Below are positions 1 to 50,309 of a stretch of 50,309 nucleotides of DNA, piece by piece (the first letter of the stretch is position 1; each line of letters begins with the position of its first letter). Origin of the DNA: an uncultured Oscillospiraceae bacterium (GTDB lineage: Bacteria; Bacillota; Clostridia; Oscillospirales; Oscillospiraceae). A program made the position numbers and the translations under genes. The stretch covers positions 1 through 50,309 of the forward strand of contig CALWXG010000012.1 of NCBI GenBank assembly GCA_944385435.1. The letters are read 5' to 3'. Below the pieces are notes generated by a model, which saw nothing but the letters and a program-made list of their open reading frames with translations, was not told the DNA's origin and searched no databases.

Positions 1-4
1 CCTT

Positions 5-553
5 GTGCAGATCATCATGGCCATTGGCGGCGCGGTGGTTATCATTGCGATCATTGTCATGCTTGTTTTTGGGGACAGGATCTTACAAGCTGCAGATGTT
101 TCCCTCTCACTGGGGGAATTGAGCCTCAGTCTCAAAGATCTATCCCAAGTGGTCGATATCTCCGCGTTGAAGATCAGTATGATCTTTGACCTTGCCGCCG
201 TGGTAGTCCTGCTCGCGTTTGGTTGGTATGTGATCAGGCTGTTCCGCAGACTGCTTGGCCCGATGAAAGAGGGGCGGCCCTTTGACAACGGCGCTTCAAA
301 TGTCATCCGGCGGCTGGCGTGGGCCGTCCTGATCGGTGGAGCCGTGAATGAGCTGATCGGCATGATCGCGGTTTTTGTTGAGACAAAGGCCATATATTTC
401 ACGGCCCTTTTCCATACGGAGGCCGTGACAGGTCATACCATAGACCATGTGATAGACGTCAGTTTCGTCTTGACAGCACTGGTCCTGTTCCTGCTCTCCT
501 ATATTTTCCGCTATGGCGAAGAACTGCAAAAAGAGTCTGACGAAACATTGTGA
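5..553 (+). CDS. DUF2975 family membrane protein (5' end may lie outside window)
   Basis: A 182-residue hydrophobic protein with about four predicted membrane segments (near residues 3-24, 58-80, 105-127 and 148-167). The late motif of a PF stretch, then IRRLAW, and a C-terminal YGEELQKESDETL tail are what I expect of the DUF2975 family. Function in the family is unknown; such proteins are typically encoded beside a small XRE-family regulator, as here (the stop codon lies just before the RBS of the next gene). The GTG at position 5 is the first start available, but the reading frame is open to the window edge and no RBS is visible, so the true start is probably upstream. Family call is from motif recognition, not a search. 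Confidence 0.75.
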   Translation: MQIIMAIGGAVVIIAIIVMLVFGDRILQAADVSLSLGELSLSLKDLSQVVDISALKISMIFDLAAVVVLLAFGWYVIRLFRRLLGPMKEGRPFDNGASNVIRRLAWAVLIGGAVNELIGMIAVFVETKAIYFTALFHTEAVTGHTIDHVIDVSFVLTALVLFLLSYIFRYGEELQKESDETL

Positions 554-561
554 GGTGCCAA

Positions 562-786
562 ATGGGGAAGATCATACTTCGCCTGGACAGGGTAATGGCA
601 GATCGGAAAATGAGCCTAAAGGAACTGTCGGAACAGGTCGGAGTTTCCAATGTAAACCTGTCGAAAATAAAGACCGGTAAGATCAGCGCGATCCGCTTTT
701 CAACGCTGAAAGCGATCTGCGAGGCGCTGGATTGCCAGCCGGGAGATATCCTGGAATACGACCCTGACAGTGAGGATGACATCTGA
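562..786 (+). CDS. Small XRE/Cro-C1-type helix-turn-helix regulator
   Basis: A 74-residue protein almost entirely made of one Cro/C1-type helix-turn-helix: MSLKELSEQVGVSNVNLSKI is the HTH, followed by a KAICEALDCQPGDILEY segment typical of the YozG-like group. The start at 562 is chosen over a GTG at 550 because GAGGTG lies four bases upstream. It is translationally close to the DUF2975 membrane gene before it (8 bp between stop and start), so the two form an operon. By analogy with similar pairs, the regulator probably controls its own operon or acts with the membrane partner; the signal is unknown. Confidence 0.85.
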   Translation: MGKIILRLDRVMADRKMSLKELSEQVGVSNVNLSKIKTGKISAIRFSTLKAICEALDCQPGDILEYDPDSEDDI

Positions 787-864
787 TGCTGTCTGGCTGG
801 AAAACTCGATCAGATGGTCTCAGCGCGGTTGGGCCCTGGACGGAAAGGCAAGGAGAGATGTAGC

Positions 865-1320
865 ATGACACACATATCAAACGAGAGGTTGCGTCCCATG
901 GAGGACAGGGACCGGCAGGCTGTGCTGGCCCTATCCCGCGCCTGGGCGGAGGAGGGCATCACCTACGGCTACTTCGCCAACGGCGAGGGGGAGCTGGACA
1001 GCTGCCGCTGCTGGGTGGCGGAGGCAGACGGCAGCGTGGTGGGCTACGCCGCCGGACAGATGGAGACTGCCGGCCGGGACAGCAGTATCCAGAGGGCGGG
1101 AGAGCAGTGGTTCGAGCTGGAGGAGCTGTACGTGGACCGCGCTGTCCGGGACGGCGGCCTGGGCGGGGCGCTGCTGGACTATGTGGAACAGATCCTCCGG
1201 GAGGAGGGGGTGAAGCGGCTGATGCTCACCGGGGCCAACCGGGCCCAGGGGCCTCTGCTGCGGTTCTACCTGCGCCGGGGGATGACCCTGTACTCCTTCC
1301 GGGCCTTTCAGGATCTTTAA
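865..1320 (+). CDS. GNAT-family N-acetyltransferase
   Basis: A 151-residue GNAT-fold acetyltransferase that would transfer an acetyl group from acetyl-CoA to an amine substrate. The core is seen as WFELEELYVDRAVRDGGLGGALL (residues about 75-97), where strand beta4 is followed by the acetyl-CoA pyrophosphate loop in a degenerate R/Q-x-x-G-x-G/A form (RDGGLGGA), and a late YLRRGMTLYSF segment matching the usual terminal strand. ATG 865 is preferred over the upstream in-frame ATG at 814 because AGGAG lies nine bases before it. The natural substrate cannot be inferred. Confidence 0.85.
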   Translation: MTHISNERLRPMEDRDRQAVLALSRAWAEEGITYGYFANGEGELDSCRCWVAEADGSVVGYAAGQMETAGRDSSIQRAGEQWFELEELYVDRAVRDGGLGGALLDYVEQILREEGVKRLMLTGANRAQGPLLRFYLRRGMTLYSFRAFQDL

Positions 1321-1351
1321 CCCATTATGCTGCTTAGGAGAGCGAACAGTC

Positions 1352-1885
1352 ATGAACGTCATCTGCTTCGGCGATTCCAACACCTATGGCTATGACCCCC
1401 GTTCCTGGCTGGGGGGGCGCTATGACGCGGACATCCGCTGGGTGGACATTCTGGCGGCGAACACCGGCTGGGCCGTGCAAAACTGGGGCTTAAACGGCCG
1501 GGAAATTCCGGAAGCAGTTCCGGTCTTCCCGGCTGACACCGATCTGCTGATCCTCATGCTGGGCACCAACGACCTGCTCCAGGGTCGCAGTCCCGACCAG
1601 GCCGCGGGAAAACTGAAGGCCTTTCTCTCCGGGCTGAAGCTGGCTCCAAACCAGGTTCTGCTCATCGCGCCGCCGCCTTTGGCTCTGGGCGAGTGGGTGC
1701 CGGATCAGCCGCTCATCGCCCGTTCCAGGGCTTTTGCCCAACACTGCCAGGCGCTGGCCGGGCAATTGGGCACACTCTTCGCCGACGCCGGGGAGTGGAA
1801 CATCTCCCTGACCCACGACGGAGTTCACTTCACGGCGCAGGGCCACAGGGCCTTTGCGGCGGGACTTCTGGGGGCACTCAAATGA
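1352..1885 (+). CDS. SGNH/GDSL-family hydrolase (esterase or lipase-like)
   Basis: A 177-residue cytoplasmic SGNH hydrolase without signal peptide. Block I is FGDSNTYGYD with the nucleophile Ser near residue 9, the oxyanion Gly is in WGLNGRE, block III is MLGTNDLLQG (Asn), and block V is HDGVHFTAQGH carrying the catalytic Asp and His. The family hydrolyses ester or acyl bonds in small molecules. A TTAGGAGAG ribosome site precedes the ATG. Its stop overlaps the start of the following rhodanese lipoprotein by four bases (ATGA), so they are translationally coupled. Confidence 0.88.
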   Translation: MNVICFGDSNTYGYDPRSWLGGRYDADIRWVDILAANTGWAVQNWGLNGREIPEAVPVFPADTDLLILMLGTNDLLQGRSPDQAAGKLKAFLSGLKLAPNQVLLIAPPPLALGEWVPDQPLIARSRAFAQHCQALAGQLGTLFADAGEWNISLTHDGVHFTAQGHRAFAAGLLGALK

Positions 1886-2262
1886 AACGGTTTTTCCCAG
1901 TTCTTCTCTGTCTTCTGCTGTTCAGTGGATGCGGCGGAAATTCTGCCAATGGGCGCTATCAGCAGATCACCCAGGAAGAAGCCAAAGAAATGATGGACAC
2001 CCAGTCGGTGATTATCCTGGACGTCCGGGAACAGTCCGAATATGACAGTGGCCACATTCCCGGGGCCGTCCTGTTCCCCGTGGGGGAGATCGCTGCAGAC
2101 ACCGCCGCTGCAGTGATTCCGGAAAAAGACGCAGCCGTTCTGGTCTACTGCCGCAGCGGCAACCGCAGTAAGACGGCATCCTCTGCGCTGGCCAGGCTGG
2201 GGTACACCAACATCTATGAATTCGGCGGAATCAACACCTGGCCCTACGAAATTGAGACATAA
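1882..2262 (+). CDS. Rhodanese-domain lipoprotein
   Basis: A 126-residue protein with a lipoprotein signal (MKRFFPVLLCLLLFSGC, lipid-attachment Cys near residue 17) followed by a single rhodanese domain. The active-site loop CRSGNRS contains the sulfur-accepting cysteine, and DVREQSEYDSGHIPGA is the characteristic N-terminal rhodanese motif. It would sit on the outside of the cytoplasmic membrane and could handle sulfane sulfur or thiols. Start is the ATG overlapping the previous gene's TGA. A strong hairpin follows ten bases downstream, closing the operon. Confidence 0.88.
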   Translation: MKRFFPVLLCLLLFSGCGGNSANGRYQQITQEEAKEMMDTQSVIILDVREQSEYDSGHIPGAVLFPVGEIAADTAAAVIPEKDAAVLVYCRSGNRSKTASSALARLGYTNIYEFGGINTWPYEIET

Positions 2263-2271
2263 TGGCGCACC

Positions 2272-2299
2272 GCCGGGGACAACCTGTCCCCGGCATTTT
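2272..2299 (+). terminator. Rho-independent terminator after rhodanese gene
   Basis: A perfect 10-bp stem (GCCGGGGACA / TGTCCCCGGC) with a three-base loop, followed by ATTTTG. It lies 10 bp after the rhodanese stop codon. Confidence 0.8.
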
Positions 2300-2340
2300 G
2301 TCGGAGTGCATTCCTTTCGCTGTCAGCGCTGCAATCACCA

Positions 2341-2369
2341 TGGCATTTCACCGGATTCTGTGCTATAAT
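2341..2369 (+). promoter_or_regulatory. Possible promoter for the deformylase operon
   Basis: A consensus TATAAT at 2364-2369 lies in the 231-bp gap between the rhodanese terminator and the deformylase gene; the -35 region at 17 bp spacing (TGGCAT) is poor. It implies a leader of roughly 120 bases. Nothing else recognisable was seen in this gap. Confidence 0.45.
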
Positions 2370-2493
2370 CCCTCTGACCAGCAAGCAGAAAGACCGCTGG
2401 CCCGGTCAAGGAGAACAGAGCACAATTTCCCGTCCGTCACGGCAGAAGCCCTTCAAACCGCGCAGGAACGGGATTGGCGAAAGGGGATGCAGC

Positions 2494-2904
2494 ATGATTC
2501 GAGACATCTGCAAAGACGAGTCGTTTCTGGCCCAGAAGGCGGAACCCGCCACAATGGAGGATCTGGCCATCGCCGGGGATCTGCTGGAGACGCTGGAACA
2601 TCATAAAGATGGCTGCGTGGGCATGGCGGCCAACATGATCGGCGTGAACAAGCGCATCATCGCCTTTGACAACGAGGGCCGCTACATGGTCATGTTCAAC
2701 CCGGAGATCGTGAAGCAATCCGGCCCTTATGAGGCACAGGAAGGGTGTCTGTCCCTCACCGGCACCCGGAAGGCCAGGCGGTGGCAGACCATCAAAGTGC
2801 GCTGGCAAAACGAGAACTTCCAGGAGCGCTTCAAGACGTTCACCGGCTGGACCGCCCAGATCATCCAGCACGAGATCGACCACTGCGAGGGGATCATCAT
2901 ATGA
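2494..2904 (+). CDS. def: Peptide deformylase (Clostridia-type variant)
   Basis: A 136-residue metallo-hydrolase of the peptide deformylase family, which removes the formyl group from nascent N-terminal formyl-methionine. Motif 2 EGCLS (metal-binding Cys) and motif 3 HEIDHCEG (two metal-binding His and the catalytic Glu) are intact. Motif 1 reads GMAANM where the canonical form is GLAAxQ, so the glutamine that stabilises the oxyanion is replaced by methionine. The protein is shorter than E. coli Def. Its stop overlaps the start of the next gene (ATGA). It may be a second deformylase or a relative with another formyl-peptide substrate. Confidence 0.82.
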   Translation: MIRDICKDESFLAQKAEPATMEDLAIAGDLLETLEHHKDGCVGMAANMIGVNKRIIAFDNEGRYMVMFNPEIVKQSGPYEAQEGCLSLTGTRKARRWQTIKVRWQNENFQERFKTFTGWTAQIIQHEIDHCEGIII

Positions 2905-3215
2905 AAAAATGCAGGATCACCGTCATGCGCATCACCTGGTACGAGGATCTGATGGCCCGATATGAGAATCCCATCTCCCACCCCTGCGGCATGGAGGTGG
3001 GCCAGGTCTTCCTGGCCAACGGCTGGGAGAAACCGGAGGGATTCTGTCAGAGCGCCTGGGACACCCTCTCCCCCTTCGTGCTGGCCCTGAGCCACGGCGG
3101 GGAGAACTTCTATGACGGCTGGATGAAGAACCCCCGTTCCGCCATGCTCTCCTGCAACGACGGCTTCCGCCCGGTGAGCTTTCTGGTGGAAGCCCTGGAC
3201 GAGGAGGCAGAGTGA
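2901..3215 (+). CDS. TIGR04076-like small protein
   Basis: A 104-residue protein that I recognise as resembling the TIGR04076 family of uncharacterised anaerobe proteins. It has the opening KKCRITVMRI, a central CGMEVGQVF and FCQSAWDTLSPFVLALSHG with conserved cysteine, and the late CNDGFRPVSFLVEAL. No membrane segment or catalytic motif is evident. Translation is coupled to the deformylase by a four-base overlap, which fixes the start at 2901. Function unknown. Confidence 0.8.
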   Translation: MKKCRITVMRITWYEDLMARYENPISHPCGMEVGQVFLANGWEKPEGFCQSAWDTLSPFVLALSHGGENFYDGWMKNPRSAMLSCNDGFRPVSFLVEALDEEAE

Positions 3216-3321
3216 GGCGCCCTCCACGCCGCGGTTTCATTTTCCCCCGCTCTCTGCGCAGAACCGCTCCTGCGCAAGATTCTGTCCCGGTTTCACATCC
3301 CAAAACAAGGAGACTTCCCTT

Positions 3322-4311
3322 ATGAGAAAGAAAAGCACTGCGCTGTTCCTGGCTCTGATTCTGATCCTGTCTCTGGCCGGCTGCGGAACAGACAACCAGG
3401 ACTCCATCTACGCCCAGCCGGAAAACTGGGCCTATCTGGAGTCGGAGAAGTCCGCTCCCGCGGATGTATTCTTCCTCTGTCCCACCGTCTACAGCGGCGG
3501 AGAAGACAGCTTCAACATGCCCCTGGACGATGAGGCCGCCAAGAGCGACTTCCTGGGCGCCACCAATATGGAAAAGGGCATCTATGAGGAAAACTGCCGT
3601 TTCTTCGCCCCTTACTACCGTCAGGCCGGGCTGAACGTGTACGAGCTGCCGGCCTCCGAGCGGGAACCCTATCTGGCCGCCGCCTACGAGGACGCAAAGG
3701 ACGCATTTCTCTACTATCTGGAACACTATAACGAGGGACAGCCCATTATTCTGGCCGGATTTTCCCAGGGTGCCGACCTGTGCATCCGTCTGCTGAAGGA
3801 CTGTTTCGCCCAGGAGGAGGTAAACGATCTCCTGGTGGCCTGCTATGCCATCGGCTGGAGTATCACCCAGGAAGAGCTGACGGAATATCCCCACCTCCGC
3901 TTTGCCTCCGGGGAAGACGACACCGGCGTGATCATCTCCTTCAACAGTGAGGCGGAAGAAGTCACAGATTCTCTGCTCATTCCCGCCGGCACCCGCACTC
4001 TGGCCATCAACCCCCTCAACTGGACAACCGACGGCACCCCCGCGGAAAAGGGGGAAAACCTGGGCGCCTGCTTCACGGATTACGGCGGAACCATCGTCAC
4101 GGAGGTTCCCCAGCTCACCGGAGCATACATTGACCCGGTGAGGGGCGCTCTGAAGGTGCCGGATGTGTCCCCGGAAGAGTATCCCCCCGGCCTGTCCATT
4201 TTCTCCGAGGGCGTGTACCATCTCTACGATTATCAGTTCTTCTACCGCAATCTTCAGGAGAACGTGGCGGTCCGGCTGGACGCCTATCTGGCACAGCAGG
4301 CTGCTGCCTGA
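3322..4311 (+). CDS. DUF3089-family alpha/beta hydrolase lipoprotein
   Basis: A 329-residue exported lipoprotein: signal MRKKSTALFLALILILSLAGC with the lipobox LAGC (Cys near residue 21). The mature part is an alpha/beta hydrolase of the DUF3089 type, with DVFFLCPTVY near residue 50, YYRQAGLNVYELP near 95, and the nucleophile elbow ILAGFSQGADL around residue 145-155 (Ser in GFSQG). Later segments (GYAIGWSIT-like and the late YHLYDYQFFYRNL with a His) plausibly supply the remaining triad. Probably an esterase-like enzyme on the outer face of the membrane; substrate unknown. RBS AAGGAG precedes the ATG. Confidence 0.82.
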   Translation: MRKKSTALFLALILILSLAGCGTDNQDSIYAQPENWAYLESEKSAPADVFFLCPTVYSGGEDSFNMPLDDEAAKSDFLGATNMEKGIYEENCRFFAPYYRQAGLNVYELPASEREPYLAAAYEDAKDAFLYYLEHYNEGQPIILAGFSQGADLCIRLLKDCFAQEEVNDLLVACYAIGWSITQEELTEYPHLRFASGEDDTGVIISFNSEAEEVTDSLLIPAGTRTLAINPLNWTTDGTPAEKGENLGACFTDYGGTIVTEVPQLTGAYIDPVRGALKVPDVSPEEYPPGLSIFSEGVYHLYDYQFFYRNLQENVAVRLDAYLAQQAAA

Positions 4312-4348
4312 CGCCCTCCGCCGGCGCTGTGAAGTCAGGTGAACCCAT

Positions 4349-5023
4349 ATGTTCCATTTTTCCGTGGGCGGCAAAACCGTATCCGTGTTCCCCGGCGCAG
4401 AACCGGGCGCACCGGTCATCTACCTCAATACCTTTCCCGACGAGGGCCGGCAAGTCTTCCAGGCCATGTACCGTTCCGGATGCCCGGAATTCACTCTGGC
4501 CGCCATCAGCGATCTGGACTGGAACTGCGATCTGGTCCCCTGGGACCATCCTCCCGTCTTCCGGAATACGCCTCCCTTCACCAGAGGCGCTGACCGCTAT
4601 CTGAACCTTTTAACCGGAAGCATCCTGCCCGAGGCAGAGAAGCGCCTTTCCGAACCCCCTCGATGGAGGGGAATTGCAGGCTACTCCCTGGCAGGACTGT
4701 TTGCGGTCTATTCCATTTGTCAGACAGATGTCTTTACCCGGGTGGGCTGTATATCCGGCTCGCTCTGGTTCCCCGGAATCAAGGAATACCTCTTCTCCCA
4801 CGGGATAAAGGCGCGGCCGGAATGCATGTACTTTTCCCTGGGCAGCAAGGAAAATAAATCTCGCAACCCGGTTCTGAATTGTGTCCGGCAAAACACGCAG
4901 GAGATTCGGGCCTTTTTCCAGAGCAAAGGCATCGACACCGCCTTCGAGCTGAATCCCGGCAATCATTACAACCTCGCCACGCAGCGCACCTGTGCAGGTA
5001 TCCGATGGCTGCTGAGCCGGTAG
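4349..5023 (+). CDS. Alpha/beta hydrolase, esterase-D/enterochelin-esterase-like
   Basis: A 224-residue cytoplasmic alpha/beta hydrolase. The nucleophile elbow GYSLAGLFAVYS (Ser near residue 113) and CISGSLWFPG match the putative esterase/Fes-like family, and PGNHYN near the C-terminus contains the likely catalytic His. Family members cleave acyl esters, including siderophore esters, but no siderophore genes are near. AGGTG six to nine bases before the ATG supports the start. The gene follows the DUF3089 lipoprotein by 37 bp and is closed by a strong hairpin 68 bp downstream, so the two hydrolases probably share a transcript. Confidence 0.78.
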   Translation: MFHFSVGGKTVSVFPGAEPGAPVIYLNTFPDEGRQVFQAMYRSGCPEFTLAAISDLDWNCDLVPWDHPPVFRNTPPFTRGADRYLNLLTGSILPEAEKRLSEPPRWRGIAGYSLAGLFAVYSICQTDVFTRVGCISGSLWFPGIKEYLFSHGIKARPECMYFSLGSKENKSRNPVLNCVRQNTQEIRAFFQSKGIDTAFELNPGNHYNLATQRTCAGIRWLLSR

Positions 5024-5091
5024 AACATGCCGCCAGCCCTGCCGCTCCTGCGAACCCCGCACCCGTTGTCTCTCCCAAGTCACGTTGCTCC

Positions 5092-5139
5092 AAAACAGGC
5101 AGGGATACAGAGCCTCAGTTCTGTATCCCTGCCTGTTTT
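5092..5139. terminator. Strong bidirectional terminator hairpin
   Basis: A perfect 19-bp inverted repeat beginning AAAACAGGCAGGG, with a 10-base loop and ending in GTTTT. The A-run and T-run on the two flanks would let it act on both strands. It closes the hydrolase operon. Confidence 0.88.
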
Positions 5140-5233
5140 ATGCCATTCTCGCTGTAATTTCACCTGCGATCTGCCGCTCCTGTCTCAACCGCTTTCCGTA
5201 GCACAAACAGCACGGTATGCCCATTCTTTCTGC

Positions 5234-5261
5234 TTTACAAGCACAAAAAAGTAATTATAAT
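5234..5261 (+). promoter_or_regulatory. Sigma-A promoter of the permease operon
   Basis: TTTACA (5234-5239), a 16-bp spacer and a consensus TATAAT (5256-5261), about 72 bp upstream of the permease start codon. A perfect 14-bp palindrome follows the expected start of transcription. Confidence 0.75.
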
Positions 5262-5279
5262 GTATGGTAGTTGCAACGG

Positions 5280-5293
5280 TTCCACCGGTGGAA
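5280..5293. promoter_or_regulatory. Candidate operator palindrome
   Basis: TTCCACCGGTGGAA is a perfect 14-bp palindrome located about +12 to +26 relative to the predicted start of the permease transcript, a position where a bound protein would block transcription. A likely cognate regulator is not obvious; the nearby LysR protein is a candidate but usually binds upstream. Confidence 0.5.
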
Positions 5294-5333
5294 AGGAATG
5301 TGAAAACGGACTGTAAAGAAAAGAGGGAACGCA

Positions 5334-6818
5334 ATGTCTATTTCAGGAGCGAAAAAGAAAAACACCTTCTATTACATCATCGTCGTTATCTCCGTCCTGT
5401 TTATGTACGGCTTTGGACAGGTTGTCCCCACCTTCGCAGGCATCACTCCCGTTGGCATCAGCATGCTGGGCATCTTCTTCGGTGTGCTGATCGCCACCAT
5501 CGCCACAGGCGAAACCTTCTGGCCTGCTCTGCTGGGCCTGTTCGCCATGATCATCTGTAACTACACCACCGCCGGCGCCCTGCTGGGCACCTGGTTCGGA
5601 AACACCACCATCCAGCAGATCATCTGGGTCATGGCCCTCACCGGCGCGGTGACCGAATCCGGTGCCGTCAACGTGCTGGCCCGCAAGGTGCTGAAAATCA
5701 AGGCACTGCAGGGCCATCCGGTGCGCCTGATCACCGTGCTGTTCCTGGCTGTGCTGATCTGCTCCGCCCTGGTGAGCAGCCCCACCACCATGCTGCTGCT
5801 CTGGTATCCCATCCTGGACGGCATCTGCGACATGTGCGGCGTGAAGAAGGACAGCGATCTGAAACGTGAGCTGCTGCTGGGTGTTTATATCTCCGCCATG
5901 GGTGCCTACGTGCTCCCCTTCAAGGGCGTACATCTGTCCTCCATCGCCATCATCAGCGGCATCATGGAGAGCAGCGGTCTGGTCTTCAACAACGCGGTTT
6001 ACCTGCTGGTCGCCACTCTGGTTATCGTGGTCTTCGTGCTGATGTATGTGGTGTTCATCCGGTTTGTTTGGAAGACCGACCTGACTGCGCTGCGGGACTT
6101 CGACGTGGAGAAACTGGACCTCACTGAGGCCGACCTGAAGATGACCGGAAAGCAGAAAACCCTGCTGGGCTTCATGATCTTCGGCATTGTGTTCCTGCTG
6201 CTGAGCATGGTGCTTCCCGCCGACTCCGCCGTCATGGCCTTCTACAACAAGATCGGCTCCACCTGGATCTGGGTCGTACTGTTCGCCATTCTCTGCATGA
6301 TGCGGGACAAAGAGGGTAAGCCCTTCATCAACGGGGTCAAACTACTCCAAAGCAAGACTATGTGGGGCATCGTAGCCGTGGCCGGGTGCTTCACCATCTG
6401 CGGCAGCGCCATCGCCTCTGACGATCTGGGCATCAAGAACGCCATTGCCGAGTTCCTCTCTCCTGTCCTGGGCAACGCCAGCTGGCCCGTCATGGTCATT
6501 CTCTGCGTGGCCGTGTCCACCATCTTCACCAATTTCACCAACGGCATGCCCGTGAGCTTCACCATCAACGCCGTGTGCATCCCTCTGGCCTGCACCATGG
6601 AGATGAACGGCACCGGCAACGCCACCATCCTGGGTGTGGCCACCATCCTGTCCAGCATGTGCGCCATGCTCACCAACGGCGCCATCGCCTACGCTCCCGT
6701 TATGCTGGGGCGTGAGGAGATGACCACCAAGTTCATCTTTACAAAGGGCGTGGTGACGAATATCATTTACATTGTAGTCGCCAGTGTTCTGTGTATCGTT
6801 TCCGGTTACATTTTCTGA
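5334..6818 (+). CDS. SLC13/DASS-type anion permease
   Basis: A 494-residue integral membrane protein with about 12 hydrophobic segments. It resembles bacterial SLC13-family (divalent anion:Na+ symporter) permeases, with a start segment FAGITPVGISMLGIFFGVL and two re-entrant-like stretches, SSPTTMLLLW (about residue 145) and TNFTNGMPVSF (about residue 403), where classical members carry SNT motifs. The motif differences suggest a divergent substrate, most likely a carboxylate or other organic anion. It heads an operon with the FAD oxidoreductase 21 bp downstream, so it probably imports that enzyme's substrate. It is a clear paralogue of the permease at 47556. Confidence 0.82.
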   Translation: MSISGAKKKNTFYYIIVVISVLFMYGFGQVVPTFAGITPVGISMLGIFFGVLIATIATGETFWPALLGLFAMIICNYTTAGALLGTWFGNTTIQQIIWVMALTGAVTESGAVNVLARKVLKIKALQGHPVRLITVLFLAVLICSALVSSPTTMLLLWYPILDGICDMCGVKKDSDLKRELLLGVYISAMGAYVLPFKGVHLSSIAIISGIMESSGLVFNNAVYLLVATLVIVVFVLMYVVFIRFVWKTDLTALRDFDVEKLDLTEADLKMTGKQKTLLGFMIFGIVFLLLSMVLPADSAVMAFYNKIGSTWIWVVLFAILCMMRDKEGKPFINGVKLLQSKTMWGIVAVAGCFTICGSAIASDDLGIKNAIAEFLSPVLGNASWPVMVILCVAVSTIFTNFTNGMPVSFTINAVCIPLACTMEMNGTGNATILGVATILSSMCAMLTNGAIAYAPVMLGREEMTTKFIFTKGVVTNIIYIVVASVLCIVSGYIF

Positions 6819-6839
6819 TCAATATAGGAGGTTTGCGCT

Positions 6840-8384
6840 ATGAGTAAGACCTATCTGGAAGCTGCCCGATCTATCCCTGTGGAAGCAGAGTGCGACATTC
6901 TCGTGGTGGGCGGCGGTGCCGCCGGCCACTCTGCCGCCATCGCGGCCGCCCGGGCCGGTGCAAAAAACATCATCCTGCTGGAGCGTTACGGCTATATGGG
7001 CGGCGACGTCACCGGCGGTTACGTCATCATGGTGCCCAACCTGTCCTGGTACAATAAGTCCTTCGTCCGCGGCCTGCAGGAGGAGTGGTTCACCCGCCTG
7101 AGCGCCATTCCCGGCGCAGTGCGCGGTCCCTCCCTGGACAAGATCGGCTCCACCGACCCCGCCCTGCTCCACCCCTGGATGGCGGTGCACGACTGCGTCA
7201 GCCGCGGCGCCTACGGCGGGGCCAAGCCCAACTGTCTGGTGCGTTCGGTCTATTTTGAGCCCAATCAGCTGAAGATCGAGATGGACAAGATGCTGCTGGA
7301 GCACAAAGATGCCATCACTGTCATGGCCCACTGCTGGGTCAGCGGCCCCATTGTGGAAAACGGCGTGGTCAAGGGCGTCACCTACGAGTGCAAGGAAGGA
7401 CGCAAAGCCATTCTGGCCAAGCAGGTAATCGACGCCACCGGCGACGGCGACCTCTACTCCCGTTCCGGCGCCCCCTACACCAGCATGTCCGACGGCGTGA
7501 CCCGAGCCAATACCACTGCCCTGGTGTGGCGCATCGGCGGTGTGGACGGAGACGCCTACTATGAGTGGAAACAGGCACATCCCGCTGAGATGAACGCTCT
7601 GCGGGCAGGTCTGCAGCGCATCGCCGGCTTCCGGTGCGTACCCATGCCCTCCAACCAGAGCGACATCTTCTGGATGAACAACTGGCACATCAACCGGGAC
7701 TGCTCCAAGGTGAAGGATCAGACCGAAACCGAGATGAACACCCGCAGCACCATGCGGGAGACTCTGGACTACCTGAAAGAGGCTGTGCCCGTAGCCTTCC
7801 GCAACGCCTATCTATACGACATCGCGCCCCAGCTGGGCACTCGGGTGAGCCGCCGTCTGAAGGGCGAATACGTCATGAGCACCGCCGACTTTGCCTATGC
7901 GATCCAGCACGACGATGTCATCGCATGGCACTCCACCATCTGCCAGGTCAATGACTGCGGACCCGTGGAGATCCCCTACCGGGCCATCCTGCCCCAGGGC
8001 GTGGAAAATCTGACCTGCCCGGGCCGCCACCTGTCCGCCGACGGCATTGCCATCGACTGGCTGGATCTGATCCCCCAGTGCGTGGGTACCGGCCAGGCCG
8101 CCGGTGTGGCCGCCGCCGTGGCTGTGGCCGACGGCACCACCGCCCACAACGTGGACATCCAAAAAGTACAGGACATCCTGGTGGATCAGGACGTGCCTCT
8201 GCCCCGCAACGCCAAGTTCCATGCCAAGGATCCCTCTTACCAGGAGTGCGTGGAGGAGCATCAGTATGGTCTTTACACAGACAAAGCCAAGCTGGCCAAG
8301 GAACAGAAGGAAAAGGGCCAGCCTTTGAATCTGGAATTTCAGGAGGACATCAACAAACCCAATGTGGAACGAAAACTGCACTGA
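6840..8384 (+). CDS. FAD-dependent oxidoreductase (FAD_oxidored family)
   Basis: A 514-residue soluble flavoprotein. The N-terminal dinucleotide-binding fold is VVGGGAAGHSAAIAAARAG (GxGxxG form, residues 22-40), followed by LLERYGYMGGDVTGG, the diagnostic segment of the FAD_oxidored family in which the FAD adenine ribose and pyrophosphate are bound. IDATGDGDLYSRSG near residue 200 is the second family signature. No signal peptide and no FMN-binding domain. AGGAGG lies directly upstream. Cotranscribed with the permease, it probably oxidises or reduces the imported organic anion; direction and substrate are unknown. Confidence 0.87.
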   Translation: MSKTYLEAARSIPVEAECDILVVGGGAAGHSAAIAAARAGAKNIILLERYGYMGGDVTGGYVIMVPNLSWYNKSFVRGLQEEWFTRLSAIPGAVRGPSLDKIGSTDPALLHPWMAVHDCVSRGAYGGAKPNCLVRSVYFEPNQLKIEMDKMLLEHKDAITVMAHCWVSGPIVENGVVKGVTYECKEGRKAILAKQVIDATGDGDLYSRSGAPYTSMSDGVTRANTTALVWRIGGVDGDAYYEWKQAHPAEMNALRAGLQRIAGFRCVPMPSNQSDIFWMNNWHINRDCSKVKDQTETEMNTRSTMRETLDYLKEAVPVAFRNAYLYDIAPQLGTRVSRRLKGEYVMSTADFAYAIQHDDVIAWHSTICQVNDCGPVEIPYRAILPQGVENLTCPGRHLSADGIAIDWLDLIPQCVGTGQAAGVAAAVAVADGTTAHNVDIQKVQDILVDQDVPLPRNAKFHAKDPSYQECVEEHQYGLYTDKAKLAKEQKEKGQPLNLEFQEDINKPNVERKLH

Positions 8385-8520
8385 TCCCAGGGATCAGCCC
8401 TCCCCTCGCCGGGAAGAGAGTCTGGAGGAACAGTCCAGAGAATTTCTCAACTCCCTGCGTCCGCAGCCCGGCTGTGAAAAAGACGGGATCTGCAACGAAT
8501 GCGGGCTATGTGAACACTGA
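8362..8520 (+). CDS. Candidate cysteine-rich microprotein
   Basis: A 52-codon reading frame, too short for routine gene calling, that starts 23 bases inside the end of the FAD oxidoreductase gene and fills the gap up to the terminator, ending 5 bp before its stem. The predicted product is hydrophilic and charged, with one early Cys and a C-terminal cluster in the order CEKDGICNECGLCEH (C-x6-C-x2-C-x2-C), which looks like a metal or iron-sulfur ligand set. AGGAGG is 15 bases before the ATG, longer than ideal, so the start or translation is uncertain. It could be a small redox partner of the upstream flavoprotein. I do not recognise a family. Confidence 0.5.
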   Translation: MWNENCTDPRDQPSPRREESLEEQSREFLNSLRPQPGCEKDGICNECGLCEH

Positions 8521-8524
8521 ACCG

Positions 8525-8565
8525 GCCAGCGGCCCGGGACTGGAACTCAGTCCCGGGCCGCTGGC
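8525..8565. terminator. Terminator between convergent operons
   Basis: A perfect 17-bp stem (GCCAGCGGCCCGGGACT and its complement) with a seven-base loop. It ends the permease/flavoprotein operon and lies 17 bp from the end of the convergent LysR gene. Only a short T run follows on the plus strand. Confidence 0.8.
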
Positions 8566-8581
8566 TTTGAGCCGTCTGCCT

Positions 8582-9451
8582 TCACAGCACCTGCTTTTTC
8601 ATATAATCCAGAAATACCGACAGCGCCGGTGCCGGAGAGAGGGCCTGATTCCAGATCAGCCGGTTGGTGCTGGATTGGAAGAAATCCAGCGGAATCTGCC
8701 GGACCCCCTCCCAGATCGCCATCATGTCCAAAGGCAGGATGGGGTAAATCTTGCCCTGCAAGGTCAGCTCCCGCAACAGCATCTGATCCGAAGTGCGCAG
8801 CATAACCCTGGGTTTTTTCCCCATCACGGCAAAGCTGGCCGTCAGAAGCTGCTCCAGCGGCATCCTTGCGTTGTAAAACCCCAGCGGCAAATCAATCAGA
8901 TCGGTGATTCCCACCTTCTCGCCCAGCCTCCGGTCTCCCTCTGCCGCGCCCAGCATAATGGGATTCTGGTACAGGTCCAGACAGCCAAACATATCCAGCT
9001 CCGGCTTCACCGGGCTGAAGGAGACGTCTATGGTGCCGTCCAGAAGCAATTTTGGGCAGTCATAGGCGCTGTGTTCCGTCACATACAGCTGAATGTCGGG
9101 ATAGAGGCTCCGGAACCCCTCCAGATAGGTCTTATAGATGCAGTAGGCATTGGTGGGCGTGACCCCCAGGCAAAGCGGCTGTTCCACCTGTTCCGCCATC
9201 TGGCCGATCCGGTCCTTCACCGTGCCGCAGCTGGTCAGGAAAGAGTCGAAGAGATGAGCCAAAAGCGTACCGCTGGCCGTCGGAACCACTCCGGTGCGGG
9301 AACGGACAAATAGGGTCGTCCCAAACTCCTCCTCCAGTTCCGCAATGGTGCGGGACACCACAGACCGGGAGACATACAGTTCGTCCGCCGCTGTCGAGAT
9401 GTTCCCCGCCCTGCAGACCGCCTGATAGTATTCCATCTGTTTGCTCGTCAT
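8582..9451 (-). CDS. LysR-family transcriptional regulator
   Basis: A 289-residue LysR protein: N-terminal winged helix-turn-helix (MTSKQMEYYQAVCRAGNIST, then AADELYVSRSVVSRTIAELE, residues 1-60) and a C-terminal substrate-binding fold with LCLGVTPTNAY and IDVSFSPVKPELDMF. GGGGAG precedes the ATG. It is convergent with the permease/FAD unit and follows mcrC on the same strand by 72 bp; no convincing promoter is visible in that gap, so it may be partly co-transcribed with the mcr genes. By position it is the obvious candidate regulator for the permease/FAD oxidoreductase operon, sensing a related anion. Confidence 0.87.
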   Translation of the reverse strand: MTSKQMEYYQAVCRAGNISTAADELYVSRSVVSRTIAELEEEFGTTLFVRSRTGVVPTASGTLLAHLFDSFLTSCGTVKDRIGQMAEQVEQPLCLGVTPTNAYCIYKTYLEGFRSLYPDIQLYVTEHSAYDCPKLLLDGTIDVSFSPVKPELDMFGCLDLYQNPIMLGAAEGDRRLGEKVGITDLIDLPLGFYNARMPLEQLLTASFAVMGKKPRVMLRTSDQMLLRELTLQGKIYPILPLDMMAIWEGVRQIPLDFFQSSTNRLIWNQALSPAPALSVFLDYMKKQVL

Positions 9452-9523
9452 CGCAGCTCTCCCCTTGAAAGCACCCGTCGTGTTCCTGCAGCGAGGGCAT
9501 CCGCGGCTCCCCGCATCGGAACA

Positions 9524-10579
9524 TCACAGTGTGAAAAACTCGTTCACAATCTCATTCAGCTGTGCGGCAATCTCCTTGAACTCCCGGTTCAGATCCAGGG
9601 TCTTCACGCCGATCCGGTTGCCGCTCATCCGGTATACGACATCCGGCTGGATCTCATCCCCAGTCCTGGCATACAGCAGGAGACCGGCCACCTCATGGGG
9701 CACCGTTCCGTACTGCGCATCCATATTCTTCACATAGGTAAAGATCTGGTACAGATTGTGGGAGTGGATCGTGTGGACATCATACTGTACCTGCGTGGTG
9801 TGGGAGTAACATTTCGCGTCTATGATCAACACTTGGTTCCCTCTGGACAGGGTAATGTCGCTGCGCATTGCCGGCAGCATGGTATCCTCTCCGCCATCCA
9901 ATGCCCAGGAAATCTGAGAGGCCGCCGCCTTCACCTGAGGACACTCCCGGCGGTAGAAGGCCAGGATGAACTTCTCGTACAGCCGGCTCATCTCCTGTTC
10001 ATCCACAAAGGAGGCCAGACAGTACTCACCTTGCTGCGTGGTGAGCAGCATTCCCTCCAGAAGGAACCGGCACAGCCCGAGGAGCATCCGGTACGTCTGG
10101 TTTCCCCGCCGGAACCGGATCGCCGCCCATCGGATTTTCCCGGGATCCAGCGTATCCACCCGGGAGAACAGCATCATCTGCTGTTTCAGCTCACTTTTAT
10201 ACTCCCCGTCCACCTCTTCGCAGCCCAGGAGCAGCATCACAGTGGTCTTGAGAATCTGATTGTACAGATTGTTTTCAGACAGCTCATCATATTCGCAGGT
10301 CAGCAGTCGCTTTCTCGCCAGCCGGTTGCGGAGCGTTCCCGGCAGTTCGATCCTGCCCCGCACCGTGGACAAATCCTCCCGGCAGCTCAGATACTCCCGG
10401 TACAGTCCCTGCTTCAGCTGCCGACCGATCCCCCTGGCCAAAATGGCCGCAAACAGGTTCCGGGCGTCTTCAAACTCCTCCGATGCAAGATTTTTGAACT
10501 CCTCCTGCCGCAGGGCGTCAAAGGCGTACGAGAGCATGTAGTAGATATTTTTGATGACTATGTTCTTGCTCTGCTTCAT
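9524..10579 (-). CDS. mcrC: McrC-like restriction endonuclease subunit
   Basis: A 351-residue McrC-family protein. The N-terminal part (KNIYYMLSYAFDAL, later GRIELPGTLRNRLARKRLLTCEYDELSENNLYNQILK) is typical of McrC and LlaJI.2-type partners. The C-terminal nuclease core of PD-(D/E)xK type is seen as MRSDITLSR then VLIIDAKCY, giving the catalytic Asp...Asp-x-Lys. The start is set at ATG 10579 because it overlaps the mcrB stop (ATGA), indicating translational coupling; an upstream in-frame extension to 10609 is not needed. With McrB it should form a GTP-driven complex cutting DNA that carries modified bases. Confidence 0.9.
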   Translation of the reverse strand: MKQSKNIVIKNIYYMLSYAFDALRQEEFKNLASEEFEDARNLFAAILARGIGRQLKQGLYREYLSCREDLSTVRGRIELPGTLRNRLARKRLLTCEYDELSENNLYNQILKTTVMLLLGCEEVDGEYKSELKQQMMLFSRVDTLDPGKIRWAAIRFRRGNQTYRMLLGLCRFLLEGMLLTTQQGEYCLASFVDEQEMSRLYEKFILAFYRRECPQVKAAASQISWALDGGEDTMLPAMRSDITLSRGNQVLIIDAKCYSHTTQVQYDVHTIHSHNLYQIFTYVKNMDAQYGTVPHEVAGLLLYARTGDEIQPDVVYRMSGNRIGVKTLDLNREFKEIAAQLNEIVNEFFTL

Positions 10580-12984
10580 TGGAACACACCCCGGAGGGAA
10601 TTGGACCAACGCTGAACCTCCCCCGGATCATCAAACCAATACTCCTGGAGCGTGGGGATCAGGTCGTATTCCACCACTTCGCGCAGCCAATCCTCCGAGT
10701 ACTGGCTCTGGCCGCAGAAGTAGCTGTGTCCGATGCAGAACCCTTTCCCCAGGGACCGGTCCCCGGCGATCTTCTGATTCAGTGCCTTGACCCGCCGGAT
10801 CAACTCATCCAGCGTCTCGCTGTTCAATTCCTTCTGATAGGCCGCAAATCCGTCTGAGTCAAAGCCCGGCTCCAGCTCCACAAAGCTGAACCGCCTGCGC
10901 AGTGCGTAGTCGATCATGGCCAGGCTGCGGTCCGCCGTGTTCATCATTCCGATGATGTAGACGTTTTCCGGTACGGCAAAGGACATGCCATTATAGGAGA
11001 GCGTCACTTTCTCTCCCCGGTAGTCCCGCTCCATGAGCATCAGCAGTTCGCCAAAGATCTTGCTCAGGTTGCCCCGGTTGATCTCGTCGATGAGGAAGAA
11101 AAAGTCCTTGTCCGGCTGATCGGCCGCCTTTTGACAGAAGGTGTAGAATATGCCGTTTCTCAGCTCAAAGCCGGTTTCGGTGGGCTTGTATCCCATCACG
11201 AAGTCCTCATAGGAGTAATTCTGATGAAATTGGACCTGTTCCACCCGGTCCTCATCCTTCTCCCCCATGATGGAATAGGCCAACCGTCTGGCCGCGAAAG
11301 TCTTGCCCACCCCGGGCGCACCCTGGAGAATGAGGTTTTTCTTGCGCTTGAGCAGGGCTGCCACCGTGTCATACTGTTTATCGGTCATATACACTTCCCG
11401 CAGAAAGTCTTCCCGGGTGTACGGTTCCCACGTTTTGTCCGCGGCGAGGGGGTTCTGATCCCGAACCAGATCCAGAATAAAATTGTACTCCTCCTGCGTC
11501 AGCTTGAACAGGCTCCCCTGGGGATTCTGGAAATACTCCATATTCTCCAGCTCCGGACAAGCCTTCAAAACATCGTACCCAATAGGTGCAGTCAGGCTCT
11601 CCGTCTTCTCAAACCGGAGCTGCTCCCCATCCTGCTCTGCGCAAATTCTGCCCAGGGCCACGATCTTCTTCACCGGATAGGACTCATAGCCGATGATCCG
11701 GTCCCCCGCTCGGGCGTCCAGAAAGTTCTGGAAAATGCGGCGCTTATGCCTGTTTTCGTTATACAGGGTGTAGGATTTTTCTTCATTTATGGCAATGCTG
11801 GAAAAACTCCACATCTTGGGATTGGCGTTCAGCCACCAGTATCCAGTCGCCTCCGTCTTTGACTTCTCGGCGGCAGACAGTGCCACGCCGCTCAAGTCAG
11901 CACGGTCCAGCGCCTGGGCCAACTCAGGCCTCAGTTTCCAAATAAAGCTGCCCACTTCCTCTTTCTCCGTATTACGGCCTACATACAGGATAGACCACCA
12001 TCGGGGCGTGCCGTCTTCCCGAACCTGCGGTGTGATCTGTTTTGCCTGCGCCACCCGTTTCGCCAGCGCCACGGAACCCGAGTTGTAGAAATTTTTTGTC
12101 TCGCCGTATGTTTCCGCCAGCTGCGTGCAGGAGGCCTCTCCGCCGCAGTCTTGGATTCGTTTCATGATCTCCAGTGCACCGGAGGTAAAGACGTTGGGGT
12201 CTCTCAGCAGCTGCGCCCAGTCCTCCCGGGTCAGGCCAGGGTCGTATTCCTGAGGAAACCAAGCCGCAGAGGTCTCCTTCTGCTTGGCATTCTGCTTTTT
12301 CGCTTCTTCCAATCTGCTGATATAAAATTCCACGTCGATTGCGAGGGTGTGCAGTTTTGTGTCCTTCCAGCACTTTTCTGTCAAATTTGCACACAGGAGC
12401 TGAATCAATCCCTCATCTTCACTGAGTGCTTCACGCAGTTCATTGTAGAAGGACAGGAAATTCCTGATGTTCTCCCGATACGCCCCTTTTTTGAACGTAT
12501 AGTTTGCTCCAAGCGCTCCAGCTGCGTTCCTTATCTCTCCATACTTATAAATATAGTATTTGTCCGGGTATCTCAGCCATAAGTAGGTGGTAATGGCATT
12601 CTCACTCTGGAAATGATGTGCCGCCCCGTCTCCATGCTGCTCCAGCAGAACGTCAGAGCGGGACTTGAACTCCTCGATCCGCTCGTACACATCCCGGCCC
12701 TCATCGTACAGCGCCAGGAACATGGCACGTACCTTTTCCGGAGCAGCCTTGGCAAATTGCTCAATCATTCCACGCGGATAATGATTGGCAGAGGCCAGCA
12801 GGTTACTCGTCTCTTCCAGCGCCGAGGACAGCATCGACGGAAAATCCGCCGCGTTCACATCCCAGCGGTCCTGAAAATACTGCACGGCCTCCCATTTGAA
12901 CTTTTCATTCTCTTTCCACCATCGTTCAGGAAAATCCCGCTTATATCCCGCCAGATACTCCTTCAATCGCTCTTTATCAATCAC
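10576..12984 (-). CDS. mcrB: McrB-like AAA+ GTPase with EVE domain
   Basis: An 802-residue modular protein. Residues 1-235 form an N-terminal region I do not recognise. A conserved region at about 250-360 (containing EASCTQLAETYG and FIWKLRPEL) precedes an EVE/PUA-like domain at about 378-500 (GYWWLNANPKMWSF, then GDRIIGYES), a fold known to read modified bases. The McrB-type AAA+ motor follows: Walker A GAPGVGKT (555-562), Walker B FFFLIDEINRG (628-638), and the McrB signature MNTADRS (681-687) that contributes to GTP specificity. The start is a GTG with GGAGGGG eight bases upstream. It sits in a minus-strand operon with the Nudix gene before it and mcrC after it. Confidence 0.9.
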   Translation of the reverse strand: MIDKERLKEYLAGYKRDFPERWWKENEKFKWEAVQYFQDRWDVNAADFPSMLSSALEETSNLLASANHYPRGMIEQFAKAAPEKVRAMFLALYDEGRDVYERIEEFKSRSDVLLEQHGDGAAHHFQSENAITTYLWLRYPDKYYIYKYGEIRNAAGALGANYTFKKGAYRENIRNFLSFYNELREALSEDEGLIQLLCANLTEKCWKDTKLHTLAIDVEFYISRLEEAKKQNAKQKETSAAWFPQEYDPGLTREDWAQLLRDPNVFTSGALEIMKRIQDCGGEASCTQLAETYGETKNFYNSGSVALAKRVAQAKQITPQVREDGTPRWWSILYVGRNTEKEEVGSFIWKLRPELAQALDRADLSGVALSAAEKSKTEATGYWWLNANPKMWSFSSIAINEEKSYTLYNENRHKRRIFQNFLDARAGDRIIGYESYPVKKIVALGRICAEQDGEQLRFEKTESLTAPIGYDVLKACPELENMEYFQNPQGSLFKLTQEEYNFILDLVRDQNPLAADKTWEPYTREDFLREVYMTDKQYDTVAALLKRKKNLILQGAPGVGKTFAARRLAYSIMGEKDEDRVEQVQFHQNYSYEDFVMGYKPTETGFELRNGIFYTFCQKAADQPDKDFFFLIDEINRGNLSKIFGELLMLMERDYRGEKVTLSYNGMSFAVPENVYIIGMMNTADRSLAMIDYALRRRFSFVELEPGFDSDGFAAYQKELNSETLDELIRRVKALNQKIAGDRSLGKGFCIGHSYFCGQSQYSEDWLREVVEYDLIPTLQEYWFDDPGEVQRWSNSLRGVFQ

Positions 12985-13034
12985 GTTTGATCCCCTCCCC
13001 TTCCAATGCTCAGCTGAATCTGAAGCGCAGCAGA

Positions 13035-13418
13035 TCAGCCAATCCTTTTCAAACGCTCCAGGATCTCCTCATCCGCCGGGCAGAATTCATACTTCTCAAT
13101 CTCCCCCACAGTGATCCACCGGATGTCATTGTGCTCCAGTTTCTGGGGAACCCCCTCCCGGATTGACGCGTGAAACAGTGTCAGGTGGACAGTCAGGTCC
13201 GGGTACTCATGGACCACGTCCATAAACACCTCTCCCACATCCAGGGTGACAGCCAGTTCCTCCTGACACTCCCGGACAAGCGCCTGTTCCCTGGTTTCTC
13301 CAGGCTCCACTTTGCCGCCCACAAATTCCCACAGCAGCCCTCTGGCCTTGTGGGCCGGCCGCTGGCAGATCATGAATTTGTCATTGTCCCAAATCAGTGC
13401 CGCAACTACTTCGGTCAT
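13035..13418 (-). CDS. MutT-like Nudix pyrophosphohydrolase
   Basis: A 127-residue single-domain Nudix hydrolase. The Nudix box is complete (GGKVEPGETREQALVRECQEEL, residues about 34-55, with the REcqEEL metal-binding helix), preceded by AHKARGLLWEFVGGK as in MutT 8-oxo-dGTPases. It is immediately adjacent to the helicase gene: its start codon directly follows the helicase stop with no spacer. It therefore belongs to the defence-like operon, where it may hydrolyse a modified or damaged nucleotide rather than serve general mutation avoidance. Which nucleotide is unknown. Confidence 0.88.
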   Translation of the reverse strand: MTEVVAALIWDNDKFMICQRPAHKARGLLWEFVGGKVEPGETREQALVRECQEELAVTLDVGEVFMDVVHEYPDLTVHLTLFHASIREGVPQKLEHNDIRWITVGEIEKYEFCPADEEILERLKRIG

Positions 13419-16400
13419 TTATCCCACCACCAATTGATTCGTCTTCTTCAAAAACCTCGCCGGGATAGGCCGGTCCAGCCTCCAGGTGATATTCATGGGC
13501 CGGCTGCCCTCATGCTTCACATAGCTGGCCGTACCCAGGAAGGTATAGGCCTCTGCTCCTCCTGCGATGATCCGGTCCGCCTTGAACTCCCGGACGAACA
13601 GCAGCACCTTGCTCCCCCGCTCCCGATGGTGGATGTACCGCTGGCCGGTGGGGGAATCCGCCGCCGTGGTGCTCTGGCTCTGCCAATGGAACAGGGTATC
13701 GTTGATGGAGTAGTCGTTGTACATGGTGGTGGGCGAGTAGTCCCTGTCCGCCTTGTTCAGCGTCACAAAGAATACGTCCAGCCCCTTCTCCGGCAGCCAT
13801 TTCACACCCTCCCGCACCGTGGCCGGCTTCAGAAAATCCAGTGCCGCCAGCAGCTGATCCCGGGTATAGGTGCAGTGGAGGTCCAGCGGGCAGTCAAAGC
13901 CCAGCTCCACCGGCTCGTCGAGGAAGTCGATCTGCCCATACCGGTAGCGGAGCAGCTCCAGCAGCTCACCCAGCAGCACCGGGCTGTCCAAGAGGGCATG
14001 CAGGTTATCCAGAACCTCGTCAGATTTCCAATCCTCCGCCGCCTTTCCCCAGACAGTCACATAGAACATCTGGAGCATCCGCTGCTCCACCGGGGAGAGG
14101 GCGGAAAAATCTACGCCAGCCAGTCTCGGCAGAAAATCCAGCAGGAAGGTGATCCATCGGCGGGAGTCGATCACCGCCAGCTTGGCAAGGGCCTTGGTCA
14201 GCGTCTTCTCCAGGGGCTCAGTGAAGTCCTCCCGCACATCCGCCCGGGCGCACAGCCGGGAGAAGGAGGTGAACTTGTAGATCGCCCTGGGATCCAGATG
14301 GTAGTAATCCAAAAAGTTTGCCAGGGTGAGCTCCAGTCCCGTGTCCTCGGCAAAGCCGGCCGCTCGGGCCGCCAGCCCGGCGGCATTGCCGCAGGAGGCC
14401 CGGATATTCTCCAGAATATACCGGGCGGCCAGTTTCTCCAGCTGAATATAGCAGCCCTTGGGGGCAGAGACAAATCCGTCCCGGATCTCCCGGGTCACGC
14501 TGCGCCTGGTGTTGGAGAGCAGGGCGGCGAATTTGTCCTCGAAGTTGTACTTCCGGTGGGCCTGGCCGATGAAGTCCAGCACCGTCAGGCACTCCTTGCC
14601 CTCCGCCAGGCGCAGGCCGCGGCCCAGCTGCTGGAGGAAGACGGTCAGGGACTCGGTGGGGCGCAGGAAGAGAACGGTATTGACCTCCGGGATGTCCACG
14701 CCCTCGTTGTAGAGGTCCACCACAAAGATGAAGCGGATCTCCCCGGCCACCAGGCGCTGCTTTGCGGTGCTGCGCGCCTCGTCCGGGGACTGACCGGTGA
14801 GGAAGAGCGCGGGAATGCCGCGGCTGTTGAAGAAATTGCACATGAACTGCGCATGCTCGACAGAGACGCAGAAGCCCAGGCCCTTCACCTCGTCGATGTC
14901 GGTCACGTATTTCAGCAGGGCGCGCACCACCAGGTCGGCCCGGCGGTCCGCGATCGCCCCGCTGAGGGTATAGATCTTGGACAGCTCCCCCTTATCGTAG
15001 CCGCCCCGGCTCCACCGCAGCTGGTCCAGGTCCACCGTATCGGTGACGCCGAAATACTGGAAGGGGCACAGCAGCTTGCGGTCGATGGCCTCCGGCAGGC
15101 GGATTTCCGCGGCAATCCGGTTGTGGAAGAAGGACAGGATACTCTTGCCGTCCATCCGCTCCGGGGTGGCGGTGAGGCCCAGCAGGATGCTGGGCTGATA
15201 GTAGTCCAGCAGCTCCTGATAGGTGGGAGCAGCCGCATGGTGGAACTCGTCCACCACGATGTAGTCGTAAAAATCCGGGGCGGTCTTGGCGGTGAAATCC
15301 TGGGAGTTGAAGGTCTGGATGGACAGAAACAGGTGGTCAATGCCCTCCGGCTTGTAGCCGCCCACGAACAGCTCCCCGAAGTTGGCGTCCTTCAGCACCG
15401 CCCGGAAGGTGAACAGACTCTGCCGCAGAATCTCCTCCCGGTGGGCCACAAACAGCAGGCGGCAGGGCCGGCCGGGATGCTGCCTCCGGAATCGCTTGTA
15501 GTCCAGGGCGGAGATCACCGTCTTGCCGGTGCCGGTGGCGGCCACCACCAGGTTGCGGGTGCAGCCTCGGACGGCGCGCTCCGCCTCCAGCTTGTCCAGG
15601 ATTTCCTGCTGGTAGGAGTAGGGTGTGATATCCAGGGTGTAGAACTCCGCGTTGTTGGCGTCGAAGTATTTTTCCGCTTTCAGCGCCCGGGCCAGCCGCT
15701 CCTTCTGATTCTCGGAGTAGTACTCAAACTCGCTGGAGTTCCAGTAGCTCTCAAAGGTGGCGGAGATCTTGTCGATGGTCTCCGGCAGGTCCTTTTTCGT
15801 GACTTTCACATTCCATTCCAGGCCGCTGGAGATGGCGGCGTTGGACAGGTTGGAGGAACCCACATAGGCGGTGGTGAAGCCGGTGTCCCGGTAGAAAACG
15901 TAGGTCTTGGCATGGAGCCGGGTGCGCTTGGTGTCATAGCTGACCTTGATTTTGGTGTTGGGCAGGGCCCGCAGCTCCTCAATGGCCTTCACGTCGGTGG
16001 CGCCCATGTAGGAGGTGGTGATGATCCGCAGCTCCCCTCCGTTTTGGGTGAACTCCCGCAGTTCGTCCATCAGAAGGCGCAGGCCGCTCCACTTGATGAA
16101 GGACACCAGCATGTTGATGCGGTCGGCGGAGACGATCTCCTTTTTCAGCTCCGTGTACATCTGGGGCTCATGGATGGCCCCGGTAAACAGGGAGCTGTGG
16201 GCGACGGAGGTCTCCGGCCGGGGAAGGGCTGCGGCGGTTTTCCCCGCCGCCAGCCGGGGGTCCTGTTCCCGTAAAAGGGCAAGAAGCTGCTCCGCCCGCG
16301 CTTCCACGCCCAGCGAGGCAAAGTCAGCTTCCTGTGTGGTATTCTGAATGAGGTCTACGATCCGGTTGGTCAGCTCGATCTGGGCGGAGAGGTCCCCGCC

Positions 16401-16577
16401 GTTGTCCAATACGTTGTCCAAGCCCTTCTGTATCACCTCGGCCAGGTATTGGGAGAGGACCCTGGAGGCCTCCGCCCGGTCGATGGGCGCAACGCACTTG
16501 CGCTCCCCGGGGATGGCCGAGAGCTCGCGGTTCAGGGCGGTGTTGATGACTTGTTCGTAGAGGCCGGAGGGAAGCAT
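13419..16577 (-). CDS. PLD-nuclease / SF2 helicase / DUF3427 protein
   Basis: A 1052-residue multidomain protein. Residues 125-285 hold a phospholipase-D-type nuclease domain, with RLHAKTYVF (H-x-K, His222/Lys224) and GSSNLSN (240-246). An SF2 helicase follows: Walker A AATGTGKT (346-353), a DEFHH motif II at 443-447, TATPERMD (469-476), and the late QQLGRGLR of motif VI. The remaining 300 or so residues match the DUF3427 C-terminal region that accompanies this helicase class. It is the first gene of the minus-strand operon and has a weak RBS (GTGAG). PLD-helicases of this architecture occur in defence islands and are thought to degrade invading nucleic acid; the exact system is not named here. 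Confidence 0.88.
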   Translation of the reverse strand: MLPSGLYEQVINTALNRELSAIPGERKCVAPIDRAEASRVLSQYLAEVIQKGLDNVLDNGGDLSAQIELTNRIVDLIQNTTQEADFASLGVEARAEQLLALLREQDPRLAAGKTAAALPRPETSVAHSSLFTGAIHEPQMYTELKKEIVSADRINMLVSFIKWSGLRLLMDELREFTQNGGELRIITTSYMGATDVKAIEELRALPNTKIKVSYDTKRTRLHAKTYVFYRDTGFTTAYVGSSNLSNAAISSGLEWNVKVTKKDLPETIDKISATFESYWNSSEFEYYSENQKERLARALKAEKYFDANNAEFYTLDITPYSYQQEILDKLEAERAVRGCTRNLVVAATGTGKTVISALDYKRFRRQHPGRPCRLLFVAHREEILRQSLFTFRAVLKDANFGELFVGGYKPEGIDHLFLSIQTFNSQDFTAKTAPDFYDYIVVDEFHHAAAPTYQELLDYYQPSILLGLTATPERMDGKSILSFFHNRIAAEIRLPEAIDRKLLCPFQYFGVTDTVDLDQLRWSRGGYDKGELSKIYTLSGAIADRRADLVVRALLKYVTDIDEVKGLGFCVSVEHAQFMCNFFNSRGIPALFLTGQSPDEARSTAKQRLVAGEIRFIFVVDLYNEGVDIPEVNTVLFLRPTESLTVFLQQLGRGLRLAEGKECLTVLDFIGQAHRKYNFEDKFAALLSNTRRSVTREIRDGFVSAPKGCYIQLEKLAARYILENIRASCGNAAGLAARAAGFAEDTGLELTLANFLDYYHLDPRAIYKFTSFSRLCARADVREDFTEPLEKTLTKALAKLAVIDSRRWITFLLDFLPRLAGVDFSALSPVEQRMLQMFYVTVWGKAAEDWKSDEVLDNLHALLDSPVLLGELLELLRYRYGQIDFLDEPVELGFDCPLDLHCTYTRDQLLAALDFLKPATVREGVKWLPEKGLDVFFVTLNKADRDYSPTTMYNDYSINDTLFHWQSQSTTAADSPTGQRYIHHRERGSKVLLFVREFKADRIIAGGAEAYTFLGTASYVKHEGSRPMNITWRLDRPIPARFLKKTNQLVVG

Positions 16578-16625
16578 TTTCTCACACTTTCTGTCTGCAG
16601 CGTTCGAATCGCGGATTTGGACTTC

Positions 16626-16654
16626 AGTATACTACAAATTCCAGAATCCAACAA
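16626..16654 (-). promoter_or_regulatory. Promoter of the PLD-helicase/mcr operon
   Basis: On the minus strand TATACT (16631 to 16626) is preceded by 17 bp and a moderate -35, TTGTTG (16654 to 16649). It lies about 50 bp before the helicase start. Confidence 0.6.
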
Positions 16655-16714
16655 GTGCCGCAGTGGTTCTTTTCCCCCAGCACTCTCTCCCGCGCTCTTT
16701 GCCCGTTTCCGCTC

Positions 16715-16743
16715 TTGTCTGTTCCGGAGGAAACCGCTATAAT
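16715..16743 (+). promoter_or_regulatory. Promoter of the SGNH/flavodoxin operon
   Basis: TTGTCT (16715-16720), 17-bp spacer, consensus TATAAT (16738-16743), about 39 bp before the TTG start of the SGNH gene. Confidence 0.72.
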
Positions 16744-16781
16744 GGGATCACAAGGGCCGATTGATCCGGGAGGCGGATGCT

Positions 16782-17351
16782 TTGAAAATTCTCATGCTGG
16801 GCAACAGCTTTACCTTCTATCACGACATGCCCCGTACCCTGGCTGAACTGACCGGGGCGGAGGTCACGGCCCACACCCGGGGCGGAGCGCGGCTGTCGGA
16901 ACACCTGAATCCATCCACTTCCCTGGGCGCCCGGACCCAGAGCGCACTGCAAACAGGCCATTGGGACTATGTGGTGCTCCAGGAAATGAGCAGCGGCCCC
17001 ATCACCGCCCCCGGGAGTTTTTCCCGCAGCGTCCGTCTGCTGTGCGGGCAGATCCGCGCCTGCGGCGCCGTGCCCGTTCTCTTTGCCACCTGGGCCTACG
17101 AAAAAGGCGGGGCAAAGCTGGCATCCAAAGGCTGGGACTATGATGAGATGGCCCGGAGGCTGTCCGAGGCATACCGGCAGGCGGCGCAGGCAAACCAGGC
17201 GCTCCTGGCGGATGTGGGCCAGTGCTTTTATCAGCTGTCTCCCACCCTGGCACTCTATGCCGCCGACGGGGTCCACCCCAGCAAAACCGGCTCCCGCCTG
17301 GCCGCGCAGGTCCTTGCATCGGCCATACAACGTGCCGGCACTATGATCTGA
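16782..17351 (+). CDS. SGNH/GDSL hydrolase, DUF4886-like
   Basis: A 189-residue SGNH-fold hydrolase. MKILMLGNSFTFYHDMP gives the block I serine in a GNS rather than GDS setting, which is characteristic of the DUF4886-like group. VVLQEMSSGP is block II/III-like, and DGVHPSKTGS supplies the Asp/His pair. I chose the TTG at 16782 because GGGAGGCGG stands just upstream and the family begins directly with the KILMLGNSF strand; an earlier TTG at 16761 would add seven residues. The flavodoxin gene starts 13 bp after its stop and is likely cotranscribed. Confidence 0.8.
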   Translation: MKILMLGNSFTFYHDMPRTLAELTGAEVTAHTRGGARLSEHLNPSTSLGARTQSALQTGHWDYVVLQEMSSGPITAPGSFSRSVRLLCGQIRACGAVPVLFATWAYEKGGAKLASKGWDYDEMARRLSEAYRQAAQANQALLADVGQCFYQLSPTLALYAADGVHPSKTGSRLAAQVLASAIQRAGTMI

Positions 17352-17364
17352 GGAGGAATCTGGA

Positions 17365-17814
17365 ATGAAACTCGCCGTCTGTTACCACTCTCACCACCAC
17401 GGAAACACCCGGAAAGTCCTGGATGCCATGGCCCTGGAGTGCGACCTGGAGCTGTTGGATGTCGCAGCCTGCCAGAGCGCCCAGCTGAAGGACTACGACT
17501 GCATCGGCTTTGCCTCCGGGATCTACGCCTTCGAAATTCACAAATCCGTGGTGGACTTCGCCCGGGAGTTTCTGCCGGCGCGCAAGCCGGTGTTCTTCGT
17601 GTGCACCTACGGTCTGTCCAGGGGCACCGGTTTCAAGGCCCTGACCGATCTGGCCAAGCTGCGCCACTGCCCCGTTCTGGGTGAGTTCGGCTGCAAGGGC
17701 TACGACACCTTTGGCCCATTCAAGCTGATGGGCGGCCTTGCCAAGGGCCATCCCGATGAGCAGGACTTCCAGCAGGCCCGGAAGTTCCTCCGGAACATTC
17801 TGAACCAGCTCTGA
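17365..17814 (+). CDS. Flavodoxin-family protein
   Basis: A 149-residue FMN-binding flavodoxin fold. The phosphate loop is HSHHHGNTRKVLDAM (residues about 8-22) in which the T/S-x-T-G-x-T motif is replaced by a His-rich HGNT form, common in the stand-alone flavodoxin-family proteins of anaerobes. GFASGIYAFEIHKSVVDF and VCTYGLSRGTGFKAL form the isoalloxazine-contacting loops. It would serve as a low-potential electron carrier or small reductase. GAGGAGGAAT precedes the ATG. A long hairpin ends the unit 24 bp downstream. Confidence 0.83.
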   Translation: MKLAVCYHSHHHGNTRKVLDAMALECDLELLDVAACQSAQLKDYDCIGFASGIYAFEIHKSVVDFAREFLPARKPVFFVCTYGLSRGTGFKALTDLAKLRHCPVLGEFGCKGYDTFGPFKLMGGLAKGHPDEQDFQQARKFLRNILNQL

Positions 17815-17837
17815 GCTCAGCCTCAGGTACATACAGA

Positions 17838-17875
17838 CCGCCCGAAGCGGCCGGGCTGCCGGCCGCTTCGGGCGG
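17838..17875. terminator. Bidirectional terminator hairpin
   Basis: A perfect 17-bp stem (CCGCCCGAAGCGGCCGG and complement) with loop GCTG, followed by ATTTGTCTT. It separates the convergent flavodoxin and vWA genes. Confidence 0.82.
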
Positions 17876-17896
17876 ATTTGTCTTCCCGTCAGTCCT

Positions 17897-18553
17897 TCAC
17901 TTCCGTCTCTTCCCCCTGCGCCGGACGTCCTCCTCGATGTCATCCTTCCAGTGCCCGTCCAGCGGGGCGCTGGCCCGCACTGAGGCCACCGCCCGGCTCA
18001 CCACTTCGTAGTTGAGCCGGGTGCCCTGCCCGTCGCACTGGTAGGTCACCGCCCGGTCCGGGGCAATTCCCATGCCCGCTGCCGTCTGCACCGCGTCCAT
18101 GTTGGCCCCCAGGAAGAGGAACTCCCAGCCGTATTTCTCCTGCTGCCGGCGGATCATCCGCCTCACTTCCTCCGCGGTATAGCGGTGGCTGGCATTCTCC
18201 ATGCCGTCGGTGGTGATGACAAACAGGGTGTGTTCCGGCACATCCTCTTCCCGGGCGTATTTGTGGATGTTCCCGATGTGGCGGATGGCATCTCCCACGG
18301 CATCCAGCAGGGCGGTGCAGCCGCCCACGCAGTATTCCCGCCGGGTGATGGCCTCCACCTCGTCCAGCCTTTTCCGGTCGTGGAGCACCCGGCTGGTGTT
18401 GCTGAAGAGGACGGTGGACACAAAGGCCTCTCCCGGCTCCCTCTTCTGCTTTTCCACCATGGCGTTGAAACCGCCGATGGTGTCCCCCTCCAGCCCGGCC
18501 ATGGAGCCGCTGCGATCCAGGATAAAAACCAGTTCCGTCAGATTCTGTTTCAT
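17897..18553 (-). CDS. von Willebrand factor A domain protein
   Basis: A 218-residue cytoplasmic protein consisting of one vWA domain. The metal-ion-dependent adhesion site is complete: DRSGSM (residues 13-18), the central Thr in GGCTALLDAVGDAI, and VITTDGMENAS. The C-terminal tail is basic (RRRGKRRK). Such proteins bind partners or substrates through a divalent cation. It is encoded downstream of the macro-domain and AlbA_2 genes on the same strand. Its ribosome site (AGGGGG) lies inside one arm of a perfect 12-bp inverted repeat, suggesting control of translation. Confidence 0.88.
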   Translation of the reverse strand: MKQNLTELVFILDRSGSMAGLEGDTIGGFNAMVEKQKREPGEAFVSTVLFSNTSRVLHDRKRLDEVEAITRREYCVGGCTALLDAVGDAIRHIGNIHKYAREEDVPEHTLFVITTDGMENASHRYTAEEVRRMIRRQQEKYGWEFLFLGANMDAVQTAAGMGIAPDRAVTYQCDGQGTRLNYEVVSRAVASVRASAPLDGHWKDDIEEDVRRRGKRRK

Positions 18554-18557
18554 AGAG

Positions 18558-18609
18558 CAATCCCCCTATTCGGTGCTGTTTTGTTTACAAGCACAGTATA
18601 GGGGGATTG
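18558..18609 (-). promoter_or_regulatory. Leader inverted repeat covering the vWA ribosome site
   Basis: CAATCCCCCTAT (18558-18569) and ATAGGGGGATTG (18598-18609) are perfectly complementary, with an inner GTGCT/AGCAC pair. In a minus-strand transcript the 3' arm contains the AGGGGG ribosome site of the vWA gene, so a transcript arriving from the upstream macro gene would fold and hide it. A TATACT at 18600-18595 could start a shorter transcript lacking the 5' arm, though its -35 is poor. Confidence 0.6.
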
Positions 18610-18641
18610 TTCCGGTCTGTGGTCGCCCGGCAGGCGACAAA

Positions 18642-19637
18642 TCAGCCGCCCAGCAGGCTCTGATCGAAGGCGAACAGGGCCTCATTGATCTCAAAGATGT
18701 TGTAGTTGCGGTGGGCGATGAAGTACTCCACAATGATATCAAACTTACTGGCGTGGGAAAAGGCGAACCCCGCCTTGCCCAGCAGGTCCCGCGCCTCGTC
18801 CAACGGCAGCTCCAGCGCCACGGCGAACGCCATGGCCGTGGGTTTGGAGGGCCGGTAGTGGACGTCGGAGCGGATCTTGGAGAAGAGCTTGCGGTCGATG
18901 TTGGCCCGCTTGTAGCACTGGGCGTCGGTGATGCCCCGCTCATCGATCTTGCGCAGCAGCATCTGGGAAAAGCTCTCATCCAGCTCCTCCAGTGCCTTCT
19001 CCAGCCCCGCAGGCGCCGCGGCACAGGGGGCGGGCATCTGCTCCCCCTCCTCCATGAGCCGGGCCCACGCCGCCCTCCGGCGCTCCCGCTCCAGGGAATC
19101 CCCGTATCGGGCCACATAGCGGTCATTGATGTAGGCGGCAATGTCCGCAAAGAGCTTGCCTCCGATGGTATAGGATGCCCGGTCAAAAATCACCAGATAC
19201 ACCGTCATATCATGCCGGAGCAGGAAATCCCCGATGGTGTCCACCGCCACCTTCAGCGCCTGGTCCTTGGGGTAGCCGTAGGCGCCGGCGGAGATCAGGG
19301 GAAAGGCCACGGTCCGGCACCGGTGCTTCCGGGCCAGCTCCAGGCTGCTGCGGTAGGCACTGACCAGCAGCTCTCGCTCCCCATATCCTCCGCCCCGCCA
19401 GACGGGACCCACGGTGTGGATGACGTATTTCGCCTTCAGCCGGTAGCCGCCGGTGAGCTTGGCCTGTCCCGTCCTGCAGCCGCCCAGGGTGCGGCACTTG
19501 GCCAGCAGCTCCGGCCCGGCCGCCCGGTGAATGGCGCCGTCCACGCCCCCGCCGCCCAGCAGGCTCTCGTTGGCGGCGTTGACGATGGCGTCCACCTCCA
19601 TGTGGGTAATATCATCCCGTACAATCTGCAACGGCAT
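18642..19637 (-). CDS. Macro-domain protein with C-terminal helical domain
   Basis: A 331-residue protein. Residues 1-175 are a macro domain with [23 protein letters not shown] (the ADP-ribose-binding Asn and Gly-rich loop), HTVGPVW and [12 protein letters not shown], as in O-acetyl-ADP-ribose deacetylases and ADP-ribosyl hydrolases. Residues about 225-331 form a helical domain ([20 protein letters not shown], later [12 protein letters not shown]) that I have seen attached to such macro proteins and that looks like a regulatory or nucleic-acid-binding module. Start 19637 is chosen for a GGGAGG site and the beginning of the fold. It sits 38 bp after the AlbA_2 gene and probably shares its transcript. 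Confidence 0.88.
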
Positions 19638-19675
19638 ACACTGATCCCTCCCGATCTTCCGGCCCCGTTTTGTGC

Positions 19676-21109
19676 TCAGGATTTCAGCCTGTACATCCGG
19701 CCTTCTCCGTCCTCTTCCACACTCACAATTTCCTGCCTGATCAGCTGCTCCAGATCCTCCCGGACACAGGAGGGCTCCAGCTCGATGTAGGCTCCGATCT
19801 CCGCCGCCCTTGCACGGGGGTGTTCCGTCAGGTACTCGATGATCATCTGTTTGCCCACCGGGTTTCGCTCCGCGCCGCATCCCGCGGGAACCGGCGCGTC
19901 CCGCCGTCCGCTCCCCCGGAGGGGTAGCGTCAGCACCGTGCGCTCGGGGGCAAACCGCTCCTCAATCACCGGCAGCGTCCAGCCCCGCCGCTTCCACACG
20001 GAGTAGATGTTGGGAATGCCGCTGCCGGTGGACGCTCCGATGCTGATCCGGTTGAACATCCGGCTCAGAGCCCCGTTGCGGGGGTCGGAGACACCGCCGC
20101 TCCTGGCCGCGTCCACCCCGATCCGGAACCCGCCGGGATTGGAGATGGTGACCTGTTCCGCCTCCCGGACCACCCGGATTCCCCCGCTGCCCCAGTAGTC
20201 GGCGTTGATCAGGCTGTTTGCCACCGCCTCCCCCAGGGCGCCGGAGACCTCCCGGTCCTCCCCTTCCCCCGGCCGGCCGGAACTCGGGATCCCCCGGGCC
20301 AGGGCTGCGCGGACCCGGAAGTAGAAGTCAAACAGATTGCCGCTCCAGTCCCCGGACGAGGAGAGGATCTCCCTGCCGTCCCCCGTCCGATCCCGGTACT
20401 CCAGGCTGTAGGCGGGAAACGCCCGGACGATCTCCCGCTCCCGGCCGAACAGCAGCAGACCCGCCGCGGTGGGATGGACGGCGCCGTCGCCGCCGGCCCC
20501 CGCCGCGCCCAGCTGTTCCAGGAAGGCGGTATCCTCCAGCCCCTGCCATGGATGACCGGGCCGGCAGCCCTCCGCCCGGGCCCGGTAGCGCCCCACGCTC
20601 TCCCAGTCCAGGCCGTCCAGCGCGGCCCCCTCCAGCACCCGCATGTCCTGGGTCTGCGCCGCGGCATCCCGCAGCATGCCCTCCACCTCCTGGGCGGTAC
20701 ACCGGTAATCCCCCTCGCCGCTGCGGCGGTAGGAGCCGGTCATGGGATTGCCGTCAATGTAGACCGGCCGGTCATACCGCTGGGCCCGGGGCACCGTGAT
20801 GGCGATGATCCGGTCCCCGTCCACCGTCTCGATCCGGACCTGGCTTTGGGTGAGGATGTTGACGCTGACCTTGTTGGGGGTATTGATCATCTCCCAGAAC
20901 TCCCGGACCAGCCGCTCCGGGTCCGGAAGGTTCACCGTGTGCAGGGAGTGATCCGCATGCTCCTCCACCCCCAGGAGAATGACGCCGCCCAGGGTGTTGG
21001 CGAAGGCGGAATAGGTCTCCCAGATGCTCCGCGGCAGGCCGCCCAGGGCTTTTTTTGCCTCAATCCGGTTGTTTTCGTGATATTGTCCAATGTGGGAGAG
21101 ATCAATCAT
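19676..21109 (-). CDS. AlbA_2/Schlafen-like ATP-binding regulator
   Basis: A 477-residue protein. The N-terminal AlbA_2 (Schlafen AAA_4) domain contains [20 protein letters not shown] and [16 protein letters not shown] central HATPase-type domain is marked by [18 protein letters not shown] (the N-box region with Asn), [12 protein letters not shown] (the D/N-x-G motif), and a C-terminal winged helix ([25 protein letters not shown]). Of two adjacent ATGs, 21109 is preferred since AGGAGG is six bases upstream of it. The family includes putative ATP-dependent transcription regulators or helicase-like proteins associated with stress and defence. A promoter is seen just upstream. Confidence 0.85.
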
Positions 21110-21152
21110 GTCCATCCTCCTCTGCTGTGTCGGACCCAGGGGCTCTGGACCC

Positions 21153-21181
21153 ATCATATCACGGAACCGGCGGCTTGTCCA
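21153..21181 (-). promoter_or_regulatory. Promoter of the AlbA_2/macro/vWA group
   Basis: On the minus strand TGGACA (21181 to 21176), 17 bp, TATGAT (21158 to 21153); each hexamer matches consensus at five of six positions. It lies about 45 bp before the start codon. Confidence 0.62.
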
Positions 21182-21197
21182 TTTCCCCGCCGGCCCT

Positions 21198-21977
21198 TTA
21201 TTCCCCCCGGCGCTGCCGGAGGGCAAACCAGACCAGACCGCACAGGGCGGCAAACCCCGCCGCCAGGCAGGGATAATACCACAGTTCAGGCAGCAGGGCC
21301 ACCGCCGGATGGCTCAGCGCGCACAGGGCGGCAAAGCCCGCACAGGCCAGGGCACTGACCAGGATCCGGAACGGTCCGCGGTTCTCCCCGGGCTCCAGGG
21401 CATTTTCCCAGCTCTCCCGGCGCTCCAGATGGCGCAGGAGCAGTTCCTCCCCTTCCCGGCCCTTCACCAGAACATAAGTCCTGCGCACGGTGCGGCCGCT
21501 GGGGTGGCGCACCTGGCAGACCAGGGCATAGTCCCGGACGTTCTCTTTGATCCGCTCCACCTTCTTCACCTCGTCCGCGCCGGCCGGCACGCCGGGCCGC
21601 CGGGCGAGGTGCCGCAAAAAGGCCTGCACCTCTCCGGCCGCCTTCCCGTAATCCAGCACATTGCGTCCGTGGTACACCAGACGCCGGGCATCCATGGCAA
21701 ACAGCCGGTCTTCCTCCGTGAGAAAAAAGACCGTGGCATCCCCTGTTGCCCGCCGTCCCGCCGCCGCTGCCAACCCCACCGCCACCGCGGTCACCCCCAG
21801 GCAGAGCACCAGGAAGGAACCCAGCCTGGGCAGTTCCAGCGTGAAGATCAGCACCGTTCCGCCCCAGACCAGCAGCAGGCTCAGCACCGCAATTCCCGCA
21901 ATGCCCCCCAGGGTGCGCAGGGCATACCGGCTCTTTCCCGCGGTGTCCGGCGACATCCAGATTTTTTCCACTCTCAT
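21198..21977 (-). CDS. Uncharacterised membrane protein
   Basis: A 259-residue protein I cannot assign to a family. Two hydrophobic segments near the N-terminus (about residues 20-65) and two near the C-terminus (about 205-252) enclose a soluble middle part of some 140 residues with many charged residues (FFLTEEDRLFAMDARRLVYHGRNVLDYG), a layout seen in PH-like membrane proteins. Start 21977 follows GGGGAGAGCG and avoids a low-complexity Arg/Ala/Gly extension. It is upstream of, and possibly cotranscribed with, the AlbA_2 gene, although that gene has its own promoter. The 292-bp gap to the divergent gene at 22270 holds only weak extended -10 sequences. Confidence 0.72.
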   Translation of the reverse strand: MRVEKIWMSPDTAGKSRYALRTLGGIAGIAVLSLLLVWGGTVLIFTLELPRLGSFLVLCLGVTAVAVGLAAAAGRRATGDATVFFLTEEDRLFAMDARRLVYHGRNVLDYGKAAGEVQAFLRHLARRPGVPAGADEVKKVERIKENVRDYALVCQVRHPSGRTVRRTYVLVKGREGEELLLRHLERRESWENALEPGENRGPFRILVSALACAGFAALCALSHPAVALLPELWYYPCLAAGFAALCGLVWFALRQRRGE

Positions 21978-22269
21978 TCCACGCTCTCCCCTCACTGCCC
22001 TGGCCGGTTCTCCGCCCGGACCGGACGCAGGCGCTGCTGCCGCGCGCCGTCCGCGGCGCACAGCCGCACACACAGACTATGTTACCATCCCCCCGGCATC
22101 CTGGCAAGCAAAAGCCGGAAATTCCACCCCTTCCGCCGCCCCATCCGGGGGTATCCTGTCAAGGCTCTGTAAAATATGGAAGGTCCCATAGGCGCCGCCT
22201 CCGGCCTGTGGTAAAATGGCCGGGGACGGACTGTGTTCTGTTTTCCGGAAATTCAAGGAGGGATGCAAC

Positions 22270-22917
22270 ATGAAGAAAGCCTTGTCGAAGTTCACCACTG
22301 CGCCGGGCATTGCTGCCGGCGCCATCATCGTCCTCATCCTCCTGTTCTTTCTTGTCTCCATCCTGCTCCTCATCCTGACCTTTGTCCTGCCCGCCGATGC
22401 CATTGAGCGCGAAATCCGGGAGACCTTCTGGAGCATCCCCTTCTTCCTCTGCATGTGCATATTTCTGGGGATTGCGATGTGCTGCATGTTCGCCTCCGCC
22501 TTCCAGCGGGGAATCACAGCGGGCCACCGGCTGAAGAATGTGCTCCTGTCCCTGCTCATAGCGGGCATCCTCGCCCTCTCCCTCTGGTTCAGCGTGATCA
22601 ATCCCATCAGAGATCTCCCCTATCTCAAAAGCCCCGCCGTCCTTCTCCTGGACGACGTGCGGTTTGATTGGGAACCGGACTCCGAATCCAACTCCGGCGG
22701 CTCCCATTATCTGGTGGGGTACGATGCGCAGGGCGAACGCCACCGGTTTTTCATCACAGAAGAAGTATACAGCCAGGGCCACCGGGACTGGGAGATCGCG
22801 TACCAGGACTATCACGGCAATTTCAACATGCAGGCCCAGGTGCGCTGCCTGCCCCACACCAATATCCTGCTGGAGTGGGAATACTGGGTGGAGGATCCGG
22901 CGGGGAACTCCCCCTGA
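22270..22917 (+). CDS. Uncharacterised membrane protein with extracellular domain
   Basis: A 215-residue protein with three hydrophobic segments (about residues 12-40, 54-76 and 87-108) and a C-terminal soluble domain of about 100 residues (RFDWEPDSESNSGGSHYLVG, then EEVYSQGHRDWEIAYQDY) likely exposed outside the cell. I do not recognise the family. AAGGAGG seven bases before the ATG at 22270 fixes the start. A TGGTAAAAT extended -10 sequence about 55 bp upstream may be its promoter. A long hairpin follows directly, so it is monocistronic. Confidence 0.78.
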   Translation: MKKALSKFTTAPGIAAGAIIVLILLFFLVSILLLILTFVLPADAIEREIRETFWSIPFFLCMCIFLGIAMCCMFASAFQRGITAGHRLKNVLLSLLIAGILALSLWFSVINPIRDLPYLKSPAVLLLDDVRFDWEPDSESNSGGSHYLVGYDAQGERHRFFITEEVYSQGHRDWEIAYQDYHGNFNMQAQVRCLPHTNILLEWEYWVEDPAGNSP

Positions 22918-22930
22918 CCCATCCGAACTG

Positions 22931-22972
22931 CAAGGCCGCCGGCCGGAGCACTCACTCCGGCCGGCGGCCTTG
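22931..22972. terminator. Bidirectional terminator hairpin
   Basis: A perfect 18-bp inverted repeat (arms beginning CAAGGCCGCCGG) with a six-base loop and TTG at the 3' edge. It separates the convergent membrane-protein and rubrerythrin genes. Confidence 0.82.
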
Positions 22973-23011
22973 TTGTGTATCGGATGCCGGTGCGGACCGG
23001 CGGCGTCCGGC

Positions 23012-24169
23012 TCAGTAGTTTTCCGCCCGGACCTCAAAGAACGACTGGGGATGCTTGCACACAGGGCACACCTCCGGGGCCTTGGTGCCCATCACCAGGT
23101 GGCCGCAGTTGCGGCACTCCCACAGGGTCACACCGCTCTTTTCAAAGACCTCTTTGGCCTCCACATTGTGCAGCAGCTTGCGGTAGCGCTCCTCGTGGCT
23201 CTTCTCAATGGCGGCCACGCCCCGGAACTGCTCCGCCAGCTCGTGGAAGCCCTCCTCGTCGGCATCCTTGGCCATGCGGTCATACATATCCGTCCACTCG
23301 TAGTTCTCCCCCTCGGCGGCGTGGAGCAGGTTCTCCGCCGTGTCGCCCAGCTCGCCCAGGGCCTTGAACCACAGCTTAGCGTGCTCCATTTCGTTGGCGG
23401 CGGTCTGAAGGAACAGGGCGGCGATCTGCTCGTAGCCCGCCTTCTTGGCCACGGAGGCGAAGTAGGTGTACTTATTCCGGGCCTGGGACTCGCCGGCAAA
23501 GGCCTCCCACAGGTTCTTCTCCGTCTTGGTCCCGGCATAGGGGTTTTTGGCCGGGGCGGCCTCCTCGATCCTGACAAATTTGTCCGCCCCCTGTCCGCAC
23601 ACCGGGCACTTGAAATCCGGGGTCATGGGCCCCTCGTGGATGTAGCCGCACACCGTGCATTTCCATTTTTCCATTGTCTTGCCCTCCGTTTTCTTTGCAG
23701 TATTGTCCTGGAATGGAATGGTCTCCAACAGACGGTTCACCACGTCCGCCGGGATGCCGGGGTAGTCCTTCAAACGCTCCAGAAATGCCCTGGCGTTCCC
23801 GCTCTGGGGGAGCATGAACCCCGCCTCCCGGCACAGGTCCTCCGCCATCAGGCGGCTGGAGCGCTCCACCGCCGCGCTCAGCGCGTCCGGCAATTGGGCG
23901 GCCAGATTTTCCGCCCTGGCTTTGCTCTGGATCAGGGCCCGCAGGGCCTCCGCCACCTGGTCCTCCTTGGGCTGCTGGGGCGGCATCTCCTGAGGCACCA
24001 TGGAGATGGCAGAGGAGGGGCAGGCGTCGGCGCAGGCGCCGCAGCCGATGCATTTGGTCTTGTCGATGATGCTGTCCTCGGTATCCGTGGCCCCGGTGGG
24101 GCAGACATACAGGCACAGGCAGTCCTTGGTACACAGCCTGAGATTTCTCACCGCATAGTGCTCTGCCAT
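23012..24169 (-). CDS. Ferredoxin-rubredoxin-rubrerythrin fusion (NADH peroxidase-like)
   Basis: A 385-residue redox fusion. Residues 1-60 form a two-cluster ferredoxin-like domain with an unusual first set [11 protein letters not shown] (13-23) and a normal second set [11 protein letters not shown] (40-50). A linker of about 110 residues follows, then a rubredoxin domain (CTVCGY at 171-176, CPVCG at 188-192), a ferritin-like diiron domain (about 215-340; ANEMEHAK and EKSHEERY carry ligands) and a C-terminal rubredoxin (352-371). It would reduce hydrogen peroxide to water in the cytoplasm. ATG 24169 has GGAGG eight bases upstream. An in-frame internal ATG at residue 166 also has a good SD. 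Confidence 0.9.
23674..23687 (-). promoter_or_regulatory. Internal Shine-Dalgarno and in-frame start in the rubrerythrin fusion
   Basis: GGAGG (minus strand, 23687 to 23683) stands eight bases before an in-frame ATG at 23674, exactly where the rubredoxin-rubrerythrin part (MEKWKC...) begins. Translation from here would give a 220-residue stand-alone rubrerythrin in addition to the full fusion. Confidence 0.55.
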
Positions 24170-24171
24170 GA

Positions 24172-24834
24172 TCACGCCCTCCTCTCCGCTTTGTCAAATT
24201 TCCAGCTGGGCACCTTGCACACCGGACAGATCTCCGGCGGGTTGTCCCCCACATAGACGAAGCCGCACACAGAGCAGACGTAGACGCCGGTGTGCTCCAG
24301 CATCGTTTCTCCCTCTCTCTGATACCGGCCCAGCAGGGACTGGAGCATCCGGGTGACCTTCTCGCTCCACACCAGCGCCCGCAGGGCGCCCCGGTCCGGC
24401 TCCCCGGACGCCGCGGCATTGGCGTAGGGGTAACCGGCGGACAGGTCCTGCTGGATCAGCTCCAGCAGCGCGCCGGTGTCCGCCCCCGGCTCGGGCCGGG
24501 CCTGGGCCCGGAAGAACTCCGCCAGCGCCCGGAAGTCCTGCTCCTGCTCCGGCAGATACTGCTTCTCGCAGCCCCGGGCCAGATTGGAGCAGATAACGCT
24601 CAGCTCCATGGGGGAGAGCTCCCGCTCCACATGGGGCGCCTGCGCCGGCACAGGAGCGGCCGCGGCCGGGGCCACGCCCTTCTCCCGGAACATCTCCTTG
24701 CCCGCCCCGCACCAGGGGCATTTCCAGTCGTCCGGCAGGTTCTCCCACTTTGTGCCGGGGGCGATCCCCGCCTCGGGGATGCCCTTGGCCTCGTCATAGG
24801 TGTACGAACACACGGAACATACCATTTGTTTCAT
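24172..24834 (-). CDS. Two-rubredoxin-domain protein
   Basis: A 220-residue protein with a canonical rubredoxin at the N-terminus ([14 protein letters not shown], then [16 protein letters not shown], residues 5-50), a Pro/Ala linker, a helical middle of about 110 residues, and a C-terminal rubredoxin-like knuckle pair ([25 protein letters not shown]). The helical middle resembles the linker region of the neighbouring rubrerythrin fusion. Its stop overlaps the neighbour's ribosome site region by one or two bases, so the two are coupled. It likely feeds electrons to the rubrerythrin peroxidase. Confidence 0.87.
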
Positions 24835-24951
24835 GGATGTGACTCGCCTCCTTTGTCAAGATCCACATTCTGAACTGCACAGGGCCCATTGTCATTGTGC
24901 ACAGGCGGTTTGGGATCACCGCCCTGCATTTTTGTTCGCGCAAACAAGCCC

Positions 24952-24980
24952 AGTATAACCCGGAACGGAATTTCTGTCAA
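24952..24980 (-). promoter_or_regulatory. Strong promoter of the rubredoxin/rubrerythrin operon
   Basis: On the minus strand a perfect TTGACA (24980 to 24975), 17 bp, then TATACT (24957 to 24952). The leader of about 110 bases holds no structure I can name. The 362-bp gap between 24834 and 25197 otherwise contains only the terminator at 25083-25132. Confidence 0.8.
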
Positions 24981-25082
24981 CCTCGCGGAAAATTCGCCGC
25001 TTTCAGGGCCTATTTTCGGCTTGATTATACCATGTGCAAAACAGACATACCGTGACAAAATCACAGGCCTCCGCAGCCGCCC

Positions 25083-25132
25083 AAAAGGCCATCCGGACGG
25101 GAGATACCGCCTCCCGTCCGGATGGCCTTTTT
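25083..25132. terminator. Bidirectional terminator after the P-type ATPase
   Basis: A perfect 21-bp inverted repeat starting AAAAGGCCATCCGG with a seven-base loop and TTTTT at the end. It lies just beyond the ATPase stop on the minus strand and upstream of the rubredoxin promoter. Confidence 0.85.
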
Positions 25133-25196
25133 CGTCTGTCCCGCAGCCGGTCCGGGATCTCCCCCTGCGCTCCAAGGCAGTCGGTCCGGATCCGGT

Positions 25197-27077
25197 TCAG
25201 TCAAATTTCCGGTCGTAGAGCAAGGCCGCAATCAACACCACAAAACAGGATCCGGCGTTATGCACCAGGGCCCCGGTGGTGGGATTGAGCAGCTCCAGCA
25301 GGGAGAGCGCGATGGCGGCGGCGTTGATGCACATGGACAGGGTGATGCTCAGCCGGATGGTCTGTACGGTGGCGTTGGACAGCCGCTTCAGATACGGGAT
25401 CCTGGAGAGGTCATCGCCCATCAGCGCAATGTCCGCAGCCTCCACGGCAATGTCGCTGCCCATGCTGCCCATGGCCACGCCCACATCGGCGCTCTTCAGC
25501 GCCGGGGCGTCGTTGACCCCGTCCCCGATCATGCAGACCTTCCGCCCCTCTGCCCGGAGCGCCTCCACGCTGTGCACCTTTTCCTCCGGCAGCAGTTCCG
25601 CGCGCACCTCCGTGATTCCCGCCTGTCCGGCGAAATAGTCCGCCGCCTTGCGGTTGTCGCCGGTGAGCAGCACGGTTTTGGTGTGCATGGCATCCAGCCG
25701 GGCGACCATTTCCCCGGCCTCCGGGCGAAGCACATCGGAAAGTCCGATTCCCCCGATGCACCGTCCCGCCCGCGCCGCCAGGATGGAGGCCTTCCCCTGC
25801 GTACGCAGCCGGTCCAGGGCAACCCGGACCTCATCGCTCAGCGCCACCCCGTGCTCCCGCAGATACGACTCGCTGCCGCAGAGCATCGGTTCCCCATAAA
25901 CCCGGGCCGCAATGCCCCTGCCCGCATCCATGCGGAAGGAGTCCGCGTCCGGCACGGCGAGCCCCAGCGTCCGGGCGCGGGCCACCACGGCCTTTCCCAG
26001 GGGATGTTCACTGCGCTGCTCCGCGCCGGCGACCAGGGCGAGCAGTTCCTCCTCCGAGAGGGAAGGCTCCGCGGAGAAGACGTCGCTCACCTCCAGCCGG
26101 CCATAGGTGAGCGTTCCGGTCTTGTCAAAGACAATGGTGTCCACGTTCCCCATCTTCTCCAGAGCCTCGCCGGATTTGACGATCACCCCGTGCTTGGCGG
26201 CCTGTCCGATGGCCGCCATCACCGCCGTGGGCGTGGCCAGCACCAGCGCACAGGGGCAGAACACCACCAACACCGTCACAGCGGTGACCAGGTTGCGGGA
26301 GAAGACATAGGCCAGGACCGCAATGAGCAGGGCCACCGGCACCAGCCAGCTGGCCGCCCGGTCCGCAATGCGCTGCATGGGCGCCTGCTTGTTCTCCGCC
26401 TCCTGCACCATGCGGATGAGTTTTTGCAGCGAGCTGTCCTCCCCCACTTTGGTGGCGGTGATGTCAATGGACCCGAAGCGGTTGATGGTGCCGCAGAACA
26501 CCTCTTCCCCCACCCGTTTGTCCACCGGCAGGCTCTCACCGGTCATGACGGACTGATCCACCGAGGTCTCCCCGCTGACAATGGTCCCGTCCACCGGGAT
26601 GGTCTCGCCGGGGAAAATGCGCAGCAGATCGCCCTTCCGGATCTCTTCCGCCGGGACCAGTTCCTCTTTGCCGTCCCGGATGCGCCGGCCCTGGGTGGGC
26701 GCCAGGGTGAGGAGTTTCTTCAGGCCCTTCTTGGCCCGGTTGGTGGTGGCCTCTTCCAGTAGCGCGCCGACAGCCATGATAAAGGCCACCTCCCCCGCCG
26801 CAAACAGGTCGCCGATGGCGATGGCGGCGAAGATCAGCAGGGCCGAGGAGATCTTGCTGATGCCCGGGTTGTGGAGGATCCGCCAGACAGCCAGATACAG
26901 CAGAGGCAAACCGCTGATGATCACCGTGACCCAGGCGGGATCAATGGGAAAGACGTGCAGATCCGGCGCACCGCCCAGCTCCCCCGCCAGATGGGGCACC
27001 AGATCAAACAGCAGAAACACACCGGCCACAATGGTCATGGGCAATCCCGCCAGGAAGCCGTTGATTTTTTGAAGCAT
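25197..27077 (-). CDS. Heavy-metal P1B-type ATPase
   Basis: A 626-residue metal-exporting ATPase without an N-terminal metal-binding domain. All P-type signatures are present: TGES actuator motif (179-182), CPC in the sixth membrane helix (274-276, VFCPCALVLATP), DKTGTLT phosphorylation loop (318-324), SEHPLG in the nucleotide domain, and GDGVNDAPAL. The CPC motif with late HNAGSCFVVLIAALL suggests Zn/Cd/Pb-type or related substrate, but this cannot be settled. Start 27077 follows GGAGGAGG. It is divergent from a TetR regulator, with back-to-back promoters, so the regulator likely controls both. Confidence 0.9.
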   Translation of the reverse strand: MLQKINGFLAGLPMTIVAGVFLLFDLVPHLAGELGGAPDLHVFPIDPAWVTVIISGLPLLYLAVWRILHNPGISKISSALLIFAAIAIGDLFAAGEVAFIMAVGALLEEATTNRAKKGLKKLLTLAPTQGRRIRDGKEELVPAEEIRKGDLLRIFPGETIPVDGTIVSGETSVDQSVMTGESLPVDKRVGEEVFCGTINRFGSIDITATKVGEDSSLQKLIRMVQEAENKQAPMQRIADRAASWLVPVALLIAVLAYVFSRNLVTAVTVLVVFCPCALVLATPTAVMAAIGQAAKHGVIVKSGEALEKMGNVDTIVFDKTGTLTYGRLEVSDVFSAEPSLSEEELLALVAGAEQRSEHPLGKAVVARARTLGLAVPDADSFRMDAGRGIAARVYGEPMLCGSESYLREHGVALSDEVRVALDRLRTQGKASILAARAGRCIGGIGLSDVLRPEAGEMVARLDAMHTKTVLLTGDNRKAADYFAGQAGITEVRAELLPEEKVHSVEALRAEGRKVCMIGDGVNDAPALKSADVGVAMGSMGSDIAVEAADIALMGDDLSRIPYLKRLSNATVQTIRLSITLSMCINAAAIALSLLELLNPTTGALVHNAGSCFVVLIAALLYDRKFD

Positions 27078-27103
27078 GGAAAAACCTCCTCCCGGAGAGC
27101 CGC

Positions 27104-27132
27104 TTGACACTGTCCCCGCTTTTCCGTACAAT
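27104..27132 (+). promoter_or_regulatory. Promoter of the TetR gene
   Basis: TTGACA (27104-27109), 17 bp, TACAAT (27127-27132). It faces the ATPase promoter. Confidence 0.75.
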
Positions 27133-27140
27133 AAATGCAA

Positions 27141-27219
27141 TAGCGTACACTCTGTTCGTTTTTATTGTATGGTTCCGTCCCGGCATTGGCAAGGGTTACT
27201 TTGGAGGAAGTGTTCGCTA
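27141..27219. repeat. Inverted motif pair, candidate TetR operators
   Basis: TAGCGTACACT (27141-27151) and AGTGTTCGCTA (27209-27219) are inverted near-copies (ten of eleven matching) flanking the ATPase promoter. In addition the two -10 regions form an inverted pair, TACAATAAA (27127-27135) and TTTATTGTA (27161-27169). Confidence 0.5.
27164..27192 (-). promoter_or_regulatory. Promoter of the P-type ATPase gene
   Basis: On the minus strand TTGCCA (27192 to 27187), 17 bp, TACAAT (27169 to 27164). Predicted transcripts of this and the TetR promoter converge and overlap by roughly 20-30 bp. Confidence 0.68.
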
Positions 27220-27259
27220 CGGAACAAAAACCGGAAACTGTACAGGAGGGGAGCCCGGA

Positions 27260-27823
27260 ATGGACCGGAGGCAGCAAAAGACCCGGGCGGCGATCTTTCA
27301 GGCATTCAGCGCCCTTGTGTCGGAGAAAAATTACAGCCGCATCACCGTGCAGGAGATCATTGACCGGGCCAATGTGGGCCGGACCACCTTCTACGCCCAT
27401 TTTGAGACGAAAGAGGATCTGCTGAAGGCGCTGTGCGGGGAGTTGTTCGGCCATATCCTGGCCAGCGCCCAGGACATCACCCATACCCACGGCCTGTACT
27501 CGGACGGGAGCGCACCGGAGTCCATCTTCTGCCACCTGCTGCAGCACCTCCAGGAGAACGACGGCAACATCCTGGGGCTGTTGTCCGGGGAGAGCAGCGA
27601 GCTGTTTCTGCGCCACTTCAAGGACAGCCTCCGGGAGCTTATCCGGACCCAGTTCATCGCCCAGAGCCGGAAGGCAAATCTGAACCTGCCCCGGGACTTC
27701 CTGGTCAATCACATCTGCGGCAATTTTGTGGAGATGGTGCTGTGGTGGATCCGCGGCGGGCGAACGCAGACCCCGGCGGAACTGGACCGCTATTTCCGGG
27801 CCGTGATCGAGCCGGTGGTGTAA
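27260..27823 (+). CDS. TetR/AcrR-family regulator
   Basis: A 187-residue TetR protein. The N-terminal DNA-binding domain is typical (RAAIFQAFSALVSEKNYSRI, then TVQEIIDRANVGRTTFYAHF, residues 8-45); the C-terminal ligand domain contains the WWIRGGRTQTPAEL ending common in the TetR_C_8-like group. Start 27260 follows AGGAGGGGAG; an upstream ORF extension lies in the promoter region and is discarded. Being divergent from the metal ATPase it is a plausible repressor of both genes, although TetR proteins of this group more often respond to organic ligands or membrane stress. Confidence 0.87.
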   Translation: MDRRQQKTRAAIFQAFSALVSEKNYSRITVQEIIDRANVGRTTFYAHFETKEDLLKALCGELFGHILASAQDITHTHGLYSDGSAPESIFCHLLQHLQENDGNILGLLSGESSELFLRHFKDSLRELIRTQFIAQSRKANLNLPRDFLVNHICGNFVEMVLWWIRGGRTQTPAELDRYFRAVIEPVV

Positions 27824-27832
27824 CCGGCAAAC

Positions 27833-27879
27833 CGGGATTTTGCCGCCCGCCCTCCCCGCGGGGGCGGCCGAAAATCCCG
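27833..27879. terminator. Hairpin between TetR and choloylglycine hydrolase genes
   Basis: CGGGATTTT and GCCGCCC on the left pair with GGGCGGC and AAAATCCCG on the right, giving a long, slightly bulged hairpin 10 bp after the TetR stop and just before the next promoter. Confidence 0.6.
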
Positions 27880-27883
27880 CGGC

Positions 27884-27913
27884 TTGTATTTTGCCTCTGA
27901 GATGGGGTATAAT
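27884..27913 (+). promoter_or_regulatory. Promoter of the choloylglycine hydrolase gene
   Basis: TTGTAT (27884-27889), 18 bp, consensus TATAAT (27908-27913), 31 bp before the ATG. Confidence 0.72.
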
Positions 27914-27944
27914 GAGGACAAATCCTGGGATGGGGGGCACTTGT

Positions 27945-28919
27945 ATGTGTACCGCAATTACCTATACCTCCGGCGATCACTACTTCGGCCGGAATCTGGA
28001 CCTGGACCACTCCTACTGCGAGACCGTGACGGTCACACCCCGCAGATACCCCTTTGTCTTCCGCCGCGCCCCGGCGCTGAAAGACCACTACGCCCTGATC
28101 GGCATGGCGTATGTGGCGGACGGCTATCCCCTCTACTATGACGCCACCAACGAAAAAGGGCTGAGCATGGCCGGACTGAACTTTCCCGCCAGCGCCCACT
28201 ATCAGCCGGAACAGGCGGGCGCCGACAACATCACCCCCTTTGAATTCATCCCCTGGCTGCTGGGTCAGTGCGCCGACCTGGCGGAAGCCAGGCAGCTGCT
28301 CTCCCGCATCAACCTGGTCAACCTCCCCTTCAGCGCTCAGCTGCCCCTCTCCCCGCTGCACTGGCTCATCGCCGACCAGAGCGGCGCCCTTGTGGCGGAA
28401 CCGCTCCGGGAGGGGCTGAAGATCTGGGACAACCCCGTGGGCGTGCTCACCAATGAGCCCCCCTTCGACTACCAGCTGTTTCACCTGAACAACCACATGC
28501 AGCTCACCCGGGAGGCGCCCCGCAGCAGCTTCGCCCCGGGGCTGGATCTGAAGCCCTACTGCCTGGGCATGGGCGCCATGGGGCTGCCGGGGGACCTGTC
28601 CTCCGCCTCCCGCTTTGTGCGCTCGGCCTTCACCAGGCTCAACTCCGTCTCCGGCCCGTCGGAGGAGGAGAGCGTCAGCCAGTTCTTCCACATCCTCGGC
28701 TCGGTGGCCCAGACCCGGGGCTGCGCCCGCGCCGGGGAGGACCGCTACGAGATCACCGTCTACTCCTCCTGCTGCAACATGGACCGGGGCATCTACTACT
28801 ACACCACCTACGGGAACCGCCGCATCTCCGCCGTGGACCTGCACCGGGAAAACCTGGAGGGCACCGCTGTGGTCCGCTACCCCCTGCGCCAGCAACAGGA
28901 CATCCTGTTCCAGAACTGA
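27945..28919 (+). CDS. Choloylglycine hydrolase family (bile salt hydrolase-like)
   Basis: A 324-residue Ntn hydrolase, the usual length for bile salt hydrolases. The start MCTAITY places the catalytic Cys at position 2, to be exposed by removal of Met. FGRNLDLDHSY supplies the conserved Arg and Asp (Arg16, Asp19); MAGLNFP and GVLTNEPPF supply the two family Asn residues, and GDLSSASRFVRSAF supplies the late Arg and the loop typical of bile salt rather than penicillin V acylases. No signal peptide is seen, so it acts in the cytoplasm, deconjugating glycine- or taurine-linked bile acids or related amides. Monocistronic with its own promoter. Confidence 0.88.
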   Translation: MCTAITYTSGDHYFGRNLDLDHSYCETVTVTPRRYPFVFRRAPALKDHYALIGMAYVADGYPLYYDATNEKGLSMAGLNFPASAHYQPEQAGADNITPFEFIPWLLGQCADLAEARQLLSRINLVNLPFSAQLPLSPLHWLIADQSGALVAEPLREGLKIWDNPVGVLTNEPPFDYQLFHLNNHMQLTREAPRSSFAPGLDLKPYCLGMGAMGLPGDLSSASRFVRSAFTRLNSVSGPSEEESVSQFFHILGSVAQTRGCARAGEDRYEITVYSSCCNMDRGIYYYTTYGNRRISAVDLHRENLEGTAVVRYPLRQQQDILFQN

Positions 28920-28994
28920 TCCGCAGCCGCCGGCCGACCCAGTCCACCACCTCCCCCCTGCCCCACGCAGGGGGAACTTTTCCGGGCCAGATTA

Positions 28995-29023
28995 TTGCGC
29001 GCGCACGCATATTGTGCTATACT
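28995..29023 (+). promoter_or_regulatory. Promoter of the MarR-MATE operon
   Basis: TTGCGC (28995-29000), 17 bp, TATACT (29018-29023), 24 bp before the MarR start codon. Confidence 0.68.
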
Positions 29024-29047
29024 GAATGGGCAAGGAGGGATGAAGCC

Positions 29048-29500
29048 ATGTCAAAGCTTCTGAAGTGGCTGTCGGTCACAGACCGCTTTTCCAAACTGTA
29101 TCTGGACAGGCTCTTGGCTCCCTGGGGTCTGAACAGCAGCCAGCATATGTTCCTGACAAAAATCTGCCGCCAGCCCGGCGTGTCACAGGATTCGCTCATC
29201 GCCACATCCTACGTCCATCCCAGCAACATCGTGCGCACCGTGGCGGCGCTGGAAAAGAAGGGCCTGCTGACCCGGACGCCCAGCGAGGAGGACAAGCGCA
29301 CCTGCCGGCTGTATCCCACCGACCAGGCCAGGTCCGTGGTCACATGGGTGGAACAGGCCTGCGCCCAGACGGAGCAGGCGCTCCTGCAGGGCTTTACCGA
29401 GGAGGAGAAGGCCGCCTTCCTGTCCGGTCTGATGCGGATGGGAAAGAACATTACCACACTGCAGCAGATACACCGGAAAGAAGATGAGAATGATGTCTGA
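29048..29500 (+). CDS. MarR-family regulator
   Basis: A 150-residue winged-helix MarR protein with LDRLLAPWGLNSSQHMFLT, the recognition region VSQDSLIATSYVHPSNIVRTVAALEKKGLLTRT, and a wing of EEDKRTCRLYPT. AAGGAGGG precedes ATG 29048. Its end overlaps the start of the MATE transporter gene, so the two are coupled, and it probably represses the transporter and itself in response to a drug-like ligand. Confidence 0.88.
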   Translation: MSKLLKWLSVTDRFSKLYLDRLLAPWGLNSSQHMFLTKICRQPGVSQDSLIATSYVHPSNIVRTVAALEKKGLLTRTPSEEDKRTCRLYPTDQARSVVTWVEQACAQTEQALLQGFTEEEKAAFLSGLMRMGKNITTLQQIHRKEDENDV

Positions 29501-30860
29501 AAATCCCCTGGGTTTTGAAAAGATCCCCGTCCTGCTGCGCAGGTTTGCCCTGCCCAGCATCACCTCCACCTTAGTCAGTTCCCTGTACAACATTGTGGAT
29601 CAGATCTTTATCGGCCAGGGCGTAGGCTACCTGGGCAACGCCGCCACCAACGTGTCCTACCCCTTCTCCACCATCTGCCTTGCCATCGCACTGCTGGTGG
29701 GCATCGGGAGCGCCTCCCGCTTCTCCCTCTGTCTGGGGCAGCAGAAGCCGGACCAGGCGGCCAAAGTCGCCGGAAACGGTGTGGTCCTGATGGCCGTGGC
29801 CGGACTGATCTACGCCGCTCTGGGTGAGCTTCTGCTGGAACCTCTTCTGAAGATCTTCGGCGCCACGCCGGACGTGCTGCCCTACGCCCTGGAGTATGCG
29901 GGCATCACCCTGCTGGGAATGCCCTTCCTCATCGTCACCAACGGCATGAGCAACCTGATCCGGGCGGACGGAAGCCCCAAATACTCCATGCTCTGCATGG
30001 TGTCCGGCGCCGCTGCCAACACAATCCTCGATCCCATTTTCATCTTCGCCTGCAACTGGGGCGTATTCGGAGCGGCCCTGGCCACCGTGCTGGGCCAGCT
30101 CCTCTCCTTTGCGCTGGCTGTGCGCTACCTGCGGAAATTCCGGACAATCCGCCTCCGCAGGGAGGACTTCCGCCCGGACCTGCGCAATTACCTGAAGACG
30201 TTCAGCATGGGCATCAGCAGCTGCATGAACCAGATCGCCATCACCCTGGTGCAGATCGTCGTCAACAACTCCCTGACCCATTACGGCGCGCGGTCCGTCT
30301 ACGGAACCGACATTCCGCTGGCGGCTTGCGGCATCGTCATGAAGACCAACGCCATCCTGATCGCCATCATTGTGGGCATCTCCCAGGGGGTCCAGCCGCT
30401 GATCGGCTTCAATTACGGGGCGGGAAAGTATCCGCGGGTGCGGGAGGCCTACCTTCTGGCCATCCGCTGGAATTTTATCGTCTCGGCGGCCGGCTTCCTC
30501 CTGTTCGAATTCTTCCCCCGCCCGATCATATCCCTGTTCGGCAACGGCGACGCCCTGTATTTTGAATTCGCCGTCCGGTTCATGCGCACCTTCCTCTTCA
30601 TGGTGCTGGTCAACGGCGTCCAGCTGCTCTCCTCCAACTTTTTCACCGCCATCGGCAAGGCAACCCGGGGTCTGCTGCTGGCCATGACCCGCCAGGTGTT
30701 CTTCCTGATCCCCCTGCTGCTTCTGCTCCCCCTGTGGCTGGGTATCTCCGGCGTCATGCTGGCCGGACCCATCGCCGACTTCATCGCCTTCGTCGTCTCT
30801 GTGGTCTTTGTGCGCCGGGAGCTCCGGCGCCAGGCCGCGCTTGCGTCTGAACCGGTCTGA
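29484..30860 (+). CDS. MATE-family efflux transporter
   Basis: A 458-residue integral membrane protein with about 12 helices. The N-terminal half opens PVLLRRFALPSITSTLVSSLYNIVDQIFIGQGVG, the hallmark of NorM/DinF-type MATE exporters, and the second half repeats the pattern (GISQGVQPLIGFNYGAG). It would export drugs or organic cations using a sodium or proton gradient. Three ATGs at 29484, 29490 and 29493 are possible; a GGAAAG site before the first makes the start uncertain by up to three codons. It overlaps the MarR gene, and the convergent MFS gene begins only 13 bp past its stop, with no terminator visible. Confidence 0.88.
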   Translation: MRMMSENPLGFEKIPVLLRRFALPSITSTLVSSLYNIVDQIFIGQGVGYLGNAATNVSYPFSTICLAIALLVGIGSASRFSLCLGQQKPDQAAKVAGNGVVLMAVAGLIYAALGELLLEPLLKIFGATPDVLPYALEYAGITLLGMPFLIVTNGMSNLIRADGSPKYSMLCMVSGAAANTILDPIFIFACNWGVFGAALATVLGQLLSFALAVRYLRKFRTIRLRREDFRPDLRNYLKTFSMGISSCMNQIAITLVQIVVNNSLTHYGARSVYGTDIPLAACGIVMKTNAILIAIIVGISQGVQPLIGFNYGAGKYPRVREAYLLAIRWNFIVSAAGFLLFEFFPRPIISLFGNGDALYFEFAVRFMRTFLFMVLVNGVQLLSSNFFTAIGKATRGLLLAMTRQVFFLIPLLLLLPLWLGISGVMLAGPIADFIAFVVSVVFVRRELRRQAALASEPV

Positions 30861-30873
30861 GCCGCGGCCCGCG

Positions 30874-32121
30874 TCACTGCCCGCGCTGTGCGCACCGGCT
30901 GGAGAGAAAGTAAAGGGGAATGGCCGCCAGCTGAGCCGCCACGGAAACCGCCGCCATCGCCGGGATGCTGACATCGTACAGGATCCCCATGAGCCAGCTG
31001 CCCAAAAACCAGAACACCCCGAAGGAGCACTCAAAGACCCCGTACCCGGTGGCCCGGCTGTCCTTGGGCACAATGGAGGTGACCACCGCCTTCAGAACCG
31101 ACTCCTGGGCGCCCATTCCCACCCCCCACAGGGCCACGCCGATGAGCAGCATGGGGACGCTGTCCATGGAGAAGACAAACACCGCAAACACGCTGGAGAG
31201 CAGCGTGGAGATCATCAGCGCCTTCACCCCGATCCGGTCATAGAGGTATCCGAACACCAGGGCCGCCACCGCATCCACCAGCATGGCTCCGGCGTACAGC
31301 AGGGGAAGCGTCCCCTCAGTCACCAGGGCAGCGGTCTCCGCCAGGCCGGCCGCCAGCCCGGTGTAGACCCGGGAGACGTGCATGATGATGAGGGAGTAGT
31401 CGATGAACCCGAAGGCAAAGCAGCTGATGCCCGCGATGTAGAGGACAAAACTCCTTTTCATGCGGAAGGGGATGTACTGCCTGGGCTCCGGCTCGAACCG
31501 CTCCGGATTGGGAAATTTATGCCGCGTGAACAGCAGCAGGACGAGGGTGATGGCCCCGGGGACCGCCAGCACCGCAAAGCAGAGGGAATAGGTCCGGAAG
31601 GTATCGCCCCGGGTGCGCAGCAGCATCACCAGATACAGCAGCACCGGCCCCAGAAAGGCCCCGATCTGATCCAGCAGCTCCTGCAGGCCGAAACTCCGGC
31701 CCGCGCCCTCCTGAGAGGCGGCGAAGGACATGATGGTGTCCTTCGCCGGTTTTTTGATGGCCTTGCCCATTCTCTGAATCACCAGCAGCAGGCAGGCCCA
31801 CACCCAGCCCCGCTCCCCCACCAGGGCCAGAGCCGGCACCGCCAGCACATCCAGCACATAGCCCAGAATGGTCATGGGCCAGTACTTCCGGGTGCGGTCC
31901 GTCAGCTTGCCGAACACATAGCGCATGGAGTAGCCGATCAGCTCCCCCAGCCCGGAGACAAAGCCGATCACCCCGGCGGAGGCCCCCATGAGGGCCAGAT
32001 ACGCCCCCCGGATGCTGGACGCCCCCTCATGGGTCATATCGGAGAACAGGCTGACCACGCCGAACAGGATCAGAAACAGCATGGCCCGGGACATCCGTCT
32101 TCTCTTCTGTCCGGTCTCCAT
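30874..32121 (-). CDS. MFS transporter
   Basis: A 415-residue, 12-helix major facilitator. The loop between helices 2 and 3 has the motif YVFGKLTDRTRKYWP (GxLxDRxGRR-like) and the equivalent FGYLYDRIGVKAL in the second half. The start FGVVSLFSDMTHEGASSIRG resembles a group of MFS proteins of unknown substrate often annotated as drug or sugar exporters. It lies one base after the MarR stop on the same strand, so the pair forms an operon controlled by that regulator. Confidence 0.87.
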   Translation of the reverse strand: METGQKRRRMSRAMLFLILFGVVSLFSDMTHEGASSIRGAYLALMGASAGVIGFVSGLGELIGYSMRYVFGKLTDRTRKYWPMTILGYVLDVLAVPALALVGERGWVWACLLLVIQRMGKAIKKPAKDTIMSFAASQEGAGRSFGLQELLDQIGAFLGPVLLYLVMLLRTRGDTFRTYSLCFAVLAVPGAITLVLLLFTRHKFPNPERFEPEPRQYIPFRMKRSFVLYIAGISCFAFGFIDYSLIIMHVSRVYTGLAAGLAETAALVTEGTLPLLYAGAMLVDAVAALVFGYLYDRIGVKALMISTLLSSVFAVFVFSMDSVPMLLIGVALWGVGMGAQESVLKAVVTSIVPKDSRATGYGVFECSFGVFWFLGSWLMGILYDVSIPAMAAVSVAAQLAAIPLYFLSSRCAQRGQ

Positions 32122-32122
32122 C

Positions 32123-32587
32123 TCACTCCCCCTCCCGGATCCGCGCCGTCATCGTGGGAAACCCTGCCTTGCTCTCCTCTTTGCAGCGGCGGTACACCAC
32201 ATCCAGCAGCCGGGCAAACTCCCCCCGCTCCTCTTCCGACAGGGCCTGCGTCAGCCACTCGTAGAACACGGCCTCAATGTGCGCCTTGGAATTCTTCAGC
32301 TGCTGGGCCTGCGGCGTGGGAAAAATCAGCTGGCTGCGGCCATCCTCCGGGTTGACCTCCCGGCGCAGATAGCCCTTGGCCTCCAGATTGGCGGTCTGTC
32401 TGGCCACCGCTCCCTTGTCGGTCCCCAGAATCCTGCAGATTTCCGTCTGGGTAATGCCCGGGTTCTTGCGCACCACATGGATCAGGTCAAACTCCGCCGT
32501 CCCCACTCCCTCCGCCTTCATGGTGCGGACGGTGAATTTCCCCACCTCCCGGGCGATCTTCGTGATTTGCCTCCTGGTACTGTCCAT
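32123..32587 (-). CDS. MarR-family regulator (autorepressor of the MFS operon)
   Basis: A 154-residue MarR protein: GVGTAEFDLIHVVRKNPGIT, the recognition helix region ICRILGTDKGAVARQTANLEAKGYLRRE, and the wing NPEDGRSQLIFPT. It is the first gene of the MarR-MFS operon. A perfect inverted repeat overlaps its promoter 23 bp upstream, which strongly suggests that it represses its own operon and is released by a ligand exported by the MFS protein. GGAGGATGG precedes the ATG. Confidence 0.9.
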   Translation of the reverse strand: MDSTRRQITKIAREVGKFTVRTMKAEGVGTAEFDLIHVVRKNPGITQTEICRILGTDKGAVARQTANLEAKGYLRREVNPEDGRSQLIFPTPQAQQLKNSKAHIEAVFYEWLTQALSEEERGEFARLLDVVYRRCKEESKAGFPTMTARIREGE

Positions 32588-32609
32588 TCTCCATCCTCCT
32601 CATGGCAAA

Positions 32610-32649
32610 AAAGATGTACTATCATCAATCAAGATGATAGTACATCTTT
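32610..32649. promoter_or_regulatory. MarR operator, perfect 17-bp inverted repeat
   Basis: Arms AAAGATGTACTATCATC (32610-32626) and its exact complement (32633-32649) flank AATCAA. The right arm covers the -10 element of the MarR promoter. Confidence 0.82.
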
Positions 32650-32662
32650 CCAGTTCTGTCAA
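32634..32662 (-). promoter_or_regulatory. Promoter of the MarR-MFS operon
   Basis: On the minus strand a perfect TTGACA (32662 to 32657), 17 bp, TATCAT (32639 to 32634). The -10 lies inside the operator arm. Confidence 0.78.
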
Positions 32663-32714
32663 GACACAAATGGGTGCAGGCGGAGCATACCCCGGACGCT
32701 TGCCCGGCTGGGAA

Positions 32715-32746
32715 AGCGGGCAGCGGGAGGATTCCCGCTGCCCGCT
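32715..32746 (-). terminator. Terminator of the molybdopterin oxidoreductase operon
   Basis: A perfect 14-bp stem (AGCGGGCAGCGGGA and complement) with a GGAT loop; on the minus strand it is followed by TTTCCC. It is 55 bp past the end of the 4Fe-4S subunit gene. Confidence 0.72.
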
Positions 32747-32801
32747 GACAGGTTTCATCCGCCGGCAGGACCCCGGCCGCGCCGGGGTGCACCGTGCCCG
32801 T

Positions 32802-33323
32802 TTATTTCCGCAGCCCCAGCTGGTCGATCAGGGCGCTGCAGGCCTTGGTGCTGCCGCTCTGCCTGTATTCCTCCTCGGTGACGCAGGTGAGGGCGCCGAA
32901 GGAACAGGCCCGGACACAGGCCGGCTTTCTGCCGCTCTTGACCCGCTCGTTGCAGCCGTCGCATTTGACCATTTTCCCGTCGGAGGCGCGGTACCGGGGC
33001 GCGCCGAAGGGGCAGGCCATGGCGCAGCTCTTGCAGCCGATGCAGTTGGTGTTGTCGTAAACGGTGAAGCCGGTATCCGGGTCTTTATACAGGCAGCCCA
33101 CCGGACAGGCGGCGATGCAGGGGGCGTCGCTGCAGTGCATGCAGGCGGCGGAGATATAGGCGCAGTAGACACTGCCGTCGGCCATCTCCACCTCGTTGTC
33201 AAAGGTCTGGCGGTAACATTTGTCCCCCGCCGCCAGGTCGATGTCGTTCTGATCCATGCAGCCGATCATGCAGGCGGAGCAGGCAGAGCACTTGTCCTGG
33301 TCGAATACAAAAACATGTTTCAT
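32802..33323 (-). CDS. 4Fe-4S electron-transfer subunit (DmsB/HycB-like)
   Basis: A 173-residue polyferredoxin with four cysteine sets: CSACSACMIGC (12-22), CMHCSDAPCIAACP, CIGCKSCAMACP, and CDGCNERVKSGRKPACVRAC, the arrangement typical of the beta subunits of molybdopterin oxidoreductases, carrying four [4Fe-4S] clusters. It lies two bases after the catalytic subunit gene. No signal sequence is visible and no membrane anchor gene follows, so the complex is predicted to be soluble and cytoplasmic, passing electrons between the Mo subunit and the flavoprotein encoded upstream. Confidence 0.9.
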   Translation of the reverse strand: MKHVFVFDQDKCSACSACMIGCMDQNDIDLAAGDKCYRQTFDNEVEMADGSVYCAYISAACMHCSDAPCIAACPVGCLYKDPDTGFTVYDNTNCIGCKSCAMACPFGAPRYRASDGKMVKCDGCNERVKSGRKPACVRACSFGALTCVTEEEYRQSGSTKACSALIDQLGLRK

Positions 33324-33325
33324 GG

Positions 33326-35479
33326 TTACGCCTCCTCAACCTTGCGAATGTTGCAGCGCATCCCCTTGAAACCGGGGTATCCGGTGTAGGGATCCAGATG
33401 GTCCCGGCCGATGAGCTCGTTCACGTTGGCCTCCGTATAGCCGTGGAGTGCCATCAGAACGCCCTCTTTTGCCTTGCTGGTCACCTTCACCGTCATCCGG
33501 ATCTCTCCGTAGGGACTGGAGATGGCCGCCTTGTCCCCGTCGCGCAGGCCCAGACGGGCGGCGTCTGCCGTGTGCACCTCCACGGTGGGGTTGGGCCGCA
33601 GGCTGCGCAGCCAGGGCACCTCGTGGGCCCGGGAGTGGACGGCGTGGGCCAGCCGGGCGCCGGTGCACAGGTAGAAGGGGTACTTCTCCCGGGTCTCCGG
33701 GTCGTTCTGATCTTCCAGGGAATCCCGGTAGCTGGGCAGCGGATCCAGACCGTATCTGGGATCAATGGCCGCGATGGTGTTGGAGTAGAACTCGAACTTC
33801 CCGCTGGGGGTATGGAAGCCGTTGGCCAGGATCTTGCCGGGCTGGGCGGGCCACTTGGCGGCGGGCACCTTCACCGGCAGGTCGCTGGCCTTCAGATCCG
33901 CCACCGTCAGGCCGCAGCCGTCGATGATCCAGTCCATGCTGGCCTCGTACCCGGCCTTGAGCAGATCGTCGTCCAGGTCCATATACCGGGCCAGTTCGCA
34001 CAGGATGTCCACGTCGGATTTGGACTCATACAGGGGCTGAATCACCGGCTTGGTGAAGGTCAGGTAGCCGCCCTGATAGGCCTTCATCTCGCCGCGCTCC
34101 ACGGAGGTGCAGGCGGGCAGGACCACATCGGCATATTTGCAGGTGAGGGTCATGAACAGGTCTGTGTTCACAAAGAAGTCCAGATTCTCCGTCATGGCCG
34201 CCAGCAGCTTGTCCGTCTCCGGGAACATCTTGGCGTTCATGCCCAGGCCAAAGATGGCCTTGACCGGATAGGGCGTCCCCTCCTCCAGCTGGCGCAGCAG
34301 ATCCACGCCCTGGAACTCGTCAAACAGGCTGTTCCACAGGGGGAAGCGCTCTGCGCCGATCCGCTGCGCGCCGCCGGGGTACCGCTCCGAGCGGAACTCG
34401 TCTTCCCTGGTCTTAAAGCCGGCAGGCTTGTGCAGGTAGGTGGGGGGATTGGGGATGTTGCCGCCCTGGCGGTCGAAGTTCCCGGTGAGGGCGGACAGGC
34501 ACACGATGGCCCGGTGGGAGTTGAAGCCGTTGATGTGGTGGACCAGGGCAGAGGCGGAGTAGTTGGTGCTGGCAGGGCCGTTGGTGGCGTAGAGCCGGGT
34601 GGCCTCCAGAATCTTGTCCCCGTCCAGGCCGGTGATCTGGCAGACCTTGTCCAGGGGGTACTGATCCACCAGCTCCTTGTATTTGTCGAAGCCGAACGTG
34701 TACTTCTCCACATAGTCCATGTCGGCCCAACCGTTGTCGATGATGAGCTTGGCCATGCCCAGGGCCAGAGCGCCGTCGGTGCCCGGGTTGATCTTCAGGA
34801 AGATATCCGCCAGGTTTTTGGAGGCCGGCGTGTCCCGGATGTCGATGATGATGACCTTGCCGCCCCGCGCCTTCAGGTTCTGGACGCCGGCCACGCTCAG
34901 ATGGCTGGAGTAATAGCCCTCGTAGTTCCAGGCCAGGTAGGTGTTGGCGTGGGCCAGGTCGGGACCAGCGCCGCAGCCGGCGGTGCACTTGTCGCCCATC
35001 ACCTTGGCCTCGTTGCAGGTGCTGTCGTCGGTGCCGAAGTTCACACTGCCGAACACATGGGCAAAGCGGTGGAAGATGGGGCGGTACCATTTGCAGTAGC
35101 CGCTGAAGAAGGCCACGGAATTGGCGGAATACTGTTCCTTCACCTTGTTCAGATTCTCGGCGATGATGGCATAGGCCTCATCCCAGCTGATGGGCTCGAA
35201 TTTCCCCTCCCCCCGCCGGCCCACACGGCGCAGGGGCGTTCTGATCCGGTCCTCCCGGTAGACGTAGTTGCGCAGGGCGGAGCCCTTGGTGCACAGCTTT
35301 CCCTTGTTGTAGGGGTGCTCCTCAGTGCCCTCCACGCGGATGATCTTCCCGTCCTTCACGTAGCAGTCCACGCCGCAGTGGTGGCCGGGGCTGCAGATGG
35401 CGCACAGGGAGTGTCTGACCTCAATGCCGGTGTCCTCACCGGGAATCTTGGCTTTGATTTTTTTCTCCAGTTCAGTCAA
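33326..35479 (-). CDS. Molybdopterin-dependent oxidoreductase catalytic subunit
   Basis: A 717-residue member of the DMSO reductase superfamily, binding a bis-pyranopterin Mo or W cofactor. The N-terminal [4Fe-4S] site is CAICSPGHHCGVDC (Cys26, 29, 35, with an extra Cys39) plus KLCTKG (Cys63). Cys155 in GTDDSTCNEAK is the likely metal ligand. Cofactor segments include GMNAKMFPETDK and the C-terminal RLAHAVHSRAHEVPWLRSL. There is no twin-arginine signal, so it is cytoplasmic. Its start overlaps the flavoprotein gene by eight bases. The three-gene set (flavoprotein, Mo subunit, Fe-S subunit) could reduce or hydroxylate an organic substrate with NAD(P)H. Specificity cannot be read from the sequence. 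Confidence 0.9.
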   Translation of the reverse strand: MTELEKKIKAKIPGEDTGIEVRHSLCAICSPGHHCGVDCYVKDGKIIRVEGTEEHPYNKGKLCTKGSALRNYVYREDRIRTPLRRVGRRGEGKFEPISWDEAYAIIAENLNKVKEQYSANSVAFFSGYCKWYRPIFHRFAHVFGSVNFGTDDSTCNEAKVMGDKCTAGCGAGPDLAHANTYLAWNYEGYYSSHLSVAGVQNLKARGGKVIIIDIRDTPASKNLADIFLKINPGTDGALALGMAKLIIDNGWADMDYVEKYTFGFDKYKELVDQYPLDKVCQITGLDGDKILEATRLYATNGPASTNYSASALVHHINGFNSHRAIVCLSALTGNFDRQGGNIPNPPTYLHKPAGFKTREDEFRSERYPGGAQRIGAERFPLWNSLFDEFQGVDLLRQLEEGTPYPVKAIFGLGMNAKMFPETDKLLAAMTENLDFFVNTDLFMTLTCKYADVVLPACTSVERGEMKAYQGGYLTFTKPVIQPLYESKSDVDILCELARYMDLDDDLLKAGYEASMDWIIDGCGLTVADLKASDLPVKVPAAKWPAQPGKILANGFHTPSGKFEFYSNTIAAIDPRYGLDPLPSYRDSLEDQNDPETREKYPFYLCTGARLAHAVHSRAHEVPWLRSLRPNPTVEVHTADAARLGLRDGDKAAISSPYGEIRMTVKVTSKAKEGVLMALHGYTEANVNELIGRDHLDPYTGYPGFKGMRCNIRKVEEA

Positions 35480-36749
35480 GCCTTTTCCCTCCCAAGAAGT
35501 TGATGAATCCGTCGGGGAATCCCTTTCCCTTCAGCAGGCAGATGGTCTTGATGTCCAGCTCCGCCTGCGGGTTTTCGATCCCCTTGATAAAGGCGCTTTT
35601 TACAACGCCGTTGCCGTCGGCGGAGCCGATCATATTGATGCACTTGATGCGGCGGCCCTCCCGGACGGCACGGATATAGAGGCGCTCGTCCTCGTACTCA
35701 TAGACCTCATCCGCCGGCCGGCAGATGGACGGGTCCCCCATGCTGATGAAGTCATAGTCCAGATAGTGGGCCAGATTGACCAGCACATTGGCGTCGAACT
35801 CCTCGTCTGCGCCGGCCAGATTGGCTCCGGCCACCGCGCCCTGCCGTCCCGCATTGGCCCACACGCCGATGTTGCGGTGGGTCCCGCTCTGGATGTCGAT
35901 TGCCTCGCAGCAGTCGCCGGCGGCGTAGATGCCTTCGAAATTGGTGCGCATGCGGCTGTCCACGGTGATGCCCCGGCCCATGGCGATGCCGCTGTCCTTC
36001 AAGAAGCCGGTGTTGGTGCGCACGCCGATGCACACTGCCACCCGATCCGCCGTAAAGCGGTCGCCGGTTTTCATGACGGCGGTGAGCCGGCCGTCCGGGG
36101 CCCGCTCGATGTGGTCCAGCATCTGTCCGCAGGATACGCTCACGCCCTTGCCCAGCAGATCGCGCTCCACCCGCCGGGCGGTCTCCTCAAAGGTGGCCAC
36201 AGAGAACATCCAGGGGGCGCCGTCCACCAGGGTACAGGGAATCGCGCGCTCCACCAGATCCTCCACCACTTTGATGCCCACCCAGGAGGCGCCGATGACC
36301 AGCCCGGACTTCACCTGTCCGGAGTCCAGGTCGGCTTTCAGCCCAGCCGCATCCTGCACGGTGCGCATTTTGAACACGCCGGGCAGATCCAGGCCGGGAA
36401 TGGGGGGCATGACCGCCGAGGCTCCGGTGGCAATGAGAATCCCGTCGTAGCCGGCCTGGCTTCCGTCGGCCAGCCGGATTGTTTTGCTCTGCGCGTCCAG
36501 CCCGGTGACCGGGCAGTTCATATGGCAGTTCAGGTTCAGTTCCGAGGCGATCTGTTCCAGCGTGCCGTAGGGGAACATGGCCTCCCAGGGGATCGCCCCT
36601 TTTACATAATAGGTGGTGAGCATAGGGTTGCCGGGAGCGGTGTCGGTATCGGAATAGATGTCGATGACCGCCTCACGGTCCCGCTGCCGCACCGCTCTGG
36701 CGGCGTTGTAGCCGGCACCGCCAAATCCGATGATGGCAAGTTTCTTCAT
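35472..36749 (-). CDS. NAD(P)/FAD-dependent oxidoreductase
   Basis: A 425-residue pyridine nucleotide-disulfide-type flavoprotein. FAD-binding site IIGFGGAGYNAARAV (6-20), central ILIATGASAVMPPIPG, NAD(P)-binding site VIGASWVGIKVVEDLVE (about 152-168), and the FAD-contacting GIYAAGDCCEAID (about 265-277). It lacks the redox cysteine that NADH oxidases and CoA-disulfide reductases have near residue 43 (the segment reads TAPGNPMLTTYYVKG). It likely transfers electrons between NAD(P)H and the molybdopterin enzyme. It is first in the operon, with a TTGACA promoter upstream. Confidence 0.87.
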   Translation of the reverse strand: MKKLAIIGFGGAGYNAARAVRQRDREAVIDIYSDTDTAPGNPMLTTYYVKGAIPWEAMFPYGTLEQIASELNLNCHMNCPVTGLDAQSKTIRLADGSQAGYDGILIATGASAVMPPIPGLDLPGVFKMRTVQDAAGLKADLDSGQVKSGLVIGASWVGIKVVEDLVERAIPCTLVDGAPWMFSVATFEETARRVERDLLGKGVSVSCGQMLDHIERAPDGRLTAVMKTGDRFTADRVAVCIGVRTNTGFLKDSGIAMGRGITVDSRMRTNFEGIYAAGDCCEAIDIQSGTHRNIGVWANAGRQGAVAGANLAGADEEFDANVLVNLAHYLDYDFISMGDPSICRPADEVYEYEDERLYIRAVREGRRIKCINMIGSADGNGVVKSAFIKGIENPQAELDIKTICLLKGKGFPDGFINFLGGKRLD

Positions 36750-36817
36750 AGGTTCCTCCCATCCGTCCGTATAAGATAACCGGTGGCAAAGCCACCAAAA
36801 TCCCGATTCTATATTTC

Positions 36818-36847
36818 ATTAAACACCGCCCTGTCCCCTCCTGTCAA
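36818..36847 (-). promoter_or_regulatory. Promoter of the molybdopterin oxidoreductase operon
   Basis: On the minus strand TTGACA (36847 to 36842), 18 bp, TTTAAT (36823 to 36818). A small GGTGGC/GCCACC hairpin (36782-36796) lies in the leader. Confidence 0.62.
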
Positions 36848-36887
36848 ACAGGGGTTTTTGCTACCTAATACCAAGGAATCAGATATC

Positions 36888-36909
36888 GTCCAATCAAAAA
36901 TTTGCTGAC
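36888..36909. promoter_or_regulatory. CCAATC-type motif, copy 1 (candidate regulator site)
   Basis: GTCCAATC, an A/T-rich centre, then TGAC. A similar block occurs in inverse orientation at 38996-39015. It lies between the two divergent promoters, about 20 bp upstream of the opine dehydrogenase -35. Confidence 0.5.
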
Positions 36910-36928
36910 GCATAGCAGAAAACCAAAT

Positions 36929-36957
36929 TTGCCCCCGCCGGAAACATCCACTATAAT
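36929..36957 (+). promoter_or_regulatory. Promoter of the opine dehydrogenase gene
   Basis: TTGCCC (36929-36934), 17 bp, consensus TATAAT (36952-36957), 54 bp before the ATG. Confidence 0.7.
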
Positions 36958-37010
36958 GCAAGGAGATACGATTTGCCGTCCGCCGGGCGGCTGAAAGGAA
37001 GGACAACACT

Positions 37011-38078
37011 ATGATCGAACGAATCACAGTCATCGGCGCCGGGTCCACCGGCCATGCGGTGGCAGGCATTATGTCCATGCGGGGATTTTCTGTGACGCTC
37101 TATGACCACGAGCGCTTTGCCGACGCTCTGAACGCAGTGAAGGAACTGGGCTATATCCAGCTAAGGGGCAAGATCCGGGGCTTCGGCACGCCGGCCAAGG
37201 TCACCACCGACCCCGCGGAAGCGGTCCGCGGCGCCCAGGCCATCTTCGTCCACGTCCCCGCCGACCGGCATGAGGAGGTGGCCCGGGCCATCGCTCCCCA
37301 TCTGGAGGACGGCCAGCACATTCTCATCATTCCCGGCAACCTGGGCTCCTTCCTCTTCCGCAAGGTATTCCAGGAGCTGGGTGTCACGGCCGATGTGACC
37401 CTGACGGAAAAGGAGGGCAACTTCTGCCCCTGCCGTCTGACCGCTCCGGCGGAGGTCACTGTGGGGATGCCCCTCAATCTGAAGGGCAAGGTCGCCTCCC
37501 TCCCCGCCTCTGACACGGAAAAAGTGCTGAAGGCCCTGGAGGGCGTGGTGGAGTACACGGCCAACCAGAATGTCTTTGAGGGCACCATCCGGGCGGGCAA
37601 CGTCATCAACCACATTGCCAGCACCGTGCTGTCCGCCGCGGAAATCGACCACAAGGGCGACAAATACTCCCTGTTTCAATACGCCTTCACCCCCTCTGTG
37701 GTGCACTGCATTGAAAAGATCGCAGCGGAGCGCATTGCTGTCATTGAGGCCATGGGCATGAAGCAGCCCGGGGACCCCATGGCTATGATCCACAAGATTC
37801 TCAAGCTGGAAGAACATCCCGAGGTGGCCACCTTCTATGAATATATGGATGGCCCCAACGCCCTGGACCACCGCTACCTCCACGAGGACTGCGGCTGCGG
37901 CGGCGCCTTTGCCCTGTCGGTGGCCAAACGTCTGGGCATGTCCATGCCGGTTCTGGAGGCCTTCCTGGGAGTGGCAGGCGCCATCAACGACCGGGACTAC
38001 ATCGGCGGCGGCAGGACTCTGGAAAACCTGGGCTTCCCCGCGGAACTCACCCTGGAGGAAATCTACAAGCTGATATGA
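37011..38078 (+). CDS. NAD/NADP octopine/nopaline dehydrogenase-family protein
   Basis: A 355-residue dehydrogenase. VIGAGSTGHAVAGIMSMRG (7-25) is the N-terminal NAD(P)-binding fold, and the C-terminal half has the opine dehydrogenase helical domain with NVINHIASTVLSAAEIDH and a conserved His/Asp pair (FTPSVVHCIEKIAAER). The family reductively condenses an amino acid with a 2-oxo acid, or runs in reverse to break opines. AAAGGAAGG precedes the ATG. It is monocistronic with a good promoter and terminator, and divergent from the molybdopterin operon. Opine catabolism or disposal of an imine intermediate are both possible. Confidence 0.84.
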   Translation: MIERITVIGAGSTGHAVAGIMSMRGFSVTLYDHERFADALNAVKELGYIQLRGKIRGFGTPAKVTTDPAEAVRGAQAIFVHVPADRHEEVARAIAPHLEDGQHILIIPGNLGSFLFRKVFQELGVTADVTLTEKEGNFCPCRLTAPAEVTVGMPLNLKGKVASLPASDTEKVLKALEGVVEYTANQNVFEGTIRAGNVINHIASTVLSAAEIDHKGDKYSLFQYAFTPSVVHCIEKIAAERIAVIEAMGMKQPGDPMAMIHKILKLEEHPEVATFYEYMDGPNALDHRYLHEDCGCGGAFALSVAKRLGMSMPVLEAFLGVAGAINDRDYIGGGRTLENLGFPAELTLEEIYKLI

Positions 38079-38091
38079 CCGGAAACCGGAA

Positions 38092-38138
38092 AAACGCAGC
38101 GGGAGCGGATCACACAAGGATCCGCTCCCGCTGCGTTT
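38092..38138. terminator. Bidirectional terminator hairpin
   Basis: A perfect 20-bp inverted repeat beginning AAACGCAGCGGG with a seven-base loop and ending GCGTTT, between convergent genes. Confidence 0.85.
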
Positions 38139-38174
38139 GATGAGAGAAAATCGGATAAGCGTCAAAGGGGGCCA

Positions 38175-38900
38175 TCAGCAGGTCCAGAGCTTGCCCAGGT
38201 CATCCCGTCTGGTGCCCACCCCGGCAGCCCGGAGGGAGGCCCAGATGCTGGCCTGGTTGCTGGTGACCACAGGCAGGCCGAAATCTTCTTCCATATAGCG
38301 GATCACGCCCATGCAGTCCAGCGCAGTGCAGCTGACGAAGATGCCGTCCGCGCCGGTCTTGTCCAGCTTTTTGGTCTGCTGATAGACATATCCGGGATCC
38401 AGTGTGGGGATGAAGCGGCGTTCCGGGTTCATATCCACAATTGTGGTGACCTCAACGCCGTTCTTCTCCAGGAAGATGCGCTCGGCCTCATTGGTGGCGT
38501 CAGGATAGGGGGTGATGACCGCCAGGCGGTGAAGTCCCAGGGTCTCAAAGGCGTTCAGAATGGCCGTGCTGGTGGTGAGGCCTTTGGATCCGGTGGCGCG
38601 CTCAATGACCTGGATACAATCCTTGTCGTAGGTGGGCCCGCCGATGAGGCTGCCGGAGGTACAGGCAAAAATAATCACATCCTGCTTTTCCCGGGGCTCA
38701 AAAAAGCCTTTGCAGCCGGCCTCCAGGCCCGCGGCCATCATCTTGAGGTTCTCCGGGGTGGGGCCGGCGCCCGGCTTGCCCCAGGGGATATGCATGGTGC
38801 AGATGCCCACGCCCACAGGGGCGTAGGTGTTGAAATCGTTTTCCACGGTGACCGCAGGTCCGGGACAGATGGCGCCGATTTTGGCACGCCAGTTCAACAT
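38175..38900 (-). CDS. Maleate isomerase/arylmalonate decarboxylase-like protein (Asp/Glu racemase superfamily)
   Basis: A 241-residue member of the Asp/Glu racemase superfamily, closest by motif to maleate cis-trans isomerase and arylmalonate decarboxylase. Two catalytic-type cysteines are present: Cys80 in IIFACTSGSLIGG and Cys191 in IFVSCTALDCMGVI, close to the Cys76/Cys194 pair of maleate isomerase. The N-terminal GAICPGPAVTVENDFNTYAP resembles the substrate-carboxylate loop. It could isomerise or decarboxylate a dicarboxylic acid. It is divergent from the two PrpD genes and likely part of the same pathway. Confidence 0.82.
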   Translation of the reverse strand: MLNWRAKIGAICPGPAVTVENDFNTYAPVGVGICTMHIPWGKPGAGPTPENLKMMAAGLEAGCKGFFEPREKQDVIIFACTSGSLIGGPTYDKDCIQVIERATGSKGLTTSTAILNAFETLGLHRLAVITPYPDATNEAERIFLEKNGVEVTTIVDMNPERRFIPTLDPGYVYQQTKKLDKTGADGIFVSCTALDCMGVIRYMEEDFGLPVVTSNQASIWASLRAAGVGTRRDDLGKLWTC

Positions 38901-38928
38901 ATCAAATCCTTCTTTCTGAACAGAGTGT

Positions 38929-38949
38929 CACTATCATAGTGTGATTATA
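38929..38949 (-). promoter_or_regulatory. -10 element and palindrome upstream of the isomerase gene
   Basis: On the minus strand TATAAT (38949 to 38944) is followed by a CACTAT-C-ATAGTG palindrome (38929-38941) at the expected start of transcription, a candidate operator. The -35 (TTGGTG at 19 bp) is weak, as often for activated promoters. Confidence 0.55.
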
Positions 38950-38970
38950 GCATCTGTCCCCCCGCCTGCA

Positions 38971-39015
38971 CCAATCGTTTTTATTGGTAGCCGGTGTCAT
39001 AATTTGCGATTGGAC
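38971..39015. promoter_or_regulatory. CCAATC-type motifs, copies 2 and 3
   Basis: CCAATCGTTTTTATTGG (38971-38987) is a CCAAT-N7-ATTGG dyad of LysR type, and GTCATAATTTGCGATTGGAC (38996-39015) is the inverse of the motif at 36888. Both lie in the divergent region between the isomerase and the PrpD genes, the latter touching the -35 of the PrpD promoter. Confidence 0.5.
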
Positions 39016-39040
39016 AGCTCCCCCTGCGGTGCATTACACT
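39010..39040 (+). promoter_or_regulatory. Promoter of the PrpD pair
   Basis: TTGGAC (39010-39015), 19-bp spacer (or TGGACA with 18), TACACT (39035-39040), 48 bp before the ATG. Confidence 0.55.
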
Positions 39041-39087
39041 CAATTTAAATCACAGACCGTATCATGCTGACATGAGGAGTGAATCAT

Positions 39088-40077
39088 ATGGGCTTCAGCC
39101 AACACAAACTGACCACCACCTATACCCAGGAGCTGTCCGCCTACATCACAGGGCTCCGCTATGAGGACATTCCGGACTCGGTGCTCCGGCGGGCCAAGGC
39201 CGCCGTCATCCACACGCTGGGCAATGCGCTGTCCTCCAGAGACCTGCCCCAGAGCCGCACCGTTCTCTCTCTGGCGGAGATGTGCAACGGCGGGCAGCAG
39301 GGCAATGCCGTATCCTGGGCGGACGGGAACTGCCTGAGTCTGGAAAACGCCTGCATGCTCAATACGTTCCTGGCCGACCTGCCCCTGGCGCCCGAGGATT
39401 GTTCCTGCACCGGCCACCCCGCCGCCGGCATCGTCTCCGCTGCCTGGGGAGCCGCCCACAGTCTGGGCCTGTCCGGTAAGGACCTGCTCACCGCCGTGGT
39501 CGCCGGCTACGAGGTCTACCTGCGCATCGCCGCCGCCGTAAAACCCACCGAGGAGGATGTGGCCAACCGGGGGAAGGGCATCACCAGCTGGCAGCTCTTC
39601 GCCGCCCTGGTGCCCACCCTGAAACTGCTGGACCTGGATGAACTCCAGGTCAACAAGGGACTGAGCATGGGAACCACCTGCGTGCCCATCCCCGCCAGCT
39701 TCTACCTCACCTGCGGCTCAGATGTCTACCACACAGAGCACGCCCTGCGCAGCCAGACCGCCGTCACCCTGGCCCGCTGCGCCAGGCTGGGCGTGGAAAA
39801 TCTGGAGGACGGCCTGGATGATTTCAACGCCTTCGGCACCCTGATGACCTCTGCCCACAACCCCGCCCTGTACACCCGGGAACTGGGCGCGCGGTACTGG
39901 ATGGAGGAGATTCCCTTCACCCCGGACGCCGGCGTCTGCGACGAGCTCGCCCTCAGCTGCGAACACTTCCAGGCCGCCGCCCTCCCCGAGCTGGAACAGG
40001 GCGAGACCCTGCTGGGAATTCTGAATATGCTGGAATGCTGTGAAGACATCTCCGCCCTGGGGCAGCTCTTCCGCTGA
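39088..40077 (+). CDS. MmgE/PrpD-family protein lacking the lid domain
   Basis: A 329-residue relative of 2-methylcitrate dehydratase and cis-aconitate decarboxylase, against about 450 for normal members. The N-terminal helical domain is intact (YTQELSAYITGLRYEDIPDSVL to SWQLFAALVPTLKLLDLDE), but relative to its neighbour about 120-150 residues of the alpha/beta lid domain are missing while the final helices (LECCEDISALGQLF) are retained. At the active site the neighbour's Asp93 and Thr97 are Ala101 and Cys105 here; the His (110) in TGHPAAG is kept. It may be a catalytically impaired partner forming a heterodimer with the next protein. ATG 39088 with AGGAG eight bases upstream. Confidence 0.85.
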   Translation: MGFSQHKLTTTYTQELSAYITGLRYEDIPDSVLRRAKAAVIHTLGNALSSRDLPQSRTVLSLAEMCNGGQQGNAVSWADGNCLSLENACMLNTFLADLPLAPEDCSCTGHPAAGIVSAAWGAAHSLGLSGKDLLTAVVAGYEVYLRIAAAVKPTEEDVANRGKGITSWQLFAALVPTLKLLDLDELQVNKGLSMGTTCVPIPASFYLTCGSDVYHTEHALRSQTAVTLARCARLGVENLEDGLDDFNAFGTLMTSAHNPALYTRELGARYWMEEIPFTPDAGVCDELALSCEHFQAAALPELEQGETLLGILNMLECCEDISALGQLFR

Positions 40078-40108
40078 GTGTACCGTCTGACAGAAGGAGG
40101 CTAACAAC

Positions 40109-41500
40109 GTGAAAACAACTTACACACAAACGCTCAGCCGGTTCACCCGGCAGCTGAGCTATGAGGATATTCCCCCCGAGGTCATAGAGCGGGCCAAGAT
40201 GATTGTGCTTCAGACTCTGGGCGTGTCGCTGGCCGCCAAAAACGTGCCCGGCTCCCGGAAGGCCATCGAGATGGCCCGCGCCGCCAACGGCGGCCCCGGC
40301 GGCACCACCACCGGCTGGGTCAGCGGCGACCGCCTCGCCCCGGCCAACGCGGCATTTCTGGCCGGTTCCCTGTCCGACATGCTGGACTGGGAGGACACTT
40401 CCTGGACCGGCCACCCCGCAGCCGGCATCGTGCCCTGCGCCTGGATTATGGCCGAACACCGGAAGAAAAGCGGCAAGGAATTCCTGACTGCCGTGGTGCT
40501 GGGCTACGAAGTCTATCAGCGCATTGCCTGCGCGGTACAGCCCTCCCTGGACTTTCAGCGGGATCACGGCTGGGGCCTGACCAGCTGGCAGATCTTCGGC
40601 TGCATCATTCCCGCCGTCAAGCTGCTGGACCTGGATGAGACCGCCATCAACAAAGCCATCGGACTGGGCACGGCCGGCAACACGCTCCCCACCTGCCTCC
40701 ATGAGTTCACCATGTCCGATTTCTATCACTATGAGCACGGGCTCCGGGCCCGGGACGGCATCGTCATCGCCCAGCTGGCCGAGCAGGGCATCGACGGCTT
40801 TGAGGATGCCCTGGACGATCCCTCCGCCTTTGGAAATCTGCTCACCGACACCTACGATGAGAGCTGGTACACCCGGGATCTGGGCACGCGCTGGCTCACC
40901 ATGACCACCCTGCTCAAGCACTGGCCCGCCAACATGTGGGTGCAGACCCCCGTGGAGCTGGCCTATGATATCGTCACCGAACACCACCTGTCCGTGGACG
41001 AGATCAAGGAGATCATTGTGGATCCGCCCCGCATGAGCCGCATGGATCATCCCCCTGAGGGCGGCTTCAAGTCCCTGATGCACGCCCAGTTCTCCATCCC
41101 CTATGTCATCTCCGCCATGCTCCATGATCCCACCCCCGGCGCCCAGTGGTACAGCGCAGAACGGCTGCGCGACCCAGTGCTCATCGACTTCGCCCGGCGG
41201 GTGGCGCCCGGAAATTCTCCTCCCGATCCCCGCGGCCTGGGCTTCAAGCTGTTCCGGGAGGGCTCCTTCCTCATGAAAACCATGACCATTCACACCTTTG
41301 ACGGCCGCAGCTTCACCAAGTCCATGGACTGCCACCCCGGCCACCCTGCCAACATGATGACCAGGGAGCAGTTCCAGGACCGTTTCCGGGTGCAGTCCGC
41401 TCCGGTTCTCAGCCCCCAGCGGCAGGAGGAGGCCATCCGCCTTCTGTGTGATCTGGAACACTGTCCCGACCTGTCTCAGCTCAGCACAATCCTCTCCTGA
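40109..41500 (+). CDS. MmgE/PrpD-family dehydratase/decarboxylase
   Basis: A full-length 463-residue MmgE/PrpD protein. The catalytic region DWEDTSWTGHPAAG (93-106) keeps the Asp/Thr/His pattern of cis-aconitate decarboxylase. The lid domain (about 265-425) contains EIIVDPPRMSRMDHPPEG, FSIPYVISAMLHD and DCHPGHPANMMTREQF, which are standard for the family. Members dehydrate 2-methylcitrate or related tricarboxylates, decarboxylate cis-aconitate, or cleave imidodisuccinate. A GTG start with GAAGGAGG. It lies 31 bp after its short paralogue, with a bidirectional terminator 11 bp downstream. Confidence 0.88.
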   Translation: MKTTYTQTLSRFTRQLSYEDIPPEVIERAKMIVLQTLGVSLAAKNVPGSRKAIEMARAANGGPGGTTTGWVSGDRLAPANAAFLAGSLSDMLDWEDTSWTGHPAAGIVPCAWIMAEHRKKSGKEFLTAVVLGYEVYQRIACAVQPSLDFQRDHGWGLTSWQIFGCIIPAVKLLDLDETAINKAIGLGTAGNTLPTCLHEFTMSDFYHYEHGLRARDGIVIAQLAEQGIDGFEDALDDPSAFGNLLTDTYDESWYTRDLGTRWLTMTTLLKHWPANMWVQTPVELAYDIVTEHHLSVDEIKEIIVDPPRMSRMDHPPEGGFKSLMHAQFSIPYVISAMLHDPTPGAQWYSAERLRDPVLIDFARRVAPGNSPPDPRGLGFKLFREGSFLMKTMTIHTFDGRSFTKSMDCHPGHPANMMTREQFQDRFRVQSAPVLSPQRQEEAIRLLCDLEHCPDLSQLSTILS

Positions 41501-41511
41501 AACTTTTCAGC

Positions 41512-41551
41512 CATGCAAACGGCGGCCGCATGCGCGGCCGCCGTTTGCATG
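41512..41551. terminator. Bidirectional terminator hairpin
   Basis: A perfect 18-bp stem (arms starting CATGCAAACGGCGG) with loop ATGC, between the convergent PrpD and PucR-like genes. Confidence 0.82.
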
Positions 41552-41559
41552 CCCCCCGG

Positions 41560-43110
41560 TTACCCCTTGCAGCCGGTCTCATGGGCGATGCACAGCAGGA
41601 GCAGAAGCACCCGCTGGGTCGGATCCGTCAGGTCGTAGCCATAGCGCTCCTCAATCCGGTTGATGCGGTAAATCACGCCGTTGCGGTGCATGTGGAGCTC
41701 TCTGGCCGTCGTGGTGGCATTGCTCTCATGGAGCAGATAGGTGTACAGCAGCCGGACGGCGCTGATATCGCCCTCCGCCTCGATTTTGGTCATGCGTTCA
41801 AAGTTCTGAGTGCAGTAGAAACGGAAGGGATGGCGCTCAAAGAAATCGCTGAGGATATGAAACAGCATCACATCCTGATAGCGGCAGACGCTCTCGGACT
41901 GCCCTGCGGCGTTGTGGGCATGCAGGTTGATGGCGTCCTCCGTCTGAAGCAGGAATCTGGCCTGATCGTAGGCGAATTTCAGGCATCTCAGGGTCGTGAA
42001 GTAGTTGCTGACAAAGCAGATGGCGCCCAGCCGCCGGAGGGTTTTCGCAAACAGGCCGACCCGCCTGTTCAGATCCTCCTGCGCCGCTGCGTCGTTTTTC
42101 TCCGTGCCGAAGAGGGCCAGCAGGGTCTTGTGATAGGTAAAAAAGTGGATGCTGGGATGCAGCAGCTGAAGCTGCGTGCGCAGGGTGCTCTCACCGGCAA
42201 TATGGGGGCCGAACCGGATGGCGCCCAGGGTGAAGCACCGGTCGTTCTGCAGCCCGAGGCTGGCGCTGATCTCATTGAAGCGCTGATGCTGCGGGTCGTC
42301 GATGAGCTGGGAAAACAGGGAGTCCGAGGAGTCTATGACGCTGCCGGCCAGATCCCGGAGGCCGGCGCTCTCCTTGAGCCGGCGCATGAGGTTCTTGATG
42401 ATGTCCCGCACGCCGTTTCCGCTGTCGTCCTCCACCCGCACCATGCCGAAACGGAGCACCGGCACGCCGTCAATCACACAGTTTGCCAGCAGTTCCCCCT
42501 TTTTGGAAAAGCTGTGGACGCTGGTGACTGTATTCATGCCCGGGTGATAGGCGGCCCGCTGATCGGAGGGCATGTTCATCAGGTCCTCAAAGAACCGGGC
42601 CGGAGACCGCCCCGTATCCAGGGTCTCCGCAAAATAAGGGCTGGCGCTGCTGTCCAGCAGCTCCCTGCCCCACTGGGCCAGCACCCGGAACTGATTGTCC
42701 AGGAAAAAGCAGGGGCCGCGCAGCACATGGGCGCTGGCATCCAGGATCTCCTGAAAGCTGCCGCTGTTGATGAGCAGATGGGAGAGGGTCTCATCCCACT
42801 GGCGCAGCACCTCCGACAGCTCCTGAAGCTGAGAGAAAAATTCGGGCAGCGTACCGTCCGCCTCCACCGCATACCGGACCCATTGAGGCTGTGCGTCCTT
42901 GTCCTCGGTCAGTACGCACAGGTCCGCATCCCTGGCCGCGTCAAGGTCTCCGCCGGCCTGCGTCACATAGAGATGATCCGGCAGCAGTTCACAGCCGGGA
43001 TAGTATAACCGGACTGACACATATTCCTTCCGTTTTCCCGCCAATCTGATGCGGAACGGCCATTTTTTGCGGGTGAAATAGTCCGAAATGATATTGTGTG
43101 TCAGATTCAT
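41560..43110 (-). CDS. PucR-family-like transcriptional regulator
   Basis: A 516-residue regulator. The C-terminal 60 residues are a PucR-type helix-turn-helix (LLYTYLLHESNATTTARELH, then MHRNGVIYRINRIEERYG). The upstream 200 residues resemble the GGDEF-like linker of the CdaR/PucR group (FTLGAIRFGPHI, FFTYHKTLLALFG), and the N-terminal region may bind a small ligand. Of two ATGs six bases apart, 43110 is chosen because GGAG lies eight bases before it. It is divergent from the iron-sulfur flavoprotein operon and is the likely activator of that catabolic cluster, sensing its substrate. Confidence 0.84.
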   Translation of the reverse strand: MNLTHNIISDYFTRKKWPFRIRLAGKRKEYVSVRLYYPGCELLPDHLYVTQAGGDLDAARDADLCVLTEDKDAQPQWVRYAVEADGTLPEFFSQLQELSEVLRQWDETLSHLLINSGSFQEILDASAHVLRGPCFFLDNQFRVLAQWGRELLDSSASPYFAETLDTGRSPARFFEDLMNMPSDQRAAYHPGMNTVTSVHSFSKKGELLANCVIDGVPVLRFGMVRVEDDSGNGVRDIIKNLMRRLKESAGLRDLAGSVIDSSDSLFSQLIDDPQHQRFNEISASLGLQNDRCFTLGAIRFGPHIAGESTLRTQLQLLHPSIHFFTYHKTLLALFGTEKNDAAAQEDLNRRVGLFAKTLRRLGAICFVSNYFTTLRCLKFAYDQARFLLQTEDAINLHAHNAAGQSESVCRYQDVMLFHILSDFFERHPFRFYCTQNFERMTKIEAEGDISAVRLLYTYLLHESNATTTARELHMHRNGVIYRINRIEERYGYDLTDPTQRVLLLLLCIAHETGCKG

Positions 43111-43133
43111 TTTCATCACTCCAAACACAAAAA

Positions 43134-43168
43134 TGCACAAAGTGCACAGTAGTCTCCTGATGATTATA
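43134..43168 (-). promoter_or_regulatory. Promoter and palindrome of the PucR-like gene
   Basis: On the minus strand an extended -10, TGGTATAAT (core 43168 to 43163), is followed by a TGCAC-AAA-GTGCA palindrome (43134-43146) shortly after the expected transcription start: a candidate autoregulatory operator. On the plus strand I see no convincing promoter for the flavoprotein operon, which suggests activator dependence. Confidence 0.5.
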
Positions 43169-43268
43169 CCAAATTCCAGCGGAAAATCTACTGTTTTTCC
43201 GTTGTTTTTTTGATATTTTCTTGGCAAAGAACATTTCCTGCAGTTCAAGAGAGAAAGGATTGGTAAAA

Positions 43269-44168
43269 ATGAAGATTCTGGGCATCAGCGCAGGACGCCG
43301 CAACGGAAACTGCGAACTGCTGACGAAACAGGCGCTGAAGGGCGCCGAGGCCGCAGGCTGCGAGGTGCAGTTCCTCCGCCTGCAGGACTTCAAGATCCTT
43401 CCCTGTACCGGATGTACTGCCTGCATCATGCGCAAGTACTCCGGGCTTCAGTCCGCATGCACCATTCCGGACGAAGCCGATGACTATGCGAAGTACGTGG
43501 ATCTGGTCCTGGAGGCGGACGGCTTCATCATTGGCGCACCCTGCTACAACCTGACGGTGGCCGGCCGCATGCTGGACGCCAACAACCGCAAGCACTGCTT
43601 CCTCTCCCAGCTGAAGGAGCGCTGCGCGGCTCAGCCCAAATTCGCCGCCACCATCGGCGTGGGCGGCAGCGACTGGACCAACTTCCTGATGCCTGTGCTG
43701 AACTTTGTGGCCAACGAGCACTGCGGCAGCAAGCTGAACCTGGTGGATCAGATGCTGGTGGAAAACAATTCCGAGCCCGGCCTGGTCATCCTGGAGGACG
43801 AGCTGCTGGCCCGGGCCTACAAGCTGGGCGAAAATGTGGCCAGTGTGGTGCTGGCTCAGGATGTGGAGCACACCTACCGGGGCGACTGCGAGGAAGTCTG
43901 CCCCCTGTGCCACGGCAGTCACCTGCAGCTCTATCACGGAAAGCTGATCTGCCCCACCTGCAACACGGTGGCCCACGTGACCGAGGAGGACGGCAAGCCC
44001 GTCATCCGCTGGGAGACTCCCGCCGAGCTCAGCCGCTGGTCTGAGTACGGCGATCAGAAGCACATGGGCGCCATCCGCAGCGGCGCCCAGCGCTTCCACC
44101 AGAACAAGGATCTGATCCAGGAAAAGGCTGCCCAGCTGCGCAGCTACCTGGAACCTGTCAAACCCTAA
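43269..44168 (+). CDS. Iron-sulfur flavoprotein with C-terminal zinc ribbon
   Basis: A 299-residue protein beginning with an NADPH-dependent FMN reductase fold (MKILGISAGRRNGNCELL, the FMN phosphate loop). PCTGCTACIM (Cys46, 49, 52) plus Cys64 is the compact Cys motif of iron-sulfur flavoproteins, predicting a [4Fe-4S] cluster next to FMN. The C-terminal part adds CPLCHGSHLQLYHGKLICPTC (two CxxC knuckles, about residues 226-245), a zinc-ribbon- or rubredoxin-like extension not typical of the basic family. It likely passes electrons to the flavoprotein reductase encoded 18 bp downstream. RBS GAAAGGA. Confidence 0.85.
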   Translation: MKILGISAGRRNGNCELLTKQALKGAEAAGCEVQFLRLQDFKILPCTGCTACIMRKYSGLQSACTIPDEADDYAKYVDLVLEADGFIIGAPCYNLTVAGRMLDANNRKHCFLSQLKERCAAQPKFAATIGVGGSDWTNFLMPVLNFVANEHCGSKLNLVDQMLVENNSEPGLVILEDELLARAYKLGENVASVVLAQDVEHTYRGDCEEVCPLCHGSHLQLYHGKLICPTCNTVAHVTEEDGKPVIRWETPAELSRWSEYGDQKHMGAIRSGAQRFHQNKDLIQEKAAQLRSYLEPVKP

Positions 44169-44186
44169 TCACAAGGAGGACACACC

Positions 44187-45674
44187 ATGAAAACCTTACA
44201 AGCGGATGTGGTCGTGGTGGCGGCCGGCCTGTCCGGCCTGGCAGCGGCCATTACGGCAGCGGAACAGGGCCTGAGCGTCATTGCCCTGGAAAAGTCCAAG
44301 ACCACCGGCGGCGCCGCCAGCATGGGCGTGGGCCCGCTGGCCATCGGCACCAAACACCAGGCCGCCGTGGGCTACAACCTGACGGCCGACGAGGCTTTCC
44401 TCAAGCATATGCACTGGTCCCACTGGATGGTGGATGCCCGGCTGGTGTACGACTACTACCGGAAGAGCGCCTCCACCCTCGAATGGCTGGAAGACATGGG
44501 CGTGGAGTTTGTCTACCGCAATACCACCCTGTACACCCCCACCCGGATGCGGGCCTATGCCGAGCCGGAGCGCACCTGTCACGCGGTCAAGCCCGCGGAA
44601 GGCGGCCGGATCGGGCCCCGGGTGGCCGCCCGCATGACCAAGGCCATGGCCGAGCGTGCCAGGGAGCTGGGCGTGAACATCCTGCTGGAGACGCCGGGCA
44701 AGAAGCTCATCATGGAGGACGGGAAAGTGGTGGGCGTGCTCGCCCAGTCCGTGGACGGCGAGGAGCTGGAAGTCCGGGCCGGCGCGGTCATCCTGGCCAC
44801 CGGCGGCTGCGGCGACAACCCGGAGATGCTCAAGGAGCACACCGGCCTGACCTGGGGCAAGGACCTGTTCTCCTTCCGCATCCCCGGAAACGTGGGCGAC
44901 GGCATCAAGATGGCCTGGGAGGTGGGCGCCGCCCGGGGTCAGATCAAGCTGGATCTCATGTATCAGATTCCCGACAACCTGGCCCATTTCCACCTGGAGG
45001 GCGCGTTCCGCCAGCCCGTACTGTGGGTCAACAAACTGGGCGAGCGCTTCATGCCTGAGGACTGCATTGCCAACACCTGCACCACCGGCAACGCCATCAA
45101 CCGCCAGCCCGGCCACACCTGCTTCGCCATCATGGACAACGCCACCCTCCGGTATTACAAGAAGCACGGCATTGACATCTTTGGCATCCAGGGCACCGAC
45201 GTGTTCGACTACTTCGACAAGGAGGCTGAGGACGCCCTGGCCAACGGCTATCCCTACTTCTTCAAATGTGATACCATCGAGGAACTGTGCCAGCAGACCG
45301 GCATTGACCTGGAGGGCCTGCAGGAGACCCTGGAGACCTACAACTCCGACTGCGACGAAGGCTACGACAGCCTGTTCTGCAAGGACCGCAACTTCATGCG
45401 GCCCGTCCGCAAGCCCCCCTTCTACTGCATCCAGTCCTTCCCCGGCGCCTATGGCTCCTTCGGCGGTCTGAAAATCAACTACAAGACCGAAGTGGTCAAG
45501 GAGGACGGCTATCCCATCAAGGGCCTGTACGCCGTGGGCACTGACGCCTGCGACATCTACGGCGACACCTATCCGTTCCTGCTGGGCGGCAACACCATGG
45601 CCTTCTGCCTGAACTCCGGCAGAATGGCAGGCGAATACGCCGCAGACTACATCGCCAAGAGCAAGGAGAACTAA
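44187..45674 (+). CDS. FAD-dependent oxidoreductase, fumarate-reductase-flavoprotein-like
   Basis: A 495-residue FAD_binding_2-family protein. The nucleotide-binding loop reads VVAAGLSGLAAAITAAEQG: the first Gly of GxGxxG is Ala here, a mild deviation. ILATGGCGDNPEML, WVNKLGERFMPED and the late YGSFGGLKINYKTEVV and GTDACDIYGDTYPFLLGG are characteristic of fumarate reductase, urocanate reductase and ketosteroid dehydrogenase relatives. No signal peptide or covalent FMN domain is seen, so it is cytoplasmic and probably uses the adjacent flavoprotein as electron donor. It may reduce a C=C bond of an enoate or phenolic compound. Confidence 0.87.
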   Translation: MKTLQADVVVVAAGLSGLAAAITAAEQGLSVIALEKSKTTGGAASMGVGPLAIGTKHQAAVGYNLTADEAFLKHMHWSHWMVDARLVYDYYRKSASTLEWLEDMGVEFVYRNTTLYTPTRMRAYAEPERTCHAVKPAEGGRIGPRVAARMTKAMAERARELGVNILLETPGKKLIMEDGKVVGVLAQSVDGEELEVRAGAVILATGGCGDNPEMLKEHTGLTWGKDLFSFRIPGNVGDGIKMAWEVGAARGQIKLDLMYQIPDNLAHFHLEGAFRQPVLWVNKLGERFMPEDCIANTCTTGNAINRQPGHTCFAIMDNATLRYYKKHGIDIFGIQGTDVFDYFDKEAEDALANGYPYFFKCDTIEELCQQTGIDLEGLQETLETYNSDCDEGYDSLFCKDRNFMRPVRKPPFYCIQSFPGAYGSFGGLKINYKTEVVKEDGYPIKGLYAVGTDACDIYGDTYPFLLGGNTMAFCLNSGRMAGEYAADYIAKSKEN

Positions 45675-45697
45675 GGCAAGGAAAAAGGAGTGATTTT

Positions 45698-46474
45698 ATG
45701 AACCCGATTCTCCCGATTTCCGAAGAGGACAAACAGAAATCCTACTATAAGTATTACGTTGAGAAAATGGCCCCTGTGGACCCGCTGCTCAATGAGAAGG
45801 CGGCCGCCGCCCGGCTGACCCCGGAAGAGGTGCTCATGCCCTCCGAGATCAACCGGCTGTTTGAGCCCGGCCATCTCCCCGGCGAGATGGGCTACTGCAT
45901 TCTGCCGGACGGCTCGGCCTATATGGCAAACCGCATGTTCATGCCCAATGTCACCCCCGAGATGTTCGACTGGTGGTTCACCTGGCACTGTCTGGACCCG
46001 CTGCGGTACAAAATCTGGGACCCGGACGATCACCTCTACGCCATGACCCGCAACCCGGAGCAGGCCAGGGATCCCAAACTCTCCTGGCGGGAGCGGCTGT
46101 GGGGTACCCGGCACGACATCACGGAAGGCTTCGGCGCCGCCCCCAAAGACGTTGTGGTCCCCTTCATTCACCCGGTGGAACTGGGCTTTGACCGGGACCT
46201 GTATGAGGCCTTCCCCGGCACCATCATCGCCATGGCCTCGGATGACGTGCGCACCGTCTCCCTCCACTTTGTCCGCCCCGTAGAGGGAGGCGTGGAACTG
46301 CGCAGCCGCTTCTGGTTCGGCTGGCGGCTCATTGACGGCAAGGTCGCCCGGGGCGATGACATCACCTACCCAGAAGGGCTGCCCAGATCCCTGCTGCTCC
46401 ACAACATCAAGGAATTCACCAACCTGGCCCGGCTGCTCCCACGGATTTTCCCGGAAGAGCGGGACAACTTCTGA
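45698..46474 (+). CDS. PhlG/phloretin hydrolase-family C-C hydrolase
   Basis: A 258-residue protein that I recognise as a member of the DAPG hydrolase (PhiG/PhlG) family, which cleaves the carbon-carbon bond linking an acyl group to a phloroglucinol ring and includes phloretin hydrolase. The diagnostic region is MFDWWFTWHCLDPLRYKIWD with His97; Glu143 in DITEGFG, His190 in VSLHFVRP and His235 in LLLHNIKEF are candidates for the zinc site, with spacing close to that in PhlG. It is shorter at the N-terminus than PhlG. Its place in a reductive operon suggests cleavage of an intermediate after ring or alkene reduction. RBS AAGGAG. Confidence 0.82.
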   Translation: MNPILPISEEDKQKSYYKYYVEKMAPVDPLLNEKAAAARLTPEEVLMPSEINRLFEPGHLPGEMGYCILPDGSAYMANRMFMPNVTPEMFDWWFTWHCLDPLRYKIWDPDDHLYAMTRNPEQARDPKLSWRERLWGTRHDITEGFGAAPKDVVVPFIHPVELGFDRDLYEAFPGTIIAMASDDVRTVSLHFVRPVEGGVELRSRFWFGWRLIDGKVARGDDITYPEGLPRSLLLHNIKEFTNLARLLPRIFPEERDNF

Positions 46475-46477
46475 GCG

Positions 46478-47446
46478 ATGGGTGCCGCAATGCTTCTCTC
46501 TGACGAGCAGGTGCGTGCGGCCCTGGAACCGGTCTCGCTGGTTCCGGCCATGGACGCGCTGTTTCGTCAGCTGGCCCGGGGCGAGGCGGAAAACCTGCCC
46601 CGCAGCGCCATCCGTCACTCCAACGGAAACATCCTGGCGGTTATGACCGCCGTGCTGCGCAGCCAGGGCGTGTGGGGATGTAAGACCGCCGTGTTTCCCG
46701 GCAAAGACGCCGTCGACACCGCCCAGAGCACCATCCAGGTTTTCGACCTGGAAAGCGGCGCGCTGCGGGGCATCGTGTCCGCGCAGTACATCACCCTGGC
46801 CCGCACCGCTGCCTGCTCCGCCGCGGCCACCGCGGCGCTGGCGGTTCCGGACGCCTCTGTCCTCTGTCTTCTGGGCGGCGGCGGTCAGGCTGTGGCCCAT
46901 GCCGTGGAACTGTGCCGTGTGCGGCCCATCCGGGAGATCCGGGTGTGGCGGCGGGACAGGGCGGCCTGTCAGGCGGCCTGCCGCACCATCACCGCGCACA
47001 CCGGTGTGGAGGCCGCTCCCGCAGACGACGCGGAGTCGGCCGTGGCCGGCGCCCACATCGTCTGTACCGTCACCGCTTCCCGCACCCCCGTTCTGCGGGG
47101 AGAGTGGCTGAGTCCGGGCACCCATGTCAACGCCGTGGGCGCCTGCGGCCCGATTGCCAGGGAACTGGAGTTGTCTGTGCTGCGCCGCAGCCGGGTCTAT
47201 GTGGACAGCCTGCTCTCCATGCCCCAGGCCACCGGCGACCTGCTCATCCCCATCCAGGAGGGCAGCTACAGCATGGCGGAAATCGCCGGCGAGTTGGGCA
47301 ATGTACTCACCGGCACCTGCCCCGGGCGCACACCCGGGGATCGGGAGACCATCACCCTGTTTGAAAGCTGCGGCCTGGCCATGGAAGACATCGGCGCCGC
47401 CCTGGCTGCCCTGCAGGCAGCAGAGGGAACGCCGTTCCCCTTCTGA
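46478..47446 (+). CDS. Ornithine cyclodeaminase/mu-crystallin-family reductase
   Basis: A 322-residue member of the OCD/mu-crystallin family. The NAD(P) loop is LCLLGGGGQAVAHAVELC (GxGxQA form, about 130-147), preceded by TAQSTIQVFDLESGALRGIV and TLARTAACSAAATAALA. The Lys of GVWGCKTAVFPGK is kept, but the segment HVNAVGACGPIARELE lacks the Asp used by true ornithine cyclodeaminase, which favours a ketimine reductase or alanine-dehydrogenase-like role. It starts three bases after the PhlG-like gene, with a poor RBS, so it is translationally coupled. Substrate unknown. Confidence 0.84.
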   Translation: MGAAMLLSDEQVRAALEPVSLVPAMDALFRQLARGEAENLPRSAIRHSNGNILAVMTAVLRSQGVWGCKTAVFPGKDAVDTAQSTIQVFDLESGALRGIVSAQYITLARTAACSAAATAALAVPDASVLCLLGGGGQAVAHAVELCRVRPIREIRVWRRDRAACQAACRTITAHTGVEAAPADDAESAVAGAHIVCTVTASRTPVLRGEWLSPGTHVNAVGACGPIARELELSVLRRSRVYVDSLLSMPQATGDLLIPIQEGSYSMAEIAGELGNVLTGTCPGRTPGDRETITLFESCGLAMEDIGAALAALQAAEGTPFPF

Positions 47447-47489
47447 CCCGGCAAACCGCAGCAAAACCATGGTTCCCTCTGTCCGTTTT

Positions 47490-47509
47490 CCGCGGCCCAT
47501 CCGCCGCGG
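47490..47509 (+). repeat. Small intergenic hairpin
   Basis: CCGCGG and CCGCGG flank an eight-base loop in the 109-bp gap before the permease gene. No T run follows, so it is not a convincing terminator. Confidence 0.35.
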
Positions 47510-47555
47510 TCTATTGGAGATATCGAAACGAGAGATTTGAAGGAGGTTCTAGTGT

Positions 47556-49025
47556 ATGTCAAATCAGAAAGCAGCGGCCGTCAAACGGCAAAACCCTGTG
47601 GTTTACTATGCCATTGTCATCATCTGTGTCGCTATCATGTTCCTCGGTAAGTACATCACACCCTTCGCCCCTGAGATCACCCCCGTGGGCATGGGCGTCC
47701 TGGGCGTCTTCATCGGCGTCGTGATCCTGTGGTCCAGCGTGGGCGGCTCTGTGTGGCCCAGTATCCTGGCCATTGTCGCCCTGGGCTGCACCGGCTTCAG
47801 CACGGTCATTGAGGCCATCAGCAGCTCCCTGGGCGCCATGATGGTGTTCAACATCCTGTGTATCTGCGCCATGACCTCCGGCCTCACCGCCTCCGGTGCC
47901 GACAAAAAGATGGCCCACTGGCTCATCACCCGCAAGATGTGGATCGGCAAGCCCTATCTGTTCACCTTCGTGTTCCTGTTTGCTTTCTTCCTGATCTCCT
48001 CCGTCACCTTCGCCATGGCCATGATCTTCATCTGCTGGACCATCCTGCGCAAGATGGCGGACGAGGTGGGCGTGTCCATGCGCCACCGCTATTTCGTCAC
48101 CATGACCATCTACGCCGTGGTGGCCTCCAGCCTGGGCGAGTTCGTCATCCCCATCAAGGGCTGGCAGTATGCCCTGTGCAACATCTTCGCCGGCGCCTCC
48201 GGCGCCCCCGCCAACATCGGCCTGTACATCCTGGTCACCTTCATCATCGGCATTGTGATGATGATCATCATGGTGGCCGTCATGAAGCCCCTGTTCAAGG
48301 TGGACTTCACCCCCATCGCCAACTACCGTCCCAAAGAGGTCCAGCCCGGTGAGCTGCGCCTGAACGGCAGCCAGCTGGCCATCCTCATCGTGCTGATCGT
48401 GAGCATGCTGCTGTCCATCTTCACCAACTTCCTCACCGGCGAGGGCGCCTTCGCCAAAGCCATGACCACCCTGGGCCTGCCCGGCATCTTCGGCATCGCC
48501 CTGGTCATCCTGTGCATCATCAAGACCAAGGAAGGCAAGCCCGTCCTGGAGTTCACCAAGGTCATGGGCGGCATCTCCTGGAGCCCCATCCTCCTGGTTG
48601 GTATCGCCACCTGCCTGTCCTCTGCCCTGACCAATGAGGCCTGCGGCTTCATGGCCTTCTTCTCCCGCACCCTGGTGCCCCTGCTGGCCGGCAAGTCCGC
48701 CTTCGTGGTCTACGCCTTCGTCATCATCGTGGCCTGCGTGCTCACCAACGTGGCCTCCAACATGGGCATCGGCATGATGATGATCCCCATCGCGGTACCC
48801 ATCTTCCAGGCCGCCGGCTGCAACATGAACGTGGCCGCCATCGCCGTGATGTACACCGCCTGCTTCGGCTTCATCCTCCCCGGCGCCGCCGCCGTCAGCC
48901 CGCTGATGTACAGCAACACCGACCTGACCAAGCCCGAGATCCTCAAGACCACTACCTTCGCCGTGGTGCTCTACATCATCATCGGCATCATCGTATTCCC
49001 CGTTCTGGATATGCTCCTGCGCTGA
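47556..49025 (+). CDS. SLC13/DASS-type permease (paralogue of the 5.3-kb gene)
   Basis: A 489-residue membrane protein with about 12 hydrophobic segments. FAPEITPVGMGVLGVFIGVVIL matches the same region of the permease at 5334, and SSVTFAMAMIF and TNVASNMGIGMMMIP occupy the two hairpin positions that carry SNT motifs in classical SLC13 proteins. The two copies are too different to be recent duplicates. GAAGGAGG stands before ATG 47556. It ends the catabolic operon and probably imports its substrate as an anion. Confidence 0.82.
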   Translation: MSNQKAAAVKRQNPVVYYAIVIICVAIMFLGKYITPFAPEITPVGMGVLGVFIGVVILWSSVGGSVWPSILAIVALGCTGFSTVIEAISSSLGAMMVFNILCICAMTSGLTASGADKKMAHWLITRKMWIGKPYLFTFVFLFAFFLISSVTFAMAMIFICWTILRKMADEVGVSMRHRYFVTMTIYAVVASSLGEFVIPIKGWQYALCNIFAGASGAPANIGLYILVTFIIGIVMMIIMVAVMKPLFKVDFTPIANYRPKEVQPGELRLNGSQLAILIVLIVSMLLSIFTNFLTGEGAFAKAMTTLGLPGIFGIALVILCIIKTKEGKPVLEFTKVMGGISWSPILLVGIATCLSSALTNEACGFMAFFSRTLVPLLAGKSAFVVYAFVIIVACVLTNVASNMGIGMMMIPIAVPIFQAAGCNMNVAAIAVMYTACFGFILPGAAAVSPLMYSNTDLTKPEILKTTTFAVVLYIIIGIIVFPVLDMLLR

Positions 49026-49062
49026 CCAGAAAAATCTCTGTTCACTCATTCGCCCTACGTGG

Positions 49063-49093
49063 AGAGGAGCCTCCGGCCGGAGGCTCCTCTTTT
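49063..49093 (+). terminator. Terminator after the second permease
   Basis: AGAGGAGCCTCC and its complement (12-bp perfect stem, GGCC loop) followed by a T run (TTT after the stem's closing T). Confidence 0.87.
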
Positions 49094-49118
49094 CAAAATT
49101 CGTGAAACATAGTATATT
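49090..49118 (+). promoter_or_regulatory. Promoter of the second LysR gene
   Basis: TTTTCA (49090-49095), 17 bp, TATATT (49113-49118), 32 bp before the GTG start. The -35 overlaps the terminator's T run. Confidence 0.55.
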
Positions 49119-49150
49119 GTCTGCAGGCCACCGGGAAGGAGGGGCAATTT

Positions 49151-50155
49151 GTGAAGATCGAACACCTGAATTACCTGCGGGAGGTGGAAAAATGCAAATC
49201 CATTTCCGCCGCCGCAAAGAAAATGTATATCGGGCAGACCACGCTCAGCGCCATCATCAAATCCATTGAGGAAGAACTGGGTGTGCGTCTGTTTCACCGG
49301 TTGCCCAACGGAGTGGTTCCCACGGAAAAAGGTGAGGAAATCCTGCGCTATTCCGAGGAGATCGTCACCAAATATCAGGAAATGCTTCAGTACTGCCAGC
49401 TGGACAGCAGTCTGGAAAAACGGGTCCACTTCCTGGGGGATTCCACCACCTGTGCGTTCCTCTCGGTCTATCTGACCAAGACCCTGCTGGAGCTGGACTC
49501 CAGGGAATCCGCCTCCATCATTTTCCACGAGGTGGAGCGGCGCAAGCTGGTCTCCTCCATCGTGGATGGTCTGGCCAACATCGGCGTCACCTCCCTGGAC
49601 TCCCAGGTGGAGGTGGAGCCCTCCGTCACACAGGCGGAGCGCAGCGGCATTGAGGCCATTCCCCTGGGCATCGACCGGTTTTACCTCTGTGTTCGCCCGG
49701 ACAATTCCAAATTTGCGGGTCAGTCCATGGTGGATGTGGCACAGCTGGCGCAGGAGCGTTTTGTCGCCCCGTATCACTACTCCGCGGTCCCCAACGGGAC
49801 TGTGTTCAGCGATGTGATCCGACAGCTCCACTGCATCGCCGTGCTGCCGGGTGTGGAGTTTGTCAAGCAGACCGTGGCGGAATGCGCTGACATGATCACC
49901 ATTCTGACCGGCCGGAACCTGGTCAACGATCCCTACATTCTCCGCGGGCAGCTGCTGGCCATCCCGCTCACCGGTTTCGGCGTGCCCAACTGTACTTCCA
50001 TCTATATGTTCAGCAAAAAACGCAGCTCTCTCAATTTCTTTGAAAAGGCTATCTACGACGCCCTGAAGAGCTACGGCAAACAGGCTCTGTCCTCTGTGGA
50101 CTTTGCCGATGAGACAAAAGAACCCTATCCGCCGCTGTTCAACCTGCAGAACTGA
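49151..50155 (+). CDS. LysR-family transcriptional regulator
   Basis: A 334-residue LysR protein, somewhat longer than usual. HTH: MKIEHLNYLREVEKCKSIS, then AAAKKMYIGQTTLSAIIKSI. The effector domain starts at KRVHFLGDSTTCAFLSVYL and includes IDRFYLCVRPDNSKFAG. A C-terminal extension of about 20 residues (SSVDFADETKEPYPPLFNLQN) follows. GTG start with GGAAGGAGG. It is on the same strand as the permease operon, with its own promoter, and 68 bp before the next gene; it could regulate the [2Fe-2S] gene that follows or the preceding operon. Confidence 0.87.
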   Translation: MKIEHLNYLREVEKCKSISAAAKKMYIGQTTLSAIIKSIEEELGVRLFHRLPNGVVPTEKGEEILRYSEEIVTKYQEMLQYCQLDSSLEKRVHFLGDSTTCAFLSVYLTKTLLELDSRESASIIFHEVERRKLVSSIVDGLANIGVTSLDSQVEVEPSVTQAERSGIEAIPLGIDRFYLCVRPDNSKFAGQSMVDVAQLAQERFVAPYHYSAVPNGTVFSDVIRQLHCIAVLPGVEFVKQTVAECADMITILTGRNLVNDPYILRGQLLAIPLTGFGVPNCTSIYMFSKKRSSLNFFEKAIYDALKSYGKQALSSVDFADETKEPYPPLFNLQN

Positions 50156-50223
50156 CAGGCGTACCGCTGCGCCACGCAGCAGAACCGCGCGCGGCAAAAC
50201 TCCGAAGGAGGTAATAAACCCCA

Positions 50224-50309
50224 ATGGCTATGATCACCATCGACGGGATCACGCTGAACGTGCCCGACCACAAGAACGTGCTGGAATGCGCCCTGGAAGC
50301 CGGGATCTA
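50224..50309 (+). CDS. Start of a [2Fe-2S]-domain protein (truncated by window end)
   Basis: Only 28 codons are inside the window: MAMITIDGITLNVPDHKN, then VLECALEAGI. This is the characteristic opening of a plant-type [2Fe-2S] (Fer2_4) domain, as found at the N-terminus of NuoG/HydA/formate dehydrogenase alpha-like subunits or of small stand-alone proteins; the cluster cysteines would come next. AAGGAGG nine to ten bases before the ATG is a strong ribosome site. It suggests that another redox complex follows outside the window. Confidence 0.7.
   Translation, partial: MAMITIDGITLNVPDHKNVLECALEAGI

Follow-up and report, generated by a model that had tools for sequence, protein, structure and literature searches.

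What compound would be broken down by a gene run that sets two reductases, a carbon-carbon hydrolase, an ornithine cyclodeaminase-like enzyme and a permease side by side? Such a run lies in the window, the 50,309-nucleotide stretch of bacterial DNA analyzed here as a whole. The source bacterium is related to gut species and has a genome of 2.9 Mb.

A candidate operon and its neighborhood

Five plus-strand genes at 43269-49025, spaced by 18, 23, 3 and 109 nt, likely form an operon, judging from their arrangement: a flavone reductase (FLR)-like gene, an FAD ene-reductase gene (FRD), a phloretin hydrolase/PhlG-family gene (PHY), an ornithine cyclodeaminase/mu-crystallin-family gene (OCD) and a permease gene. 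The initial annotation had described this set facing a PucR-like regulator, and the genes and their Pfam matches were recovered at the same positions. A hairpin 3' of the permease gene (49062-49091, plus strand; 13-bp G+C-rich stem, short T run) folds at -29.8 kcal/mol (z -4.44). Its T run amounts to four Ts, of which the fold pairs two, and a terminator consensus scan that demands at least five does not report it, so we regard it as a likely but unproven operon end. A LysR gene (49151-50155) lies past it. On the other side, the divergent PucR-type gene (41560-43110, minus strand; scripted start 43110, longest frame from 43248; Pfam HTH_30, 1.2e-16) likely encodes the cognate regulator. A divergent PucR homolog also adjoins FLR at two related loci, L009 (78% identity) and L010 (39%), and an HTH_30 gene is divergent from FLR at L169.

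The joint conservation on which the initial annotation had staked its proposal was found in three other genomes (L009, L010 and L011), where FLR-FRD-PHY is kept at 57-94% identity. L009 has the gene order of the window and a PHY that is 93% identical, while L010 and L011 carry an inserted MFS gene (57-83% identity); the order of FLR, FRD and PHY is constant over all four genomes, the window's included. The recurrence of the full order in L009, and of FLR-FRD-PHY in L010 and L011, argues that the five-gene grouping is not due to chance. At the more distant L168 and L169, a PHY of another clade occurs with FLR, FRD and a GltD/NuoF-like electron-transfer pair. L169 further holds PGR, DPGC, TAL, thiolase-like and CoA-transferase-like genes in one run with PHY, FLR and FRD, the last two enzyme names being taken from first residues and the published cluster rather than from a profile.

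Two ene-reductase-like proteins ahead of a zinc hydrolase

The first gene (43269-44168, plus strand; ATG at 43269, with a longer listed frame at 43221-44168) matches Pfam FMN_red (7e-15), and we interpret it as homologous to the Flavonifractor flavone reductase FLR. As a single sequence its product matched the FLR structure 7d38 at E 5e-31 (4.9e-31 before rounding), and as a profile its residues 1-300 of 301 spanned 1-306 of 310 in 7d38 (E 9.4e-85), C-terminal tail included. The initial annotation called it a [4Fe-4S] flavoprotein; the Cys motif is real (C46-x2-C49-x2-C52-x11-C64), but the resemblance to FLR, its closest structure, had been missed. The paper on the FLR structure uses neither 'iron' nor 'sulfur' in its main text.

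In the alignment, FLR residues S147, W149, H271 and I275 are kept as S134, W136, H265 and I269, whereas G106, T279, E91 and K92 are replaced by H109, A273, N94 and L95 (H109 aligned within a variable stretch) and M10, S14 and N15 by R10, N14 and C15. According to excerpts of PMC7862272, FLR is the first enzyme of flavone degradation, loss of W149, H271, I275 or G106 lowers its activity, S147 is dispensable, T279 is a carbonyl relay, and M10, S14 and N15 contact the FMN phosphate.

FRD (44187-45674, plus strand) matches Pfam FAD_binding_2 (1e-61) and would be an FAD ene-reductase, sharing family and FAD-binding fold with VprA, urocanate reductase and flavocytochrome c; ketosteroid dehydrogenases have the same fold. 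Its nearest NCBIfam model was the vinyl phenol reductase VprA (NF053717; 309.2 bits), below the 600-bit equivalog cut-off. Unlike flavocytochrome c, FRD lacks an arginine at the fumarate-reductase R402 position, located through R402A structure entries; this position was non-Arg in 14 of 14 aligned FRD members. Arg402 of flavocytochrome c is catalytic, and FRD was rejected as a true fumarate reductase on the missing arginine.

FRD relatives were also seen away from such partners, with no PHY or FLR match in the fetched stretches of L166, L170, L172, L173 and L174, and near the ends of contigs C89 and C41 in the window's own genome. These relatives, and the proximity to VprA, would suit two loosely joined functions that share only an inducer, with FRD as a VprA-like terminal ene-reductase dumping electrons onto a phenolic alkene and PHY and OCD acting on a different compound. 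We hold this improbable: FLR-FRD-PHY keeps its order in four genomes, and an FAD reductase family found at 44 of 80 PHY loci is fused to PHY at 15 of the 80, in related organisms (Pfam check on one fusion).

No electron-donor gene was found within 43269-49025. A GltD/NuoF-like pair clusters with FLR and FRD at L010, L168, L169 and L171, which names a candidate electron donor for FLR; excerpts of PMC7862272 describe the donor of flavone reductase as unexplored.

PHY (45698-46474, plus strand) is assigned by sequence to the phloretin hydrolase/PhlG family, as the initial annotation had proposed for its carbon-carbon hydrolase. It matched PF18089 (DAPG_hydrolase) at 8.5e-65 (218.9 bits; Pfam cut-off 22.7), and the PDB entries 5xe5 (7e-42) and 3hwp (3e-30); its AF2 model (pLDDT 95) reached a query TM-score of 0.83 to 5xe5. 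The zinc ligands of the family correspond to H112, E143, H235 and E239. Their absence would have counted against the initial proposal; all four were present in 92 of 92 clostridial PHY rows compared. The fold, the zinc ligands, the catalytic H190 and Y104 are common to PHY and the Mycobacterium abscessus phloretin hydrolase 5xe5 (about 35% identity), H190 being kept in the alignment to 5xe5. PhlG (3hwp; about 29% identity) shares the fold, the first two ligands, H190 and Y104, its alignment row reaching only H112, E143 and H190 of the site. PhlG Y229 is Phe in PHY, as in at least 90% of 29 aligned rows. The window's PHY sits in its own clade (SH-aLRT 100), set apart from both structures by A178 and S188, which occur in this clade only, with Cys and Met in 88 of 88 other rows; these substitutions suggest a shifted pocket.

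As a PhlG equivalog (NF047887), PHY was rejected at 109.2 of 600 bits. This shortfall bears on whether the operon detoxifies antimicrobial acylphloroglucinols, in the manner of PhlG, rather than using a carbon source. PHY does belong to the PhlG family, and the inserted MFS gene adjoins it in L010 and L011, but two reductases, OCD and a CitMHS/DASS-like permease would be superfluous for that role, which we consider very unlikely.

The permease (47556-49025, plus strand), a putative substrate importer or product exporter by sequence, is kept in L009 (99% identity) and L010 (65%). It barely passed the Pfam CitMHS cut-off (1.7e-8; 34.4 versus 31.9 bits) and fell far below that of the DASS subfamily TIGR00785 (2.6e-12; 46.2 versus 198.6 bits), so the initial label of SLC13-type holds at superfamily level.

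A probable variant of a known flavonoid route

Excerpts of PMC7862272 describe FLR-CHI-EnoR-PHY as the route of gut flavone and flavonol degradation in Flavonifractor plautii. With it the window operon has in common an FLR homolog, a second ene-reductase, a PHY-family hydrolase and, as proposed, C=C reduction ahead of C-C hydrolysis. It differs in having no chalcone isomerase (CHI), in carrying OCD and a CitMHS/DASS-like permease, and in the separate clade of its PHY; EnoR is described as an enoate reductase of the type that carries FAD and [4Fe-4S], whereas the window's second reductase has a fumarate-reductase fold. The operon names a candidate for a fumarate-reductase-fold ene-reductase working ahead of phloretin hydrolase in gut-type flavonoid metabolism.

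CHI, PGR and DPGC were all missing from the operon, and no CHI was found on the window's contig, C12. The initial annotation was therefore right that the usual CHI is absent here, but homologs lie elsewhere in the genome, on C37 (50% identity) and C9 (35%), with three weaker matches. Contig C14 bears a four-gene phloroglucinol operon, PGR-TfD-DPGC-TAL (67-80% identity), containing homologs of all four cluster genes of Clostridium scatologenes (excerpts of PMC10470551). Compared with that cluster, these homologs stand outside the window operon, while L169 has PGR, DPGC and TAL beside PHY, FLR and FRD; a PHY beside phloroglucinol genes has already been published (same excerpts). These host genes strengthen the flavonoid frame and, with the two published arrangements, make the initial statement that no described pathway has such a set too strong. 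All six module genomes that were searched have DPGC, that of G500 being just a 66-residue fragment at the edge of a contig. Among 391 genomes drawn from the class, DPGC (E<=1e-100) occurred in nine, a close FRD in seven and both in four (Fisher 4e-6; 1e-4 without the window's own genome), a genome-level correlation with few positives.

The operon probably encodes a modified form of the route known for flavonoid degradation, to which an imine-reductase-like gene and a transporter are added. The two ene-reductase-like genes 5' of PHY and the FAD reductase-PHY fusions support the initial suggestion of reduce-then-cleave chemistry. In our best reading, the genes may make up a module that reduces its substrate twice and then hydrolyses it; that substrate would be related to flavonoids or acylphloroglucinols but shifted, and possibly contains nitrogen. 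We give even odds to the operon serving catabolism of a phenolic ketone from plants that belongs to the flavonoids or acylphloroglucinols.

The permease would import the substrate. Judging from its homology and from the pocket residues that are kept in part, the FLR-like flavoprotein would reduce a ring C=C in a pyrone-like enone. The fold of FRD, its pairing with neighboring genes and the absence of the fumarate arginine suggest that it would reduce an enone or styrene C=C; its electrons would come from an iron-sulfur flavoprotein whose genes lie outside the operon, as the GltD/NuoF-like pair near FRD in relatives hints. PHY would then cut the acyl-aryl C-C bond to yield an acid and an electron-rich arene, which may feed the genome's phloroglucinol pathway. 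In the weakest step, OCD would process an alpha-imino or alpha-oxo acid derived from the acyl half.

This reading draws on FLR homology and the kept residues, the PHY zinc site and fold, the proximity of FRD to VprA and its missing fumarate arginine, FLR-FRD-PHY conservation, the fusions, DPGC co-occurrence, the host's CHI and phloroglucinol genes and its 11 PF18089 matches. Against it stand the operon's lack of CHI, PGR, DPGC and an electron donor, the unplaced OCD, the separate A178/S188 clade of PHY, the lost counterparts of FLR G106, T279, E91, K92, M10, S14 and N15 (the kept S147 being dispensable), the FRD relatives seen apart from FLR and PHY, and the few positives behind the co-occurrence.

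The ornithine cyclodeaminase-family gene and possible nitrogen

OCD (46478-47446, plus strand), an NAD(P) reductase possibly of ketimine type, starts 3 nt past PHY and is the sole OCD match in its genome. It was found at all three clade loci whose contig reaches far enough (the window, L009 and L010). It matched PF02423 (OCD_Mu_crystall) at 5e-58 (196.9 bits; cut-off 24), K69 and R109 were identical across three aligned homologs, and its best PDB match was thiomorpholine-carboxylate dehydrogenase (2e-40). The top structures were ketimine-type reductases, with alanine dehydrogenase close behind. Its presence suggests a nitrogen-containing or 2-oxo intermediate, as the initial annotation had argued. 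OCD fell under the cut-offs of all 14 matching NCBIfam models, which include cyclodeaminase, alanine dehydrogenase and ketimine reductase (best score 199.2 of 322 bits, PRK06141). We know of no role for OCD in any flavonoid route.

An M20 amidohydrolase gene lies directly 3' of PHY in L010 and L011, overlapping OCD by 4 nt in L010, and was found neither in the window operon nor in L009. Its presence in two relatives fits nitrogen better than a 2-oxo group. The substrate could then be a 4-quinolone, a 4-pyridone, a tetramic acid or an amino-acid-conjugated phenolic: FLR and FRD would saturate a vinylogous-amide C=C, PHY would cut the acyl bond, M20 would open an amide in the relatives, and OCD would reduce a ketimine or process the released amino acid. 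The tight linkage and genomic uniqueness of OCD, its ketimine-type and alanine dehydrogenase-like structures, the M20 genes, and the pocket shift suggested by A178 and S188 all lean this way, yet no enzyme of the set fixes the position of the nitrogen, M20 is missing from two of the loci, and DPGC in the same genomes suits an ordinary acylphloroglucinol. We regard this nitrogen variant as the less likely reading. Doubtful, too, is the proposal of a nitrogen-adapted phloretin-hydrolase branch, in which a vinylogous amide is reduced, the acyl C-C bond cut and an amino or imino acid recovered by OCD, with M20 in relatives; to our knowledge no such anaerobic route has been described for quinolones, pyridones, tetramic acids or amino-acid-conjugated phenolics. 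The window's own genome has 11 PF18089 matches over the cut-off, one of them with nitrogen-type enzymes, which makes the substrate breadth of the family directly testable.

Operon layout and the flavone reductase-like protein

Five forward-strand genes, encoding a flavone reductase (FLR)-like protein (43269-44168), a fumarate-reductase-fold FAD ene-reductase (FRD; 44187-45674), a phloretin hydrolase/PhlG-family protein (PHY; 45698-46474), an ornithine cyclodeaminase/mu-crystallin-family protein (OCD; 46478-47446) and a permease (47556-49025), likely form an operon, with gaps of 18, 23, 3 and 109 nt. The coordinates in the initial annotation match the gene calls, its family names are confirmed by profile, and the divergent gene that it placed opposite (41560-43110) is indeed PucR-like. 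Downstream of the permease gene, a 13-bp G+C-rich hairpin (49062-49091; folding z -4.4) has a short T run and is missing from the consensus terminator scan; a LysR gene (49151-50155) follows. A terminator-like hairpin with seven T (43177-43204), possibly an attenuator, lies in the leader that separates the first operon gene from the PucR gene.

The sole PDB relative of gene 1 at E<=0.001 was 7d38 (E 4.9e-31), the FLR of Flavonifractor plautii (PMC7862272), and a 12-sequence profile of gene 1 aligned along the 7d38 chain, tail included (E 9.4e-85); by these comparisons, gene 1 is FLR-like. In the FLR study, activity is lowered by mutation of W149, H271 or I275, not by that of S147, and G106 is likewise required (PMC7862272). 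Alignment gave W136, H265, I269 and S134 as the respective gene 1 counterparts of the first four, whereas different residues stand at G106, T279, E91 and K92 and at M10, S14 and N15, which contact the FMN phosphate; the two proteins thus share the fold and the flavone-stacking side and differ in other contacts. A Cys motif (C46, C49, C52 and C64 of gene 1) is nearly invariant across the alignment and also present in FLR; the words 'iron' and 'sulfur' are absent from the main text of the structure paper (PMC7862272). That paper also reports no direct electron uptake by FLR from NAD(P)H and calls the donor unexplored.

Zinc site and neighbourhoods of the hydrolase

Against the PDB, PHY matched 5xe5 (7e-42), the phloretin hydrolase of M. 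abscessus, and 3hwp (3e-30), a PhlG, and its predicted structure (pLDDT 95) superposed on both (TM 0.83 and 0.80, respectively), in keeping with the family first proposed. H112, E143, H235 and E239, which we take to be the zinc ligands, are present in 92/92 clostridial PHY rows and H190 in 87/92, counted from 97 non-PDB rows with L093, L094, L095, L096 and L147 (loci in relatives' genomes, as are other L numbers) omitted as too divergent; a 29-row alignment shows L096 without a counterpart of E143. By alignment, Glu replaces His190 in five clostridial rows, L078 among them. We also observed a PHY subclade of five rows (L078, L083, L084, L085 and L088), four of which adjoin FRD-type reductases.

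One genome from each of 84,980 species was scanned by pattern, which yielded 118 confirmed relatives; the analysis then used the best 80. FLR matches occur in five of these best 80 of 118 loci (L009, L010, L011, L067 and L069) and FRD matches in nine. The window operon and its flanking genes are replicated in L009; L010 (uncultured Flavonifractor) reads PucR / FLR-FRD-MFS-PHY-M20-OCD-GltD-like-NuoF-like-permease, M20 being an amidohydrolase, and L011 reads FLR-FRD-MFS-PHY-M20 to its contig end. The proposed grouping is thus conserved, in full in L009 and as FLR-FRD-PHY with an inserted MFS gene in L010 and L011.

FRD was found at E<=1e-100 in 7/391 genomes of the class. L168 reads PHY-FLR-FRD-GltD-NuoF, and L169 reads PGR-DPGC-TAL-thiolase-like-CoA-transferase-like-PHY / PucR / FLR-FRD-GltD-NuoF (PGR, DPGC and TAL being phloroglucinol-degradation genes). 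In the stretches around FRD, L171 has FRD-GltD-NuoF-FLR without PHY, L170, L172 and L174 have FRD and GltD-NuoF without FLR or PHY, and L166 and L173 have FRD without GltD-NuoF, FLR or PHY. In L167 an FLR relative lies one gene away from an FRD truncated at the contig end; L165 is the same contig as L011. A GltD/NuoG-N-like flavoprotein and a NuoF-C/ferredoxin-like protein cluster with FRD in L010 (10962-13918), L168 (11039-14250), L169 (9841-13032), L170, L171, L172 and L174, with FLR also in the cluster in L010, L168, L169 and L171; this pair is a candidate electron donor.

Proposed reaction sequence and its substrate

In the best-supported reading, a phenolic ketone would be reduced, reduced again and then hydrolysed, in line with the reduce-then-cleave chemistry raised initially. 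We consider this evenly balanced between right and wrong, and no better because the FLR-like protein lacks the counterparts of G106 and of several FMN contacts. The strongest independent sign that a FAD reductase and PHY act in succession is their pairing and fusion elsewhere, the fused FAD clade differing from the window's. By BLAST clustering, a FAD reductase family (FAD_binding_2 + Succ_DH_flav_C) of a clade other than the window FRD occurs in 44/80 PHY loci, some with phloroglucinol-gene homologs (DPGC-type cyclase in 12/80). In 15/80 (L020, 6330-8768; L017, L022, L025, L026, L041, L043, L045, L046, L047, L049, L053, L057, L063 and L068), a single chain of ~810-870 aa, its domains Pfam-checked in L020, joins a fumarate-reductase-like FAD protein to a C-terminal phloretin-hydrolase domain; some adjoin phloroglucinol genes.

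Among the proposed steps, confidence is lowest for that of OCD. The closest PDB structures to OCD are mu-crystallin/ketimine-type reductases; it falls below the cut-off of every NCBIfam model, and the genome holds no second family match elsewhere. K69 and R109, which presumably bind an alpha-carboxylate, are identical across three homologs. In a 99-row PHY tree (quick method, short search, without bootstrap), the window, L009, L010 and L011 form a single clade (SH-aLRT 100; stem 0.56), in which alone A178 and S188 occur, with Cys and Met in 88/88 other rows. OCD goes with this clade, as does M20 in two relatives, and we know of no flavonoid route containing either. A shifted, perhaps nitrogen-bearing substrate is therefore a serious alternative to the phenolic ketone.

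FLR, PHY and phloroglucinol degradation are already described (PMC7862272, PMC10470551), and known routes include Fcr, a reductase cleaving flavanone/flavanonol, alongside chalcone isomerase (CHI) (PMC11170127). Among the papers searched, none joined PHY to ornithine cyclodeaminase or to fumarate reductase, and we thus regard the operon as a variant of a known system. Judging from relatives (a sister Oscillospiraceae MAG and a Flavonifractor MAG), the organism probably inhabits the gut. The permease (47556-49025) is, on sequence grounds, a distant relative of CitMHS/DASS; a second DASS-like permease (25% identity), followed by a FAD_oxidored protein, lies at 5334-8384.

Related genes elsewhere in the genome

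In the window's own genome (2.87 Mb, with 94% completeness and 1.9% contamination), PF18089, the PHY family, has 12 matches, 11 exceeding the cut-off (contigs C43, C4, C12, C49, C28, C132, C68 and C1; several adjoin MFS transporters), of which contamination may add a few, since third-codon GC differs on C132 and the right end of C68. PF18089 occurs in 7/60 genomes, this one included, and the runner-up has 4 matches. FLR relatives number 11 matches, counting the window's own, two being pieces of one gene. The reported absence of CHI holds for the five-gene operon but not for the genome, which has CHI homologs on C37 (50%) and C9 (35%) and three weaker ones. Contig C9 combines the CHI-like gene with relatives of FLR, FAD reductase and FRD; C14 carries PGR-TfD-DPGC-TAL (67, 78, 80 and 67%), and a second cluster on C4 holds GltD, FLR, a short PHY, two PucR, MFS, PHY, FRD and an OYE-type reductase.

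DPGC is present in 6/6 module-carrying genomes, in one (G500) as just a fragment at a contig end. It occurs in 9/391 class genomes and in 4/7 FRD genomes (Fisher 4e-6; 1e-4 without the own genome), treating as one set two 391-genome class draws that agree in size and handles. Elsewhere in the window, 33326-41500 encodes a molybdopterin oxidoreductase, a FAD reductase, an octopine-dehydrogenase-like protein, an arylmalonate-decarboxylase/EutA-like protein and MmgE/PrpD proteins, the last as a short gene followed by a longer one (40109-41500).
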